Made by a program: the position numbers and the translations under genes
Notes under the pieces: model-generated
Told to the model about the DNA's origin: nothing
The model's database searches: none
What the model saw: the letters and a program-made list of their open reading frames with translations, nothing else
In this document: positions 1 through 64,000 of the stretch, in pieces
Layout of the letters: each line of letters opens with the position of its first letter
Numbering within the stretch: the stretch's first letter is position 1
Source: Parvibaculum sp.
GTDB lineage: Bacteria > Pseudomonadota > Alphaproteobacteria > Parvibaculales > Parvibaculaceae
Length of the DNA: 64,000 nt
Assembly: GCA_019635955.1 (NCBI GenBank)
Contig: JAHBYL010000009.1
Location: forward strand, 1 to 64,000
Reading direction: 5' to 3'

Positions 1-151
1 ACCCATCCTTCCGAAAAAGGAGGGCAGCGGCCATCCGGCCATCTGACCCTCTGCAAATGAGCCCAAACCGACCTTGCGTCAAGAAGCTTGCACTTTGGCG
101 CCCAAGACCCGACATAGGCCGGAACACATAAAACATCAGGGAGGACAATCC

Positions 152-1114
152 ATGAAAGCCGCCGTCTATTACGAAAACGGCCCGCCCGGCATCTTCAAAT
201 ACGAAGATGCACCCGATCCCGCCTGCCCAGCGGAAGGCATCGTCATCGAAGTGGAGTCCGTCTCCATCGAGGGCGGGGACACGCTGAACCGCGCCCGCGG
301 GGCTCTTAACTCGGTCCCGCATATCGTCGGCTATCAGGCGGCAGGCACCATCATCGAGGTGGGCGCAGAGGTCGCGAACCTGAAGCCCGGCCAGCGCGTG
401 ACGACCGTCAATATGTTCGGCTCCCATGCTTCGCGACGCGCCGTTTTCGCCCGTACCGCCTGGCCTGTGCCGGATACGATGGACATCCGCACCGCCTCGG
501 CGATCCCCGTCCCCTTCGGCACCGCCCATGATTGCCTCTTCGAATTCGGCCATCTGAAGCGCGGCGAAACCGTGCTCATCCAGGCGGGCGCCAGCGCCGT
601 CGGCCTTGCCGCCATCCAGCTCGCAAAGCGCGAAGGCGCGACCGTCATCGCCACCGCGTCGAGCGAGGAAAAACTCGAAAGGCTCCGTGAATTCGGCATG
701 GATCACGGCATCAACTACCGCACGCAGGACCTTGTCGCGGAAGTGAAGCGCCTCACCGACAACAAGGGCGTCGATGTCGTCGTCGATCCGGTCGGCGGCC
801 CGACGCTGCAGAAATCGATCCTCGCGCTCGGCTATCGAGGCCGCGTCTCGACCGTCGGCGATGCGGGCCGCGAAGAGGCGCTCATCGACCTTTCGACCTT
901 GCGTGCGGGCAATCAGTCCGTCACCGGCGTCTTCCTCGGTGCGGAAATCTTCACCGACCGCGTCTACAACAACATTGCGCGGATGATCGAGGAAATCGCG
1001 AAAGGCGAATTGAAAGTCGTGCTCGACAAGGAGTTCGCCTTGAAGGATGCCGCCGCGGCCCATGAATATATCGAAAGCCGCAAGGCCTTCGGCCGCGTGA
1101 CGATGAAGCCCTAG
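152..1114 (+). CDS. Quinone oxidoreductase-like MDR protein (NAD(P)H-dependent)
   Basis: A 320-residue medium-chain dehydrogenase/reductase. The GroES-like half covers about residues 1-120. The Rossmann half follows with the nucleotide-binding loop AGASAVG at 145-151. The cysteine pattern of zinc-dependent alcohol dehydrogenases is absent, which points to the zinc-free quinone oxidoreductase branch that reduces quinones or activated alkenes with NADPH. The ATG at 152 is chosen because GGGAGGA lies just upstream and the protein then begins with the typical MKA(A/I) of this family; the open frame runs 26 codons further up without family similarity. Its stop interlocks with that of the convergent amidase gene at a CTAG. 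The substrate cannot be told from sequence. Confidence 0.88.
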   Translation: MKAAVYYENGPPGIFKYEDAPDPACPAEGIVIEVESVSIEGGDTLNRARGALNSVPHIVGYQAAGTIIEVGAEVANLKPGQRVTTVNMFGSHASRRAVFARTAWPVPDTMDIRTASAIPVPFGTAHDCLFEFGHLKRGETVLIQAGASAVGLAAIQLAKREGATVIATASSEEKLERLREFGMDHGINYRTQDLVAEVKRLTDNKGVDVVVDPVGGPTLQKSILALGYRGRVSTVGDAGREEALIDLSTLRAGNQSVTGVFLGAEIFTDRVYNNIARMIEEIAKGELKVVLDKEFALKDAAAAHEYIESRKAFGRVTMKP

Positions 1115-1848
1115 GCTTTTGCTGCTTCGAGAAGGCGGCGGAGCGTGGCAATGGTGGAAACATCGGCCGCCCCGTCGACCTTCTCGGGCCGGAAATGCCG
1201 CTGGAATGCCATCACCACGGCCTCCGTCGCCTCGTCGTAACGGCCCAGCACCTCGATGCCATAGCCGTAATCGCCCAGCATGAATTGCAGCTCGGCCACC
1301 GTGTCGCCGCGATCGTCTTTCCGAAGGCTTGGGCCTTCAATCACCGGCTCCGGCTTCACCCAGAGCCCGATACCCGCGCGCGAAAGCCGCGCCCAGTCGA
1401 ACCACTCGCCGGGATCCGCCTTCCGCCCCGGCGCAATGTCCGAATGGCCGAGCACACGGCGCGGCGGAATGGCATGCCGCGAAAGAATGTCACGGCACAA
1501 CGTCTCGACGGCGCGCATCTGGATGTCGGGATAAGGCGGCGAGCCGAACTCATGCCCGCCATTCGCGATCTCGATGCCGATGGAACAGCCGTTGATATCG
1601 CTTTCGCCCGCCCAATGGCCGACACCCGCATGCCAGGCGCGCAGTTGCTCCGGCACCATGCGCGTGATCCGGCCCGCTTCGTCCACGAGATAATGCGACG
1701 AGACTTTCGCCGCCGGGTCGCAGAGCCGCGCCGCCGCCGCCTCCGCGCTCGCCATGCCGGTATAATGCAGCAGCAGAATGTCCGGCCGCCGCCCCTCCGG
1801 GCGCTCGTTGAAATTCGGCGAAGGCCGCTCGATGAAGTCGAGAGACAT
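1111..1848 (-). CDS. N-acetylmuramoyl-L-alanine amidase, AmiD/AmpD type, with PG-binding domain
   Basis: A 245-residue amidase_2 enzyme that cleaves the bond between MurNAc and L-alanine in peptidoglycan fragments. The three zinc ligands expected of the family are visible: His28 (LLHYTG), His135 (LGHSDIAPG) and Asp145. Residues about 175-240 form a PG_binding_1-type helical domain (DDRGDTVAELQ...), as in AmiD. I see no clear signal peptide or lipobox, so a cytoplasmic AmpD-like recycling role is possible, although the wall-binding domain argues for the periplasm. Its ATG overlaps the stop of the upstream EamA gene (TGATG), so the two are probably co-transcribed. Confidence 0.9.
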   Translation of the reverse strand: MSLDFIERPSPNFNERPEGRRPDILLLHYTGMASAEAAAARLCDPAAKVSSHYLVDEAGRITRMVPEQLRAWHAGVGHWAGESDINGCSIGIEIANGGHEFGSPPYPDIQMRAVETLCRDILSRHAIPPRRVLGHSDIAPGRKADPGEWFDWARLSRAGIGLWVKPEPVIEGPSLRKDDRGDTVAELQFMLGDYGYGIEVLGRYDEATEAVVMAFQRHFRPEKVDGAADVSTIATLRRLLEAAKA

Positions 1849-2714
1849 CAGAACCCCGTATCCACGATCCGCTTCTGCCGTATCGACACGATCAGAACGC
1901 CGGTCAGCGCTATGCCTGCGCCGATCATCATACGTGTGGTCAGAACTTCGCCAAGCAGCATCACCGCGAAAAACACCGTGAAAATCGGCGAGAGCAGCGT
2001 CAGCGGCGCCGTTTGCGTCACCTCATAGCGCTGCAGCAGGTAATAGATGCCCGCATGGCCCACAAGGCTCGACGCGAAGGCGACATAGAAAACGCCCGCC
2101 CATTGCAGCAGGTCGGCGCTCATCACCAGAGCGACGATATTGCTCTCGAGCGCGAAGGATGCACCCAGCATCAAGGGCGATGCGGCCACCGCCACCCAGG
2201 CCTGCAACTCGAACACGCCGACATTCTTCAGCTGCCGCTGGTAGATCGTACCGACCGAGCCCACCAGCGCCGAGGCGACGACAAAGAGCACACCGTCGAT
2301 ATAGGTGAAGACCGCCGGATCGAAGCTGATCACCATCACGCCGAGAAACGACAGCGAAATGCCGAGCCAGCGCCGCCAGTGCACCTCTTCCTTGAGGAAG
2401 ACGATGGACATGATGGTAGCGAAGGGCACGCCGAGCTGGCTGGTCACCGCCACGACGGAGGCATTGGAAAGCGAAAGGCCAAGAAAGAAGAAGCCGAAGC
2501 CAACCGGGCCCGCGCAAAGCGCGATGATGATAACTTCCTTCATCCGCCCCCGATGGATCTTCAGGAACGGAAAAAGCACCAACACGATCAGCGTGAAACG
2601 CAGCGCCGCGAAGAGGAGCGGCGGAAAATGCTCGAGCGACACCTTCGCGGCAATCAGCGCGAAGCCCCAGATCAGGTTGATGAGGACCATGAAGCCCAGA
2701 TGGAGGGGGGTCAT
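1848..2714 (-). CDS. EamA/DMT-family transporter
   Basis: A 288-residue integral membrane protein with about ten hydrophobic helices in two EamA repeats. The second repeat begins near residue 145 (DGVLFVVASALVGSVGTIYQ). The family exports or exchanges small metabolites such as amino acids. Nothing in the sequence gives the substrate. The length is normal for the ten-helix form. It is the first gene of a two-gene unit with the amidase. Confidence 0.9.
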   Translation of the reverse strand: MTPLHLGFMVLINLIWGFALIAAKVSLEHFPPLLFAALRFTLIVLVLFPFLKIHRGRMKEVIIIALCAGPVGFGFFFLGLSLSNASVVAVTSQLGVPFATIMSIVFLKEEVHWRRWLGISLSFLGVMVISFDPAVFTYIDGVLFVVASALVGSVGTIYQRQLKNVGVFELQAWVAVAASPLMLGASFALESNIVALVMSADLLQWAGVFYVAFASSLVGHAGIYYLLQRYEVTQTAPLTLLSPIFTVFFAVMLLGEVLTTRMMIGAGIALTGVLIVSIRQKRIVDTGF

Positions 2715-2832
2715 CTCGAAACCGCGGGAAGCCCGGCAGGTGGACCCCGCCGGATGATTATGTTCCGGCCTGTGTTAGCGCAGCTGGGGCGGCGCGCCTA
2801 GGGCCGTAAACGAATAAAAGCGGGAGCGTGCC

Positions 2833-3543
2833 TCAGGCCGCGATCCCCCTCGCCTTGGCGATCCGGCCATAGGCGACGTTGATCGCCGCGAGCTTTTCGT
2901 TCGCGATGGTGACAAGTTCGGGCGGCACCCCGCGTGCGATCAGCATATCGGGGTGATTCTCACGCACCAGACGGCGATAGGCCTTTTTCAGGTCGTCATC
3001 CGAAATGTCGGGCGTGATGCCGAGCACGAGATAGGGATCGCCCTTTTCCTGGCCCAGATGGCTTGCCCGGATACGCGCGAACTCGATCTCCGAAAAGCCG
3101 AAAATATCGGCCACGGTCCTCAGATATTCGAGCTCCTGCGGATGCACATGCCCATCCGCCTTGGCGATATGGAAGAGCGCGTCCAGCACGTCTTCGAGGA
3201 TCGCCGGCTTGTCGCGATAGATGCGCGCGACCTGCCGCGCATAGGCCTCGAAGCCCGCCACATCCTGTTGCGCCACCTTGTAGACTCGGGCGACATTCTT
3301 CGCCTCGCCCGGCGGCACCTTGAAGATTTCCTCGAAGGCGCGGACTTCGGAATCGGTCACCTCGCCATCGGCCTTCGCCATCTTGGCCGACAGCGCGATC
3401 AGGGCGATCGTGAACACGACCTCGCTGTCCTCCAGCGCCCGGTCGATGACCACATGGCCTGCGACCGCGCCCAGAAGCGCACCAAGGGGCCCGCCGACGG
3501 CAAGTCCTACGCCGGCGCCCGCGATTTTTCCCCAAATCGACAT
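2833..3543 (-). CDS. TerB-like and DnaJ-domain protein (DjlA-like)
   Basis: A 236-residue protein. Residues about 1-35 are glycine/alanine-rich and hydrophobic and could anchor it to the inner membrane. Residues about 40-160 form a TerB-like helical domain with two acidic repeats (KADGEVTDSE and KADGHVHPQE). The C-terminal J domain starts near 169 with the diagnostic HPD tripeptide at 197-199, so it can stimulate a DnaK-type ATPase. The order anchor, TerB, J domain is that of DjlA co-chaperones. It stands alone, and no stress promoter was recognised. Confidence 0.88.
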   Translation of the reverse strand: MSIWGKIAGAGVGLAVGGPLGALLGAVAGHVVIDRALEDSEVVFTIALIALSAKMAKADGEVTDSEVRAFEEIFKVPPGEAKNVARVYKVAQQDVAGFEAYARQVARIYRDKPAILEDVLDALFHIAKADGHVHPQELEYLRTVADIFGFSEIEFARIRASHLGQEKGDPYLVLGITPDISDDDLKKAYRRLVRENHPDMLIARGVPPELVTIANEKLAAINVAYGRIAKARGIAA

Positions 3544-3679
3544 GGGGAGAGATTAGGACCTTTTTCCGCGCTTCGCACCTGCGAAATCTCAAGATGACCT
3601 TGCGGAAAACAAGCAAAGACAGCCCTCACCCCTATTGAAAGCTAGGCCAGGCTGGAGAGCCTGTGGCAGGTTGCGCCCC

Positions 3680-7294
<3,615 letters not shown>

Positions 7295-7354
7295 CACTTG
7301 CATCGCGCCTCGGCCCGCGCATCATGCGAGGCAAATTACATTCGGAGACGAAAC

Positions 7355-8335
7355 ATGAAAGCCATCCGCTGCCATGCCTATGGCGCACCCTCCTCGCTTA
7401 CGCTTGAGGACATGGACGATCCCGCACCCCGCGCAGGCGAAGTCGTGATCGAGACGGAGGCGGCAGGCCTTGGCTATGTCGATGCGCTGCTCGTCGCGGG
7501 CCGCTACCAGGTGAAGACGCCGCTTCCCTTCGTGCCGGGCAGCGAGGTCGCGGGCCGCGTCGTCGCGCTTGGCGAAGGCGTGCCCGGGAAGATGATGGGC
7601 CAACGCGTCATGGCGCTCTCCCCGCGCGGCGCGCTCGCCGAAAAACTCGCGCTCCCCGCCGTGGTCTGCATTCCCGTGCCCGCGAACATGAGCGCGGAGG
7701 CCGCCGCCGGTTTCATCGTCTCCTATTGCACCGCGCTTTACGGCTTCGACACTTGCGGGCATCTCCGCGAAGGCGAAACCGTGCTCGTGCTCGGCGCGGC
7801 CGGCGGCGTCGGCATGGCGGCAATCGATGTCGCGAAGGCCATGGGCGCTAAGGTGATCGCCGCCGCTTCGACGGAAGCAAAACGCAACGCGGCGCTCGCC
7901 GCTGGCGCCGATGCCGCGCTCGACTATTCCGATCCGGAATGGCGCAAGGCGCTCGAGCCGCTCACCGGCCGCCGCGATGTCGACATCGTCTACGATCCCG
8001 TCGGCGGCGATTTCTCCGAAGCCGCCTTCCGTTCGCTCGCACCGGGCGGCCGCCACCTCGTCGTCGGCTTCGCGGCAGGCGACATTCCGCGCATTCCCTT
8101 GAACCTGCCGCTCCTGAAGCGCGCCTCCATCGTCGGCGTCGACTGGGGCGGCGAAATCCGCGCGAACCCTGCCTCCAATATTCCGCTGATGCAGAAGCTG
8201 ACCGAATGGGCAGCCGCCGGAAAGATCCACCCCGAGCCCGCCGCGAGTTTCCCGCTCGCCGAAGCGCCGGCCGTGCTTCAGCGCCTGCTCGACCGCGAAA
8301 GCGTGGGCAAGCCGGTCATCCGTTTTGCCGGCTGA
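7355..8335 (+). CDS. NADPH:quinone oxidoreductase family protein
   Basis: A 326-residue MDR enzyme of the zinc-free quinone oxidoreductase type. The nucleotide-binding loop GAAGGVG is at 147-153, and the Rossmann fold runs to about 270. It shares the fold and MKAI start with the gene at 152 but differs enough in sequence that a recent local duplication is unlikely. The ATG at 7355 follows a GGAGACG ribosome site; the frame is open 19 codons further upstream without similarity. It may be transcribed with the oxoprolinase, 60 nt upstream. Confidence 0.88.
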   Translation: MKAIRCHAYGAPSSLTLEDMDDPAPRAGEVVIETEAAGLGYVDALLVAGRYQVKTPLPFVPGSEVAGRVVALGEGVPGKMMGQRVMALSPRGALAEKLALPAVVCIPVPANMSAEAAAGFIVSYCTALYGFDTCGHLREGETVLVLGAAGGVGMAAIDVAKAMGAKVIAAASTEAKRNAALAAGADAALDYSDPEWRKALEPLTGRRDVDIVYDPVGGDFSEAAFRSLAPGGRHLVVGFAAGDIPRIPLNLPLLKRASIVGVDWGGEIRANPASNIPLMQKLTEWAAAGKIHPEPAASFPLAEAPAVLQRLLDRESVGKPVIRFAG

Positions 8336-8552
8336 ACCACAGCCACGAGCTGCGAAATGGACGGGAATCGCGCGCTGCACCCTCCCGCATTGCGATGAGT
8401 GTCCGGCGCATGACGATGACGGTTTGTCATTCACACGAGGATTAAGGGCCGGATTCAAGGGCTTGGGCAGCGTTCTTGAAACGCCCGAAAACGGCGCTTC
8501 GGCCCTGCCTCGATTCCGCTTGCGAAACGCCACATGAAAGCTCGAAAATTCT

Positions 8553-8572
8553 CCTCCACCCGCGAGTGGAGG
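8553..8572 (+). promoter_or_regulatory. Hairpin that sequesters the ribosome site of the small gene at 8578
   Basis: CCTCCAC at 8553-8559 pairs perfectly with GTGGAGG at 8566-8572 across a six-base loop. The right arm contains the GGAGG that lies five bases before the ATG at 8578. In RNA the ribosome site would be closed, which suggests translational control. The structure is seen in the sequence; the regulatory role is inferred. Confidence 0.5.
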
Positions 8573-8577
8573 CTGAA

Positions 8578-8658
8578 ATGCTTGCAATGAAGGTTGGATA
8601 TCTGGCGACCGGGCTCGCGTTTCTTTTCGTAGGTGCGGTCACGATGGGGATTTTCTGA
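8578..8658 (+). CDS. Small single-helix membrane peptide (26 aa), unrecognised
   Basis: The reading frame encodes 26 residues, starting MLAMKVGY and ending in one hydrophobic helix (YLATGLAFLFVGAVTMGIF). A strong GGAGG lies five bases upstream of the ATG, and a terminator follows 34 bases after the stop. This gives a compact transcription unit of about 150-200 nt. A second ATG three codons in (8587) is an alternative start. I do not recognise a family. The frame is too short for codon statistics, so this could also be a small RNA with a chance reading frame. Confidence 0.45.
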   Translation: MLAMKVGYLATGLAFLFVGAVTMGIF

Positions 8659-8691
8659 TCCTCGGGGCCGACAGGAGCCGCAGTGAAATTC

Positions 8692-8727
8692 GAAGGGCGC
8701 TTCCCGCGGGAGGCGCCCTTCCTCGTT
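8692..8727 (+). terminator. Intrinsic terminator
   Basis: GAAGGGCGC (8692-8700) pairs with GCGCCCTTC (8713-8721), followed by a short CTCGTTT tail. It lies after the small gene at 8578 and before the stop of the convergent gene ending at 8728, so it may serve both directions. Confidence 0.6.
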
Positions 8728-9279
8728 TCAGCCCTGCGCCGGAAAGCGCGGCGCATAATCCTCCATCGGCAGGCGCAGCGCATTCACGGTGAACGACACC
8801 ATGTGATAGAGCCCCGTCAGCACCACGAGTTCGATGATCTGCTCATCCTTGAATTCCGCCCTGAGCGCCGCCCAGAGCTCGTCATCCACATTATTCGTGT
8901 CGTGCAGCTGATCGACCAGCCGGACGATCAGCCTCTCCCGCGGCGACCAGCACCCGGCCTCCGCGCCCGGTGCGACCGTCGCCGCGATTTCATCCGCGCC
9001 GAAGCCCACACGTTCGGCGAAGAGCGCCATATGTACGCCCCATTCATACTCGCCGCCGCAGCGCGCACAGGCACGATCGATGGCGATTTCCCGCTCGCGC
9101 ATGCCGATCGTGCCCTTGTCGAGCAGTCCGCCCGCCATGAAGCGGCGGAAGACGCGCGGATTGCGGGCCAGCGTCCGGAACAGGACGAGCGGCTCGACGC
9201 CGGGCGGCATCAGCTTCTCGAGCGTCTTTTCCATGTCCTCCGCATAGGGCCTTGCGGCCGGCTCGATTCTCGCAACCAT
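8728..9279 (-). CDS. Carboxymuconolactone decarboxylase / AhpD-like protein
   Basis: A 183-residue all-helical protein of the CMD/AhpD superfamily. The redox-type motif CARC at 71-74 with His83 (CGGEYEWGVH) matches the AhpD core. This suggests a thiol-dependent peroxidase or alkylhydroperoxidase-like activity rather than true lactone decarboxylation. AAAGGA lies eight bases upstream of the ATG. The gene is divergent from an HxlR regulator, and two operator-like palindromes sit between them (9293-9337), so it is probably the regulator's target. Confidence 0.85.
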   Translation of the reverse strand: MVARIEPAARPYAEDMEKTLEKLMPPGVEPLVLFRTLARNPRVFRRFMAGGLLDKGTIGMREREIAIDRACARCGGEYEWGVHMALFAERVGFGADEIAATVAPGAEAGCWSPRERLIVRLVDQLHDTNNVDDELWAALRAEFKDEQIIELVVLTGLYHMVSFTVNALRLPMEDYAPRFPAQG

Positions 9280-9292
9280 GCGCCACGTCCTT

Positions 9293-9337
9293 TGCTACTG
9301 TTTTAATAGCAAACATATTGCTTCTGTTTTCGAAGCA
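9293..9337. promoter_or_regulatory. Two tandem HxlR-type operators
   Basis: Two 19-bp inverted repeats have the same build: TGCTACTGTTTTAATAGCA at 9293-9311 and TGCTTCTGTTTTCGAAGCA at 9319-9337. They share TGCT...CTGTTTT...AGCA and their centres are 26 bp apart. They lie in the 78-bp gap between the divergent CMD gene and the HxlR gene. This is what a dimeric winged-helix regulator bound twice would need. The repeats are seen directly; the protein that binds them is inferred from position. Confidence 0.68.
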
Positions 9338-9357
9338 CAAGCCCTATCCTCCTCCCC

Positions 9358-9702
9358 ATGAGCGAGAGAAAATCGAACCCGCTGAAGCCCGGCCGTCCCG
9401 CGCGTGGCTCTTCCACCGGCCGTCCGGTCATGCTGCTGCTCGACTTGCTCGGGCGGCGCTGGGTCTTGCGGATATTCTGGGAGCTTCGCGGCGAGGCATT
9501 GAACTTCCGCGAGCTGCAGGCGGCCTGCGGCGGCATTTCGCCGAGCGTCCTCAATACGCGGCTTGCCGAGTTGCGCGAGGCGGCGCTTGTCGACCTGCTG
9601 CCCGATCGGGGCTATGCGCTGACGAGGCAAGGGCGCGAGCTGCTCGCGCATCTCACGCCCCTCACCGTCTGGTCTGAAAAATGGGCGAAGTCGCTCGCCT
9701 GA
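9358..9702 (+). CDS. HxlR-family transcriptional regulator
   Basis: A 114-residue MarR/HxlR-type winged-helix protein. Residues about 25-95 carry the fold, with the family-typical LLGRRWVLRIFWEL, FRELQ...ISPSVLNTRLAEL and GYALTRQGREL segments. HxlR proteins often answer to aldehydes, quinones or oxidative stress, but no cysteine sensor is obvious here. No good ribosome site precedes the ATG. The gene diverges from the CMD gene across a pair of palindromes and probably controls both itself and that gene. Its stop lies three bases from that of the convergent metH part. Confidence 0.87.
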   Translation: MSERKSNPLKPGRPARGSSTGRPVMLLLDLLGRRWVLRIFWELRGEALNFRELQAACGGISPSVLNTRLAELREAALVDLLPDRGYALTRQGRELLAHLTPLTVWSEKWAKSLA

Positions 9703-9705
9703 TCG

Positions 9706-12387
9706 TCAGGCCGCTTCCTCTTCCGGTGCTTCGCCCGGGGTGTAGTTGAGGATCGGCGCGAGCCAGCGCTCCACGACGCGCAGCTCCATGCCCTTGCGCC
9801 GTGCATAGTCCACCACCTGGTCACGCTCGATCTTGCCGACGCCGAAATATTCCGATTGCGGATGGCTGAAATAGAGCCCGCTCACAGAAGCACCAGGCCA
9901 CATGGCATAGCTTTCCGTCAGCTTCACGCCGATCTTCTCTTCCGCATCGAGCAGCCGGAACAGCGTCGCCTTCTCCGTATGGTCGGGCTGAGCCGGATAG
10001 CCGGGCGCCGGGCGGATACCCTGGTATTTCTCCTCGATCAACTCGGCATTGGTGAGCTTCTCGTCCGCCGCATAGGCCCAGAACTCGCGCCGCACCCGCT
10101 CATGCATGTGCTCGGCAAAGGCCTCCGCAAGACGGTCCGCAAGCGCCTGCGAGAGAATGGCACGATAGTCGTCATTCTTCGCCTTGAAGTCCTTCGCCAC
10201 ATCGTCCTCGCCGAACCCGGCGCTGACGCAGAATGCGCCGACATAATCGGCAATGCCGCTCTCCTTCGGCGCCACGAAATCCGCCAGCGCGAAATTCGCG
10301 CGCTCCGACGTCCGCTTCATCTGCTGCCGCAGCGAGTGGAACGTCGCGAGAGTCCCCTTACGGTCGTCGCCCGTATAAAGCTCGATATCGTCGGTGCTCA
10401 CTTCATTCGCTGGCCAGAAGCCGACAACGGCGCGCGCCTTCAGCCACTTCTCCTCCACCATCTGCTTCAGCATGTCCTGAGCGTCGGCAAAGAGCGAGCG
10501 CGCCGCCTCGCCCACCGTCGCATCCTCGAGAATTTGCGGATAGCGACCGGCAAGTTCCCAGGTCTGGAAGAAGGGCGTCCAGTCGATATAGGGAACAAGC
10601 TTGTCGAGCGGATAGTTGTCGAAGACTTTCGTGCCTAGGAAAGAGGGTTTCACCGGCTTGTAGCCGTCCCAGTCGATCTTCAGCCGGTTGTCGCGCGCCG
10701 CCGCCAGTGTCTGCCGGTCTTTCTTCTTCTGCCCGGCGGCATGGCGCGCTGCGAGATCTTTGTAGTTATTCCGGATATCGGCGATGTAGTCCTCTTTCCG
10801 CTCCGAAATGAGATTGGAGGCAACGCCCACCGCGCGGCTCGCATCGGTCACATAGATCGCCTGCCCCGCCCTGTAGTTCGGGTGGATCTTCACCGCCGTA
10901 TGGATCTGGCTCGTCGTCGCCCCGCCGATCATCAGCGGAATGTTGAAGCCCTGCCGCTCCATTTCGGCCGCCACATGGCACATCTCGTCGAGCGAGGGCG
11001 TGATGAGCCCTGACAGACCGATGATATCGACCTTGTGCTTGCGTGCTTCCTCGAGAATCTTCTCGGCCGGCTGCATCACGCCAAGGTCGATCACCTCGAA
11101 ATTATTGCACTGGAGAACGACGCCCACGATGTTCTTGCCGATATCGTGCACATCGCCCTTCACCGTCGCCATCAGGATGCGCGCGGCGGCATCGTCGTCC
11201 GTAATGCCGAGTTCTTGCTTTTCCTTCTCCATGAAGGGCATGAGATAGGCGACCGCCTGCTTCATCACGCGGGCGCTCTTCACAACCTGCGGCAGGAACA
11301 TCTTGCCCGACCCGAACAGATCACCGACGACATTCATGCCGTCCATCAACGGTCCTTCGATGACATGAAGGGGCCGCTCGAAAAGATGCCGCGCCTCCTC
11401 CACATCTTCCTCGATAAAGGCATTGATGCCCTTCACCAGCGAATGGGTGATGCGCTCCTTTACCGGCCTCTCGCGCCAGGAAAGGTCTTCCTCGCGCTTC
11501 TTGCCGGCCTCGCCCTTGAAGCGTTCGGCAATCTCGAGCAGCCGCTCGGTCGCGTCGGACCGCCGGTTGAGGATCACATCCTCCACGCGCTCGCGCAGTT
11601 CCGGCTCGATATCGTCATAGATCGCAAGCTGGCCTGCGTTGACGATGCCCATGTCCATCCCCGCCTTGATGGCATGATAAAGAAACACGGAATGCATTGC
11701 CTCGCGCACTGGCTCGTTGCCGCGGAACGAGAAGGAGATATTCGATACACCGCCAGAAATATGCGCGTAGGGCAGGTTCTGCTTGATCCGCGCGCAGGCT
11801 TCGATGAACTCGACGGCATAGTTGTTGTGCTCGTCGATACCGGTCGCCACCGCGAAGATATTCGGATCGAAGATGATGTCTTCGGGCGGGAAGCCCACCT
11901 TCTCGGTGAGGAGATTATAGGCGCGCTCGCAAATCTCGAACTTGCGGTCGGCCGTGTCTGCCTGCCCCACTTCGTCGAACGCCATCACGACCGTCGCCGC
12001 GCCGTAGCGGCGAATCTTGCGCGCCTGCGCGAGGAACGGTTCCTCGCCTTCCTTGAGGCTGATCGAGTTTACGATCGGCTTGCCCTGGACGCGCTTCAGT
12101 CCCGCCTCGATGACGTTCCATTTCGACGAGTCGATCATGATCGGCACGCGCGCAATGTCCGGCTCCGCCGCGATCAGGTTCAGGAACTTGATCATCGCGG
12201 CTTCGGAGTCGAGCATCCCCTCATCCATATTGATGTCGATCACCTGCGCGCCGTTCTCGACCTGCTGGCGCGCAACCTCAAGCGCCTCGGCAAAGCGGTC
12301 TTCGAGGATCAGCTTCTTGAAGCGCGCCGAACCTGTCACATTGGTCCGTTCGCCGACATTGATGAAGTTCGCCGTGGTTTGAGTCAT
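9706..12387 (-). CDS. metH: Methionine synthase, folate-, B12-binding and activation modules (split MetH)
   Basis: An 893-residue protein corresponding to the MetH modules after the homocysteine module. The pterin-binding domain runs about 1-270 ([13 protein letters not shown]), the B12 cap domain about 300-395, and the cobalamin domain has DVHDIG with His414 as lower ligand. The SAM-dependent activation domain fills the last 300 residues. Together with the separate homocysteine module encoded just upstream it transfers the methyl group of 5-methyl-THF to homocysteine via methylcobalamin. A 52-bp gap separates the two genes, each with its own start, so this is a genuine split and not a frameshift. 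It is the last gene of the methionine operon. Confidence 0.95.
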
Positions 12388-12439
12388 CTCATCCCGATCT
12401 TGCTTTACTCGTTTTCAACTGGAGGCAGTGGCCGGCTTT

Positions 12440-13513
12440 TCAGTCGGCCGCAAAGGGCTCAAGCCCCGAAAGCCGCATCCGCCGTTCGATCTGCGGCACC
12501 TCGCGGGGCTTGCCGCCCTTCGCCGCCTGTGCGATGGCGCGGATATGGTCCGGCGTCGTGCCGCAGCAACCGCCGAGAACATTGACGAGGCCCGACGAGA
12601 CGAACTCGCCGACAAGCCTCGACATCTGCTCCGGGCTCTCGTCATATTCGCCCATCTCGTTCGGCAGCCCCGCATTCGGATGCGCCGAGACAAGCGTGTC
12701 CGTCACGCGCGACAGCGTGTCGATATGCTGGCGCATCTCCTTCGCGCCAAGCGCGCAATTGAGACCGATGGAGAAAGGCTCCACATGCCGCACCGAGTTC
12801 CAGAACGCTTCCGGCGTCTGGCCGGAAAGCAGGCGGCCGGACATATCGGTGATCGTGCCGGAAATCATGATCGGCAGCTCGATGCCGTCCTGCTCGAACA
12901 CGTCTTCCACCGCATAAAGCGCCGCCTTGGCGTTCAGCGTATCGAAGATCGTCTCCACCAGAATGATGTCCGCTCCCCCTTCGATCAGCCCGCGCGTCGC
13001 CTCCTGATAGGCGACATAGAGCTTGTCGAAATCGACATTGCGAAAGCCCGGATCGTTCACATCCGGCGAGATCGAGGCCGTCCGGTTCGTCGGCCCGAGA
13101 ACGCCCGCCACATAGCAGACGCGGCCCGGTTCTTCCTTCTCGCAGATGTCGGCCGCCTCCCGCGCGATCCGCGCGCTCGCCACATTCATCTCGTAAGCGA
13201 GATCTTCCATGTGATAGTCGGCCTGCGCGATGCGTGTCGCGCCGAACGTGTTGGTCTCGGCAATATCGGCGCCCGCGCGGTAATATTGCAGATGGATGTC
13301 GCGCAGAATGTCCGGCTGCACAAGCGAGATGAGCTCGTTGTTGCCCTTCACGTCGCTGCCATGATCCTTGAAGCGCTCACCGCGATAATCCGCTTCGCCG
13401 AGCTTGTAGCGCTGGATCATCGTGCCCATCGCACCATCGAGAATGAGCACGCGCTTCTTCACCTCTTCCTTCAGATGGGCAATGCGCTCTTCGCGTGTTT
13501 TCGGATGGCTCAT
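12440..13513 (-). CDS. metH: Methionine synthase, homocysteine-binding module (split MetH)
   Basis: A 357-residue homocysteine S-methyltransferase domain. The zinc-binding cysteines are visible: one in GLNCALG (about residue 242) and a Cys-Cys pair in LGGCCGTTP (about 307-308). The start [14 protein letters not shown] and a helical linker match the N-terminus of full-length MetH. Alone it could resemble BHMT-like enzymes, but its position directly ahead of the 893-residue B12 part makes it the first module of a two-protein MetH. It is separated from metF by 21 bp. Confidence 0.93.
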
Positions 13514-13534
13514 GTCATGTCCTCCAGGACAAGT

Positions 13535-14437
13535 TCATACGGTAACCGGCTCGGCCGGAACGGATTGCGGGCGAAGCCCCAGTACATGGCAGATCGCAAA
13601 AGTCAGGTCCGCCTGATTGAGGGTGTAGAAATGAAAGCGGTCGAAGCCGTAACTGCGCAGCCGGTTCACCTGCTCCGCCGCCACATAGGCCGAAATCAGC
13701 TTTCGCGTGCCCAGATCGTCGTCGAGCCCGACATAATAGTCGTCGAGCCACTTCGGCACGCTGGCGCCGCAGCGCTCGGCCATCCGCTTCGTACCCTTGA
13801 AATTCGTGGTCGGCATGATGCCCGGCACGATTGGCACCTCGATGCCGGCCTTGCGCACCTTTTCGAGAAAGCGGACATGGCGGTCCGTGTCGAATACGAA
13901 TTGCGTGATCGCCCGCGTCGCGCCGGCATCGACCTTCCGCTTCAACAGTTCGATATCGGCTTCCAGCGAGGCCGATTCCGGATGCTTCTCCGGATAGGCG
14001 GAAACGATCACATCGAAATCCGCGATCCGGCGGATACCGGCGATCAGTTCCGGGGTGGATTGATAGCCGTCCGGATGCGGCTGGTAGGGCGCGCCGAGTT
14101 CCGGCATGTCGCCGCGCAGCGCCACGATATGGCGTATCCCTGCGTCCCAATAGGCGCGAATGACATCGTCCACCTCCGCGCGCGAGGCGCCGACGCAGGT
14201 GAGATGCGCCACGGGGTCGAGCGTCGTCTCGTCGTGAATCCGCTTGACCGTCGCATGGGTGCGCTCACGCGTGGAACCACCCGCGCCATAGGTCACCGAA
14301 ACGAATTCCGGTCGAAGCGGCTCAAGCCGGCGGATGGATTTCCACAAGGTCTCTTCCATCTCCGGCGTCTTCGGCGGAAAGAACTCGAAAGAAACCTTCG
14401 TCCGCTCTGCCTTTTGCGGTTTCTGCACCTTGTTCAT
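13535..14437 (-). CDS. metF: 5,10-methylenetetrahydrofolate reductase
   Basis: A 300-residue flavoprotein that reduces methylene-THF to methyl-THF, the methyl donor for MetH. The family start SFEFFPPKTPEMEE is present, as are the folate-site region VTYGAGGSTRERTH, the LTCVG segment and the barrel strands GDMPE and FDTD. The frame is open 55 codons further upstream, but that part overlaps the previous gene and lacks similarity. The ATG at 14437 lies five bases after the upstream stop. It is the second gene of the operon, and the products work in direct sequence. Confidence 0.95.
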   Translation of the reverse strand: MNKVQKPQKAERTKVSFEFFPPKTPEMEETLWKSIRRLEPLRPEFVSVTYGAGGSTRERTHATVKRIHDETTLDPVAHLTCVGASRAEVDDVIRAYWDAGIRHIVALRGDMPELGAPYQPHPDGYQSTPELIAGIRRIADFDVIVSAYPEKHPESASLEADIELLKRKVDAGATRAITQFVFDTDRHVRFLEKVRKAGIEVPIVPGIMPTTNFKGTKRMAERCGASVPKWLDDYYVGLDDDLGTRKLISAYVAAEQVNRLRSYGFDRFHFYTLNQADLTFAICHVLGLRPQSVPAEPVTV

Positions 14438-14442
14438 CACTC

Positions 14443-15435
14443 TTACTTCGCTCCCTCGAATTCGATCGAACGCGCCGCCCGGCTCGCCGTCTTTCCGGCC
14501 TTGTCCGCCACCCAGATCCGCACCGTCAACTTCGCGTCTTCGCCGCCTTCGGGCGGCATGGTTCTCGTCTCGCCGATGCGCAGGCCCGCTTCCGCAAGCC
14601 ATCCCGCCACTTCATTGTCGGCAAAGCCGAGGCGGCGATGCGCATGGCTCTCGCGCAGATAATCGAGCTCATGCGGCGCGAAATCGGCAATCAACAGCCT
14701 CCCGCCGGGCTTCAGCACCCGCGCTGCTTCCGCGATGGAGGCGGCAGGGTCGTCCAGAAAATGCAGCACCATATGAAGCGTCACGAGATCGGCGCTCTCA
14801 TCCTGGAGCGGCAGGTCGTACAGGTCGCCCTGCCGGACCGAGCAATGCTGCAGCTCCGGCCGGTCGAGCTGGGCCCGCGCCAGCGCCAGCATTTCGGGGC
14901 TGAGGTCGATCCCGAGCCCGGCCTTCGCCATCGGGCCGAACAATTCCAGCATGCGCCCCGTGCCGGTCCCGAGATCGGCCACAAAGCCGAGCCCATCCCG
15001 CGCGCCCAGGTCCACCATCGCCTGTTCCACCTTGTCTTCCGGCACATAAAGCGAGCGGATGCGGTTCCATTCGCCTGAATTCGCCCGGAAATAGGCAGCG
15101 GCCTTCTCCGCCCGCGCCGCCCGCACGGCTTCCAGCCGTTCGAGGTCGCGCGCGATCACCAGATCCTCCTGCGGGATGAGCCCGCTCAGCACATTGGCAA
15201 GCTCCCCAACCTGGCCTGTTCCGGCGAGGCGGTAGAACACCCAGCTGCCCTCCCGGAACCGCTCCAGCAGCCCCGCCTCGCAGAGCAGCTTGAGATGGCG
15301 GCTCACCCGGGGCTGGCTCTGGCGCAGAATCTGGGTGAGTTCCGTCACGGTCAGCTCGCCCCGCGCCAGCAGTGCCAGCAGGCGCAGCCTTGTGGGTTCG
15401 CCCGCAGCCCTCAATCCTGCCAGAAGTTGGTCCAT
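14443..15435 (-). CDS. ArsR-family regulator fused to SAM-dependent methyltransferase domain
   Basis: A 330-residue two-domain protein. Residues about 1-85 form an ArsR winged helix (TVTELTQILRQSQPRVSRHLK). Residues about 120-310 form a class I methyltransferase with motif I DLGTGTG, acidic end GIDLS and post-motif LVTLHMVLHFLDDP. It is the first gene of the metF-metH operon. ArsR-type regulators of this context (SahR-like) are known to sense S-adenosylhomocysteine, so the methyltransferase fold may be the ligand pocket rather than an enzyme. A palindrome 29 bp ahead of the ATG is the likely site of autoregulation. True methyltransferase activity remains possible. Confidence 0.88.
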   Translation of the reverse strand: MDQLLAGLRAAGEPTRLRLLALLARGELTVTELTQILRQSQPRVSRHLKLLCEAGLLERFREGSWVFYRLAGTGQVGELANVLSGLIPQEDLVIARDLERLEAVRAARAEKAAAYFRANSGEWNRIRSLYVPEDKVEQAMVDLGARDGLGFVADLGTGTGRMLELFGPMAKAGLGIDLSPEMLALARAQLDRPELQHCSVRQGDLYDLPLQDESADLVTLHMVLHFLDDPAASIAEAARVLKPGGRLLIADFAPHELDYLRESHAHRRLGFADNEVAGWLAEAGLRIGETRTMPPEGGEDAKLTVRIWVADKAGKTASRAARSIEFEGAK

Positions 15436-15463
15436 CGGAACTCTCCGCCAAATGTCGCGAAGG

Positions 15464-15483
15464 ATATAAACATATCTTTATGT
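15464..15483 (-). promoter_or_regulatory. Probable operator of the ArsR-methyltransferase regulator
   Basis: ATATAAACATATCTTTATGT is an imperfect 20-bp palindrome in which eight of ten base pairs are symmetric, with an ATAAA...TTTAT core. It is AT-rich in a GC-rich background and lies 29 bp upstream of the operon's first ATG. ArsR proteins typically bind such sites. The site is seen; binding is inferred. Confidence 0.6.
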
Positions 15484-15749
15484 CTTTCCAAACGCCTTTT
15501 TGGCCCCGGCGCTACATTTTCGCAACGCCTGGCGGAATCCTCATTTCCATCCAGCAGCCCGGCTGGTTAACGCAACCGTCATATGTTAGCTAGGGGAACC
15601 GCCGGAACGCGGGAATCGGCGGAAATCCGTGAATTTCGGGCGCCGTTTATCAGGTTTTAATCTGCGTGCGGAATGCTCGCGGAACAGACCGGTCGGGCTG
15701 TCGCGGCGCGGCACCAGGGGCCGGACAAGGACGATCAGGGGGCGGCTGA
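15484..15749. other. Intergenic region between the methionine operon and mlaA
   Basis: With the operator to its left this makes about 314 bp without a gene. It separates divergent operons and must hold both promoters. I see no convincing small reading frame or RNA. TTAACGC...ATATGTTAGC near 15567-15590 is a possible but weak promoter toward mlaA. Confidence 0.4.
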
Positions 15750-16571
15750 ATGAAATTTTCGCTGGAGAGAGGCTTGATGGCAGGACGGTTCGGCCTCGCG
15801 ATCATTCTCGCTGCATCACTCGCTCTGGCGGCGCCGGGCGGGATTGCTGCCGCGCAGGCCCAGGACGCCGCGGCCTCCGACGGCGAGAACGATCCCCTCG
15901 AGCCGATGAACCGCTACTTCTTCGAGCTCAACAAGTTCTTCGACACGATCCTGCTGAAGCCGGTCGCCACCTGGTATGACGGCGTCGTGCCGGAACCGGG
16001 CCGCGACAGCGTGCGCAACTTCCTCGACAATCTGCGCAGCCCCGTGATCCTTGCGAACGACCTGCTCCAGGGCGAATGGGACCGCGCCGGCACCACTGCC
16101 AGCCGCTTCGGCATCAATACCACGGTCGGCGTGCTCGGCCTCTTCGATCCGGCCGCGGGCTGGGGCCTCCCCCAGCACAGCGAGGATTTCGGCCAGACGC
16201 TCGCGGTCTATGGATCGCCCGAAGGCCCCTACCTCTTCGTGCCGGTACTGGGCCCCGCCCCACCCCGCGACCTGACGGGCTTCGCGGTCGATCAGTTCTT
16301 CGATCCGCTCACATATATTTACTGGGACCGCCCGAAGACCGTTCCGACCATCCGCTTCGTGGTGAACGGTATCGATCAGCGCGCGCGGAGCCTCGATACG
16401 CTCGACCAGATCGAACGGACCTCCGTGGATCACTACGCCACGGTCCGCAATCTCTATCGCCAGATCCGCAATAACGAGATCGCAAATGGCCAGCGGGACT
16501 TCGACGATCTGCCGGATATCGACAACCTAAATTTCGACACAAACGAACCCAACACTCCCGATGCGCGTTGA
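15750..16571 (+). CDS. mlaA: MlaA/VacJ-family outer-membrane lipid transport protein
   Basis: A 273-residue MlaA protein that removes misplaced phospholipids from the outer leaflet of the outer membrane. The family core is clear: DPLEPMNRYFFELNKFFD, the NFLDNLRSPV segment, the RFGINTTVGVLGLFDPA hairpin and the DFGQTLAVYG block. Unlike the E. coli protein it has no cysteine at all, so no lipobox; the N-terminus reads as a plain signal peptide ending near AAAQAQ. Two starts each have a ribosome site: ATG 15750 and ATG 15777 (MAGRFGL), and the shorter one gives the better signal peptide. It is co-directional with mlaC, 70 bp downstream. Confidence 0.88.
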   Translation: MKFSLERGLMAGRFGLAIILAASLALAAPGGIAAAQAQDAAASDGENDPLEPMNRYFFELNKFFDTILLKPVATWYDGVVPEPGRDSVRNFLDNLRSPVILANDLLQGEWDRAGTTASRFGINTTVGVLGLFDPAAGWGLPQHSEDFGQTLAVYGSPEGPYLFVPVLGPAPPRDLTGFAVDQFFDPLTYIYWDRPKTVPTIRFVVNGIDQRARSLDTLDQIERTSVDHYATVRNLYRQIRNNEIANGQRDFDDLPDIDNLNFDTNEPNTPDAR

Positions 16572-16575
16572 TGAT

Positions 16576-16607
16576 GCGGGCGTTCCGCAACGTTGCGGTA
16601 CGCCCGC
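16576..16607 (+). repeat. Intercistronic near-perfect hairpin between mlaA and mlaC
   Basis: GCGGGCGT (16576-16583) pairs with ACGCCCGC (16600-16607), and after one T-T mismatch CCGCAA (16585-16590) pairs with TTGCGG (16593-16598). The result is a 14-pair stem with almost no loop and no T-run after it. It is more likely an RNA-stabilising or processing element than a terminator. Confidence 0.5.
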
Positions 16608-16641
16608 GACGCCGGGAATAATCTAGGTTCAGGAGAGTTCG

Positions 16642-17298
16642 ATGTCTGCGATGATGAATGGTCTTTCCTTGCGCCTTCTCGCGCCGCTTGCGCTTTGTCT
16701 GGCGTTCGCCGCAACGCCGGCCAGTGCCTCCAAGGACGAGGCGATCGCCTTCGTCGAGAAGGTGTCCGCCGAAGCGATCGAAATCATCAGCGACAAGTCG
16801 GCGAGCCAGCAGGAGCGCGAAGTCGCCTTCCGCACCCTGCTCGACAACACCGCCGACATGGATCGCATCGCCGCTTTCGCGCTCGGCCAGTATCTGCGCA
16901 CGCCGAATGAGGCTCAGCGCGCAGAATATCGCGAACTCGTCGAGAACTTCATCGTCAAGGTCTATGTGACGCGCCTCAGCGACTACAACAACGAGAAGCT
17001 GACCATTCTCGGTGCACGTGAGCGCGGAGAGAACCAGGCCATCGTGCAGAGCGAAATCCGCTTCACCACCGGCCGTCAACCCGTTTCCGTCGATTGGTGG
17101 CTCATCCAGAAGAACGGCGGCTACAAGATTTTCGACGTCAATGTCGTCGGCGTCTGGCTCGCGCAGGAACAGCGCTCGGCTTTCACAAGCGTCATCCGCA
17201 CCAATGGCGGCGATTTCGATGCACTGCTGAAGCATCTGCGTACGCAGATCGGCCGTGTCGAAGCCGGCGAGGATATCGACCTCACGGCCTCGAACTGA
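16642..17298 (+). CDS. mlaC: MlaC/Ttg2D-family periplasmic phospholipid carrier
   Basis: A 218-residue periplasmic protein with a signal peptide (cleavage near PASAS, about residue 26) and an MlaC domain to the end. The family features FRTLLDNTADMDRIAAFALGQY, YRELVENFIVKVY and VDWWLIQKNGGYKIFDVNVVGVWL are all present. It shuttles lipid between MlaA and the inner-membrane MlaFEDB complex, or acts in a hopanoid-linked HpnM-like role. The inner-membrane complex is not encoded in this window. AGGAGAG precedes the ATG, and a strong terminator follows. Confidence 0.9.
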   Translation: MSAMMNGLSLRLLAPLALCLAFAATPASASKDEAIAFVEKVSAEAIEIISDKSASQQEREVAFRTLLDNTADMDRIAAFALGQYLRTPNEAQRAEYRELVENFIVKVYVTRLSDYNNEKLTILGARERGENQAIVQSEIRFTTGRQPVSVDWWLIQKNGGYKIFDVNVVGVWLAQEQRSAFTSVIRTNGGDFDALLKHLRTQIGRVEAGEDIDLTASN

Positions 17299-17320
17299 CA
17301 ATCCGGGATATCCGGCTCAA

Positions 17321-17356
17321 CGGCGCATTCCTGCGGAATGCGCCGTTTGCTTTTGC
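17321..17356 (+). terminator. Intrinsic terminator after mlaC
   Basis: CGGCGCATTCC (17321-17331) and GGAATGCGCCG (17335-17345) form an 11-bp perfect stem, followed by TTTGCTTTTG. It ends the mlaA-mlaC transcript. Confidence 0.8.
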
Positions 17357-17456
17357 GCTGCATGGTCCGGCGGCATCTCGCCTGCGATTCAGCGCCTGTT
17401 AACGCCGCTCCCCGACAATTGCCTCGTTCCAATGTCGAGACCGGAGAGGTAAGGCC

Positions 17457-18029
17457 GTGCGTATCGAGGCCGCCCGCAAACAAGCAGCATCCCCCTGTCA
17501 CAGACGCATGCGTTCGCCGCAAAGCCTCGCCTTCCAGGAGGCCTGGGCCACGATTCCGAAACAGGGCTTCGTTCCCGACAAGGCAGACTTCCGGCCGGAG
17601 CGGCTCGCGCCCTTTCTCAACGATATTTACCTCGTCGAACTTACCGGCGATCCGGAACGCCGCCTCGTCTTCCGCCTCGCCGGACAGACGATCCGCAATG
17701 CGCTCGGCATCGACCTTCGCGGCCTGAGCTACGCGGACTTCGTTCCGGAGGAACACCGCCTGCATGCCGGCATATCCATGGACCTGATGTTCGGCCCCCG
17801 CCCTTGCGGACGCTGGATCGGCAAGGACATCGTGCATCTGGACGGTTATCGCGAACCGATCGAATTGACCCAGCTGCCAATGACGGATCGCGCAACGGGC
17901 GCACGTCTCGTCCTCGGCATCGCCGAGGGCTTCGGCGCGGCCGGCATGCATGAGGGCGAAGGAGAATTCTGTTTCGAATGCCGCGAGACCGAGCATTTCA
18001 TCGACATCGGCGCGGGCGTGCCGGGCTGA
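17457..18029 (+). CDS. PAS-domain protein (PAS_5 type)
   Basis: A 190-residue protein. Residues about 30-155 form a PAS_5-like fold typical of Alphaproteobacteria (PDKADFRPERLAPFLNDIYLVEL, FRLAGQTIRNALGIDLRG). No output domain is attached, so it may act as a free sensor or partner protein. The start codon is GTG at 17457, with GGAGAGG seven bases upstream. It is convergent with a hybrid histidine kinase six bases away; a link is possible but not shown. Confidence 0.8.
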   Translation: MRIEAARKQAASPCHRRMRSPQSLAFQEAWATIPKQGFVPDKADFRPERLAPFLNDIYLVELTGDPERRLVFRLAGQTIRNALGIDLRGLSYADFVPEEHRLHAGISMDLMFGPRPCGRWIGKDIVHLDGYREPIELTQLPMTDRATGARLVLGIAEGFGAAGMHEGEGEFCFECRETEHFIDIGAGVPG

Positions 18030-18035
18030 TCAGGT

Positions 18036-19673
18036 TCAGGCGCCCGCCTGTCTGAGATCGGGAAAGGCCGCTTTCGGCGCCGGCACGCGGCCGAATTTCG
18101 TCTCCAGCACACGGCCGATCTCGATGATAAGCTCGCGGTGATCGATCGGCTTTCCGACATAACCGTCGGCGCCCATCTCGTGATAGCGCGAATTCTCTGG
18201 ACCGAGCGAATCCGCGGTCAGCGCGATCACCGGCACATCGCGGATCGCCGGCACGTCGTGCTGGCGGATATGGCGAAGCGCCGTCATGCCGTCCATCACC
18301 GGCATATGCATGTCGAGCAGTACAAGGTCGAAGTCCCTTGTCTGCAACCAGCGGATGGCTTCTTCGCCATTCTCGGCCTCGACAATGGTGATGCCGAGCG
18401 GCTCAAGGAAAAGCCGCGCGACCTTGCGGTTGAGCGCGTGGTCGTCCACGAGCAGGACCGACATGCCCTTCGCCCAGCGTACGCCGCCCGTCTTGTCGAC
18501 ATCGGCCTTCGCCGGTGCTTCGTCGGCGCGCTGGCCCATCGCCGCGCGGAACATCAGGGTGAAGGATGAGCCCTTTCCCGGCTCGCTCTCCACCAAAACG
18601 CCGCCACCCATGAGCTCCGCAAGCTTGCGGCTGATCGAGAGGCCGAGCCCCGTACCGCCATAGCGCCGCGAGGTGGAGGCGTCGGCCTGCGTGAACGGTG
18701 CGAAGAGCTTGTCGAGCGTAGCCGCATCCATGCCGATGCCCGTATCCGAAATGCGGATGCTAACCTCGAAGAGCTGTTCCTCGACCGGCGCGACGCTGGC
18801 GCTAACGGTTATCCCGCCCACATCCGTGAACTTGATCGCGTTCGACACGAGATTCGAGACGCATTGGCGCACCCGCACAGGGTCGAAGCGGAGGAAAGTC
18901 ATCGAGTCCGGGTCTATCTCGAGGGTGAGCGTGAGACCCTTCTCCACTGCCCGCGGCGCCCAGAGTTTTTCGAGGCGGCGCAGCAGATGTCCGAGATCGT
19001 TGTCGATCGGCGATATGTCGAACTTGCCCGCCTCGATCTTCGAAAGATCGAGCACGTCGTTCAGGATCGCCATCAGCGTCTTGCCGCTGTCGAGGATCGT
19101 GTCGAGCTGGTCGCGCTGTTCCGGCGTGAGGTCGGAAGCCGCCATGAGCTGCGCCATGCCGAGAATGCCGTTCAGCGGCGTGCGGATTTCGTGGCTGATA
19201 TTGGCGAGGAAGGCGGATTTCGCTTCATTCGCCGCTTCCGCTTCCTTCCGCGCCTTCTTCAGTTCCTTCTCGCGCTCGCGCAGCGCCGTCACATCGGCGC
19301 CCACCGCCACCCAGCCGCCGAAGGACAGCGGAATTTCGACGACCTGCATGATCGTGCCGAGATGCGTCTGGAGCTCGACCGGCTCGCCTCTCTCCAGCGA
19401 CCCGATAATGGATTCTGCCGTCGCCCAAGCGACGTCGTCGGACAGGCTCGGCACAACCGCCTTCACCGCCACATAGGCCGCCTCGACATAGGTCTTGCCC
19501 TCGCGAAGCGCCTTGTTGGTGAAGGGAAAGTCGCGTTCGTTCTGGTCGTTGGAGAGAAGGATTTCATGATTGGGGCCGAAAATGACGAAACCGCCCGGCA
19601 GGCGGTTCACCGCCTCCAGTACGATCGCTTCCATATCCCAGTCGTTTGCCGTCTTTCCGCCCATGCGAGCCAT
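18036..19673 (-). CDS. Hybrid sensor histidine kinase (PAS, HisKA, HATPase, receiver)
   Basis: A 545-residue soluble kinase without membrane helices. The order is a PAS-like sensor (about 15-130), a coiled linker (130-150), the dimerisation domain with phospho-accepting His161 ([10 protein letters not shown]), the ATPase domain (about 260-378, with N-box [14 protein letters not shown] and GGTGLGLS), then a receiver domain (404-525) with Asp454 in [15 protein letters not shown] fold containing [11 protein letters not shown] suggests sensing of a cytoplasmic ligand or redox state. No partner regulator is adjacent, so it probably signals through a phosphotransfer protein elsewhere. Confidence 0.92.
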
Positions 19674-19841
19674 TCCACGCGAGCGCGATGCCGCATCCCC
19701 TGCGGCCGCGCTCTTGCGCCTCCAGTTCCCCCTCGAAGGGGTAAAATCTAGGGTGATGGGCTTAACGCAGCGTGAAGATGCAACGCGCCCCGACGGAAAT
19801 GCGCGATTTCCATTGGGGTGCGGCGCAGCAAATGACGGAAA

Positions 19842-21497
19842 TCAACGGCTGAAACGCTTGTATTTGATCCGGTGGGGAATTTCCGCTTCGGGCCCGAGGC
19901 GGCGTTTCTTGTCCTCCTCGTAGTCCTGATAGTTCCCCTCGAACCATTCCACATGGCTGTCGCCCTCGAAGGCGAGCATGTGGGTGGCGATACGGTCGAG
20001 GAACCAGCGGTCATGGGAGATGACCACGGCGCAGCCGGCAAAGGCGACCAGCGCATCTTCGAGCGCACGCAGCGTTTCCACATCAAGATCGTTGGTCGGT
20101 TCGTCGAGCAGCAGCAGGTTCGCGCCCGACTTCAGCATCTTGGCGAGGTGAACGCGGTTGCGCTCGCCGCCCGACAAGAGCCCCACTTTCTTTTGCTGGT
20201 CCGATCCCTTGAAATTGAACGAGCCGACATAGGCGCGGCTCGGCATGGTCGTCTTGCCGAGTTCCACGATGTCCGTGCCGCCCGAGATTTCTTCCCAGAC
20301 CGTCTTGTTCGGATCGAGCGCGTCGCGGCTCTGGTCGACATAGCCCATCACCACCGTCTCGCCGATCTTCAGCGTGCCGCTGTCGGGCTTCTCCTGCCCC
20401 GTCAGCATGCGGAAGAGCGTCGTCTTGCCGGCGCCGTTCGGGCCGATCACGCCGACAATGCCGCCCGGCGGCAGCTTGAACGACAGGTCGTCGATCAGCA
20501 GCCGGTCGCCGAAGCCCTTGGAGATATGCTCCACCTCATAGACGTTGCCGCCGAGCCGCGGTCCCGCCGGAATGACGATCTGTGCCTTGCCTTCCTGCTG
20601 GCGGCCGGCCTCGGCGAGCAACTCATCATAGGCATTGATACGCGCCTTGGATTTCGCCTGCCGCGCCTTGGGGCTCTGCCTGATCCATTCGAGTTCGCGC
20701 GCAAGCGTCCGCTGTTTTGCCTCTTCCTGCCGGCCTTCCTGCTCGAGCCTCTTTTCCTTCTGTTCGAGCCAGGAGGAATAATTGCCCTCGTAGGGAATGC
20801 CCGAGCCACGATCGAGTTCGAGAATCCAGCCCGTCACATTGTCGAGGAAATAGCGGTCATGGGTGACCATGACGACGGTGCCCGAATATTCCTTCAGATA
20901 GTTCTGCAGCCAGGCGATCGATTCCGCATCGAGATGGTTCGTCGGTTCGTCGAGCAGCAGCAGGTCCGGCGAGGCCAGCAGCAGGCGGCAGAGCGCCACC
21001 CGTCGCTTTTCGCCGCCCGAGAGCTTCGACACATCGGCGTCGCCTTCCGGGCAGCGCAATGCATCCATCGCCATCTCGACCTGGCTGTCGAGATCCCAGA
21101 GGTTCTGCGCGTCGATAATGTCCTGGAGCTTCGCCATCTCTTCGGCCGTCTCGTCCGAATAGTTCATGGCAAGTTCGTTATACCGATCGACAAGCGCCTT
21201 CTTCTCGGCCGCGCCGTCCATCACGTTGCCGAACACGTCCTTCGTGCCGTCGAGCTCCGGCTCCTGCGCGAGATAACCGACCTTTGCGCCTTCCGCCGCC
21301 CAGGCCTCGCCCGTGAAGTCCTTGTCCACGCCGGCCATGATCCGCAGTAGCGTCGACTTGCCGGCGCCGTTGAGGCCCACCACGCCGATCTTCACGCCCG
21401 GGAAAAAGGACAGGCGGATATCCTTCAGGACCTGCTTGCCGCCCGGATAGGTCTTCGACAGGCGATCCATGACATAGACATACTGATAGGAGGCCAT
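19842..21497 (-). CDS. ettA: Energy-dependent translational throttle protein EttA (ABC-F)
   Basis: A 551-residue ABC-F ATPase with two nucleotide-binding domains and no membrane part. Both Walker A motifs (GLNGAGKST near 41, GPNGAGKTT near 356), both signature motifs ([16 protein letters not shown]) and both Walker B motifs with LLLDEPTN are intact. The linker with the [11 protein letters not shown] coiled coil and the [12 protein letters not shown] run matches the P-site tRNA interaction motif. EttA binds the ribosomal E site and gates the first peptide bond according to ATP/ADP levels. The length is close to the E. coli protein (555). Confidence 0.95.
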
Positions 21498-21579
21498 GTG
21501 GCGCTTTCCCCGGAATTCTGGTGGCGGAATTTGGGGCCCCTTCTACTCAATCGGGGCCATTGGAGCAATCGCCGCCCTC

Positions 21580-21609
21580 TTGACATGCAACCTTTTAGTT
21601 GCATATTAA
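21580..21609 (+). promoter_or_regulatory. Promoter with overlapping ArsR operator
   Basis: A perfect inverted repeat ATGCAAC (21585-21591), six bases, GTTGCAT (21598-21604) fills the spacer of a promoter with -35 TTGACA (21580-21585) and a -10-like TATTAA (21604-21609). The spacing is 18 bp. Transcription would begin at or within a few bases of the ATG at 21614, which has no ribosome site, so the message is probably leaderless. Occupation of the palindrome would block RNA polymerase. Confidence 0.7.
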
Positions 21610-21613
21610 GCCC

Positions 21614-21961
21614 ATGACGCTCGACCTTGCCTTCCGCGCCCTTGCAGATGCCAACAGGCGTGACCTGCTCGACCGGCTCTATGCCCGGAACGGACAGACG
21701 CTGGGCGAGCTCTGCGAAGGAATCGAGATGTCCCGTCAGGCAGTGACGAAACATCTCGCCATTCTCGAAGAAGCGAACCTCGTGGCAACTGTCTGGCGCG
21801 GCCGCGAAAAACTTCACTACCTGAACCCGGTGCCGATCGCCGAGATCGCGGATCGCTGGATCAGGAAGTTCGAGCGCACGGAAGTCGACGGCCTGATCGG
21901 CCTGAAGAAATCGCTCGAGAGAAAACGCAACGGCAACCCCGACGAAGGGAAAGACAAATGA
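21614..21961 (+). CDS. ArsR-family transcriptional regulator (SRPBCC-linked)
   Basis: A 115-residue winged-helix regulator (LAFRALADANRRDLLDRLYARNG; recognition region EMSRQAVTKHLAILEEANLV). It has no metal-binding cysteine set and belongs to the ArsR branch that pairs with SRPBCC/AHSA1 proteins. The ATG at 21614 is chosen; a TTG five codons earlier lies inside the operator. The stop overlaps the start of the SRPBCC gene by ATGA. It probably represses its own two-gene operon through the adjoining palindrome. Confidence 0.87.
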   Translation: MTLDLAFRALADANRRDLLDRLYARNGQTLGELCEGIEMSRQAVTKHLAILEEANLVATVWRGREKLHYLNPVPIAEIADRWIRKFERTEVDGLIGLKKSLERKRNGNPDEGKDK

Positions 21962-22422
21962 CCAAGGCACCTGCACTCCATGCGGAACGCGATCCCGATT
22001 TCGTCTATGTCATCCACATCGACGCGAAACCGGAAGATGTCTGGGCCGCGCTCACCGACAACAAGAGCGAACGCGCCTGGTGGGGCGGCACGCGGCACGA
22101 TTCGACCTTCGAGCCCGGCTCGCCCATCCTCTATCGCCGCAAGGGCGGCGTCGACGTTCGCGGCGAAATCCTGGAGAACGAGCCGCCGCACCGCCTCGTC
22201 TACACCTTCAATGTCGAAGGCCCCGGCCCGCAGCACGACGAAGGTCCGTCCATCGTCACCTATGATGTGGCCGAGAACGGCAAGCTGACGAAGCTCACCG
22301 TCACCCACACCAATTTCCCGAAGAACTCCGCCGTGCTGGTCGGCATCTCTCGCGGCTGGCCCGGCATTCTCTCCGGCCTCAAGTCGATGCTGGAGCGCGG
22401 CACCGTCCCCGCCTTCTTCTGA
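21958..22422 (+). CDS. SRPBCC/AHSA1-family protein
   Basis: A 154-residue START-like fold protein (VIHIDAKPEDVWAALTDNKSERAWWGG, then the PHRLVYTF strand and a C-terminal helix SRGWPGILSGLKSML). These proteins enclose a hydrophobic ligand cavity, and their function with ArsR partners is largely unknown. Translation is coupled to the regulator through a 4-nt overlap. It resembles the SRPBCC protein at 23121 in fold and genetic setting, but the two sequences are clearly different. Confidence 0.85.
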   Translation: MTKAPALHAERDPDFVYVIHIDAKPEDVWAALTDNKSERAWWGGTRHDSTFEPGSPILYRRKGGVDVRGEILENEPPHRLVYTFNVEGPGPQHDEGPSIVTYDVAENGKLTKLTVTHTNFPKNSAVLVGISRGWPGILSGLKSMLERGTVPAFF

Positions 22423-22436
22423 GCGCGAAATGAACG

Positions 22437-22466
22437 GAAGCCGCCCGTGGGGCGGCTTCCCTTTAC
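22437..22466 (+). terminator. Intrinsic terminator
   Basis: GGAAGCCGCC (22437-22446) pairs with GGCGGCTTCC (22451-22460) over a four-base loop, followed by CTTTAC. It lies between two convergent units (ending at 22422 and 22480), so it may act in both directions. Confidence 0.7.
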
Positions 22467-22479
22467 GTCTCGTCCCATG

Positions 22480-23097
22480 TCAGCCTTGCGGCAGCACGAT
22501 CGTCACGCCGGCCAGCCACAGCCAGCCGAGCATCGCCGCCCAGTAGAACGCGATACCGGGCGCGACGGTCATGGACATGCCGAGTCCGATCAGCACCGGC
22601 ATCGCAATGCCCGCTGCGACGGATACTGCCGCCCAGACCGTCTGCTCCGTCTGCCAGAAATGAAACGCAAAGACGAAACAGGCAAGAATGAGCCCGCCGA
22701 AAGCGATCATGAAAGCAATGCTGTGCAGGATGGCCGCAGCCGTCATCACCGGCTGCTGATCCATAGGCGTGCCGGGCGGAAAGCCGAGCCCCGCCGGCGC
22801 GTCGAAAATGCCGGCAAGAATGAGCCCCGCCCCATAGGCCGCGATCAGCAGAGGCGCCACGATACCGCCCTGCCCGCGCGCCAGTTCCGCATGCACGCCA
22901 TAGGCACAGACGAGCACGAGCAACCCGCTCAGGATGAATACGGCCTTCATCATCCAGCCGTCTTCGCCGAGGCTCAACGAGCTGATCGCATGCCGCTCGA
23001 TGTCGAAGCCCGCGCGCGTATAGATCAGGATCGTCGGCACGACGAAGAAAAGCAGCGCCGCCGCAATTCCCGCCTGAAGCATCAGCCTATCCGCCAT
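22480..23097 (-). CDS. DUF998-like membrane protein
   Basis: A 205-residue protein with about six hydrophobic segments, starting MADRLMLQAGIAAALLFF. The loop FDIERHAISSLSLGEDGWMM after the first helix fits DUF998 proteins, whose role is unknown. The ATG at 23097 has GAGGTGAAGG upstream; the longer open frame overlaps the previous gene and is unlikely. It is the last gene of an arsR-SRPBCC-DUF998 unit. Confidence 0.78.
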   Translation of the reverse strand: MADRLMLQAGIAAALLFFVVPTILIYTRAGFDIERHAISSLSLGEDGWMMKAVFILSGLLVLVCAYGVHAELARGQGGIVAPLLIAAYGAGLILAGIFDAPAGLGFPPGTPMDQQPVMTAAAILHSIAFMIAFGGLILACFVFAFHFWQTEQTVWAAVSVAAGIAMPVLIGLGMSMTVAPGIAFYWAAMLGWLWLAGVTIVLPQG

Positions 23098-23120
23098 GGC
23101 CTTCACCTCACCCGTTGCGC

Positions 23121-23615
23121 TCAGCTGAGCTTTTCGTCGGCATATTCGACAAGCTGATCGAGCGCCGTGCTCCACCCGCCATGAAAACCCATTTCCTCGT
23201 GGCGCTTCGCGCCCTCTTCATCGGGATGCATGGCGATGGCGGTGTATTTGGTGCCCTGCCCTTGCGGCTCGATCAGGATATAGGCCGTGAAGAAAAGGTC
23301 GTGGACGCGCGTCACGGCGGGGCGATAGCCGGGCCCGAGCGCGGAGGTCCAGACGAGCCGCCGCTCCGGCACCACTTCGAGATAACAGCCCGAGCCGCCT
23401 TCCATGTCTTCGCCCTCGGGCGAACGCATCTTGGTGTAGAACTCGCCGCCGGGCTTGAGGTCGATCCTGCAATCGACCGTTGCCCAAGGGCGCGGGCAGA
23501 ACCACGGCATCAGGTGCTGCGGCTCCGTCCAGGCACGCCAGACGAGACGCGGACTCACATCCACCACGCGCTCCAGCACGAGGTCGAGTTTCGGATCGAG
23601 GGGAGGCATACTCAT
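23121..23615 (-). CDS. SRPBCC/AHSA1-family protein
   Basis: A 164-residue START-like protein (LVLERVVDVSPRLVWRAWTEPQHLMPWFCPRPW) with a C-terminal helix HGGWSTALDQLVEYADE. The family is thought to bind hydrophobic ligands or act as co-chaperone-like factors. Its ATG overlaps the stop of the arsR gene at 23612 by ATGA, so the pair is translationally coupled. Confidence 0.87.
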   Translation of the reverse strand: MSMPPLDPKLDLVLERVVDVSPRLVWRAWTEPQHLMPWFCPRPWATVDCRIDLKPGGEFYTKMRSPEGEDMEGGSGCYLEVVPERRLVWTSALGPGYRPAVTRVHDLFFTAYILIEPQGQGTKYTAIAMHPDEEGAKRHEEMGFHGGWSTALDQLVEYADEKLS

Positions 23616-23953
23616 GTTTCACTTTCCTTCATCTGCAAAAGATAGTCGTCGAGCTGGTCGAGACGTGTTTCCCAGAGCGCGCGCTGCTCGGACATCCATT
23701 TTTCGGCGGCCTCGAGCGGCTTCGGCTGCAGCCGGTAGATGCGCGACCTGCCCTCCTTCCGCGAGGTGACGAGGCCGCATTTCTCCAGCGCCGCGAGGTG
23801 CTGCATGAAAGACGGCAGCGCCATCTTGTGGGGCTGCGCAAGCTCCCCTACGGCCGCCGGCCCTTGGCCGAGACGCCGGATCACGGCGCGCCGCGTGGGA
23901 TCGCCAAGCGCATGAAAAACACGGTCGAGTTGCATCTGCTGTTGGTTAGGCAT
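23612..23953 (-). CDS. ArsR-family transcriptional regulator (SRPBCC-linked)
   Basis: A 113-residue winged-helix protein (QLDRVFHALGDPTRRAVIRRLGQGPAAVGELAQP; HTH region MALPSFMQHLAALEKCGLV; wing GRSRIYRL). It has no metal-site cysteines. ATG 23953 is preferred; an in-frame ATG at 23968 lies inside the operator half-site array and adds only MLLRC. It leads a three-gene unit with an SRPBCC and a DUF998-like gene, and is a mirror-image counterpart of the module at 21614. Confidence 0.87.
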   Translation of the reverse strand: MPNQQQMQLDRVFHALGDPTRRAVIRRLGQGPAAVGELAQPHKMALPSFMQHLAALEKCGLVTSRKEGRSRIYRLQPKPLEAAEKWMSEQRALWETRLDQLDDYLLQMKESET

Positions 23954-23955
23954 GC

Positions 23956-23998
23956 ACCTAAGTAACATTGCCCCATACTTAGGTCAATACCTAAGTAT
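23956..23998 (-). promoter_or_regulatory. ArsR operator: perfect 10-bp palindrome plus third half-site
   Basis: ATACTTAGGT (23975-23984), four bases, then ACCTAAGTAT (23989-23998) form a perfect inverted repeat. A third copy, ACCTAAGTA, lies at 23956-23964 next to the start codon. A -35-like TTGACC (minus strand) falls within the palindrome. Binding would repress the arsR-SRPBCC-DUF998 unit. The word differs from that at 21585, so the two regulators probably recognise different sites. Confidence 0.75.
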
Positions 23999-24061
23999 GC
24001 GTTGCATCGCCGAAAGCCTGCTGGCAGCGCGGGAATCTTGCTGTTATATGGCGGCTGCTGG

Positions 24062-24138
24062 GGGCCTGTAGCTCAGTTGGTTAGAGCGGACCGCTCATAA
24101 CGGTTTGGTCGCAGGTTCGAGTCCTGCCGGGCCCACCA
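24062..24138 (+). tRNA. tRNA with CAU anticodon, probably tRNA-Ile2 (lysidine type)
   Basis: The 77-nt cloverleaf folds fully: acceptor GGGCCTG with CGGGCCC, D stem GCTC/GAGC, anticodon stem GACCG/CGGTT around CTCATAA, T stem GCAGG/CCTGC, and an encoded CCA. A CAU anticodon would be called Met by simple rules. But it has C4-G69 and C5-G68, the pairs known to mark substrates of the lysidine synthetase TilS, and resembles E. coli tRNA-Ile2 more than elongator tRNA-Met. No initiator features (three G-C pairs below the anticodon loop) are present. Confidence 0.9.
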
Positions 24139-24186
24139 TCCCCTATCCGGCAAGCCGGTGATCGCGTCGAACCGAAAGGCAATCCG

Positions 24187-25956
24187 ATGGCCGAAGCGAG
24201 CCTGGTGCACACGATCGGACCCGCGGTCCTGCTGATGGGGGCAGCCGTCGTCGCGGTACCGCTGTTCCAGCGTCTCGGCCTTGGCTCGGTTCTTGGCTAT
24301 TTCGCGGCGGGTCTCCTTGTGGGCCCATCGGTGCTGGGGCTTGTCACCGATGCCCAGTCCATCCTGCATTTCTCGGAACTCGGGGTGGTGATGTTCCTGT
24401 TCGTGATCGGACTGGAGTTGCGTCCCCGCAAGCTGTGGGCCATGCGCGGCCAGATTTTCGGTTTGGGTCTTGTGCAGGTCGCCGCCGCTACTTCCGCTCT
24501 TGCGCTTGCGGGCGCTCTTGTCTTCGGTCTGCCCGGTCCGGTCGCCTTCGTTGCCGGTGCAGGCTTCGTCCTCTCCTCCACCGCCGTCATCATGTCGATG
24601 CTTCAGGACCGCGGCGAAATCGCGAGCAGCGAAGGCCAGAAGTCGGTCTCGATCCTCCTGTTCGAGGATCTGATGATCGTGCCGCTGCTGGCCGTGGTCG
24701 CCTTCCTGTCGCCGCTGGCGACCGGGGAAGCGGGGTGGACACATGTTCTGGTGGCACTTGCGGCGCTGCTGGCGCTCCTTGCCGTGTCGTATTGGGGCCT
24801 GAACCCCTTCTTCGCCCTGCTGGCGCGGACGCGAACGAGAGAGGTGCTTACCGCGGGCGCATTGCTGGTGGTTCTCGGCGCAGCGCTGCTGATGGAAGCC
24901 GCGGGTCTCTCGATGGCAATGGGTGCCTTCCTTGCCGGCGTGATGCTGTCGAGCTCGAGCTACCGCCACCAGATCGAGAGCGACATCGAACCGTTCCGCG
25001 GCCTGCTCATGGGGCTGTTCTTCCTTGCCGTCGGCATGTCGCTCGATCTTTCCATCGTCGTCGCCGAACCGTGGTTTCTGCTGTCCTTGCTGCTCGCCTT
25101 CACCGTCGCAAAGGGAGCGGTGGTCTATGCGGTCGCGCGCCTCTTCGGCGGCTCCAATCACCAAGCTTTGCACCGGACGTCCATGTTCCTGCAGGGCGGC
25201 GAGTTTGCCTTTGTGCTCTATGCCGCGGCGGCGGCAAGCGGCGTGATCGACGCGCGGGAAAATTCCCTGTTCACGACCGTCGTCATCCTCTCCATGGCTC
25301 TGACGCCGCTGCTGATAATCGCGACGGACCGCCTGCTGCGCAGCGAGGCCTCGATGGACGGGGTGGACATCGCCCACGACCTGAAGGGCCGGATGCTTGT
25401 GATCGGCTTCGGCCGCTTCGGCCAGATTGCGTCGCAGCTCCTGCTGTCGAAGGGCGTCAGTCTCTCCGTCATCGACAGCGACCCGGACCGCATCCGCGAT
25501 GCGGCACGATTTGGATTCAAGGTCTTTTTCGGCGATGGCACGCGGCTCGACACGCTGCGCCATTCGGGTGCGGCCACGGCCGACGCGATCATGATCTGCG
25601 TCGACGACAGGAAGGCCGCCTTGCAGATCGTGGAACTTGCACAGCATGAATTTCCGCAGGCCCGGCTGCTGGTCCGGAGCTACGACCGTGGACATGCCGT
25701 CGAGCTGGTCCGCGCCGGCGTCGAGTATCAGATCCGCGAGACGGTCGAATCCGCCTATTTGATGGGCGCGGAAGGCCTGCGGACACTCGGCTTTTCCGAA
25801 CTCGAGATCGAGGAAGCCGCCACGGACATCCGCCAGCGCGACAATGCTCGCCTTTGCGAGCAGGTGCAGGGGGACGACATGTCGGGCCTCGACCGGATGC
25901 ACACTCAGCCTGTCCCGGAACCCCTCGCCAAGCTGCCTGCGACCAAACCGCAATAA
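24187..25956 (+). CDS. Kef-type monovalent cation:proton antiporter (CPA2)
   Basis: A 589-residue membrane protein. Residues about 1-385 form a CPA2 exchanger with roughly 12 hydrophobic segments. Residues about 398-520 form a cytosolic TrkA-N/RCK domain (LVIGFGRFGQ, VIDSDPDRI, GDGTRLDTLRHSGA) that binds NAD(H) and gates transport. It resembles KefB/KefC, which release potassium in exchange for protons during electrophile stress. No KefF/KefG-type activator gene is adjacent. It starts 48 bp after the tRNA and has its own unit. Confidence 0.9.
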   Translation: MAEASLVHTIGPAVLLMGAAVVAVPLFQRLGLGSVLGYFAAGLLVGPSVLGLVTDAQSILHFSELGVVMFLFVIGLELRPRKLWAMRGQIFGLGLVQVAAATSALALAGALVFGLPGPVAFVAGAGFVLSSTAVIMSMLQDRGEIASSEGQKSVSILLFEDLMIVPLLAVVAFLSPLATGEAGWTHVLVALAALLALLAVSYWGLNPFFALLARTRTREVLTAGALLVVLGAALLMEAAGLSMAMGAFLAGVMLSSSSYRHQIESDIEPFRGLLMGLFFLAVGMSLDLSIVVAEPWFLLSLLLAFTVAKGAVVYAVARLFGGSNHQALHRTSMFLQGGEFAFVLYAAAAASGVIDARENSLFTTVVILSMALTPLLIIATDRLLRSEASMDGVDIAHDLKGRMLVIGFGRFGQIASQLLLSKGVSLSVIDSDPDRIRDAARFGFKVFFGDGTRLDTLRHSGAATADAIMICVDDRKAALQIVELAQHEFPQARLLVRSYDRGHAVELVRAGVEYQIRETVESAYLMGAEGLRTLGFSELEIEEAATDIRQRDNARLCEQVQGDDMSGLDRMHTQPVPEPLAKLPATKPQ

Positions 25957-26133
25957 AGTACCCGCGGCACCGCCTCCGGCCGGAGCCGGTGATATCCTCT
26001 CCGGTTGTCACTTCCGGACGAATTATCAATTTTTATGAACGCGGTGGTTATGTAATTCCGCGCGCGCGCCTTCATCCTTTCCTCAAGAACCGCCGCCGGC
26101 AAGAACCGGCAAGGCGGACAGGAGGAGGAAACG
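25957..26133. other. Intergenic region ahead of the aromatic-degradation operon
   Basis: This 177-bp gap probably holds the operon promoter. A palindromic hairpin (CACCG...CTCCGGCCGGAG...CGGTG, 25968-25991) follows the antiporter gene; without a T-run it is only a weak terminator candidate. An AT-rich stretch at 26020-26056 includes two TTATG words that could belong to an AraC-type site, but this is not secure. Confidence 0.35.
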
Positions 26134-27516
26134 ATGGACTTGGTGCAAGAGCCGGGGAGCGCCCCGAGCAAGGCTGAAATCCGTTCCTATTTCGATCCTT
26201 CCGAAGGAACGCTGGACAGGCGCATCTTCGCCGATCAGGCCCTCTACGATCTGGAGATGAAGAACATCTACGCCCGCGCGTGGAACTTCATGTGCCACGA
26301 AAGCCAGATCCCGAATACAGGCGACTATTTCATCACCTATATCGGCGAAGACCAGGTCATCGTCGTCCGCGACAGGGAGGGCGCGGTACAGGTGCTGCTC
26401 AATACCTGCCGCCACCGCGGCAATGCACTCTGCCGCGCCGAACAGGGCAACGCCAAATCCTTCGTTTGCTCCTACCACGGCTGGAACTACGACCTGAACG
26501 GCGATCTGATCGGCGTTCCCGGTCTCTCCTCCTACTACCGCAAGGATTTCGACAAGTCGCAATGGGGTCTCGCCAGGGCCGCGCAGGTCGATCACTTCCA
26601 TGGCTTCTATTTTGCGACGCTCGATCCCGCCACGCCGCCGCTTTACGACTATCTCGGCGAAGTCGGCCGCATTGGCCTCGGACTGCTCGTCGCGAACGGC
26701 CCGGTCGAGATCGTCGACGGCGTTCAGAAGAACGTCATCGACTGCAACTGGAAGATCGCCGTCGACAATCTCTTCGACTGGTATCACGTCCAGTACAGCC
26801 ATGCCTCGGCCGGCACGGCAGGCTTCATGGATCTCGCCGCCATCCTGCATCCGAACAACCAGATGGTGATGTTCGGCGAATATGGCCACGCGATCAGCGG
26901 CCCGGTCATCCCGCCGGAACGTCAGGCCGAGATCGACGCCCTGAGCGACGAGGAACGTCTCGCCGTCGCCTCGGCCGGCATGCTCAAGGACGAGAACCGT
27001 CCCTCTCCGACGCCACGGATGGGCTTTGCAAAAGAGCTTCTCGGCCCCACCGGCGTCCGCTGCATGGGTCACCCCAACATATTTCCGAATCTGTGGATTT
27101 CGACCGGCGGTACGCAGCTTTCGCTGCGCCTGCCCCGCGGCCCCTTCGCCACGGAAATCTGGTGGTTCACAGTGCTGCCAAAGGGCATGCCGGAGGCGAT
27201 GAGGAAAAAGCAGATCGCCTTCAATGCCCATCTCTTCGGTCCGGCCGGCATGCTGGAGCAGGACGATGGAGAAAACTGGAGCCAGAGCACGCGCGCCGCG
27301 CGCGGGGCCGTCTCGCGCAGGTATCGGCATCACCTCGCGATGGGTCTGGGCCAGGACGAGGTTCTCTACGACGAGCGCGGCGCCGCCCGGGTCGAAACGA
27401 CGATCAGCGAACATGCGCAACGCTGGCTCTACACCAACTGGATGAACTGGATGTCCGCCGACAGTTGGGCGGAAATCGAGGCGAACCAGCCCGCCTTGCC
27501 GAAAGGGAGGGTCTGA
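26134..27516 (+). CDS. Aromatic-ring-hydroxylating dioxygenase, alpha subunit (Rieske oxygenase)
   Basis: A 460-residue catalytic subunit. The Rieske [2Fe-2S] ligands are Cys92, His94, Cys112 and His115 (TCRHRGN and VCSYHGW). The mononuclear iron site has bridging Asp215 with His218 and His223 (DNLFDWYHVQYSH), and the third ligand is probably an Asp in LEQDDGENW. Such enzymes add O2 to an aromatic ring to form a cis-dihydrodiol. The following genes are those of a biphenyl or alkylbenzene-type route, but the substrate cannot be told. GGAGGAGG lies before the ATG. The gene overlaps the beta subunit by one base. Confidence 0.93.
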   Translation: MDLVQEPGSAPSKAEIRSYFDPSEGTLDRRIFADQALYDLEMKNIYARAWNFMCHESQIPNTGDYFITYIGEDQVIVVRDREGAVQVLLNTCRHRGNALCRAEQGNAKSFVCSYHGWNYDLNGDLIGVPGLSSYYRKDFDKSQWGLARAAQVDHFHGFYFATLDPATPPLYDYLGEVGRIGLGLLVANGPVEIVDGVQKNVIDCNWKIAVDNLFDWYHVQYSHASAGTAGFMDLAAILHPNNQMVMFGEYGHAISGPVIPPERQAEIDALSDEERLAVASAGMLKDENRPSPTPRMGFAKELLGPTGVRCMGHPNIFPNLWISTGGTQLSLRLPRGPFATEIWWFTVLPKGMPEAMRKKQIAFNAHLFGPAGMLEQDDGENWSQSTRAARGAVSRRYRHHLAMGLGQDEVLYDERGAARVETTISEHAQRWLYTNWMNWMSADSWAEIEANQPALPKGRV

Positions 27517-28079
27517 TGTCGCAGGCACAAGCGATGCAGGCCGACACAGCGGGTCTCGATACGCTGTCGCTGCAGCAACGTATCGAACTGCAGTTCGAGA
27601 TCGAGCAATTCCTCTATGCCGAGGCCGCCATGATCGACGGGCGCGAGTATCGCGCATGGCTCGACCTCTGGACGGAGGATTGCAGTTACTGGATGCCGAT
27701 AAGGCGCACGGTGACGCTCTCCGATATCGATCGCGAGTTCACAAAGCGCGGCGACATGTCCTTCTATGACGACAGCAAGCAATCGCTCGCCATGCGCGTC
27801 GCCAAGATGGAGTCGGGCTCCTCATGGTCAGAAGACCCGCCCTCCCGCACGCGCCACATCGTCGGCAATGTCCGCATCATCGGTGTGAAGGGCGACGAGA
27901 CAACGGTCGAGGTGGCGTTCCTGCTCTACCGCAGCCGCCTCAACACCGAAGAAAGCACCTGGGTCGGCCGCCGCGTGGACAGACTCCGCCGCGTCGGCGA
28001 TGGGCTGAAACTCTGCGCGCGCGAAATCTATCTGGACCAGACGTTGATACGCGCAACAAATATGAGCACGCTTTTCTAA
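27516..28079 (+). CDS. Aromatic-ring-hydroxylating dioxygenase, beta subunit
   Basis: A 187-residue small subunit with the SnoaL/NTF2-like fold. The features IEQFLYAEAAMIDGREYRAWLDLWTEDCSYWMPI, SRTRHIVGNVRI and the C-terminal REIYLDQTLI are typical. It assembles with the alpha subunit as an alpha3beta3 hexamer and has a structural role. The ATG at 27516 overlaps the alpha stop (TGATG). The frame is open far upstream, but that part is the out-of-frame shadow of the alpha gene. Confidence 0.92.
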   Translation: MSQAQAMQADTAGLDTLSLQQRIELQFEIEQFLYAEAAMIDGREYRAWLDLWTEDCSYWMPIRRTVTLSDIDREFTKRGDMSFYDDSKQSLAMRVAKMESGSSWSEDPPSRTRHIVGNVRIIGVKGDETTVEVAFLLYRSRLNTEESTWVGRRVDRLRRVGDGLKLCAREIYLDQTLIRATNMSTLF

Positions 28080-28089
28080 GGCAGTCTGA

Positions 28090-29831
<1,742 letters not shown>

Positions 29832-29882
29832 ACAGGCCCCGACGGCCGCACAAACACAAGAATATCGTCGACAGGAGAGGAT

Positions 29883-30731
29883 ATGAGCATCACGGAAGCG
29901 AGCACGAGCCGGTTCGTCACCGCCGGCGGCGTGAAAATTCACTACAACGAGGCGGGTTCCGGCCCTGCGCTGGTTCTCATTCACGGCGGCGGGCCCGGTG
30001 CCAGCGGCTGGTCGAACTACAACCGCAACATCGAGGTGCTGGCGAAGCAGTTTCGCGTGCTCGTGCCCGACCTGCCCGGCTTCGGCAAATCGGATATCAA
30101 GCCGAAGGGCAGCGCGATGCCCGCCTGGTATGCGACGAAGATGGGCGAATTCCTCGATGCGCTCGGCATCGGCAAGGCGCATTTCGTGGGCAATTCGCTC
30201 GGCGGTATGGTGACGCTCCGGCTCGCCCTCGACCGGCCGGAAAAGGTCGATCGCATGGTACTGATGGGCCCGGGCGGCAGCATTCCGATGTTCAGCCAGT
30301 TCCCTACGGAGGCGATCAAGACGCTGCTCTTCTTCTATGACGGCCCCGGCCCGTCGCTTGAACGCCTCAGGGGTTTCGTGAAGGACTTTGTCTACGACCC
30401 ATCGCAGATCACCGACGAGCTTCTCGAAGGCCGCATGAAGACGGCGCTCCAGCCGCATATCGTCGATACGCCACCCATGCGTCCCGATCCCAAGGCGTTG
30501 ATGGAACCGGTGTGGAACGACCCCCGCCTCGCCTCACTGCCCCACGAGACGATGATCATCTGGGGTCGCGAGGACAAGGTGATGCCGATCGACATGTCCT
30601 TCGCGCTGCTGAAACAGATTCCCCGCGCGCGCCTCTTCGTCCTGCCGCAATGCGGCCACTGGGCGCAGTGGGAACACGCCGATGAATTCAATCGCGTCAC
30701 TGGCGATTTCTTTGAGGCCGCTCATGCCTGA
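29883..30731 (+). CDS. Meta-cleavage product hydrolase (alpha/beta fold, BphD/MhpC-like)
   Basis: A 282-residue C-C bond hydrolase. The triad is Ser105 (GNSLGG), Asp231 (GREDKVMP) and His259 (QCGHWAQWE); the oxyanion region HGGGPGASGWSN is typical of the family. It splits the ring-cleavage product into a carboxylic acid and 2-hydroxypenta-2,4-dienoate. The acid released would correspond to the ring substituent of the original substrate. GAGAGGA precedes the ATG, and the next gene overlaps by eight bases. Confidence 0.93.
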   Translation: MSITEASTSRFVTAGGVKIHYNEAGSGPALVLIHGGGPGASGWSNYNRNIEVLAKQFRVLVPDLPGFGKSDIKPKGSAMPAWYATKMGEFLDALGIGKAHFVGNSLGGMVTLRLALDRPEKVDRMVLMGPGGSIPMFSQFPTEAIKTLLFFYDGPGPSLERLRGFVKDFVYDPSQITDELLEGRMKTALQPHIVDTPPMRPDPKALMEPVWNDPRLASLPHETMIIWGREDKVMPIDMSFALLKQIPRARLFVLPQCGHWAQWEHADEFNRVTGDFFEAAHA

Positions 30732-31500
30732 CCTCGAGGCGATTGCGGCCGCTCTGGCCGAGGCACGGCGTAACCGGACCCCCATCCCCCCGGTTACGGA
30801 AACCTCCCCCGGTTTCGACGTTGCCTCGGCCTATTCGGTACAGGAAATCAACACGCGGAGGCGTCTCTCGGCGGGAGAGCGTATCGTGGGCCGCAAGATC
30901 GGGCTCACATCGCCCGCCGTGCAGACGCAACTCGGCGTGAACGAACCCGATTACGGAACGCTGTTCGATGTCGACGACGTCAGCGATGCGTCATCCGTCG
31001 TGACTGCGGAGTTGATGCAGCCGAAGATCGAGGCGGAAATTGCCTTTGTCCTGGCGAAGCCGATATCGCGAGGAAATCCGGGCCTGGATGAAGTCGCTGC
31101 GGCCATCGACTATGCCGTGGCAGCGGCGGAGATCGTTGACAGTGCCATCGCCAATTGGCGCATCACGCTAGCGGATACGGTCGCAGACAATGCCTCGGGC
31201 GCAAAGTTCGTGCTCGGCAAGGACAGGAAGAAGCTTTCCGAAATTGATCTTCACCTGGGCGGCATGGAAATGCTGCTCAATGGCAGGCAGGTTTCGGTGG
31301 GCGTCGGCGCTGCCTGCCTCGGCAATCCGCTTAATGCCGTGCAATGGCTCGCGCGCAAGATGGTGGAAGTCGGCCGCCCTCTCGAAGCCGGAGATATCGT
31401 CCTCTCCGGCGCCCTCGGCCCCATGTCCAATGCGGTGGCGGGCGACAGCTTCACCATCCATGTGCAGGGCTTCAGGCCGCTGCCTGTCGCATTCGGCTAG
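30724..31500 (+). CDS. 2-Hydroxypenta-2,4-dienoate hydratase (MhpD/BphH-like)
   Basis: A 258-residue FAH-fold hydratase. Family segments are GRKIGLTSPAVQTQLGVNEPDYG, the metal-site region QPKIEAEIAFVL with its two glutamates, and the EIVDSAIANWRI strand. It adds water to the dienoate to form 4-hydroxy-2-oxovalerate. The ATG at 30724 is chosen as the longer frame reads back into the hydrolase gene. The overlap with that gene is eight bases. Confidence 0.92.
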   Translation: MPDLEAIAAALAEARRNRTPIPPVTETSPGFDVASAYSVQEINTRRRLSAGERIVGRKIGLTSPAVQTQLGVNEPDYGTLFDVDDVSDASSVVTAELMQPKIEAEIAFVLAKPISRGNPGLDEVAAAIDYAVAAAEIVDSAIANWRITLADTVADNASGAKFVLGKDRKKLSEIDLHLGGMEMLLNGRQVSVGVGAACLGNPLNAVQWLARKMVEVGRPLEAGDIVLSGALGPMSNAVAGDSFTIHVQGFRPLPVAFG

Positions 31501-31509
31501 GAGATACGA

Positions 31510-32457
31510 ATGACGACGACAGGAGGCAAGGTTCGCGTCGCGATCATCGGTTCCGGCCATATCGGAACCGATCTGATGATCAAGATCATGCGGCTTTCGA
31601 AGCATCTCGAAATGGCGGCAATGGTCGGCATCGATCCGGCTTCGGATGGCATAGCGCGCGCTGCGCGGCTCGGCGTGGCGACGACGGCCGATGGTGTCGA
31701 CGGGCTCGTGGCTCTGCCCGGGTTCAGGGACATTGACATTGTCTTCGATGCAACCTCGGCCGGCGCCCATGCCCGCCACAACGAAGTGCTGCAGGCCCAT
31801 GGCAAGCAGGTGATCGACCTCACTCCCGCCGCCATCGGCCCTTACGTCGTACCGAGCGTCAATCTCGACAGACTGTCGACGGAACGCAATCTCAACATGG
31901 TGACATGCGGCGGCCAGGCCACGATCCCGATCGTCGCCGCCGTGAATGCGGTCGCGCCTGTACTCTATGGCGAGATCGTCGCTTCCATCGCCTCGAAATC
32001 CGCCGGCCCCGGCACACGTGCAAATATCGACGAGTTCACGCAGACCACCGCCCGTGCCATTGAAAGCGTTGGCGGCGCGGCGCGGGGCAAGGCCATCATC
32101 ATCCTAAACCCGGCCGAACCGCCGCTCATCATGCGCGACACGGTGCATTGTCTCTGCGAGGAGGCGAACCCGGCTGCAATCTCCGCGGCGATCGAGCGCA
32201 AGGTCGCCGAGGTGCAGACCTATGTGCCCGGCTATCGCCTCAAACAGGCGGTCCAGATCGAGAAGATCGGCAACAACGCGCCGCTCTATCTGCCGGAGAT
32301 GGATCGCTCCTTCGCCGGCCTCAAGGTCAGCACCTTTCTGGAGGTTGAGGGAGCGGGTCACTACCTGCCTCCCTACGCCGGCAATCTCGACATCATGACC
32401 TCGGCGGCGCTTCGCACGGCAGAGGCCCTGGCGCTGAAATGGCAGGTGGCGGCATGA
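31510..32457 (+). CDS. Acetaldehyde dehydrogenase, acylating (MhpF/BphJ-like)
   Basis: A 315-residue enzyme that oxidises acetaldehyde to acetyl-CoA. The NAD-binding motif GSGHIGTD is at 14-21 and the catalytic cysteine at 133 ([10 protein letters not shown]). The length and C-terminus ([25 protein letters not shown]) match the class that forms a channelling complex with the aldolase encoded next. The stop overlaps the aldolase start by ATGA, consistent with equimolar synthesis. Confidence 0.94.
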
Positions 32458-33485
32458 AAGAACCCGGCCGTCTTTACATACAGGATGTGACGCTGCGCGA
32501 CGGCATGCACGCGATCCGGCACAGCTATTCGCTGGATCATGTCCGCGCCATCGCCCGCGCGCTCGAAAAAGCCGGCGTCGATGCCATCGAGATCGCCCAT
32601 GGCGACGGCCTTTCCGGTTCGAGCCTCAATTACGGCTTCGGCGCCTGCACCGACTGGGCATGGATCGAAGCCGTCTGCGAAGTCGTCGAAAAAGCCGTGG
32701 TGACGACATTGCTGCTGCCCGGTATCGGCACCATCGAGGACCTGCATCGCGCGCATGACATGGGCGTGCGTTCCGTGCGCGTCGCCACCCATTGCACGGA
32801 AGCCGACGTTGCCAGGCAGCACATCGAGTTCGCCCGGCATATCGGCATGGACGTCTCCGGTTTCCTGATGATGAGCCACATGGCGCCGCCGGAAGCGCTT
32901 GCGCAGCAGGCAAAGCTGATGGAAAGCTACGGCGCCCATTGCGTCTATGTCACCGACAGCGGCGGCGCCATGACGATGGACGACGTCGCCGCCCGCCTCC
33001 GCGCCTATGACGAGGTGCTCGATCCCGAAACGCAGCGCGGCATTCACGCCCATCACAATTTGAGTCTTGGCGTCGCGAACTCCATCGCCGCTGTACAGAA
33101 TGGCGCTGTCCGCGTCGATGCGTCCCTGACCGGCATGGGCGCCGGTGCGGGCAATGCGCCGCTCGAAGTCTTTATCGCTGCCGCCGACCGCTACGGCTGG
33201 CGCCATGGCTGCGATCTCCTCGCACTCATGGACGCAGCGGAAGACCTCGTCCGTCCCTTGCAGGACCGCCCTGTCCGCGTGGACCGCGAAACCTTGAGTC
33301 TCGGTTATGCCGGGGTCTATTCGAGCTTTCTGCGCCACGCAGAAGCGGCATCGGAACGCTATGGCGTGGACACGCGCAGAATTCTTCTAGAGGCCGGAAA
33401 ACGCGCTATGGTTGGTGGTCAGGAAGACATGATCGTGGACATAGCGCTCGATCTGTCGCGGGAGAAAGAAGCGCGATCGGGCTGA
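32454..33485 (+). CDS. 4-Hydroxy-2-oxovalerate aldolase (MhpE/BphI-like)
   Basis: A 343-residue HMG-CoA-lyase-like TIM barrel that splits 4-hydroxy-2-oxovalerate into pyruvate and acetaldehyde. Arg15 and Asp16 in TLRDGMHA are the catalytic and metal residues, His19 the likely base, and GIHAHHN gives two further metal-binding histidines near 198-200. The start at 32454 gives the usual ATGA overlap; an ATG five codons earlier is the alternative. The pair yields pyruvate plus acetyl-CoA. Confidence 0.94.
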
Positions 33486-33510
33486 GCTCTTGGGAGGGAG
33501 CCGAACGGCC

Positions 33511-34485
33511 ATGACGGAGCCGTCGAAATCCGGAACGCCAGGCCGCCATCCGGCCGAAATCGTCACGTCAAGCGACGTCCGCGCCGATGTGCGGATGGAC
33601 GGCGTCTATTTCTTCCGCTCCTGGGCAGACTACCCCGTCAACAGGGCTCTCGATGCCGGCGACTTCTCCTATTGTTTCATGGTTCGCCGGGGCCGGCTCC
33701 GCCTGACGATCGACTTTCCCGAGCCGCGCACGATCGATTTGAAGCCGGGTGCCATTGTCGGCGTAAGCGGCCTCGCGCCGCATCGTTTCCATTCGCTGCC
33801 GGAAGCAGACGCCCTGCCGCTCGGCTCCTTCGAACGGGTGCCGATCACCGACAAGATCGGCGCGGACAGGGATGTCGAACTCCTCCTCGGCATGGTCCCG
33901 TCCGAAAACATTGCCCTGACCAATCTGATCATCGGCCCGCTCTATCTGAGCCGGGAAACGTCGCCCGAATGCACAAGGCGGATATGGAAGGCGGCCGAGC
34001 TTCTGGACGAGGAATTCCTCGGCGCAGGACAGGAATACGGCCAGTCGATCATCGTCCGCCGCATTGCCGAAATCATCCTGATCAACATGACGCGCTCGCT
34101 TTTGATCGAACGCGTCGAGGGCGACGCACGCGAACCGGGACCGATCAAGAACAGGGGCGTGATCACCGCGATCCGCGCTTTCCTCGAAAATCCGCTCGAC
34201 GACTGGAGCATCGACCGGCTTGCGAAACATGCCGGCATGTCACGCACGAAATTCGCCGAAGACTTCCGCCGGGTGGTGGGTCGCACTCCCATGCAGACGC
34301 TCGCGCGGCTGCGCCTCACCCTCGTGACCCGGAAGATGCTCACCGACGATCTCTCGGTGGAGGAAGCGGCGGACATGGCGGGCTACAGCTCCGCCGCCGC
34401 CTTCATCCGCGCCTTCAGCCGGGAGTTCGGCACGACCCCGCTGCAATGGCGCAAAAGCCGACTGGCAAGCGCGGAAGCGGGCTGA
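33511..34485 (+). CDS. AraC-family transcriptional regulator
   Basis: A 324-residue regulator with an N-terminal ligand-sensing region (about 1-205) and a C-terminal double HTH (about 215-315: ENPLDDWSIDRLAKHAGMSRTKFAEDFRRVVGRTPMQ, then VEEAADMAGYSSAAAFIRAFSREFGTTP). The sensing part is of the cupin-like AraC_binding_2 kind seen in catabolic activators. It lies directly after the meta-pathway genes and is probably their activator. GGGAGGGAG precedes the ATG at 33511; a TTG further upstream is less likely. Confidence 0.88.
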   Translation: MTEPSKSGTPGRHPAEIVTSSDVRADVRMDGVYFFRSWADYPVNRALDAGDFSYCFMVRRGRLRLTIDFPEPRTIDLKPGAIVGVSGLAPHRFHSLPEADALPLGSFERVPITDKIGADRDVELLLGMVPSENIALTNLIIGPLYLSRETSPECTRRIWKAAELLDEEFLGAGQEYGQSIIVRRIAEIILINMTRSLLIERVEGDAREPGPIKNRGVITAIRAFLENPLDDWSIDRLAKHAGMSRTKFAEDFRRVVGRTPMQTLARLRLTLVTRKMLTDDLSVEEAADMAGYSSAAAFIRAFSREFGTTPLQWRKSRLASAEAG

Positions 34486-34566
34486 ACCTCCGATTGCAAA
34501 GAACTGGCCGGAGTGCATCCGGCAGCTGGTGCCCGAGTGCCCCGACACTTTGCTTCTTGCTCCTCT

Positions 34567-34594
34567 GTATTGTATACAATATTACATACAATAC
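34567..34594 (+). promoter_or_regulatory. GntR-type operator, site A (beta-propeller gene promoter)
   Basis: A perfect palindrome ATTGTATACAAT (34569-34580) is followed by a second half, so the pair reads GTATAC-AATATT-ACATAC. The outer arms GTATTGTAT (34567-34575) and ATACAATAC (34586-34594) also match. The site lies about 40-68 bp before the ATG at 34635. TTGTATACAA fits the GT-AC pattern bound by GntR/FadR-type proteins. Confidence 0.72.
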
Positions 34595-34634
34595 GTCGGC
34601 GAAACGCCGCTCCAGATATGGCTCGGGAAGCAAA

Positions 34635-36539
34635 ATGAAACGCAAATGGATCGCCGCCACGGCGATTGCCCTCGGTTGCGCTGCAGGCGGCGCATTCTAC
34701 CTCCTTCAACACACGCATATGGGCCCGATCGTCGTCGCCAATATGCTGATGGGCGACATCGGGGAACCGCGTATCCTGCCCCTGCCGGCCGTCGGCGATT
34801 GGCGTCCCGCGGGAAACCGTCACCCCGCCCCGGCCGGCATGGAGGGCGCTCCTGCGGGCGGCTGGCGAGAGCGCCATGGCGACGGGCGGAACTCCGACGA
34901 AATCCTGATCGCCGGCGCGCCCACCTTCAATGCGGCCCGCATCATCGCCCCGCACGATCTCTATTTCTCGGCGGTGAGTTTCGACAAGGCGAGCAATATC
35001 TATGCGGCTCCGAGCCTCTCGGCCGACGGCACCTTGCTCCAGTCCTACGACATCGAAACGGGCACCCTTCGTTGGCGTATCGCGACGGAAGGCAGCGTGC
35101 CGGCAGGCGGCGTGCCGATCGTGCTCGAATTCGACGGTGTCGAAACCGTCTACCAGATGAGCCATGACGAGGTGATCGCTCTCACCATCGACGGGGAAAT
35201 CCTGTGGCGGAAGCCCACCGGCCTCCCGCAGGGCGAAAGCGATATCCGGCTCATGTGGGGCCCGAGCTACAATCCGAAGCTCGATATCGTCACCGGCATC
35301 AGCGGCCATGGCGACTTCGTCGCTTTCGACCGCAGCACCGGCACCCTTCTCACCCCGAACACCCAGCGCCTGCCCGGCGCGGCCTCGGCAACGCGCGAGG
35401 CGGGCCTGCCGCCCGTCCTGCTGGAGCAGATGGCCGGCAAACTTTCCGCCATCCTCAATCGCACGATCACCGCGACGCAGATCGAACAGGTCTTCCGCGT
35501 CGTCCAGGGCGACGGCATCAACATCGCCAATTATCACTCGATCGATCCGGCGACGGGCCGCATGTGGATCAGCGCCACGGCGCCCGACGAGGCCGATGGG
35601 AGCGCAGATGGCGTTTCCGAATTCGGCGCACTTTACGGCGTCGATGTCGAAAGGCTCCCGTCCGGCCAGATCGGCATCTCGGTCGGCTGCGCGGCCTATT
35701 TCGACGGCGGAAGCGCGTCGACGCCCGGCGTCAGTGCCGATGGCGAAAGGATCTATGTGGCAGATGGCCTTCGCCATCTCCTCGCTTATGACAGGGATTG
35801 CCGCAAGCTCTGGTCCATCGACACCGATGCCCAGATCGTCGCCTCGCCGAGCGTCGCGGCGGATAATGGCGAAATCTATGTGATCACCGCCACCTCGCTT
35901 CTCAAGATCGTCGATGAGGGCGCCAGTGCCGCCGTCAGGTGGTCGGCGAAGTTCGACATGTATGAGGCCGGTTTCCCCCTCGCGCAGAAGAACCTGCTCA
36001 CCGCCGCCATTGCCGCGAACGGCATCTATGCCCAGGCGGGCGTCGGCGTGATGACCATGCCGGGGAGCGAGCGCCCGGGCTTCCTGCCCTTGCGGCGCGG
36101 CGGCGCGCGGATCGACCGCGAAACGGGTGACCTCCTCTGGTACGCCGAGAGCACGGGGGATTCCGTCGCGGTCACGGAGATCGCGCCGAACGGCGCTCTC
36201 GTCATCCCGCAATCGCCTCTGCGCTCCGTTCTTGCCGCCCTCGCCTTCCCGGCGCAGGCGGGCGAACTGACGGGCGGCATCGCCGTCTTCGACGTCGCCG
36301 ATCACATGCTTCTCGCTCGTGACGCCGCCTGTGCCGCCGCCTCATATGGCGAACGGGCGCGGGCGGAGAAGGACGCACTCTCCGAAAGCTACCTGGAACA
36401 CATGGACCTGCTCGTCGCTCAGGCGCGGCAAGCGGCATCGCGCGCCGGCGGAGAGGCAGAGCGGATTGCAGGCGGCCTGCGCGCCGGCGGCGTGGCGGAA
36501 GCCTGCGCCGCACTCAGCAGGAAGACCGCCTCACGATGA
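34635..36539 (+). CDS. Exported PQQ-like beta-propeller protein, function unknown
   Basis: A 634-residue protein with a positively charged start and one N-terminal hydrophobic segment (IAATAIALGCAAGGAFYLL), so it is exported or inner-membrane anchored facing the periplasm. Repeats of the PQQ/propeller type follow (LLQSYDIETGTLRWRIAT, VIALTIDGEILWRKPTG, LLAYDRDCRKLWSIDTD, GARIDRETGDLLWYAES). No catalytic signature of alcohol dehydrogenases (vicinal Cys pair, haem CXXCH) was seen, so PQQ use is uncertain. The C-terminal 80 residues are helical and charged. A GntR-type operator precedes it, and its end overlaps the convergent gntR gene by nine bases. It could be a binding or scaffolding protein. 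Confidence 0.75.
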   Translation: MKRKWIAATAIALGCAAGGAFYLLQHTHMGPIVVANMLMGDIGEPRILPLPAVGDWRPAGNRHPAPAGMEGAPAGGWRERHGDGRNSDEILIAGAPTFNAARIIAPHDLYFSAVSFDKASNIYAAPSLSADGTLLQSYDIETGTLRWRIATEGSVPAGGVPIVLEFDGVETVYQMSHDEVIALTIDGEILWRKPTGLPQGESDIRLMWGPSYNPKLDIVTGISGHGDFVAFDRSTGTLLTPNTQRLPGAASATREAGLPPVLLEQMAGKLSAILNRTITATQIEQVFRVVQGDGINIANYHSIDPATGRMWISATAPDEADGSADGVSEFGALYGVDVERLPSGQIGISVGCAAYFDGGSASTPGVSADGERIYVADGLRHLLAYDRDCRKLWSIDTDAQIVASPSVAADNGEIYVITATSLLKIVDEGASAAVRWSAKFDMYEAGFPLAQKNLLTAAIAANGIYAQAGVGVMTMPGSERPGFLPLRRGGARIDRETGDLLWYAESTGDSVAVTEIAPNGALVIPQSPLRSVLAALAFPAQAGELTGGIAVFDVADHMLLARDAACAAASYGERARAEKDALSESYLEHMDLLVAQARQAASRAGGEAERIAGGLRAGGVAEACAALSRKTASR

Positions 36540-37262
36540 AGGACCGGAAGCCGCGATAAGCTCTTCCATCGCGTTGAGGCCGCGCTGATAGATCGCTTCG
36601 ATCAGCTTCGCGGCCTCATCGCCCTTCCCTGCCTTGATCGCTTCGGCGACCGTCTTCCAGGTCTTCGCCGATTGCACGCGCCTCTCTTGCCCGGCAACGA
36701 TGAGGTTCCGGTAGAGCCGCCAGCTCGAGGGAACCCTGTGCGCATCGTCGATCAGGCGGCGCAGGAAGCGGCTATGCGCTCCATCGCAGATGAGCTGGCC
36801 GAGTTCGATGGTCGCGTCGCGATAGTCCTGGGCCTGCATCTCCGGCGCCTTCGCGGCAAGCTCCCTGGCCGCATTGAGAATCGCCTGGCGTTCGGCCGGT
36901 GTTGCCTCTTCCGCAGCACGCCTTGCGGCCAGCGCAAGCAGCGCCGCGCGCACCTGCGCGATGGCCCTGAATTCCTGCCTGTCGTGGCGGACGATCGTCG
37001 CGCCCTTCATCCGCTCGATGATCACGAAGCCGCGCGCCTCGAGATTGTGCAGCACCTCGCGGATGCGGCCCCGCGTCACGCCGAACCTGTCCGCAAGATC
37101 CTGCTCGCGCAGTCGCTCTCCCGGCGAGAATACATCGCGCTCGATCAGCTCGATGATCTGGTCGCTGATTTCCTGGGCAGGCGGGCGATGCGCGCTTTCC
37201 TTGACGGCTGTCTTGGCCGTGCCGGCCTTGCCCCCTTTTGTGTGCTTCGGCTTCTCGCTCAC
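36531..37262 (-). CDS. GntR-family regulator, FCD type
   Basis: A 243-residue protein: a lysine-rich N-terminus, a GntR winged helix (about 30-95: SDQIIELIERDVFSPGERLREQDLADRFGVTRGRIREVLHNLEARG) and an FCD all-helical ligand domain (about 105-235). FCD members often sense carboxylic acids or acyl-CoA-like ligands. The GTG at 37262 is chosen because GGGGGAG lies just upstream; the frame is open nine codons further to a TTG. A TATAAT box and a half-operator lie ahead of it, and related operators stand before three neighbouring transcription units. Confidence 0.88.
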   Translation of the reverse strand: MSEKPKHTKGGKAGTAKTAVKESAHRPPAQEISDQIIELIERDVFSPGERLREQDLADRFGVTRGRIREVLHNLEARGFVIIERMKGATIVRHDRQEFRAIAQVRAALLALAARRAAEEATPAERQAILNAARELAAKAPEMQAQDYRDATIELGQLICDGAHSRFLRRLIDDAHRVPSSWRLYRNLIVAGQERRVQSAKTWKTVAEAIKAGKGDEAAKLIEAIYQRGLNAMEELIAASGPSS

Positions 37263-37292
37263 GTTCGCTCTCCCCCTTGATCCGTCCAACCG

Positions 37293-37315
37293 ATTATACC
37301 CAATTTTGTAGACAG
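37293..37315 (-). promoter_or_regulatory. gntR promoter with operator half-site (site B)
   Basis: On the minus strand a TATAAT -10 box occupies 37298-37293. TTGTAGACAG (plus strand, 37306-37315) differs from the TTGTATACAA operator at two positions and lies in the -10/-35 spacer. No good -35 is visible. Autoregulation is likely but the site is weaker than A, C and D. Confidence 0.5.
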
Positions 37316-37334
37316 CACAGGGCGAAACCGGATG

Positions 37335-37368
37335 AAAAAAGGCCGGTCCGCGGGGAGGCGGACCGGCC
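37335..37368 (-). terminator. Intrinsic terminator of the DUF1302-DUF1329 operon
   Basis: An 11-bp perfect stem, GGCCGGTCCGC (37341-37351) with GCGGACCGGCC (37358-37368), is followed on the minus strand by six Ts (37340-37335). It lies about 57 bp after the DUF1329 stop. Confidence 0.85.
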
Positions 37369-37424
37369 AGTATCCGTGCAGACGGGCAAGCAGTCTGCGC
37401 CGGGAGGGACGTGGCGCCGGCGCC

Positions 37425-38759
37425 TCAGCGGCGGCCGGCAATTCTCAGATAGTCGGGCGTGAAGATCGACCGGTCGATGCGGCCTTCCTGTCCTGCGAGA
37501 TAGTCGAGCGGCGCTTCCTCGTTGCGAAGCTGCGAAGCGACATAGCGGCCCGCATTGATGTCGAAGTGGAACTGCACCTGGTTGACGCAGGCCGGAAGCT
37601 CCCAGATCACGCCGATCGGCCCTTCCTGCACGCGCCACAGCTCGCCGCGTCCGTCGTAGAGTTCCGTCGCGGCAATGATCCAGCTGTCCTCGTCGCTGTA
37701 GAAGACTCGCCGGTTGTATAGATGGCGCAGGCCCGCCTTCACCGTCGCTTCGACATTCCATACGCGGTGCAGCTCGTAGCGCATCACGTCGCGTGCGGGA
37801 AAGCGCGGCTCCAGAATCTTGCGATAGGAATGCGCCTTGCTGTTCAGGTTCCAGTCGTTATAGGCGATGTAGAGTTCCTGCTTGCCGTTCAGCTTCCAGT
37901 CGTAGCGGTCGAGGCGGCCGTTATACATGTTGGCCTGGTCCGCCACGATCAGGCCGTCGAGCTCCGCAATCGGATTGTCGTACTGGAAATCCGGCAGGCG
38001 CCGCACGCGGCGCTGGCCCGGCAGGTAGCGCCAGGTCTCGCGGTCGGCATTCACAGGCTCGCGGATAAGCGTCATCGATCCTGCGATCGGCGCCGGGCTG
38101 ACGATCTTCGTGACCTGCTCGCCGCCAATGCCTTCCATGGCCTCGAAGGTCTTGAGCGCCGGATCGTGAAAACGCGAAAAGCTCGTCCGCTCGAGAATGC
38201 CGACCGAGAACCGCCCGCTGTCTTTCAGAGGCGTCGCAGTGGCGACCCGGCCTTGCGAACCGACGCCCTGGTAACGGATCAGGTGGTTCCAGACGACTTC
38301 GGCGGCAGATTGCGGCATCGGGAAAAGAAAGCCGCCCTTGCCCGCAAGAAGCTGTCCTTTGTCGTCGAGCGCGGCCTTGCCGATATTCGCCTTCGTCGCA
38401 TCGTAAACCGACTGCGGATAGCCGCACGTCCGGTGCGTCTTGTAGACGGGCATGGTGTAGCCCTCGACGCGTTCGATCAGGGCGCGCTGCCCCGCCGTCA
38501 GCTTCGCCGCGTGCTCGGCCACATTGCTCTTGTCGATCGTGAAGAGCGGCGCTTCGTTGCCGAATGGATCGGCGCGTTCGTCGCCGGGTTTCCAGCCGGC
38601 AGGCGGCGCGGTGATGCCGCCCTCCCATGCCGGGATCGTGCCGTCCGCATTGCCCGCACGCTCGGCGCCGACAGGCGTGAGCGCTGCGGGAGTTTCGCCG
38701 GCCGAGACGGGTGCCGCCTGAAGACCGACCAGAAGTGCAGCCAGAGTGATGTATTTCAT
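37425..38759 (-). CDS. DUF1329-family periplasmic protein
   Basis: A 444-residue exported protein with a signal peptide (MKYITLAALLVGLQAAPVSA) and the DUF1329 start GNADGTIPAWEGGITAPPAGWKPGD. The C-terminal part (PGQRRVRRLPDFQYDNP, YDGRGELWRVQEG) resembles LolA/LolB-like lipid-binding folds. DUF1329 genes are commonly paired with DUF1302 and found near catabolism of hydrophobic compounds in Proteobacteria; the molecular role is not established. It follows the DUF1302 gene by 30 bp. Confidence 0.88.
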   Translation of the reverse strand: MKYITLAALLVGLQAAPVSAGETPAALTPVGAERAGNADGTIPAWEGGITAPPAGWKPGDERADPFGNEAPLFTIDKSNVAEHAAKLTAGQRALIERVEGYTMPVYKTHRTCGYPQSVYDATKANIGKAALDDKGQLLAGKGGFLFPMPQSAAEVVWNHLIRYQGVGSQGRVATATPLKDSGRFSVGILERTSFSRFHDPALKTFEAMEGIGGEQVTKIVSPAPIAGSMTLIREPVNADRETWRYLPGQRRVRRLPDFQYDNPIAELDGLIVADQANMYNGRLDRYDWKLNGKQELYIAYNDWNLNSKAHSYRKILEPRFPARDVMRYELHRVWNVEATVKAGLRHLYNRRVFYSDEDSWIIAATELYDGRGELWRVQEGPIGVIWELPACVNQVQFHFDINAGRYVASQLRNEEAPLDYLAGQEGRIDRSIFTPDYLRIAGRR

Positions 38760-38789
38760 GATTTTCCTCCCTGAACGCGCGTCCAGGCT

Positions 38790-40460
38790 CTAGAACGAAT
38801 AGGAAAGGCTGACTTCGACGAAGTCCCGGTCGGTCAACAGATCGTTGATGCCGGCGCCGAAATGGTTGGTGTAGGAAATGCCTGCGCGCCACGATGCCAG
38901 GTAGGTTCCTGTGAGGCCGATGGTGACGAGCTGCCTGTCCTCGATGATCGTTGCGCCATTGGGATTGTTCGGCTGCGTCCCGTTCACGTCGTGACGGTAG
39001 GCAATGCTCGGAACGAGCGTGATGCCCGTGCCGAATGCGGCGGGATAACTAACGCTCGCCGAAAGCCGGTAGCCCCAGGCCGTACTTGTCGGATCGGTCT
39101 GGCCATCCGGCACGGCGTAGCGGATGGTCGGATCGAGATCGGGATAATGCGTCGCCACGACTTCCGTCGCGAGCGAGCCGGTGGTGGCGCCGAGCGCGGT
39201 GATCCCGCGGCCGACAATCCCGTCGCTCGGCCCGAAGGACGACATGCTGACAAGCGCCGCCTGCAGCTTCTCGACGCGGACGACGCCCGAGCTTGAATAA
39301 AACCCGCCCATCGGCCCGGTCGCGGCACCTGCCCGCGCATTGGCGATCGTCGTTGCGAACTCGAGCGGCGCCGGGTGGTCCGGCTGGTAGGAAATCTCGC
39401 CGCCGATCGAGGAGCCGAAGAGCTGGGTGTTGAAGCTCGCACCATAAAGCTCGATGTCGGAGGTATATTCCTCGTAATAGGCGACGGGCCGCGTGAAGGG
39501 CGCCACGGGAATGCGCTGTGCCCTCACACCGAGAATGGGCGTCTTCGCGTGATAGCGGAGATAGTAGAGGCCGAACTCGGCATTGATGTCTTCGGCGAAG
39601 TAACGCAGCGCCGTTCCCCACTGGCCGGAATCGGACGGGGTGATGCCCGCGATCTTCGGCATGTAGTTGGCGAAGGCGGCATTGCCGATGGCGCCGGGGT
39701 CCGAACCGAAGAAGAAGCCCTGCGAGCCCGCACCTGTCAGGTCGCCCTGCGAGAAATAGGTGCCGACGGGATCGAGTTCCGTCTTCTTCCAGTCGAACTG
39801 GTAATAGGCCTCCACGCTGAACCCGTAAGGAAGCATCGCGGCGACGCGCGCAGTCGGCGTCGGCAGCGTGGCAAGTTTCAGCTCCGAACCCGCTTGATGG
39901 ACCTTTGATACGTCCACCGGGTTGGAAGCATTGATGCCGCCGGGCGTGAACAGGGATTCGCCCCAGTTGATGGCCTGGTTGCCGAACCGCAGATCCGTCA
40001 GAACGCCGCCAATGTCGAACGTGCCGTATACATAGGCATCCAGAAGCTCGATGCCGCGCCCCGCCTGCTCGCGCGCCTCGTTCGAAAGATCGGTGCGGCG
40101 CGTCGATTCCGCATCGTTGTTGATCGCGTCGTAGAAATAGGTGGCCCGCGCAAAGGCGCCGAAGTTCCGCCATTCGAGCGAGAGTTCGTGGCTCGCGGTG
40201 GCGGCGGCAGATGTCAGGTCCCATTTGTCGAAGTTCAGGTTCCCGTCATCCTTGTTGGTGCCTGTCGGGTTGCAGCCGCCATTCGTCGTGCCGATCAGGC
40301 GGCAATCGCGGCTTTCGACGCGCATCTGAACGCCCGTCGAGATGGTCGTGTCGAAACTGCCCTTGAGTTCGCCGAACACGAAATCCGCCGCGAAGGCTTC
40401 CGCGCCGCAGCTCATTGCCGCGGCAACAGCCGCAGCGACCAATCCAGTTCTTCCTTTCAC
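38790..40460 (-). CDS. DUF1302-family outer-membrane protein
   Basis: A 556-residue protein with a signal peptide (cleavage near AEAFA-AD). Repeated amphipathic strands and a final aromatic residue (FVEVSLSYSF) point to an outer-membrane beta barrel. Family blocks GELKGSFDTTISTGVQMRV, RFGNQAINWGESLF and NASNPVDVSKVHQAGSELK are present. The start is GTG at 40460 with GGGGGAT upstream. It heads a two-gene operon with DUF1329, under a GntR-type operator about 190 bp upstream. A pore or lipid-transfer role is inferred. Confidence 0.88.
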   Translation of the reverse strand: MKGRTGLVAAAVAAAMSCGAEAFAADFVFGELKGSFDTTISTGVQMRVESRDCRLIGTTNGGCNPTGTNKDDGNLNFDKWDLTSAAATASHELSLEWRNFGAFARATYFYDAINNDAESTRRTDLSNEAREQAGRGIELLDAYVYGTFDIGGVLTDLRFGNQAINWGESLFTPGGINASNPVDVSKVHQAGSELKLATLPTPTARVAAMLPYGFSVEAYYQFDWKKTELDPVGTYFSQGDLTGAGSQGFFFGSDPGAIGNAAFANYMPKIAGITPSDSGQWGTALRYFAEDINAEFGLYYLRYHAKTPILGVRAQRIPVAPFTRPVAYYEEYTSDIELYGASFNTQLFGSSIGGEISYQPDHPAPLEFATTIANARAGAATGPMGGFYSSSGVVRVEKLQAALVSMSSFGPSDGIVGRGITALGATTGSLATEVVATHYPDLDPTIRYAVPDGQTDPTSTAWGYRLSASVSYPAAFGTGITLVPSIAYRHDVNGTQPNNPNGATIIEDRQLVTIGLTGTYLASWRAGISYTNHFGAGINDLLTDRDFVEVSLSYSF

Positions 40461-40648
40461 TCTATCCCCCCTGCAAAGCCGGCCCGGCCTTTGCCGTCAG
40501 CCCGGCGTGTCGGCCGGTGCCTGCGTTCGCGGCCCGCGCCTCCCGAATGTGTCGATTGCGGCGCCTGCGCTCCTGGAGCGATGGCTTGCCGGACGCCTCC
40601 CATAGGCCCGCGGGATTTCACCCGCTTTCGCTGCGTAAGGCAGCATAT

Positions 40649-40668
40649 GTTTACAATATTGTCTACAA
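40649..40668 (-). promoter_or_regulatory. GntR-type operator, site C (DUF1302-DUF1329 operon)
   Basis: Plus-strand reading GTTTAC-AATATT-GTCTAC at 40649-40666 has the same 12-bp periodicity as site A and shares TACAATATT...TACAA with it. The inner ATTGTCTACAAT is palindromic in its five outer pairs. It lies about 190 bp ahead of the GTG at 40460, so the promoter must have a long leader. Confidence 0.68.
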
Positions 40669-40683
40669 TTTGTTGCAGGTCAA

Positions 40684-40710
40684 GCCCCGCGATCCCTGCG
40701 ACCGCGGGGC
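40684..40710 (-). terminator. Possible weak terminator after the GDSL autotransporter gene
   Basis: GCCCCGCG (40684-40691) pairs with CGCGGGGC (40703-40710), eight bases beyond the stop at 40718. There is no T-run on the minus strand, so it may depend on Rho or merely protect the 3' end. Confidence 0.4.
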
Positions 40711-40717
40711 CTCGCTG

Positions 40718-42637
40718 TTACAGCGGGAAAGAAAGGCCGATACCGAAGGCTTCCGTCTCCCAGTCGTCGCGCGCGAAGGACCGCGAATAGCCGAAGGAGA
40801 ACGTCAGATTGTCCTTCAGCATCGCCTCGAGGCCGATGGCGACTTCGCCGTAATTGTCGTCGCCCGCCGCCGTGGCACCGCTGAAGCTGAGCAGCGGCTG
40901 CGAAGTCGGCGCCACAGTGACGCTTCGCGACCTGTCGGCGAACTCGTGGTTCCATCCGGCCGAAATACTCGGCGTCAGCGTCGCCCAGCTCGTCGAGAAC
41001 GGCATTCTGAGATCGGCGCCGATCTCACCCGTAAGGCTTTCGACGGTTTGCTCGCCCACGATGAGGTTGAAGCCGGCCGGCGCGCCCGTTTCGGAAAAGC
41101 CGTCCACCTCGACACGAGCCGCATGAAGCCCGATGCGCGGCGTCAGCGTGGCGCCGCCCGCGCCGATGTCATGCCCTATCACGAGCGAAGCGCCGAACTG
41201 CCGGGCGGTCGTCGATCCTGTCGCCACGCTTCCGGCGATCCCTGGATTGCGGCGGCTGTCGAGATCGGCATAACCCGCGGAAAGCGCGAGATCGGCAAAC
41301 GGCCTGCCGCCGGCGAAACGATAGTCCGGCGACCAGCCGCCAAGCGCCGTCACCACGATATGCGTGGAGTCGGAATTGGTCCCGCCCGTCACGCTGGAGC
41401 GGCCATGCAGCAATGTTGCCGCCGCACCCACGGACCACTCGGACGACGGCGAAAAGCGGAAGCCGACAGTCTCTGAGGTCGCCTGCGCATCCACAGCCGG
41501 ATCGAGGCTCGTTGCCGCCCGGTCCGCCAGCAGCCGTTCGGCCTGCAGGAAGATGTGCCCCCTGCCCCAGGCATTCTCGAAATTATAGGTCGTGGCGTCG
41601 CTTGCCCCCGCAGCGCTCGCGACCTGCAGCGGAACGCTGCCCCGCTGTCCCCGGCCCGCGGCGAAGCCGGAAAGTGCACGGCGCTGCGTGCGGCCGAAAT
41701 TCACAAATGCAGTGTCGCCGAGCACCGCATGCACCTGCGGCGAGGTGAGTTGCGAATAGGCGACAAGCGCGATCAGTTCATGCGTCCGCGTGGACGGATG
41801 CACAAGGTCCCACATGATGCGCTCGGCTTCCTGTTCCGGCGTGCAGTTATTGACCACGTTGATGCCCGTGCCCGAAATGCAGGGCGTGAGCGGCGTGTTC
41901 GGGTCGAAGCCGAAAAGCGCGGGATTATCCGCGAAATGGCGGATGAGCGAGGCTGAATCGATATAGATGATGTCGATGCCCAGCGTCTGCTTCGCCTCGA
42001 TATAGGCGCCGGTAATGGTCACGTTGATATTGTTGTCGGCGGGCCCGCGATAGTTGATCACCATGAAATGCCGTGCCCCGGCATTGGCCATGCGCTCCAG
42101 ACCGTCCACGATATTGGCATGGGTCGTTGCGGCATTTGGCGTCCAGCCCAGCGGCAGGGCTTCGAGGAAATCGTTCCCGCCGATGCTGAGGAAATAGAGC
42201 GCGTTCGGGTCGAGCACGCCGCCCTTCTCGTTGAGCAGGAATGTGAGCTGGCTATCCACGCCGTTCCAGTTGCGGCCCGGCCGGTTCTGCATTTCGAACG
42301 GAGGACGGAAGGGCTGGAAATTGCTGCCGGAGGCAGCACCCCCGATCGCGTAATTCTCCGGATGCCCGGACATACCGAGCATGGCCGCAAGATATTCCGG
42401 CGCGGCGGGCCCGTTCGAGAAGCGCCCGTTCGGCCGCGCCACCGTCAATTGCGCCGGATTGATCTGCCAGACTTCATAGCCGCGCTTCAGCGCCAGGCTC
42501 TGCATGCCATCGTCCACCCAGCTGTCGCCGGTGACGACGATGCTGCTGAACGGAGCTGCCGCAGCCGGTGCGGCGGCCATCAGGCAAAAGAGTGCCGTTA
42601 CCGCCGCGGAGCGGCGGATTGTCGATATCGAGACCAT
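40718..42637 (-). CDS. GDSL-type esterase autotransporter (EstA-like)
   Basis: A 639-residue protein. A signal peptide (cleavage near AAA-APF, about 28) is followed by a GDSL hydrolase domain to about 330: nucleophile Ser39 in GDSW, GGNDF near 153, and the late DLVH block with catalytic Asp and His. The leucine of the GDSL motif is replaced by Trp, which is tolerated in the family. Residues about 370-639 form an autotransporter beta domain ending in GLSFPL. Such proteins display an esterase or lipase on the cell surface. A perfect TTGTATACAA site lies about 85 bp upstream. Confidence 0.92.
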   Translation of the reverse strand: MVSISTIRRSAAVTALFCLMAAAPAAAAPFSSIVVTGDSWVDDGMQSLALKRGYEVWQINPAQLTVARPNGRFSNGPAAPEYLAAMLGMSGHPENYAIGGAASGSNFQPFRPPFEMQNRPGRNWNGVDSQLTFLLNEKGGVLDPNALYFLSIGGNDFLEALPLGWTPNAATTHANIVDGLERMANAGARHFMVINYRGPADNNINVTITGAYIEAKQTLGIDIIYIDSASLIRHFADNPALFGFDPNTPLTPCISGTGINVVNNCTPEQEAERIMWDLVHPSTRTHELIALVAYSQLTSPQVHAVLGDTAFVNFGRTQRRALSGFAAGRGQRGSVPLQVASAAGASDATTYNFENAWGRGHIFLQAERLLADRAATSLDPAVDAQATSETVGFRFSPSSEWSVGAAATLLHGRSSVTGGTNSDSTHIVVTALGGWSPDYRFAGGRPFADLALSAGYADLDSRRNPGIAGSVATGSTTARQFGASLVIGHDIGAGGATLTPRIGLHAARVEVDGFSETGAPAGFNLIVGEQTVESLTGEIGADLRMPFSTSWATLTPSISAGWNHEFADRSRSVTVAPTSQPLLSFSGATAAGDDNYGEVAIGLEAMLKDNLTFSFGYSRSFARDDWETEAFGIGLSFPL

Positions 42638-42709
42638 GTCTCCTCCCCATTTTCACCCCGCGCCTGACCGGCGCGATGGTCGGGGAGACTAACGCAAAAG
42701 ATAATTTTG

Positions 42710-42729
42710 GTATACTATTTTGTATACAA
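42710..42729 (-). promoter_or_regulatory. GntR-type operator, site D (GDSL esterase promoter)
   Basis: GTATAC-TATTTT-GTATAC (42710-42727) with the perfect palindrome TTGTATACAA at 42720-42729. It lies 73-92 bp ahead of the ATG at 42637 and shares the 12-bp repeat spacing of sites A and C. A -35-like TTGTAT on the minus strand overlaps it. Confidence 0.72.
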
Positions 42730-42747
42730 TTTTAGAGGCCGCGCCGG

Positions 42748-43953
42748 TCAAGGGTCGCCTGCCTCTGCAGGCATGGCGCCGATGCGGCCGAGGCACGCAT
42801 CGGCAAGCGCCGCAAGAGGCGTCCGCGGCAGCGTCGCGTCGAGCGTCTTCGCGGCGCTGGCGCACGCGTCCCGGAGCATGCCATCCTCCGCCGCGCCTTT
42901 AAGCGCGGCGACCGCCTTGTCGAATGTCGCGGTCTCCACGATCGCCGCACATCCCATCCGCTCAAGCGCCCGCGCCGTCATCTGGCTCTCCGCATGGATC
43001 GGCGCAATGGCATGCGGCCGCCCGGCGATCAGCGCGGCATGCGATAGCCCCGCCCCGCCATTCGAAACGACAAGGCTTGTCCGCGGCAAAATCTCGGAGA
43101 GCGGCGGCGGCCTGTCGAAAATCTCGGCGCCGCGTCCCGCCAGCAGATATTTCAGTTCGGCGCCCGCGCCCGTGACATAAGCGCTGACCGGAAGGCCCGT
43201 TTCGAGCGAGGCCCGCACCAACAGGGGAAACGAGGCAATGCCCGCATGACCGTAGAGAAAAATGCGCGGCTCGGCCGGGAGCGGCGCCGGCGAAACATCG
43301 GCTTCATAGAGTCCCGAAAGCGCGGTATCGCGCAGGGCGCCATAGGGATCGAGCTCGCGTATCGTGAAAACCGCGCGTGCATCGCCTTTGAGGAATTCCG
43401 GCAGGCGCGCCACGGGCGCAAGCCCCCGCCCGGTCAACAGCGCGTTTACATTGTCCCGCAACGCGCCCTGGATTGCCGGCGCGGCGCGATCGGCCAGAAG
43501 CGCGGGATAGATGTCGATCGCGGCAGGCGGCACAGTGAAGCCATTACCGGTCACAAGCGTCGCGATCCGGCCGCGTGCAGCGAGTACGGCTGTCGGGCTG
43601 TGATCGGCGATCACGAGCGACGGCGTTACCAGCGCAAACAGGTCGTCCCACGTGGCGACGTTCCGCCGGAGCGTGGCGGCATCTGCAAAACCATTGGCGA
43701 TCAGAACCTCGGCATAACTTGCCGTGTTCGATTTCAGCTCGCCCTGCGATGCTCCTGCCGGTGCCTGCAACACCAGGTCGCCGCTGCGCTTCAGCTCATG
43801 AAGCAGTGCCGGCTCATGCACGGCAAAGACGCAGCGCAGATCGATGCCGCGCGCTTCGGCGGCCTCATGCAGCGCCTCACCGATGCGATAGAGCGGCATC
43901 ACATGCCCGAGCCCCGCGCCCAGCTCGCCTGCCAGAAGGATCGTCGATTGCAT
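42748..43953 (-). CDS. UGT-like glycosyltransferase (GT1/MurG fold)
   Basis: A 401-residue GT-B protein. The N-terminal start ILLAGELGAGLGHVMPLYRIGEAL and the donor-site block SNGGAGLSHAALIAGRPHAIAPIHAESQMTA (about 313-343) match UDP-glycosyltransferases acting on lipids or small molecules. The acceptor is unknown. The ATG at 43953 is chosen; the longer frame crosses a terminator. That terminator sits only about 13 bp upstream, so the gene must rely on read-through or attenuation. Confidence 0.8.
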   Translation of the reverse strand: MQSTILLAGELGAGLGHVMPLYRIGEALHEAAEARGIDLRCVFAVHEPALLHELKRSGDLVLQAPAGASQGELKSNTASYAEVLIANGFADAATLRRNVATWDDLFALVTPSLVIADHSPTAVLAARGRIATLVTGNGFTVPPAAIDIYPALLADRAAPAIQGALRDNVNALLTGRGLAPVARLPEFLKGDARAVFTIRELDPYGALRDTALSGLYEADVSPAPLPAEPRIFLYGHAGIASFPLLVRASLETGLPVSAYVTGAGAELKYLLAGRGAEIFDRPPPLSEILPRTSLVVSNGGAGLSHAALIAGRPHAIAPIHAESQMTARALERMGCAAIVETATFDKAVAALKGAAEDGMLRDACASAAKTLDATLPRTPLAALADACLGRIGAMPAEAGDP

Positions 43954-43965
43954 TTTGCAGTCCCC

Positions 43966-44002
43966 AAAAGAAAACGGCCGGCAGGATGGTTCCCGCCGGC
44001 CG
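43966..44002 (-). terminator. Intrinsic terminator between the barrel protein and UGT genes
   Basis: CGGCCGGC (43975-43982) pairs with GCCGGCCG (43995-44002), the inner GGA/TCC extend the stem, and the minus strand continues TTTTCTTTT (43974-43966). It lies 23 bp after the stop at 44026 and directly before the UGT start at 43953. Confidence 0.8.
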
Positions 44003-44025
44003 CCCCGGTTCGGATGATACACCGT

Positions 44026-45438
44026 TCAGGTTTCTAGCGGCGCTATATAGCCCCCATAGGTCTTGCCGGTCTTGGCGGTAACGCTGTTCAGACCCTCGAG
44101 ACCCAGATTGTCTTCCGGGTCATCCTCGCGGTGACGGCGCTTCAGCGACTTGTTCTCGCCGAAATAGAAGCGCACGCCGATCGAGGCGCGCACATAATTG
44201 TCGTCGCCCGCGGCAGCATCCGCGAAATAGGCAAGTCCCGGCATGGCCTCGTAGCCGGGCCGGAACTCTACGTCGCCGCTTACCGTCGTATCGACGATCG
44301 GATCGTTGGCCACGCCGAGGCGCAGGCGGAAATCGTCGGTAGCGTACCAGGACACATCGACGCGACCGAAGAAGCCGTCATCGACATCGTGGCCGAACTG
44401 GTGGCCCGCCCGCGCCTGAACGGTGAAGTCGCCGAGATAGATTTCGGTTTCGCCGCCGAGCCGGATGGACTCAAGCTCCGGTCCACCCGACACATCCTCA
44501 CGCGCGTAGGAGGCGATCGCGCCGACAAGCGCGCTCGACGGGTCGCGCCAGAAGAGATGGCCGCCAACGCCCATGATTGCATTGCCGTCGGCCGAGCCTG
44601 CCGCGGCATCGGCCTGGAAGCCGAAACTGTGTGACAGCGGCACCGTCAGCGATCCGGCAAGCACGCCCGAATATTCGGTGCTGCGCGTATCGTCGTCGGT
44701 CAGGCCGCCGATAATGGCAAGCTTGCCGTTGACGGCCGACACCGCCGGCGCTTCCTGCGCGTTGGCGGCGGCGACGGTGCCGAGACCGAGCGCGAGGCCG
44801 ATGGCGGGAAGGCGTGCGGCCCGGCGCATGAGGCCGAACACCGACGCGCCCCGCGGCAGCGAGGCATCGTCGACCGGAACGAGATCGGCCGCCGGCAGGT
44901 CGAAGCCGAGCCGCACAGCCGGACGGAAGTTTTCATCGGTCACATCCGCAAGCGCCGCCTTCGCAGCGCGCTCTGCGCCGGCAAGGTCGGCAACCCGCAG
45001 CTTGCCTTCATGGAGGTAATGCGACCGGTCGAGCCGGATATAAAGGGTCCGCCAGCGCGGATTCCAGTAGATGCCGCCGATCTTTTCGCCCATCGCAGAG
45101 CGCAGCACCCGCGTGAAACACAACAGCCGGCCGCCGCGATCCACAACGCCTGTTGCATCGAACAGGATCTCTTCATGACGCATCGGCGCGAGCAGCGCCT
45201 CGATGCTGCGCGCACCCGCAAGTTCACGGTCGCTATGGCGCCGCAGCCTGACCTTCGCCACCGCGTCCGTCGCCATCAGTTTCCGGCACAATGCGTCGAG
45301 GTCGGCGCGGTTTGTGGCGCTTTGTGCGGCATGCACGGTTGCCGTTGCGCGCCCCTTGGCGCTTCTGTCGATACCGACAAGAAAGGCGCGGGCGCTCGCT
45401 CGCTGGATGATATCGCGCATGGCGACAGACGTGGTCAT
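44026..45438 (-). CDS. Two-part protein: unrecognised soluble domain plus outer-membrane barrel
   Basis: A 470-residue frame from ATG 45438 (AAAAGGAA upstream). Residues 1-200 look like a charged cytosolic domain that I do not recognise. A stretch starting MRRAARLPAIGLALG at residue 204 reads as a perfect signal peptide (cleavage near ANA-QE). The rest is rich in amphipathic strands (VPLSHSFGFQADAAAG, VRASIGVRFYFGE), like a porin-type barrel. Either translation also begins at ATG 44829, giving a 267-residue barrel, or the fusion is real and the hydrophobic part is an internal anchor. No good ribosome site precedes 44829. A terminator follows. Confidence 0.65.
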   Translation of the reverse strand: MTTSVAMRDIIQRASARAFLVGIDRSAKGRATATVHAAQSATNRADLDALCRKLMATDAVAKVRLRRHSDRELAGARSIEALLAPMRHEEILFDATGVVDRGGRLLCFTRVLRSAMGEKIGGIYWNPRWRTLYIRLDRSHYLHEGKLRVADLAGAERAAKAALADVTDENFRPAVRLGFDLPAADLVPVDDASLPRGASVFGLMRRAARLPAIGLALGLGTVAAANAQEAPAVSAVNGKLAIIGGLTDDDTRSTEYSGVLAGSLTVPLSHSFGFQADAAAGSADGNAIMGVGGHLFWRDPSSALVGAIASYAREDVSGGPELESIRLGGETEIYLGDFTVQARAGHQFGHDVDDGFFGRVDVSWYATDDFRLRLGVANDPIVDTTVSGDVEFRPGYEAMPGLAYFADAAAGDDNYVRASIGVRFYFGENKSLKRRHREDDPEDNLGLEGLNSVTAKTGKTYGGYIAPLET

Positions 45439-45578
45439 GATCTGATTCCTTTTCGACCGGGTGAACGCGAGGATGGAATTATTCCCGTCGCGCGATGCCC
45501 GGCAGATGGATAAGGTTCCATTGCCGCGGGGCTGGCGCGGCGGAGCGGACCGGAGATCGTTCCGGCCGATGCGGGGAA

Positions 45579-46613
45579 ATGTCGATGCCGGGGCGGCGCT
45601 ATCTGATCGTTCATCATGCGACCATCGGCAATGCGCATGATGCCGAGGTGCTGGCCGCGGCGCTGGCGCTGGCCGCACCCGGCGCCGAAATCGCCACCGC
45701 CTCGCTGCCCGCATGGTTCAACCGCGATTACCGGGCGGACGCGCATGATCTTGTTCCGGCCGCGAGGGGTGGGTGGGACGCGCTTTTCCTGCTGGAGGCG
45801 GCACGGCTCAACCGGCCTCTTTTCGACCCCGGATTTGCGCGGCGCTATGTCTACGTGCCTTACGTCGAATGGCTCAACGAGGACGACGAGGCCAATCTCG
45901 CGCTCGGCCTGATCGACACGGTCATCTACAAGAATGAATTCACACGCGGCATGCTCGAGGCCCTGCCCTGCATGGCGCGGGCACCAGTCCGCGTCGTCGC
46001 CGGCTGGACCTCGCGCGACCCGGGCCTGCCCGCCGATCCCTGGGAGGAGGCGCGCTTTGACCGTTTCCTCCATGCGCGCGGCATCTCGCACATGAAACAG
46101 ACGGATATCGTCGTCGAGGCCTGGCAGCGCCATCCGGAATGGCCCCCGCTCACCGTCACGGCCTATGTCCGCGACCCGCTTTCCTTCGCGGCGCCGCTCA
46201 CGATCGCTCCCAACATCACCGTCGTGCTGCGCCGTCAGAGCGAAGCGGAAATGAAGGCAACGATCGAAACGCATGGCGTGCATGTCATGCCGAGCCTTGC
46301 GGAAAGTTTCGGCCATGCGCTCAATGAAGCGCGCGCCGCCGGTGCGCTCCTCGTCACAACGGGCGCGCCGCCGATGAGCGATCTCGTCGTGCCCGGCGAA
46401 AACGGCATGCTTGTCGCGGCTGACCCGGCTGATGCCGTGCCGCATTTTCGCTCCACCGCATTTCCGGTCACCGTCGAAGCGGTCGAAGAAGCGGTTGAGG
46501 CCGTCATCGCCCTGCCGCTCAAGGCCCGCGTCGCGATGGGCCGCGCGGCCCGCGCCGCCTATGAACGCGGGCGGGACGATTTCCACCGCGCCATCGCAGC
46601 ACTGGAGCTTTGA
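45579..46613 (+). CDS. Glycosyltransferase-like protein (GT4-type, GT-B fold)
   Basis: A 344-residue protein. The C-terminal half has the GT4-like donor block HGVHVMPSLAESFGHALNEARAAGALLVTTGAPPMSDLV with its glutamates, near 230-270. The N-terminal half is atypical, so remote similarity only. The ATG at 45579 follows GGGGAA; the frame is open 28 codons upstream. It is divergent from the barrel gene at 45438 and followed three bases later by a GT2 gene, so both probably act on one glycan. Confidence 0.75.
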   Translation: MSMPGRRYLIVHHATIGNAHDAEVLAAALALAAPGAEIATASLPAWFNRDYRADAHDLVPAARGGWDALFLLEAARLNRPLFDPGFARRYVYVPYVEWLNEDDEANLALGLIDTVIYKNEFTRGMLEALPCMARAPVRVVAGWTSRDPGLPADPWEEARFDRFLHARGISHMKQTDIVVEAWQRHPEWPPLTVTAYVRDPLSFAAPLTIAPNITVVLRRQSEAEMKATIETHGVHVMPSLAESFGHALNEARAAGALLVTTGAPPMSDLVVPGENGMLVAADPADAVPHFRSTAFPVTVEAVEEAVEAVIALPLKARVAMGRAARAAYERGRDDFHRAIAALEL

Positions 46614-46616
46614 TCC

Positions 46617-47597
46617 ATGAACGGCGGCGCTCTCAAGACCATCCGCATCGGCATTCCGTCCTATCACCGTCCGGACAAGCTCGACCGGCTGCTTGCCGCT
46701 CTTGCGCCGCTCCTCGAAGCGCGGCCGCACATCCGGGCCACCATCGCCAATGACGGCAGCCACGATGCTGCCTATGCGCAAGTGCTGGCGCGCCATGCGC
46801 ATCCCTGGCTTGAATACCGCGCCCTGCCCGTCAATCTCGGGTGCGGCGGCGCAAGGCGCGCCGCCTTCGAAGGCGCGATCGAAGACTGGCTGGTCTGCAT
46901 CGACGACGATAGTGCGCCGGCCGAGAGCTGGCTCGCCTGCCTCGATGCCATGATCCAGGCCGGACCGCCGGCCGATTTCATCGCCGGCGAGGTCGTGCCG
47001 GTCTGGGCCGCGACGCCCACAGCCTGGCAGCTCGATCTCGCCCATGTGGACCGCGCCTCCTCGCTCATCGAGACAGGCTTCGGTTTGATGACGGCGGTCA
47101 CGGCCAATATGGCGATGTCCCGCGCCGCCTATGAGCGCGCGGGCGGCTTCGGTGCCGATATGCGCGGCGCTGAGGACTGCGACATGACCCAACGCCTGAT
47201 CGCATCGGGTGCCGTTTATCGCATCTGCCCCGAACTGGTGATCGGTCACTATGCGACGCTTCGCTACCGTGGCATGCGCCGCCGGTTCCGGTCTTACGGT
47301 CTTGCCGCGGCGCGCTATGTGCTTCTGCGTCAGGACTGGCGCGTGGGCGGATATCTCAAGAGCCCGCTCGGCCACTTTCTCAAGGCCGTTGCCGATCAGT
47401 ATACAGATCATATCGCCGATGCGCGCAAGGAAGGCCTGCCCCTCTGGCGCCGCCACCGCCGCGCACTCATCGCCATCCTGATGTCGGTTCACTTCCAGAC
47501 CGGCTGGCGCAGCGGGGTGCGACGCGAATGCAGGAAGCTCGGCCGGGCCTTCCCGGCCGTGCCGCCGCTTGCCCGGCGCTTCGCCGATTTTGACTGA
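46617..47597 (+). CDS. Glycosyltransferase family 2 protein
   Basis: A 326-residue GT-A enzyme. The start IRIGIPSYHRPDKLDRLLAAL, the strand ATIANDGSHD, the metal-binding CIDDDSAP near 97 and the acceptor-side GAEDCDMTQRL (ED motif) are those of the family. The C-terminal region is basic and probably binds a membrane or polyanion. It forms a two-gene unit with the GT4-like gene. The sugar and acceptor are unknown. Confidence 0.88.
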   Translation: MNGGALKTIRIGIPSYHRPDKLDRLLAALAPLLEARPHIRATIANDGSHDAAYAQVLARHAHPWLEYRALPVNLGCGGARRAAFEGAIEDWLVCIDDDSAPAESWLACLDAMIQAGPPADFIAGEVVPVWAATPTAWQLDLAHVDRASSLIETGFGLMTAVTANMAMSRAAYERAGGFGADMRGAEDCDMTQRLIASGAVYRICPELVIGHYATLRYRGMRRRFRSYGLAAARYVLLRQDWRVGGYLKSPLGHFLKAVADQYTDHIADARKEGLPLWRRHRRALIAILMSVHFQTGWRSGVRRECRKLGRAFPAVPPLARRFADFD

Positions 47598-47766
47598 ACC
47601 ACCCGTCACCCCAACACCCCTGCAAACCCGCGCCGTGCCCCGCCGCGCACCGGATTTCGCAACCATGAGACCGCGATTCACCTGCGCCCGTCACTCACCC
47701 GAAAGGGTGAGCGGGCGGAGCCGCCGGCTTTGCTATGCAAGGTTTGGAGTATCTGCGCCGGCGCAT

Positions 47767-47810
47767 GAAAAAGGCCGCGGCACGGGCAATTGGCACCCGG
47801 GCCGCGGCCT
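47767..47810 (-). terminator. Intrinsic terminator after the SDR gene
   Basis: AGGCCGCGG (47772-47780) pairs with CCGCGGCCT (47802-47810), and the minus strand continues with a run of Ts (47772-47767). It ends the acyl-CoA degradation operon, 28 bp after its last stop. The 241-bp gap from 47598 holds nothing else that I can see. Confidence 0.75.
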
Positions 47811-47838
47811 GCGCATCCGCGTATTCAGGCGCAAGCTC

Positions 47839-48669
47839 TCAGAGCGACACGCCGCCGCCCACGATCACGACCTGACCGCTGATATAGTTCGATTCAGGCG
47901 TGCAGAAGAGATAGACACCGTCCGCCGCTTCTTCGGGCGTTCCGGCCCGGCCGATCGGGATCATCTGTTTTTCCATCGCGTCGATGAAGGCGGGCTGCAC
48001 GCCCACCGCGATCTTGCGGCCTTCCACATCGATGCTGGCGCCCTCGCCCGTCAGCGGCTGGGTGAGGCGCGTCTTGATGAAGCCGAAGGCGACGCAGTTC
48101 ACATTCACCTTGTAGCGGCCCCACTCCTTGGAGAGCGTCTTCGTCATGCCGACAAGGCCCGCCTTGGCGGAAGAATAGCTCACTTGCCCCGTATTGCCGC
48201 CAAGGCCAGCAACGGAGGAGATATTCACGATCTTGCGGAAGACCTCGCGCCCCTCGCCCGCTTCCTTCTTCGAGAAGACGCGGATCGGCTCGGCTGCCGC
48301 GCGGAGAATCCGGAACGGCGCTGCGAGATGCACATCGAGCATGGCCTGGAACTGCTCATCCGTCATTTTCTGGATGACATTGTCCCAGGTATAACCCGCA
48401 TTGTTGACGATGATGTCGAGCCCGTTCCAGGTATCGAGCGCCGTCTTGACGAAGCGGTCGCCGAAATCCGTCTCGGTCACGCTGCCCACGCAGGCGACGG
48501 CCTCGCCGCCGAGCTTGCGGATCTCTTCGACCGTCTCCGCCGCAGGCTCCTTGTCCATATCGTTCACGACGATGCGCGCACCTTCCGAGGCGAGCTTCAG
48601 CGCCAGCGCCCGGCCGATGCCGCGGCCCGAGCCCGAAATCAGGGCTACTTTTCCTTCGAGTTTCGACAC
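47839..48669 (-). CDS. SDR-family 3-hydroxyacyl-CoA dehydrogenase-like protein
   Basis: A 276-residue short-chain dehydrogenase. It has SGSGRGIG at 12-19, NNAGYTWD near 89, and catalytic Ser in NISSVAG and Tyr/Lys in SYSSAKAG. The Asp in VVNDMDKEP favours NAD+. A long loop (RVFSKKEAGEGREVF) before the serine resembles the hydroxyacyl-CoA dehydrogenases of multifunctional-enzyme-2 type. It would oxidise the 3-hydroxyacyl-CoA made by the MaoC pair. The start is GTG at 48669, with AAGGAA upstream. Confidence 0.85.
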   Translation of the reverse strand: MSKLEGKVALISGSGRGIGRALALKLASEGARIVVNDMDKEPAAETVEEIRKLGGEAVACVGSVTETDFGDRFVKTALDTWNGLDIIVNNAGYTWDNVIQKMTDEQFQAMLDVHLAAPFRILRAAAEPIRVFSKKEAGEGREVFRKIVNISSVAGLGGNTGQVSYSSAKAGLVGMTKTLSKEWGRYKVNVNCVAFGFIKTRLTQPLTGEGASIDVEGRKIAVGVQPAFIDAMEKQMIPIGRAGTPEEAADGVYLFCTPESNYISGQVVIVGGGVSL

Positions 48670-48685
48670 TTTGGATATTCCTTCG

Positions 48686-49099
48686 TTATGCGAGCGCGAC
48701 GACGGCGTCGCCCATGAGCTTCACATCGCCGTTCTGGTCCATGGCGACGAGTTCGAGCTTCGCCCGCTTTTCCCCTCCATCCTCGAAACGCTCGATGAGC
48801 TTCGCGACGCAGGTGATCTCCGAGCCGAGCTGCGTGATCGAGGTGAAGCGCGCCCCGAATCCGCGCAGAACGGTTTGTGGCGCGAGCTTCGTCACAAGGC
48901 GGCCGAGAAAGGCCATGGAAAGCATGCCATGCGCGAAAACATCGGGCATGCCTGCCGCCTTCGCGAAATCGATATCCACATGGATGGGATTGTGATCGCC
49001 GGAAGCCCCGCAATAAAGCGCGAGCATGTGCCGCGTGATCCGGTCGGCAGTGATGCGGCCGATTTCCGTGCCGGGTGCCGCTGTTGCAATATCGGTCAT
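48686..49099 (-). CDS. MaoC-like enoyl-CoA hydratase, catalytic subunit
   Basis: A 137-residue single hot-dog domain with the hydratase-2 motif intact: ASGDHNPIHVD supplies the catalytic Asp and His, and AHGMLSMAFLGR follows. Its neighbour at 49110 is a second single hot-dog that lacks these residues, which suggests a heteromer of one active and one inactive subunit. The ATG at 49099 is chosen; the longer frame runs into the previous gene. It is separated from that gene by ten bases. Confidence 0.88.
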   Translation of the reverse strand: MTDIATAAPGTEIGRITADRITRHMLALYCGASGDHNPIHVDIDFAKAAGMPDVFAHGMLSMAFLGRLVTKLAPQTVLRGFGARFTSITQLGSEITCVAKLIERFEDGGEKRAKLELVAMDQNGDVKLMGDAVVALA

Positions 49100-49109
49100 G
49101 TTCCTGTCC

Positions 49110-49553
49110 TCACCCGTTCCGCACCACGATGGAGCGGCGCATATCGGCGACATGTTCGCCCTTCTCGTTTCGGCATTCCGTATCCATCACGATGAATTCC
49201 AGCGCGCCGTTCTTCTTGTCGTAGATGTCGGTGATGCGCGAGCGGAAGGTGATCCGGTCACCCGCACAGACCGGCGCGCGATAGGTGAAGCTCTGTTCGC
49301 CATGCAGCACGCGGCCGAGATCGACCTTCAGAAGATCGAGAAAATCCATCGGATCGTCCCGGTCCATCTCGAGGCAGAAGAGAAAGGTGGGCGGCGCTGG
49401 AAGCGAGGGATATCCCGCTGCCGCCGCAGCCGCCTCGTCCGAATAGACAGGGTCGGCATTGCCCGTCGCCTTGGCGAAGAAGCGCAGGCGCCCCTTCTCC
49501 ACCTCGGCCGTCACGGGCGCGAATTCATGTCCGATGAAGGAACGGTCGATCAT
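49110..49553 (-). CDS. MaoC-N-like dehydratase, probably non-catalytic partner subunit
   Basis: A 147-residue MaoC_dehydrat_N (FAS1-type) hot-dog protein. At the catalytic place it reads GNADPVYSDEAAA and has no histidine, so alone it should be inactive. The PAPPTFLFCLEMDR block is family-typical and shapes the substrate pocket. With the catalytic protein at 48686 it would form a hydratase for bulky enoyl-CoA substrates, as known for steroid side-chain hydratases. Confidence 0.85.
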   Translation of the reverse strand: MIDRSFIGHEFAPVTAEVEKGRLRFFAKATGNADPVYSDEAAAAAAGYPSLPAPPTFLFCLEMDRDDPMDFLDLLKVDLGRVLHGEQSFTYRAPVCAGDRITFRSRITDIYDKKNGALEFIVMDTECRNEKGEHVADMRRSIVVRNG

Positions 49554-49556
49554 TTA

Positions 49557-50744
49557 TTACCCCACGCGTTCGTAAAGCGTGACGACGCAAGCGCCGCCAA
49601 GACCAAGATTGTGCTGAAGCGCGACGCGCGCGCCCTCGACCTGCCGCAGACCGGCCTGGCCGCGAAGCTGCCAGGTGAGTTCCGCGCATTGGCCGAGTCC
49701 CGTCGCGCCGAGCGGATGCCCCTTCGAGAGAAGCCCGCCGGAAGGATTGGTCACGACCTTGCCGCCATAGGTATTGTCGCCATCCCAGACGAACTTCTCG
49801 GCGCCGCCCTCGGGGCAGAGGCCGAGCCCCTCATAGGTGATGACTTCATTGGTCGTGAAGCAGTCATGCAGCTCCACGACGTCCACATCGTCCGGACCGA
49901 TGCCCGCCTGCTCGTAGACGCGGCGCGCTGCCTCCTTCGTCATGTCCGCGCCGACGACTTTGATGAGGCTCTTCTCGGCGAAGGTCGAAGGGAAGTCCGT
50001 CGTCATGGCCTGGCCGGAAATGACGATGCTTGCGCCGAGCCCGTGCTTCTTCGCAAATTCCTCCGTGCAGAGAACCGCCGCCGCCGCGCCGCAGCTCGGC
50101 GGGCAGCACTGGAGCCGGGTGAGGTTCAGGAACATTTTCGGCGACTGCATCACCTCGTCCACGCTCACCGGCGCGCGGAAGATCGCACGCTCATTGTGTT
50201 CGGCGTGGCGGCTCGCCTTCTCGCGGACCTTGGCGAAGGTTTCGGTCTTCGCGCCGAATGTCTGCTGATACTCATAGCCCGCGCCGCCGAAGAGACGCAG
50301 TGCCATCGGCACTTCGCTCGCGCCCTGGAAACTGTCGTCCGCAACCTTCAGGAAATCGCCAAGCGGGTTCGGCCGGTCGTTGAACATCGTGCCGAGCGCA
50401 CCGGGCGTCATCTGCTCGAAGCCGAACGCCAATGCGCAATCGACGACGCCTGCCTCGACCGCCTGCCGCGCGAGGAACAGCGCGGAGGAGCCCGTGGAAC
50501 AGTTATTGTTGACGTTGACGACGGGAATGCCGCTGAGCCCCACCTTGTAGAGCGCGGCCTGGCCTGCGGTCGAGTCGCCATAGACCCAGCCCGCATAGGC
50601 CTGCTGCACCTTGTCATAGTCGAGCCCCGCATCCGCGAGCGCGAGGCGCACGGCGTCCGCTCCCATCTCGTCATATGAAGCGCTCGCTCCCGGCTTCACG
50701 AAGGGAAGCATGCCGACGCCTGCGACAACCACACGATTGGCCAT
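49557..50744 (-). CDS. SCP2/SCPx-type thiolase (acyl-CoA C-acetyl/propionyltransferase)
   Basis: A 395-residue thiolase of the sterol-carrier-protein X branch. The active cysteine lies in NNNCSTGSSAL (about 88), one histidine in VELHDCFTT and another in KGHPLGATG. This branch splits alpha-methyl or bulky 3-oxoacyl-CoAs. The start at 50744 is preferred, since AAGGA lies nine bases upstream; an ATG three codons earlier abuts that site and is unlikely. The downstream gene starts four bases after its stop. Confidence 0.9.
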   Translation of the reverse strand: MANRVVVAGVGMLPFVKPGASASYDEMGADAVRLALADAGLDYDKVQQAYAGWVYGDSTAGQAALYKVGLSGIPVVNVNNNCSTGSSALFLARQAVEAGVVDCALAFGFEQMTPGALGTMFNDRPNPLGDFLKVADDSFQGASEVPMALRLFGGAGYEYQQTFGAKTETFAKVREKASRHAEHNERAIFRAPVSVDEVMQSPKMFLNLTRLQCCPPSCGAAAAVLCTEEFAKKHGLGASIVISGQAMTTDFPSTFAEKSLIKVVGADMTKEAARRVYEQAGIGPDDVDVVELHDCFTTNEVITYEGLGLCPEGGAEKFVWDGDNTYGGKVVTNPSGGLLSKGHPLGATGLGQCAELTWQLRGQAGLRQVEGARVALQHNLGLGGACVVTLYERVG

Positions 50745-50759
50745 CTCGCTCATTCCTTT

Positions 50760-52322
50760 CTAGCTGACATTGCGTCCCTGGTTTTCCCAGTAGGGACGGC
50801 GCAATTCGGTTTTGAGGATCTTGCCCGCAGCCGATTTCGGCAGCGGTTCCATGCGGATGTCGACGCTGCGCGGACATTTGTATCCCGCGATGAGCGCACG
50901 GCAGTGCGGCGCGACGCTGTCGGCATCGAGCTTCGCGCCCGCCTTCGGCACCACGACGGCATGAACTCGCTCGCCCCATTTTGGGTCCGGTACGCCGATC
51001 ACCGCGCATTCGGCCACGCCGTCGAGCTGCATGATCGCGTTCTCGACTTCCGCCGAGAACACGTTCTCGCCGCCCGAGACGATCATGTCCTTGATGCGAT
51101 CGACGATGTAGAGGAAGCCGTCCTCGTCCATATAGCCGCCGTCGCCCGTCATCACCCAGCCATCGACAAGCGTGGCCGCCGTCTGCTCCGGCTTGTTCCA
51201 GTAGCCGAGCATGGTGTTCGGCCCGCGCACCGCGACCTCGCCCACCTCGCCGCGCGGCAGCTCCTTGCCATCCGCATCGAGAATGCGGACCTCGACGCAG
51301 AGGCCGGGCTGCCCGGCCGAGCGCAGACGATGCGGATGCGCCCCATCAAGAACGTGATGCTCGGGGCCGAGCAAGGTCGCGATGGGCGCGAGCTCCGTCT
51401 GGCCATAGCCTTGCGTGAAGGCGACCTGCGGCAGCTTCGTCAGCGCCTCGCGCAGCAGCGCCTCCGCCATGGGCGACGCGCCATAGAGCATGCCCCTCCA
51501 GGCGGAGAGATCGTGCTTCCCGAAAGCCGGGCAATCGAGCAGCAGCCGGATCATGGTCGGCACGAGCAGCGTGAAGCTCGCCTTGTGTTCTTCCATCAGC
51601 TTCAGGAACGAGACGGGCTCGAAACCCGGCATGAAGACGTGGGAGCCGCCGAAGAGCGACGTCGCATTCGACATCGCGAAATCCGCGAGATGGAACATCG
51701 GCGCCGCATGGAGATAGCGCATCTCGGGATTGAAGCCATCCGCGCCGGCCCCGATCGAGAGCGCGCTCGTCCAGAGCGCCTGATGGGACAGCATCACGCC
51801 CTTGGGAAAGCCGGTCGTCCCGCCGGTGTAGAAGATGCCTGCAAGCTCCTCGCCGCCGCGGCGCGCATCTTCCACCGCATGGGCCGACGCGATCAGCTCC
51901 TCATAGAGCTTCGTGCCGGAAGGCGCCGCGCCATCGCCCATATGGATCGTGTGCCGGATTTGCGGACAGGCATCCCGCACGGCGATGCCGGCGTCCGAGA
52001 ACGTGTCGTCCACGAGAAGCAGCGACGCGCCGGCATCCTCGATCGAATAGACATGTTCGGCCACCGACCAGCGCGTGTTCATCGGCACAATGACGGCGTC
52101 CGCCCACCAGGCGGCGAAGCAGGTTTCGAGATAGCGGTCGGAGTTCATCGACAGAATGGCGATTCGGTCGCCGCTTTCGACGCCGAGCGATTTGAGCGCG
52201 CCTGCCAGCCGGGAAACGCGGCCGCCGAACTCCTGCCATGTCCTTTCGCGGGCGCCGTAGATCGTTGCGGTCTTGCCCGGCGTCAGCGCAACGGCGCGGT
52301 GAAGCGCTTGCGTGAGATACAT
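50760..52322 (-). CDS. Fatty-acid-type acyl-CoA ligase (AMP-forming)
   Basis: A 520-residue ANL-superfamily enzyme that forms an acyl-adenylate and then a CoA thioester. The AMP-binding motif YTGGTTGFPKGV, the GYGQTE block, the YLDEDGFLYIVDR-like hinge region (YMDEDGFLYIVDRIKD) and the C-terminal lysine in KSAAGKILKTELR are present. The ATG at 52322 is preceded by GGGAGGAGC; the longer frame extends into the tetR promoter. It is first in a five-gene operon and sets the substrate for it. Confidence 0.92.
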   Translation of the reverse strand: MYLTQALHRAVALTPGKTATIYGARERTWQEFGGRVSRLAGALKSLGVESGDRIAILSMNSDRYLETCFAAWWADAVIVPMNTRWSVAEHVYSIEDAGASLLLVDDTFSDAGIAVRDACPQIRHTIHMGDGAAPSGTKLYEELIASAHAVEDARRGGEELAGIFYTGGTTGFPKGVMLSHQALWTSALSIGAGADGFNPEMRYLHAAPMFHLADFAMSNATSLFGGSHVFMPGFEPVSFLKLMEEHKASFTLLVPTMIRLLLDCPAFGKHDLSAWRGMLYGASPMAEALLREALTKLPQVAFTQGYGQTELAPIATLLGPEHHVLDGAHPHRLRSAGQPGLCVEVRILDADGKELPRGEVGEVAVRGPNTMLGYWNKPEQTAATLVDGWVMTGDGGYMDEDGFLYIVDRIKDMIVSGGENVFSAEVENAIMQLDGVAECAVIGVPDPKWGERVHAVVVPKAGAKLDADSVAPHCRALIAGYKCPRSVDIRMEPLPKSAAGKILKTELRRPYWENQGRNVS

Positions 52323-52399
52323 GCCTGCTCCTCCCTGCAAGGCAGGCGCCCTCCCGGCGCCATTTCTACTTTTGAGTAACTTAGTTTCTTCTTGGTATC

Positions 52400-52427
52400 T
52401 TGTCAAATCCCGCTCGTTGCCTATTCT
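52400..52427 (+). promoter_or_regulatory. Likely promoter of the tetR gene
   Basis: TTGTCA (52400-52405), a 16-bp spacer and TATTCT (52422-52427) lie 28 bp before the ATG at 52455. The neighbouring AT-rich stretch 52362-52400 probably holds the divergent operon promoter and the TetR operator, but I could not define a clean palindrome. Confidence 0.45.
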
Positions 52428-52454
52428 CGGACATTCCTCGACTCCGGATTCCAA

Positions 52455-53078
52455 ATGGCACGCACGGCAATCGACTCTCCCTGGAAGAAAGAATCGGAAC
52501 GCAAGCAGGAACGCGCCCTGAAGCGCGAGGCAGTGCTTGCGGCCGCGGCCCATGTGTTTTCGGAATGGGGCTATCACCGCGCCTCGCTCGACGAGGTGGC
52601 GCGCGTGCTGAACGTCACGAAGCCGACGCTCTATTATTATTTCAAGAACAAGGAGGCGATGCTCTTCGCCTGTATCCAGCACGGGCTCGACCAGCTCGAT
52701 GCCGTCGCGAACTTCACGAAGGATTCCGGGGCAAGCGGCATGGAGCGCCTCGTCGCCTATCTGCGTCGCTATGCGGTCGTGATCGATTCGGACTTCGGGC
52801 GCTGTGCCGTGCGGATCAGCGATACCGAACTCTCCGAGCAGAGCCGGAAGAAGGTCCGCCGCATCAAGGGCGTGATCGACAGGCAGATTCGCGCGCTTGT
52901 TTCGGCCGGCATTGAGGATGGTTCCATCGCCTCGTCGGATCCGAAGGTCACCGCCTTCGCCCTTGCCGGCGCGCTCAATTCCATCGGCCAGTGGCAGCCG
53001 GGCGAGGCAAGCCTGCCGGGCGCGCGGCTCGCCGATGAATATATCGCCCTGCTGGTGAGCGGCCTCGCACCCCGCTGA
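52455..53078 (+). CDS. TetR-family transcriptional regulator
   Basis: A 207-residue regulator with the TetR HTH at about 25-70 (AAAHVFSEWGYHRASLDEVARVLNVTKPTLYYYFKNKEAM) and a ligand-binding helical domain after it. It is divergent from the acyl-CoA ligase operon and is probably its repressor, responding to an acyl-CoA intermediate, as is common for this arrangement. The ATG at 52455 fits the family N-terminus. It is convergent with the pigment operon, 18 bp away. Confidence 0.88.
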   Translation: MARTAIDSPWKKESERKQERALKREAVLAAAAHVFSEWGYHRASLDEVARVLNVTKPTLYYYFKNKEAMLFACIQHGLDQLDAVANFTKDSGASGMERLVAYLRRYAVVIDSDFGRCAVRISDTELSEQSRKKVRRIKGVIDRQIRALVSAGIEDGSIASSDPKVTAFALAGALNSIGQWQPGEASLPGARLADEYIALLVSGLAPR

Positions 53079-53096
53079 GAACCGGCCCCGCGGTCC

Positions 53097-54320
53097 TCAC
53101 ACCCGCTTGAAGATGAGCGACGTGTTGACGCCGCCAAAGGCGAAATTGTTGGACATGGTATATTCCGTGTCGATCGCCCGGAAGCCGCCTCTCACATAGT
53201 CGAGTTCGCCGCAATTCTCGTCGACAGTCTCGAGATTTGCATTGGGCGCAAAACGCTTCTCGCGCATCATCTCGATGGTGAGCCAGGCCTCGATCGCGCC
53301 GCAGGCGCCGAGCGTATGGCCGAAATAGCCCTTCAGCGAGTGGATCGGCGCGGCTGGCCCGAGAACGCGCGAGGTCGCGATGGTCTCCGCGATATCGCCC
53401 TGAAGCGTCGCCGTGCCATGGCCGCTGACGAAACCTATCGCGTCCGGCGCAACGCCGGCATCGCCAAGCGCGATGTCGAGCGCACGCGCCATCGTCTCCG
53501 GCTTCGGATCGGTGACATGCGAACCGTCCATGTTCGTGCCGAAGCCCGCGATCTCGGCGAATATCGTCGCACCGCGAGCGAGCGCATGTTCGCGCTCCTC
53601 GAGGATGAGCGCCGCCCCGCCTTCGCCGATCACCAGCCCGTCCCGGTCGCGGTCGAAGGGGCGCGGCGCGGTCTGCGGCGCATCGTTGCGGCAGCTCGTC
53701 GCGAAAAGCGTGTCGAAGACGATGGCCATGGTGGGGCAGAGCTCTTCCGCCCCGCCCGCGATCATCACATCCGCATGGCCGTATTTGATCGCTTCGTAGG
53801 AATAGCCGACCGCCTGCGAGCCCGAGGTGCAGGCGGATGACGTAGTAAAGACACGGCCCTGAAGTCCGAAGAAGATGCCGATATTGATGGCCGCCGTATG
53901 GCTCATCATCTTGATGTAGCTCATCGCGGAAAGGCCGGTCGCAACGCCCGTATCCATGAAATGCACGAAGCCCTTGGTCGGCTCCGTCGATCCATAGGAC
54001 GAACCGAAGGCGACGCCGGTGCGGCCCGAGGTGAGAATGGGGTCGCCGGCGAGACCCGCATGCTCGAGCGCGCGCTCCGCCGAACGCACGCCGATCGCCG
54101 CGACGCGGCCCATGGAGCGCATCTTCTTTCGCGGATAGACCTTCTCGTGCTCGAACTGGAGCGATGGCGCGCCAAGCCGCGTCTTCAGATCGCCGAGCTT
54201 GTCCCACGCCTCGATATATCGAACGCCCGTGCGCCCGCCCTCCATGGCACCGCGGATTTCATCCCACGTATCGCCAAGCGGCGTCACACCCGCCATGCCC
54301 GTGACGACGACACGGCGCAT
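53097..54320 (-). CDS. Beta-ketoacyl-ACP synthase (aryl-polyene type, FabF-like, ApeR-like)
   Basis: A 407-residue ketosynthase with the full triad: Cys164 (SSACTSGSQ), His301 (SGHGTAT) and His335, with Lys330 (SLKGYFGHTLGACG). It extends a polyene chain on an acyl carrier protein by malonyl condensation. It is last in the pigment operon, and its place after ketosynthase, dehydratase and ketoreductase matches the terminal genes of known aryl-polyene clusters. The ATG overlaps the stop of the previous gene (TGATG). The frame is open far upstream in the shadow of the ketoreductase gene. Confidence 0.92.
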   Translation of the reverse strand: MRRVVVTGMAGVTPLGDTWDEIRGAMEGGRTGVRYIEAWDKLGDLKTRLGAPSLQFEHEKVYPRKKMRSMGRVAAIGVRSAERALEHAGLAGDPILTSGRTGVAFGSSYGSTEPTKGFVHFMDTGVATGLSAMSYIKMMSHTAAINIGIFFGLQGRVFTTSSACTSGSQAVGYSYEAIKYGHADVMIAGGAEELCPTMAIVFDTLFATSCRNDAPQTAPRPFDRDRDGLVIGEGGAALILEEREHALARGATIFAEIAGFGTNMDGSHVTDPKPETMARALDIALGDAGVAPDAIGFVSGHGTATLQGDIAETIATSRVLGPAAPIHSLKGYFGHTLGACGAIEAWLTIEMMREKRFAPNANLETVDENCGELDYVRGGFRAIDTEYTMSNNFAFGGVNTSLIFKRV

Positions 54321-55057
54321 CAGCACATCCCCCCGTTCACCGAGATCACCTGCCTTGTCATATAGGATGCTTCCTCCGACAGAATGAAGGCGACGATGCC
54401 GGAAATCTCCTCCGGCTTGCCGAGCCGCTGCATCGGAATCATCTTGAGAATTTCCTCCACGGGCGCCTCCTCGATCATCGCCGTCTCGATGACGCCCGGC
54501 GCCACGCAATTGACGGTGATGCGCCGCGTCGCAAGTTCGACGGCCAGCGCCTTCGTCGCGCCGATGATGCCGGCCTTCGCTGCGCTGTAGTTCACCTGGC
54601 CGCGATTGCCGGTGATGCCGGACACCGACGAGATGGTGACGATGCGCCCGCCGTCCCGCCGCCTGATCATCGGCATGACGAGCGGATGAACCACATTGAA
54701 GAAGCCGCCGAGATTGGTGTCGACCACCTGGTCCCAGTCCTCGCCGGAAAGACCGGGGAACGCATTGTCCCTCGCAATGCCCGCATTGAGAACGACGCCC
54801 CAATAGGGCCCGTACTCCGCAATATCGGCTTCGAGCGCGGCGAGCGATGCGGCGCGGTCCGAGACGTCGAAACCGAGAATGCGGCCCGCGCCGCCCTCCG
54901 CTTCCATGGCGGCCAGCGTTTCTTCCGCGCCCGCCTTGTCCGTGCCGTAATGGATAGTGACGGGAAACCCGTCCCGTGCGACGCGTTGCGCGATCGCCCG
55001 GCCGATCCCCTTGCTCGCGCCTGTAACGAGAATGGAACGTGGTTTGGCGCCGCTCAT
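54320..55057 (-). CDS. 3-Oxoacyl-ACP reductase (FabG-like, aryl-polyene type)
   Basis: A 245-residue SDR: TGASKGIG at 12-19, the serine in TISSVSG, and Tyr/Lys in NYSAAKAG. It reduces the 3-oxo group with NADPH (HYGTDKAGAE replaces the acidic residue of NAD enzymes). The C-terminus GGMC is FabG-like. It lies between a dehydratase and a ketosynthase gene and overlaps both by 1-4 bases, as expected of an ApeQ-like reductase. Confidence 0.92.
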   Translation of the reverse strand: MSGAKPRSILVTGASKGIGRAIAQRVARDGFPVTIHYGTDKAGAEETLAAMEAEGGAGRILGFDVSDRAASLAALEADIAEYGPYWGVVLNAGIARDNAFPGLSGEDWDQVVDTNLGGFFNVVHPLVMPMIRRRDGGRIVTISSVSGITGNRGQVNYSAAKAGIIGATKALAVELATRRITVNCVAPGVIETAMIEEAPVEEILKMIPMQRLGKPEEISGIVAFILSEEASYMTRQVISVNGGMC

Positions 55058-55509
55058 CGTCCGGCCTCCTCGATACCCATGCCGCCTTCGGGACGGTACA
55101 CATTGATCGAGGCGAGCGCCCGCTCCTCGCCATCGACCCTGATGACGCCATCGAACGCCGCCATGCCATTGTCGTTGAATGTCATGTCGACGCGTATCTG
55201 AAGCGTCTCGCCTGCCTCGAAATAGGGGCGCGGCGCCTCGTACCGGCGCGTCCCGAGAAGAAAGCCGATCACCGGCGGCTCGCCGCTCTGGACCCGCTGC
55301 ACGCCGTCATAGGCGGCGATGGTCTGCGCCATATATTCGAGACCGACATAGGCGGGAACGCCGCGCCCGCCGCGATAGAAAGTAGAGTCCCCCGAGATGA
55401 CGACCTCCGAAACCGCATGCGTATCGGAGACATCCGTGAGCCGCCCGATCAGCAGCATGGTGCCGCTGTGACGCACGAGCTCTCCGGCAGGTGGAAGGGG
55501 TGCTGTCAT
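55054..55509 (-). CDS. 3-Hydroxyacyl-ACP dehydratase (hot-dog, ApeP-like)
   Basis: A 151-residue single hot-dog protein (LVRHSGTMLLIGRLTDVSD, GVPAYVGLEYMAQTIAAYDGV, GFLLGTRRYEAPRPYFEAG). It has the glutamate helix of FabA/FabZ-type dehydratases, and a histidine in RHSGTM near the usual catalytic position. It makes the double bonds of the polyene, probably with a second dehydratase encoded beyond the window. The ATG at 55509 is chosen; the longer frame is a shadow of the ketosynthase gene. Confidence 0.87.
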   Translation of the reverse strand: MTAPLPPAGELVRHSGTMLLIGRLTDVSDTHAVSEVVISGDSTFYRGGRGVPAYVGLEYMAQTIAAYDGVQRVQSGEPPVIGFLLGTRRYEAPRPYFEAGETLQIRVDMTFNDNGMAAFDGVIRVDGEERALASINVYRPEGGMGIEEAGR

Positions 55510-55514
55510 ATCGC

Positions 55515-56690
55515 TCACTCCCGCGCCAGAATGAGCGCCATGTTGTTCCCGCCAAAGGCATAGGAACAGCTCATCATGTAGCGGCCGTCGACGCGCTCGC
55601 CGATCCGGTCGCTCAGGTGAAGCCGGGGCAGGTCGGGATCGGCCTCGCCATCCCACACATGCGGCGGCGCTTCGCGGCGCTGCAGCGCCATGGCGACGAA
55701 GGCGGCCTCGCCGGAGCCCGCCGCGCCGAGCATGTGGCCCGTCATCGATTTCGTGGAGCTGCACGGCGTTTCACCGCCGAAGAGGCGATACGTCACCTGC
55801 GCCTCCATCGCATCGTTGAGCCGCGTCGCCGTGCCGTGGAGATTGATATAGGCGATGTCGCGCGCCTCGACGCCCGCATGGGCGAGCGCCTCGCCGATTG
55901 CGAGCGCGGCGCCTTCGCCGTCCGGGTCGGGCGCGCTCAGATGATAGGCGTCCGAACTCTCGCCCCAGCCTGCAATGCGGATATCGGCGGCTTCGCGCGC
56001 CAGCAGGAAGAGCGCGCCGCCGTCGCCGATATTGATGCCGTCGCGATTTACGCTGAAGGGATTGCAGCGCTGCGTGGAGATGGAATCGAGAACGGAAAAT
56101 CCGTTCAGCGTGAGCCCGCACAGCGTATCGACACCGCCCGTCACCACCGCGTCGCAAAGCCCGCTCTTGATCAAACGCGCCGCGCTCACCATTGCCTTCG
56201 CGCCGGAGGTGCAGGCCGTCGACACCGAGTAACAGGGCCCCGCGGCGCCGGTGACGGCGCCGATGAAGGCCGAAGGATCGCCAAGCTCGTGGCGGGCAAA
56301 ACGGAAATCATTGGGCCAGACGCCATCTGCCTGATAGCGCGGCAATGCTGACTCCCAGCTCTCGATGCCCGATGTGCTGGTGCCGATCACGGCGCCGACG
56401 CGCGACGCGCCGAAGCGCGAGATCGCCTCCTCGATCGCGGGAAGAAGCGGTGTCAGGCAGTGCAGCACGAGCCGGTTGTTGCGGCTCTCCCAATCGGCAA
56501 GACGGGCGGGCAGCGCATCAGGCTCGGCACGAAGCCGCCCGACAGGCGGTGTCCGCCCGTCGCTCAGGCGCTGCGTCCCCTCAAGGCCCGACCTGTCGCC
56601 TGCGAACAACGCGTCCGCCACGCTCTCCCAGTCCGCTCCGAGGGCATTGGCGGCAGTCGCGGCAGCAATGTAGACGGGCGTTTCGGTCAT
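55515..56690 (-). CDS. Beta-ketoacyl-ACP synthase (aryl-polyene type, ApeO-like)
   Basis: A 391-residue ketosynthase. The active residues are Cys160 (VSTACTSGAK), His285 (LHGTATR), and Lys314/His319 (STKSMTGHMLGAAG), so it is catalytically complete and not a chain-length factor. The sequence differs strongly from the ketosynthase at 53097. Both are expected in aryl-polyene pathways for priming and elongation. It overlaps the DUF3261 gene by ATGA. Confidence 0.92.
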   Translation of the reverse strand: MTETPVYIAAATAANALGADWESVADALFAGDRSGLEGTQRLSDGRTPPVGRLRAEPDALPARLADWESRNNRLVLHCLTPLLPAIEEAISRFGASRVGAVIGTSTSGIESWESALPRYQADGVWPNDFRFARHELGDPSAFIGAVTGAAGPCYSVSTACTSGAKAMVSAARLIKSGLCDAVVTGGVDTLCGLTLNGFSVLDSISTQRCNPFSVNRDGINIGDGGALFLLAREAADIRIAGWGESSDAYHLSAPDPDGEGAALAIGEALAHAGVEARDIAYINLHGTATRLNDAMEAQVTYRLFGGETPCSSTKSMTGHMLGAAGSGEAAFVAMALQRREAPPHVWDGEADPDLPRLHLSDRIGERVDGRYMMSCSYAFGGNNMALILARE

Positions 56691-57259
56691 TGCGCTCCCG
56701 GTGCGCGGCTTGTGATGATGAGTTCGTAGTCATAGACGAAATTGGTGAGCCGCGCCTCCCCTTGCCAGGGATTTCCCGTGGGCGCCACGGCCTCGATCAG
56801 CAATTCGCCATTGCGGAAAATGCGGCGGGCCCCGCTCCCCGAAAAGACGAGATCGCCGCCCGATATGGCCGCGCGAAGGGCGCTCTCGGGCGCATAAACG
56901 AGCATGAAATCGGCAAGTATCCGCTTTGCCTCGAGCGATGCCGGCGCCACCCCGCGGCGGATGCGAAGCGCACCCTCGCGCCATTCGACCACCATGATGG
57001 AAGGACCGGAGGGCACCGTCATCGCAAGGACGAAACGCCCCTCCCCGCCCTCGACGAAGGCCTCGAAACGGTCCCGCCGGCCGTCCCGCCTCACCTCGAC
57101 AAGCTGCGCAGCCGCTATATCGCCTTCAAAGGGAACCGAAGCGGGCAGCGTGATCGAGATTGCGGGCGCGAGCCTCTCCCGCGCCGGCAACTTGCCCGGC
57201 GCATTCGCACAGCCGCCAAGCAACGCGACGCAGAGAACGAGGACGACACCTAACCGCAC
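56687..57259 (-). CDS. DUF3261-family outer-membrane lipoprotein
   Basis: A 190-residue lipoprotein with lipobox LGGC, the acylated cysteine being residue 17. The rest is beta-rich. DUF3261 proteins are regularly found in aryl-polyene clusters, between the exporter and the ketosynthase genes, and are thought to help place the pigment lipid in the outer membrane, though this is not proven. The start is GTG at 57259, overlapping the oxidoreductase stop by ten bases. Confidence 0.85.
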   Translation of the reverse strand: MRLGVVLVLCVALLGGCANAPGKLPARERLAPAISITLPASVPFEGDIAAAQLVEVRRDGRRDRFEAFVEGGEGRFVLAMTVPSGPSIMVVEWREGALRIRRGVAPASLEAKRILADFMLVYAPESALRAAISGGDLVFSGSGARRIFRNGELLIEAVAPTGNPWQGEARLTNFVYDYELIITSRAPGAQ

Positions 57260-58470
57260 AACTCTTCCACCATCTTGAGATATTTCTGCGGGTCGCGGAC
57301 AAAGGGATTTTCGTCGTCCCAGGCGTAGCCGGCGAGAACGGAGGTGATCATCGCCTTCAGCTTGCGGGCATCCGCGGGCTTGCTGAAGATGATCTTCTGC
57401 AGGGAACCGTCATACCAGCCGCTGACATAGGCGCGGAAGGTTTCGACGCCGCGCGAAAGCGGGCCCGAGAAATCGGCCTCCCAGTTCACCGTTTCGCCTT
57501 CCAGATGCCGCGTCAGCGCATGCGCAGCAAGCGAGGCCGATTTGAGCGCAATGGTGACGCCGGACGAGAACACGGGATCGAGGAACTCGCCCGCATTGCC
57601 GAGCAGCGCATAGCCGGGTCCTGTCAGTGAAGAAACGCGCGCCGCATAGCCCGCAATCTCGCCGACGTCGCGCACGCGCTTTGCATTGACGAGAAGCTCC
57701 GCCATGCGGCCCGTTTCCGCGATGAGCGCTTCAAGCTGCTCCTCGCGCGTCGCGCCATAGGATTTGATTTTCTCCGGCGCGCCGACGACACCCATTGAAC
57801 AGAGCCCGTCGGCAAGCGGGATCATCCAGTACCAGATCCGGTTGTCGTTCGGATTGACGGTAATGAGGATCTTGTTCCGGTCATAGACATGCGCAGGCAT
57901 GTTGTCTTCGACATGGGTGAAGATCGACATGCGCTCCGGGAAGCTCGTCGGCGTCTCGAGATCGAGAAGCCGCGCGAGAACGCGCCCGAAGCCGCTTGCA
58001 TCGAGAACGAAGCGTGCCGTGACCTCGCGTTCATTGCCTTCCTCGTCGCGCACGGTAAGGCTCGGCGCCACGGGATCCGGACGCATCGCGACGACCGTCT
58101 GCCCGAACAGGATTTTCGCGCCCTTGCGCTCGGCGCCGCGCGCAAGAAGCTCGTCGAACCGGTCGCGCCTCACCTGATAGGTGGTGCCCCAGCCATCCGC
58201 CGTCTTTTCCCGGAAGTCGAAGCTTTCTTCGCGTTCGCCCAGGCGGAAGATCGCGCCGTTCTTGTGCTGGAACCCCGCTTCCACGACATCGCGCAGCAGG
58301 CCCGCCTCGGCAAGCCACTCCATGGCTTGCGGCAGCAGGCTTTCGCCGATCGAAAAACGCGGGAAATGCGCCCGCTCCAGAACCTCGACGGAATAACCCG
58401 CATCCGCCAGCAGCGCAGCCGCGACCGATCCGGCGGGTCCCGCGCCAATTACCACGACATCAGGCGACAT
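57250..58470 (-). CDS. FAD-dependent oxidoreductase, halogenase-like (aryl-polyene cluster)
   Basis: A 406-residue flavoprotein with dinucleotide motif GAGPAG at 9-14, ARFPRFSIGESLLP-like segment (HFPRFSIGESLLP), and second FAD motif LLGNAGEFLDPVFSSG. This is the tryptophan-halogenase/geranylgeranyl-reductase-like group. The halogenase WxWxIP motif is not evident (IWYWMIPLADG is close), so halogenation cannot be claimed; ring hydroxylation or saturation are alternatives. Such genes are regular members of aryl-polyene and flexirubin clusters. Confidence 0.85.
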   Translation of the reverse strand: MSPDVVVIGAGPAGSVAAALLADAGYSVEVLERAHFPRFSIGESLLPQAMEWLAEAGLLRDVVEAGFQHKNGAIFRLGEREESFDFREKTADGWGTTYQVRRDRFDELLARGAERKGAKILFGQTVVAMRPDPVAPSLTVRDEEGNEREVTARFVLDASGFGRVLARLLDLETPTSFPERMSIFTHVEDNMPAHVYDRNKILITVNPNDNRIWYWMIPLADGLCSMGVVGAPEKIKSYGATREEQLEALIAETGRMAELLVNAKRVRDVGEIAGYAARVSSLTGPGYALLGNAGEFLDPVFSSGVTIALKSASLAAHALTRHLEGETVNWEADFSGPLSRGVETFRAYVSGWYDGSLQKIIFSKPADARKLKAMITSVLAGYAWDDENPFVRDPQKYLKMVEELCG

Positions 58471-58490
58471 CGCCCAGCCCCCATATTTAC

Positions 58491-60704
58491 TCAACCGTCC
58501 CGCCGCCGCGCCAGCGGCGACAGGATCAGCGACAGAAATATCCCCACGCCTACGGTGACGCCGAAACTCGTAATGGGCAAGACCGAACTGAAGCCGAGCA
58601 GGCCCACCGATATGCAGGTCATGAGCGCGGCCAGGACGATCCCGGCCCTGGTCCAGCTTCGGTTCGCATCCGCCGCCTCGCGCTGGAAAACCGCATAGTC
58701 GACCCCCGCCCCCACCACGAGGAAAAGTCCCATGGCGGCAAAGAATGAAAAGGGAATACCGAGCGCCATGACGATGGGCGGGGTCGCGAGCACGGCGATC
58801 AGGGCCGGAAGAAGCGCCCTGAGCGCGCTCCACCGCCGCTCGATCAGCATGAGAAGAAGGCCGGTAGCGAGAAGTGCCCCTACGACCGCGAGCGTCGCCA
58901 GCCTGCGATACTCGCCGAAGAGGCTCGAATAGAGCTCCACGGGCTCGACCATGGCCCAGGGCGAGGGGTTCCCGCTCTCGTTTACCGGCAGGGCGATGGT
59001 CGCGGAAACGGGCAGGAGCGACCAGAAGACGCTCTCCGTTTCGCCCCGCAGCGCCTGCGCGAGTTCGGGTATCTCCGCGCTCTCTTCCCTGCCCGCATAG
59101 GCATCGGGCGCGCCCGCCCCGAGCGCCTCAATGAAGCCTGCCAAATGAGGTTCGACAAGCTGCGTGCGGATGAGTTCCGCCGTCACCGCACGCCGCTCGC
59201 TCGAAGGGTCGATCCGGCTTGCGGCGAGGAGGATCGCTTCCCGCCCTTCCGGCGGCAGGAGGTCGAGCAGCGCCTCTTCGTTGCGAACCGCTTCCTCGGC
59301 GGTGCCGCCTCGCACGAGAATGAAGGCCGTCGAAGGCGCAAAGCCCGTCAGGTCTCCGAGATGCGCCTCCTCCGCGGCAAGAATGGGCGAACCCTTCTGG
59401 AAGCCGCGCACATCGTCCAGCACGGTGCCATGGCGCCAGCCGAAAAGCGCCGCGGTCAACGCTATCGCGACAAGGGCAAAGCCCCATATGGGACGGGGCG
59501 AGCTCGAGAGAGACCTCTCCGCGAGCAAGGCGATACGGGCAGCGCCCGGCCCCGTCGTCATGCCGCGTCCCTCGATATGCGGCACGAGCCAGAGCGCTCC
59601 GGCCCAGGCCATGGCGAGCCCCGACATGCCGAACAGCGCAACCTGCTGGAACGCCGGCACAGGAAAGACGAGCAGCGCGGCGAAGGCGCCAACCGAGGTG
59701 ACCATGCTCATGGTAAGGGGGCGGAAGAGCCGCGCCCGCCGCTCTGCCCGCGTGCCCGGCGCCGCGCCGAGACCCGTCACGAGATAGTAGGTCGTGTAAT
59801 CCACCACCATGCCGATCAGCGCCGCGCCGAAGACCGGCGCCATGACATGAATAGTGCCGAAAACGAGGAGCGTGGCGGCAAGACCCGTGATGAGCGCCGA
59901 GCCCACCATGATGAGCGCGAGGACAGGCGCACGCAGGGAGCGGAACATCAGCCAGTAGAGAAGCAGCAGGACCGCGATCGTGATGCCGCCGATGAACGAC
60001 ATTTCAAGGCGCGCCTGCGCCGCGCCATGCGCCGCATGGAAGAGCGCGCCGCCGCGCGTGAGCGAGAGTCCGCGCGGTTCCCATGTCTCGCGCCAGATGC
60101 CGATCGTGCGGATGATATCGTCCTGCACGTCGAGCCTGTAGACCGATCCGTCGATGCGGCCCGACAGAAGCTCGGCATTACCCTGCGCGGCACTTTCATG
60201 TCCATCGGCAAAGAGACATCCGGGCAGCCGGTTGGTGAGGAGCAGGGGATCGCTCGCGACGAGCCCGCCAAGACCCATGCTCGACGGACCGTACCACTGG
60301 CGGAGAGCTTCCCCGGCCAGCACATCGCCCTCGCCAGCCTCGAGCCGCGCCCGATCGCCGTCGCAGAGCAGCGTGGTGCGGTTCGCGAAGAGATAGGCCC
60401 AGAGCGCCTCGCCCGCTTCCTCATCGGCACGGAACCAACCTGTTGCGGCAAGCGCATCCGCGAGTTGCGCCCGGGCCGCCTGCCGCTCATCCGCGGTGCC
60501 GCCTTCGATGGCGAAGCTCAGGCGGTTCGATGTCGCCTCGCTCGCCCGCGCGACGGCAGCGGCAACGACGCCGTCATGCGTATCGGCGGGAAGCAGCGAC
60601 AGAATATTCGTATCGATGGCATCCGCAATGCGGGAGGCGGAAAAGAGGAGCGCGGCGAGAACGCCGCAGACAATCAGTAGAGCTGGTGAGCGCCGCAGGC
60701 TCAT
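58491..60704 (-). CDS. MMPL/RND-family exporter (aryl-polyene cluster)
   Basis: A 737-residue membrane protein. One N-terminal helix, a large periplasmic domain (about 30-225), five helices, a second periplasmic domain (about 400-590) and a last set of helices, as in RND lipid exporters. The segment GMVVDYTTYYLV and VVGAGVDYAVF hold acidic residues in the helices, where proton-coupling residues are expected. It probably moves the polyene lipid across or out of the inner membrane. It overlaps the LolA-like gene by ATGA. Confidence 0.9.
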   Translation of the reverse strand: MSLRRSPALLIVCGVLAALLFSASRIADAIDTNILSLLPADTHDGVVAAAVARASEATSNRLSFAIEGGTADERQAARAQLADALAATGWFRADEEAGEALWAYLFANRTTLLCDGDRARLEAGEGDVLAGEALRQWYGPSSMGLGGLVASDPLLLTNRLPGCLFADGHESAAQGNAELLSGRIDGSVYRLDVQDDIIRTIGIWRETWEPRGLSLTRGGALFHAAHGAAQARLEMSFIGGITIAVLLLLYWLMFRSLRAPVLALIMVGSALITGLAATLLVFGTIHVMAPVFGAALIGMVVDYTTYYLVTGLGAAPGTRAERRARLFRPLTMSMVTSVGAFAALLVFPVPAFQQVALFGMSGLAMAWAGALWLVPHIEGRGMTTGPGAARIALLAERSLSSSPRPIWGFALVAIALTAALFGWRHGTVLDDVRGFQKGSPILAAEEAHLGDLTGFAPSTAFILVRGGTAEEAVRNEEALLDLLPPEGREAILLAASRIDPSSERRAVTAELIRTQLVEPHLAGFIEALGAGAPDAYAGREESAEIPELAQALRGETESVFWSLLPVSATIALPVNESGNPSPWAMVEPVELYSSLFGEYRRLATLAVVGALLATGLLLMLIERRWSALRALLPALIAVLATPPIVMALGIPFSFFAAMGLFLVVGAGVDYAVFQREAADANRSWTRAGIVLAALMTCISVGLLGFSSVLPITSFGVTVGVGIFLSLILSPLARRRDG

Positions 60705-61294
60705 TGCACCTCGTCGGGCTTCGCGAAAGTGATGACATGGCGCTCGCTGCCTTTGTCTCCACCCACCGCGATGCGCTCCACATCCGCGCAGCCCGTCACC
60801 ACGATGTCGCCGACCGCTTGCCGCATTCGCGCGTTGAGCGGCGTGAGCAGCACCTCCCATTCGCCGCTTTCAAGCGTCGAGGGCGCGGACACATTGAAGA
60901 GAGAGGAGAGCGCGTCCCACTGCCCGCGCATAAGTGCGGCCGCAGAACGCGCCACGCCGGCGCCGAGCTCCGCCGCACCGGCACCCGATGGTCTCAACGG
61001 CCCGCCATCGACCGATTCCGAAATGCCGGCCGGCGTGATGACTGTCTTCACGTCGAAGGGACGCTGCATATGCCAGACGATCTCGTCACCCTCCGCGCGG
61101 AGCCTCCCATGCGAGACGAGCGGCCGGGACATGCCCTCGATATGGCGCTCCTGCACGAAGGCGCGGTCCACCGAGGCGACATGAATGTCCCGCGGAGCGG
61201 GACAGCTTTCCGCCGCAGCATCGCCCGTGCCCGCAAGGCTCAGGAGACAAGCCAGGGCGATAGCTTTTCGCGCAGGATGGGCGGTGTTTCCCAT
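60701..61294 (-). CDS. LolA-like outer-membrane carrier protein
   Basis: A 197-residue periplasmic protein with signal peptide (cleavage near DAAAES, about 28) and a LolA-type fold (FVQERHIEGMSRPLVSHGRLRAEGDEIVWHMQRPFDVKTVIT). In aryl-polyene clusters this protein is thought to carry the lipid to the outer membrane. Its ATG lies 55 bases inside the thioesterase gene, an unusually long overlap; no internal start would preserve the signal peptide. Confidence 0.85.
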   Translation of the reverse strand: MGNTAHPARKAIALACLLSLAGTGDAAAESCPAPRDIHVASVDRAFVQERHIEGMSRPLVSHGRLRAEGDEIVWHMQRPFDVKTVITPAGISESVDGGPLRPSGAGAAELGAGVARSAAALMRGQWDALSSLFNVSAPSTLESGEWEVLLTPLNARMRQAVGDIVVTGCADVERIAVGGDKGSERHVITFAKPDEVQ

Positions 61295-61662
61295 TGCATT
61301 TCCTCGGTTTCGATATCGACCGCCACATGGATGCTGTGGCCGCGGGTGATCTTCTTGCCCGTCTCGAGATCGTTGATGAGATAGTCGATTTTAAGGCGGT
61401 TCTCCCATTCCGTGATGCCCGCGACGACTTCCGCCTTCTGGGCGAGTATCAGCGGCCGGTAGTAGCGCACATGCATGTCGATGACCGGCCAGGCATATCC
61501 GGATGCCTTCATCGCCTCATAGCCATAGCCGATCCGCGTCAGCAGCACGACGCGGCCAAGCTCGAAATACTTGGCGTAGTTGCCGTGCCAGACGATGTTC
61601 ATCGGGTCGAGATCGTAGAAGGGCACGTCGAACGGAGCGGAAGCGGAGACGATCGCTTTCAT
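61240..61662 (-). CDS. 4HBT-like acyl thioesterase
   Basis: A 140-residue hot-dog thioesterase with the catalytic region DLDPMNIVWHGNYAKYFELGR (Asp17 to Asn28), followed by VIDMHVRYYRPLILAQ. It would release or edit acyl chains on carrier protein or CoA. The ATG at 61662 overlaps the ammonia-lyase stop (ATGA). It lies where an ApeK-like thioesterase is expected. Confidence 0.87.
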   Translation of the reverse strand: MKAIVSASAPFDVPFYDLDPMNIVWHGNYAKYFELGRVVLLTRIGYGYEAMKASGYAWPVIDMHVRYYRPLILAQKAEVVAGITEWENRLKIDYLINDLETGKKITRGHSIHVAVDIETEEMQWETPPILREKLSPWLVS

Positions 61663-63212
61663 GCCGGGCCGTCCTTCCAGCCAAATTTCCATGTACCGGC
61701 GGCGTTTCTGCCGCAGAGCTCGCCCAGCAGCGTATCGAGCGGCCGGTCTTCCTCGATGAAGGGGATCGCGGCGTCGAGTTCGCCCGTGAATGCCGCAAGC
61801 GCGGGCGTGAGATCGGCAGGCGACAATGCCCCGTCCTTCACCCGGAGGGCAACGCCCTGGCGCACGGCGATCGACAGCGCGGCCGCGACCTGTTCCGTCA
61901 GGTCGAGAACGCGCAATGCGTCCCGGGCGGCGATGGTGCCCATCGAGACCTTGTCCTGGTTGTGACACTCGGTCGAACGCGAAAAGACGCTGGCAGGCAT
62001 GGTGAGCTTCAGCGCCTCCGCCGTCCAGGCCGATGCGGCGATCTGGAGCGCCTTGAGCCCGTGATTGATGGCGGCGCGCGGCCCCGTTGCCCCGGACAGG
62101 TTGGAGGGCAGCCCGTTGTTGAAACGCGTATCGACGAGCAGCGCCATCTGCCGATCCATCAGGTCGGCGATATTCGCGACGAGGTTCTTCATCGCATCCA
62201 TCACAAATGCGACATGGCCGCCATAGAAGTGGCCGCCATGAAGAATGTCGCCGCTCTCCGGCGCGATCAGCGGGTTGTCGTTCGCGCTGTTGATCTCGGT
62301 TTCGAGCGTCGAACGAAAGACCGGCGCCATGTCTTCCAGCACGCCGATCACATGCGGCGCGCAGCGGATGGAATAGCGGTCCTGGAGCCGCGTGGGCGCA
62401 TGGCGCGCGGCGAAGGCGGAAAGATCTTCGCGGATGCGGGCGGCGACTTTCATCTGTCCGGGATGGGGTTTTGCGGAAAAGAGGCGTTCGTCGAAATGCG
62501 CCGGATTGCCGAGCAGGGCGAGACAGGCCAGCGAAGTGAGCCGCGTCGCGAGCGCCGAGAGCGAGACGGCACGCGAAAAGGCGATGGCGCCGAGCCCGGA
62601 CATGACGGCCGTGCCGTTCATGATGGCAAGCGCCTCCTTCGGGCGAAGCGTGACGGGCGAGAGCCCCGCCTCTGCGAAGGCCTCCGCTGACATCATCTCA
62701 CGCCCGCGCCAGACGACGCGCCGCTCGCCCGCAAGCGCACCCGCGACATAGCTCAGAGGCGTGAGGTCGCCGCTCGCGCCCACCGAGCCTTCGGCAGGAA
62801 TGAGCGGCAGGATATCGTGCCTCAGCATGTTGCAGAGGAGCTCGACAAGCTCGATGCTCACACCGGACCAGCCGCGCACGAGGGAGGCGAGACGCACCGC
62901 CATGACGGCGCGCGTTTCCTCCGCGGTGAGCATGCGCCCGGTGCCGACGCCGTGAAAGCGGGTGAGATGGAGCGGCAGTTCCGCCACGAGATCGAGCGGA
63001 ACGGGCTTCGTGACGGAATCGCCATAGCCGGTCGTCACACCGTAGATGACGCCGTCGCGTGCCAGCGTGTCCGCCACATGCGAGGCGGAGCGTGCGATGG
63101 CTTCGCGAAACGCCGGCGCATCGCTCAGCCGCGCTTCCGCCTTTCCCGTGGCAAGGGCCCCGACCTCATCGATGGCGAGGTCCCGCCCGCCGAAGATTAC
63201 CTCACCGGTCAC
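61659..63212 (-). CDS. Aromatic amino-acid ammonia-lyase (HAL/PAL/TAL family)
   Basis: A 517-residue lyase with the Ala-Ser-Gly triplet (146-148, GSVGASGDLTPLSY) that cyclises to the MIO cofactor, and Tyr57 in YGVTTGYG. It would eliminate ammonia from an aromatic amino acid to give a cinnamate-type acid, a plausible precursor for the aryl head of the polyene. At the position where tyrosine lyases have His-Leu and histidine lyases Ser-His, it appears to read Thr-Arg (84-85), so the substrate is open. The start is GTG at 63212, in a GTGA overlap with the acyltransferase gene. Confidence 0.9.
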   Translation of the reverse strand: MTGEVIFGGRDLAIDEVGALATGKAEARLSDAPAFREAIARSASHVADTLARDGVIYGVTTGYGDSVTKPVPLDLVAELPLHLTRFHGVGTGRMLTAEETRAVMAVRLASLVRGWSGVSIELVELLCNMLRHDILPLIPAEGSVGASGDLTPLSYVAGALAGERRVVWRGREMMSAEAFAEAGLSPVTLRPKEALAIMNGTAVMSGLGAIAFSRAVSLSALATRLTSLACLALLGNPAHFDERLFSAKPHPGQMKVAARIREDLSAFAARHAPTRLQDRYSIRCAPHVIGVLEDMAPVFRSTLETEINSANDNPLIAPESGDILHGGHFYGGHVAFVMDAMKNLVANIADLMDRQMALLVDTRFNNGLPSNLSGATGPRAAINHGLKALQIAASAWTAEALKLTMPASVFSRSTECHNQDKVSMGTIAARDALRVLDLTEQVAAALSIAVRQGVALRVKDGALSPADLTPALAAFTGELDAAIPFIEEDRPLDTLLGELCGRNAAGTWKFGWKDGPA

Positions 63213-64000
63213 GAAACGCCTGTCCTGTCTCTATGCGGCGGCAGTGCCGCCGAAGGCGCTCGCAGCCCCGCCGGATGCCAGAAATCGAAAAAGTTGAACC
63301 ATTGCAGCGGCGCCGCGCGCAAATGCCGTTCGAGGCGCGCAGCATAATCGGCAACGGATGCGGCAAGCGCTGCGTCCCTGTCCTTCCGCGGCAGCACGAT
63401 GCGCTCAGCCATCTTCTCGAAACGGATGCGATGGCGCGGGCCTTCGCGCAGGCAGAAGAGAAGATAGACCGGGCATTTGAGTAGCGCGGCGAGGATATGC
63501 GGGCCCTGCGGGAAGGGCGCGGCCTCTCCGAGAAACGGCGCCCAGCTGATCCGCGCATTGCCGGTAACGGGCACACGGTCGCCCGCCATGACAACCCATT
63601 CGCCGCGCGCCACTGCCTCCTGCAGCAGGATCGCCGTGTCGGGCCCGACCGACGTCACCTGAATGACGCGCACGAGGGCAGAGTCGGAAAAAGCATTGAT
63701 GAGGCGGTTGAAACGCACGGCATGAACCGTATGAACGAGAACCGTGACGCGCCAATGTTCGCCGAGCGTTGCAAGCGCGCGAAGCACTTCCGGATTGCCG
63801 TAATGCGCAGTGAGCACCACCGCCCCTTCGCCTGTCGCCTTCGCCTTGGCGAAATCGCCCTCGTCCACGCCTTCGACATCCGCCATGCGGATATTGCCGG
63901 TCCAGGCAGCGAGCTTGTCGACGGCCGACGAACCGAAGGCAAGGAAATGACGAAAGGAGAGCCTCCAGCCCGGCCTCTCCGCGATCAGCCCCGCCTGATG
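63209..64000 (-). CDS. Lipid A acyltransferase-like protein (LpxL/HtrB family), 5' end cut off
   Basis: The frame is open to the window edge, giving 263 residues without the start. Codons 63887-64000 read on in frame with sensible family sequence (GWRLSFRHFLAFGSSAVDKLAAW), so the ATG at 63886 is internal. The acyltransferase box HYGNPE (HX4E) follows in LTAHYGNPE. The length and helical N-terminus fit the LpxL group; in aryl-polyene clusters such enzymes join the chain to a lipid. It overlaps the lyase gene by GTGA. Confidence 0.88.
   Translation of the reverse strand, partial: HQAGLIAERPGWRLSFRHFLAFGSSAVDKLAAWTGNIRMADVEGVDEGDFAKAKATGEGAVVLTAHYGNPEVLRALATLGEHWRVTVLVHTVHAVRFNRLINAFSDSALVRVIQVTSVGPDTAILLQEAVARGEWVVMAGDRVPVTGNARISWAPFLGEAAPFPQGPHILAALLKCPVYLLFCLREGPRHRIRFEKMAERIVLPRKDRDAALAASVADYAARLERHLRAAPLQWFNFFDFWHPAGLRAPSAALPPHRDRTGVS

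Follow-up and report, generated by a model that had tools for sequence, protein, structure and literature searches.

The operators of the FadR subfamily of GntR regulators follow the consensus NyGTM-N0-1-KACNy, with groups in which two nucleotides lie between GT and AC (MdcY, GntR and HypR, for example) and with weaker extra boxes or half-sites 7-12 nt from the centre (PMC4494728). Among individual regulators, Atu1419 of Agrobacterium fabrum is an autoregulated, VanR-type FCD GntR repressor whose 10-bp palindrome, ATGTATACAT, is built around GTATAC and is located over or next to the -10 box or between the -10 and -35 boxes (PMC7797058). NanR of E. coli acts on closely spaced repeated operators, and its N-terminal extension is needed for cooperativity (PMC8012715).

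Several protein families that concern us here have also been described in other bacteria. PP_0765 and PP_0766 of Pseudomonas putida, a DUF1302 and a DUF1329 protein, are essential for Tween 20 metabolism (PMC10866462). In Castellaniella, the DUF1302-DUF1329 pair AmeAB takes part in monoterpene metabolism, and AmeC is assigned to COG4447 (PMC6394551). Autotransporters of the EstA/EstP type consist of a GDSL passenger and an autotransporter barrel (PMC11178605).

The window, by which we mean the whole stretch of 64,000 nucleotides that was analysed, comprises bases 1-64000 of contig C191 and has a G+C content of 64%. The assembly from which it comes has 3,259,428 bases in 201 contigs and is 86.8% complete, so that motif copies beyond those seen here are possible. 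A gntR gene with a GntR helix-turn-helix (HTH) and an FCD domain (36531..37289, minus strand; Pfam GntR 52.8 bits, cutoff 27; FCD 55.9 bits, cutoff 24.3) is bordered on one side by a gene for a 634-aa beta-propeller protein of PQQ_2/BamB-like type (34635..36539, plus strand; Pfam PQQ_2 53 bits). On its other side, all on the minus strand, are genes for a DUF1329, LolA-like periplasmic protein (37425..38759; PF07044, 401.6 bits), a protein of the DUF1302 outer-membrane barrel family (38790..40460; PF06980, 526.9 bits) and a 639-aa GDSL esterase autotransporter (40718..42637; Pfam Autotransporter 140.5 bits, Lipase_GDSL 43.6 bits). COG4447, the family of AmeC, is a propeller family. As with PP_0765/PP_0766 and AmeAB, a DUF1302 barrel is paired with a DUF1329 periplasmic protein; the passages on those pairs do not mention a GntR, whereas here the pair shares putative operators with a predicted surface esterase. 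The esterase has the domain pair of a GDSL autotransporter esterase, with GDS at residue 37 and DLVH at residue 277, and so resembles EstA/EstP, yet it falls below the cutoff of the NCBI EstP equivalog (117.7 of 1000 bits).

Tandem elements are present in front of three of these transcription units: GTATACAATATTACATAC at 34572-34589 (propeller), GTTTACAATATTGTCTAC at 40649-40666 (DUF1302-DUF1329) and GTATACTATTTTGTATAC at 42710-42727 (GDSL). Each contains a primary core and, 12 bp away, a second copy. At the propeller promoter the core is an exact TTGTATACAA (34570..34579) and the weaker copy is TTACATACAA (34582..34591); at DUF1302-DUF1329 they are TTGTCTACAA (40659..40668) and ATGTTTACAA (40647..40656), and at the GDSL gene TTGTATACAA (42720..42729) and TGGTATACTA (42708..42717). 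The gntR promoter has a weak core at 37306..37315, TTGTAGACAG, which reads CTGTCTACAA on the strand of the gene, and 17 bases from the core start is a TATAAT (37293..37298, minus strand), the probable -10 box of gntR; this spacing is found in 5/5 genomes with the regulator. We propose that these sites are very probably operators of the FCD-type GntR, and that they define a local regulon of the propeller gene, DUF1302-DUF1329, the GDSL gene and gntR.

A sequence-only reading of this DNA had reported the three elements and the gntR copy, and its letters and coordinates proved correct, as did its placing of all sites between genes, also as called here, and its finding of a perfect palindrome at two of them (the exact TTGTATACAA at 34570 and 42720). 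The weaker gntR copy that it listed was recovered as a single weak core adjoining a perfect TATAAT. Its general formula GTNTAC-N6-GTNTAC is too strict: only the sites at 40649 and 42710 fit, and the propeller site, with ACATAC as second half, has two mismatches to this 18-mer and is outside the one-mismatch list. Its assignment of the GT-AC pattern to GntR-type operators agrees with the published FadR-subfamily consensus (PMC4494728). By that consensus, TTGTATACAA has the form of a FadR-subfamily operator, an AT-rich palindrome with TKGT/ACMA boxes and the arrangement GT-AT-AC (2-3 nt between), but here the second element stands at one fixed register throughout the regulon and is a full palindrome at the GDSL gene.

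An orthologue of the regulator is encoded in 4 of 26 other same-genus genomes with 59-92% identity (G021 92%, G011 70%, G024 62%, G016 59%), and the propeller gene occurs in the same 5/27 same-genus genomes as GntR. The sample with GntR is five genomes of one genus, two of which share 89% DNA identity. At the regulon locus, the closest named relative is Parvibaculum sp. DS1.004 (L036); G021 has the identical stretch. Among 385 genomes of the class, a wider search gave matches at E 1e-25 only in the own genome, G011 and the distant G175, and plasmid records gave no match at E 1e-20.

A core precedes the propeller, DUF1302 and GDSL genes in 5/5 genomes each, identical in all five at the propeller gene, and a weaker core, its position picked by eye, precedes gntR in all five. 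Even the GDSL gene of G011, located on a different contig, has the tandem element. Three relatives have an additional core before DUF1214 and DUF1254 genes (the Pfam analysis covered both genes in L071 and the DUF1214 gene in L070). Sites at orthologous loci, the check proposed in the sequence-only reading, were found in 4/4 same-genus relatives carrying GntR, and its idea of a small GntR regulon is supported by sites that are common to five genomes and co-occur with GntR. Among the window, G011, G024 and G016, core identity is 100% at the propeller gene, 90% at DUF1302, 100% at GDSL and 70% at gntR, and the ungapped flanks are 23-35% identical upstream and 29-39% downstream. The exception is the downstream flank of the GDSL core, which is 67% identical, so that conservation at this promoter is not confined to the core. 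In comparison with L036, the alignable block stops at window position 34629, and the propeller core at 34570 is retained beyond it.

A matrix was made from 15 sites of the three distant genomes G011, G024 and G016 (loci L069, L070 and L071). When the 64 kb were scanned with it, the main cores at the propeller, GDSL and DUF1302-DUF1329 promoters ranked 1, 2 and 3 (24.9, 23.1 and 21.1 bits), and the next score was 13.0. The second copies ranked 4 (propeller), 6 (GDSL) and 7 (DUF1302-DUF1329); rank 5 was a place far from the locus. When each distant locus was held out in turn, the expected promoters were the top 3 in L069 and the top 4 in L070 and L071. The gntR core is weak in the matrix: it ranked 12 in the window and 8 in L036, and in none of the three held-out loci did it reach the top 7.

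The spacing was assessed on the distant loci, with the window and L036 sites left out. Over offsets 6-60, a second copy scored best at offset 12, at 5.3-5.4 SD above the mean over offsets. In plain letters, GT---- or ----AC stands in register at 12 bp in 11/12 non-gntR distant sites; among other offsets from 7 to 40, offset 14 has 4 sites and the rest have at most 3. The gntR sites of the three distant genomes all lack a 12-bp partner. The tandem of 12-bp periodicity described by the earlier reading holds as a register at 11/12 distant sites, but its second element is often a half-site only; the GDSL second copy retains both GT and AC in 5/5 genomes.

As a control, we examined 30 of 95 DUF1302 matches, using a matrix built without DUF1302 and gntR sites. 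Upstream of DUF1302 in the five GntR loci, scores were 19.6-25.9. Of the 25 genes outside GntR loci, upstream sequence was missing for one and shortened for three, and 0/24 scored above 12.4; these 24 include three paralogues inside GntR-bearing genomes (L152-L154), with scores of 4.1, -3.0 and -2.4.

Within the window, the 18-mer with at most one mismatch gave 3 strand-hits against 0.26 expected, a number reached by 2/100 shuffles, and TTGTATACAA with at most one mismatch gave 3 against 0.07 expected (0/100 shuffles). In the 3.26-Mb assembly, exact TTGTATACAA has two copies only, 34570 and 42720, both in the window, and the exact 18-mer occurs at 40649 and 42710 only. The one-mismatch 18-mer was without enrichment genome-wide (12+10 strand-hits; reversed control 73+82), and the signal therefore resides in exact, AT-rich matches. 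On the question of chance frequency, which the sequence-only reading had named as decisive against itself, the exact motif departs from chance and the one-mismatch 18-mer does not. A near 18-mer at C117:15419 has no gene start close by, as judged from a composition-based gene pick; inspection of the other one-mismatch 18-mers of the genome scan covered C158:11545. The shorter TTGTNNACAA has 18 places in the genome, of which 15 were given loci (14 outside the window plus the propeller site). Nine of these lie in frames of coding-like composition and six do not, namely L023, L024, L028, L029, L033 and the propeller site; at the first five, inspection by eye gave no 12-bp partner in 5/5, although L033, for one, may still be a further member of the regulon.

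Across the genus, the five GntR-bearing genomes hold 13 copies of TTGTATACAA, 12 at regulon promoters and one inside a called frame (G021, C94:2882), and the 22 genomes without GntR hold 5. The reversed control has 0 copies in the five and 11 in the 22 others. A binomial comparison of the TTGTATACAA copies gave p = 1.9e-6, a value to be read in the light of related and in several cases incomplete genomes and of a motif suggested by the window itself. For a 22-base pattern derived from the relatives' sites, with at most 2 mismatches, strand-hits in these five genomes with GntR numbered 11, 8, 12, 11 and 13, and those of its control 0, 2, 4, 3 and 3. Around the 5 copies in genomes without GntR, a tblastn search with 11 proteins of the window (five from the regulon, four from its neighbours and two catabolic ones) did not find the structural genes of the regulon; at 3/5 of the copies, there were weak and partial matches to GntR (31-34%, E 1e-8 to 1e-10) about 5-6 kb away. 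Pairs of these genomes share the surroundings of their single TTGTATACAA, identical over 61 bases in G019 and G014 (L075, L078) and near-identical in G006 and G020 (L076, L082).

In the regulator itself, residues 38-99 match Pfam GntR (N-terminal winged HTH) and residues 110-235 match FCD (C-terminal). The GTG at 37262 is a likelier start than the TTG at 37289, as the latter has TATAAT just 4 bp away; the L036 gntR frame starts at the corresponding GTG. The five orthologues have much of the HTH in common, including the invariant Glu62, Arg73 and Arg77, and also a basic N-terminal extension, which measures about 37 residues if translation begins at the TTG and 28 if it begins at the GTG. None of the named NCBIfam GntR equivalogs (PhnR, UxuR, LldR, NanR, PdhR and others) was over its cutoff, the best being phnR_burk with 67.6 of 271.5 bits. 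The AlphaFold model has a mean pLDDT of 67, and Foldseek matched it to FCD/FadR folds, Atu1419 among them with about 19% identity in the alignments, at TM-scores of about 0.3-0.6 and rmsd of 8-14; with this pLDDT and low-quality superposition, the model supports the fold class only. Designed PPR proteins that topped one structure match list were set aside as spurious matches to a repeated helix pair.

The metal-binding FCD subgroup (Atu1419, TM0439, PS5454, LldR) has a ligand pattern of Asp/Asn and three His (PMC7797058). In an alignment to 7c7e, the first three ligand positions of our GntR are Thr160, Gly164 and Trp211, and the third His position is uncovered; the subgroup's ligands were not found by sequence alignment, which suggests that its FCD domain is metal-free. 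In this it differs from Atu1419, in which Asn and three His form a zinc site; Atu1419 also controls hydroxycinnamate genes, and looping connects its palindromes over a distance of 190 bp, as against 12 bp here (PMC7797058). The two share a 10-bp palindrome around GTATAC at similar promoter positions and, as we propose for this GntR, autoregulation. With NanR, our regulator shares the GntR/FCD fold, repeated operators and an N-terminal extension, but NanR recognises GGTATA in direct repeats that are separated by less than half a turn, not palindromes at 12 bp (PMC8012715), and cooperativity between neighbouring copies is in our case an inferred property. Cores TTGTAGACAA (L037:9836, Shimia aestuarii) and TTGTCTACAA (L124:2264, a genome of the same class) were also seen near distant FCD GntR genes, at about 155 bp from the portion that matched; the motif is thus not private to the GntR of the window, and operators of this type may be a recurring feature of FCD genes under autoregulation.

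Computation established that the sites are conserved, where they are placed, that they are spaced at 12 bp and that they occur alongside the regulator, and from co-occurrence and conservation we infer with high confidence that the GntR of 36531-37289 binds the sites. It is most improbable that the elements are mere AT-rich promoter boxes or chance palindromes: TACAAT does resemble a -10 box and the promoters are AT-rich within a GC-rich window, but identical cores amid diverged flanks, the absence of the core before all 24 other scored DUF1302 genes and a 12-bp register found in the relatives alone speak for operators. There is a small chance that gntR is only a target and that another regulator, of AraC type or an unlinked FCD protein, is the binder, since further FCD genes seem to own like cores and the five genomes surely encode additional GntR proteins. 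The exact core is nevertheless found mostly in the five GntR-bearing genomes, in all of which gntR is embedded in the regulon. The AraC-type protein (33490-34485) had no tblastn match at E 1e-8 in 15-20 kb around the four relatives' loci and is therefore not a shared rival.

If GntR is the binder, it might still act as an activator or dual regulator, an unlikely reading although somewhat less so than a different binder. The core-to-start-codon distance varies between units (43-58 bases for propeller, 146-199 for DUF1302, 81-84 for GDSL), and no convincing -10 box was identified at the propeller and GDSL promoters, both of which would suit activation. Repressor-type positions are seen at the other two promoters: in 5/5 genomes the gntR core is just upstream of TATAAT, and in 5/5 the DUF1302 core follows a -35-like CTTG by 16-18 bases. 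These boxes place the cores within the likely polymerase footprint and favour repression by occlusion; GntR therefore probably represses rather than activates.

Under repression by GntR, a dimer would occupy the 10-bp palindrome TTGTATACAA, and a second dimer or a further subunit would occupy the weaker copy or half-site at a distance of exactly 12 bp, or about one turn of the helix. GntR would block the propeller gene, DUF1302-DUF1329 and the GDSL autotransporter, and more weakly itself, until an inducer linked to the substrate freed the promoters; this inducer may be a product of a hydrophobic ester. The weakest step is the function of the targets, for which we tentatively suggest a surface esterase and uptake module for hydrophobic esters; a product of such an ester as the inducer class is a similarly tentative assignment. 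The full picture is a speculative one, and we consider it rather doubtful as a whole: a metal-free FCD regulator whose two dimers would sit side by side on a strong and a weak palindrome, at a distance of one helical turn, would owe cooperativity to its basic N-terminal tail and sense an acyl or other hydrophobic ester product, and it would be the first switch known for a module that combines a surface esterase, DUF1302/DUF1329 and a propeller protein.

The surroundings of the regulon differ between the window and L036. The window has about 10.6 kb (23997-34628) with BphB-like, extradiol-dioxygenase and HsaD-like genes and the AraC-type regulator, where L036 has 95 bp (12647-12741) directly adjoining the propeller promoter. 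About 5.1 kb with a glycosyltransferase-like gene (42736-47834) correspond to 96 bp in L036 (4449-4544), so that an insertion or deletion borders the regulon block at either end. At 47839-52682 follow short-chain dehydrogenase, MaoC-like, FAS1-type dehydratase, thiolase-like and acyl-CoA-ligase genes; this set adjoins the GDSL gene in L036 and is close to the regulon in L069, and a linked beta-oxidation route beside the regulon is possible.

In the open-licence literature searched, we found no description of this regulon and nothing joining GntR, the FadR subfamily and GTATAC; of the papers with the literal TTGTATACAA, none, by their listing, concerns a GntR operator. The regulon is well supported and is of a known kind, an ordinary type of gene control. 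It unites two widespread families of unknown function, DUF1302 and DUF1329, with a beta-propeller protein and a surface esterase, whose joint role becomes approachable via a single regulator. It also offers a clean example of the extra half-site of GntR operators, kept at a fixed 12-bp register throughout a regulon.
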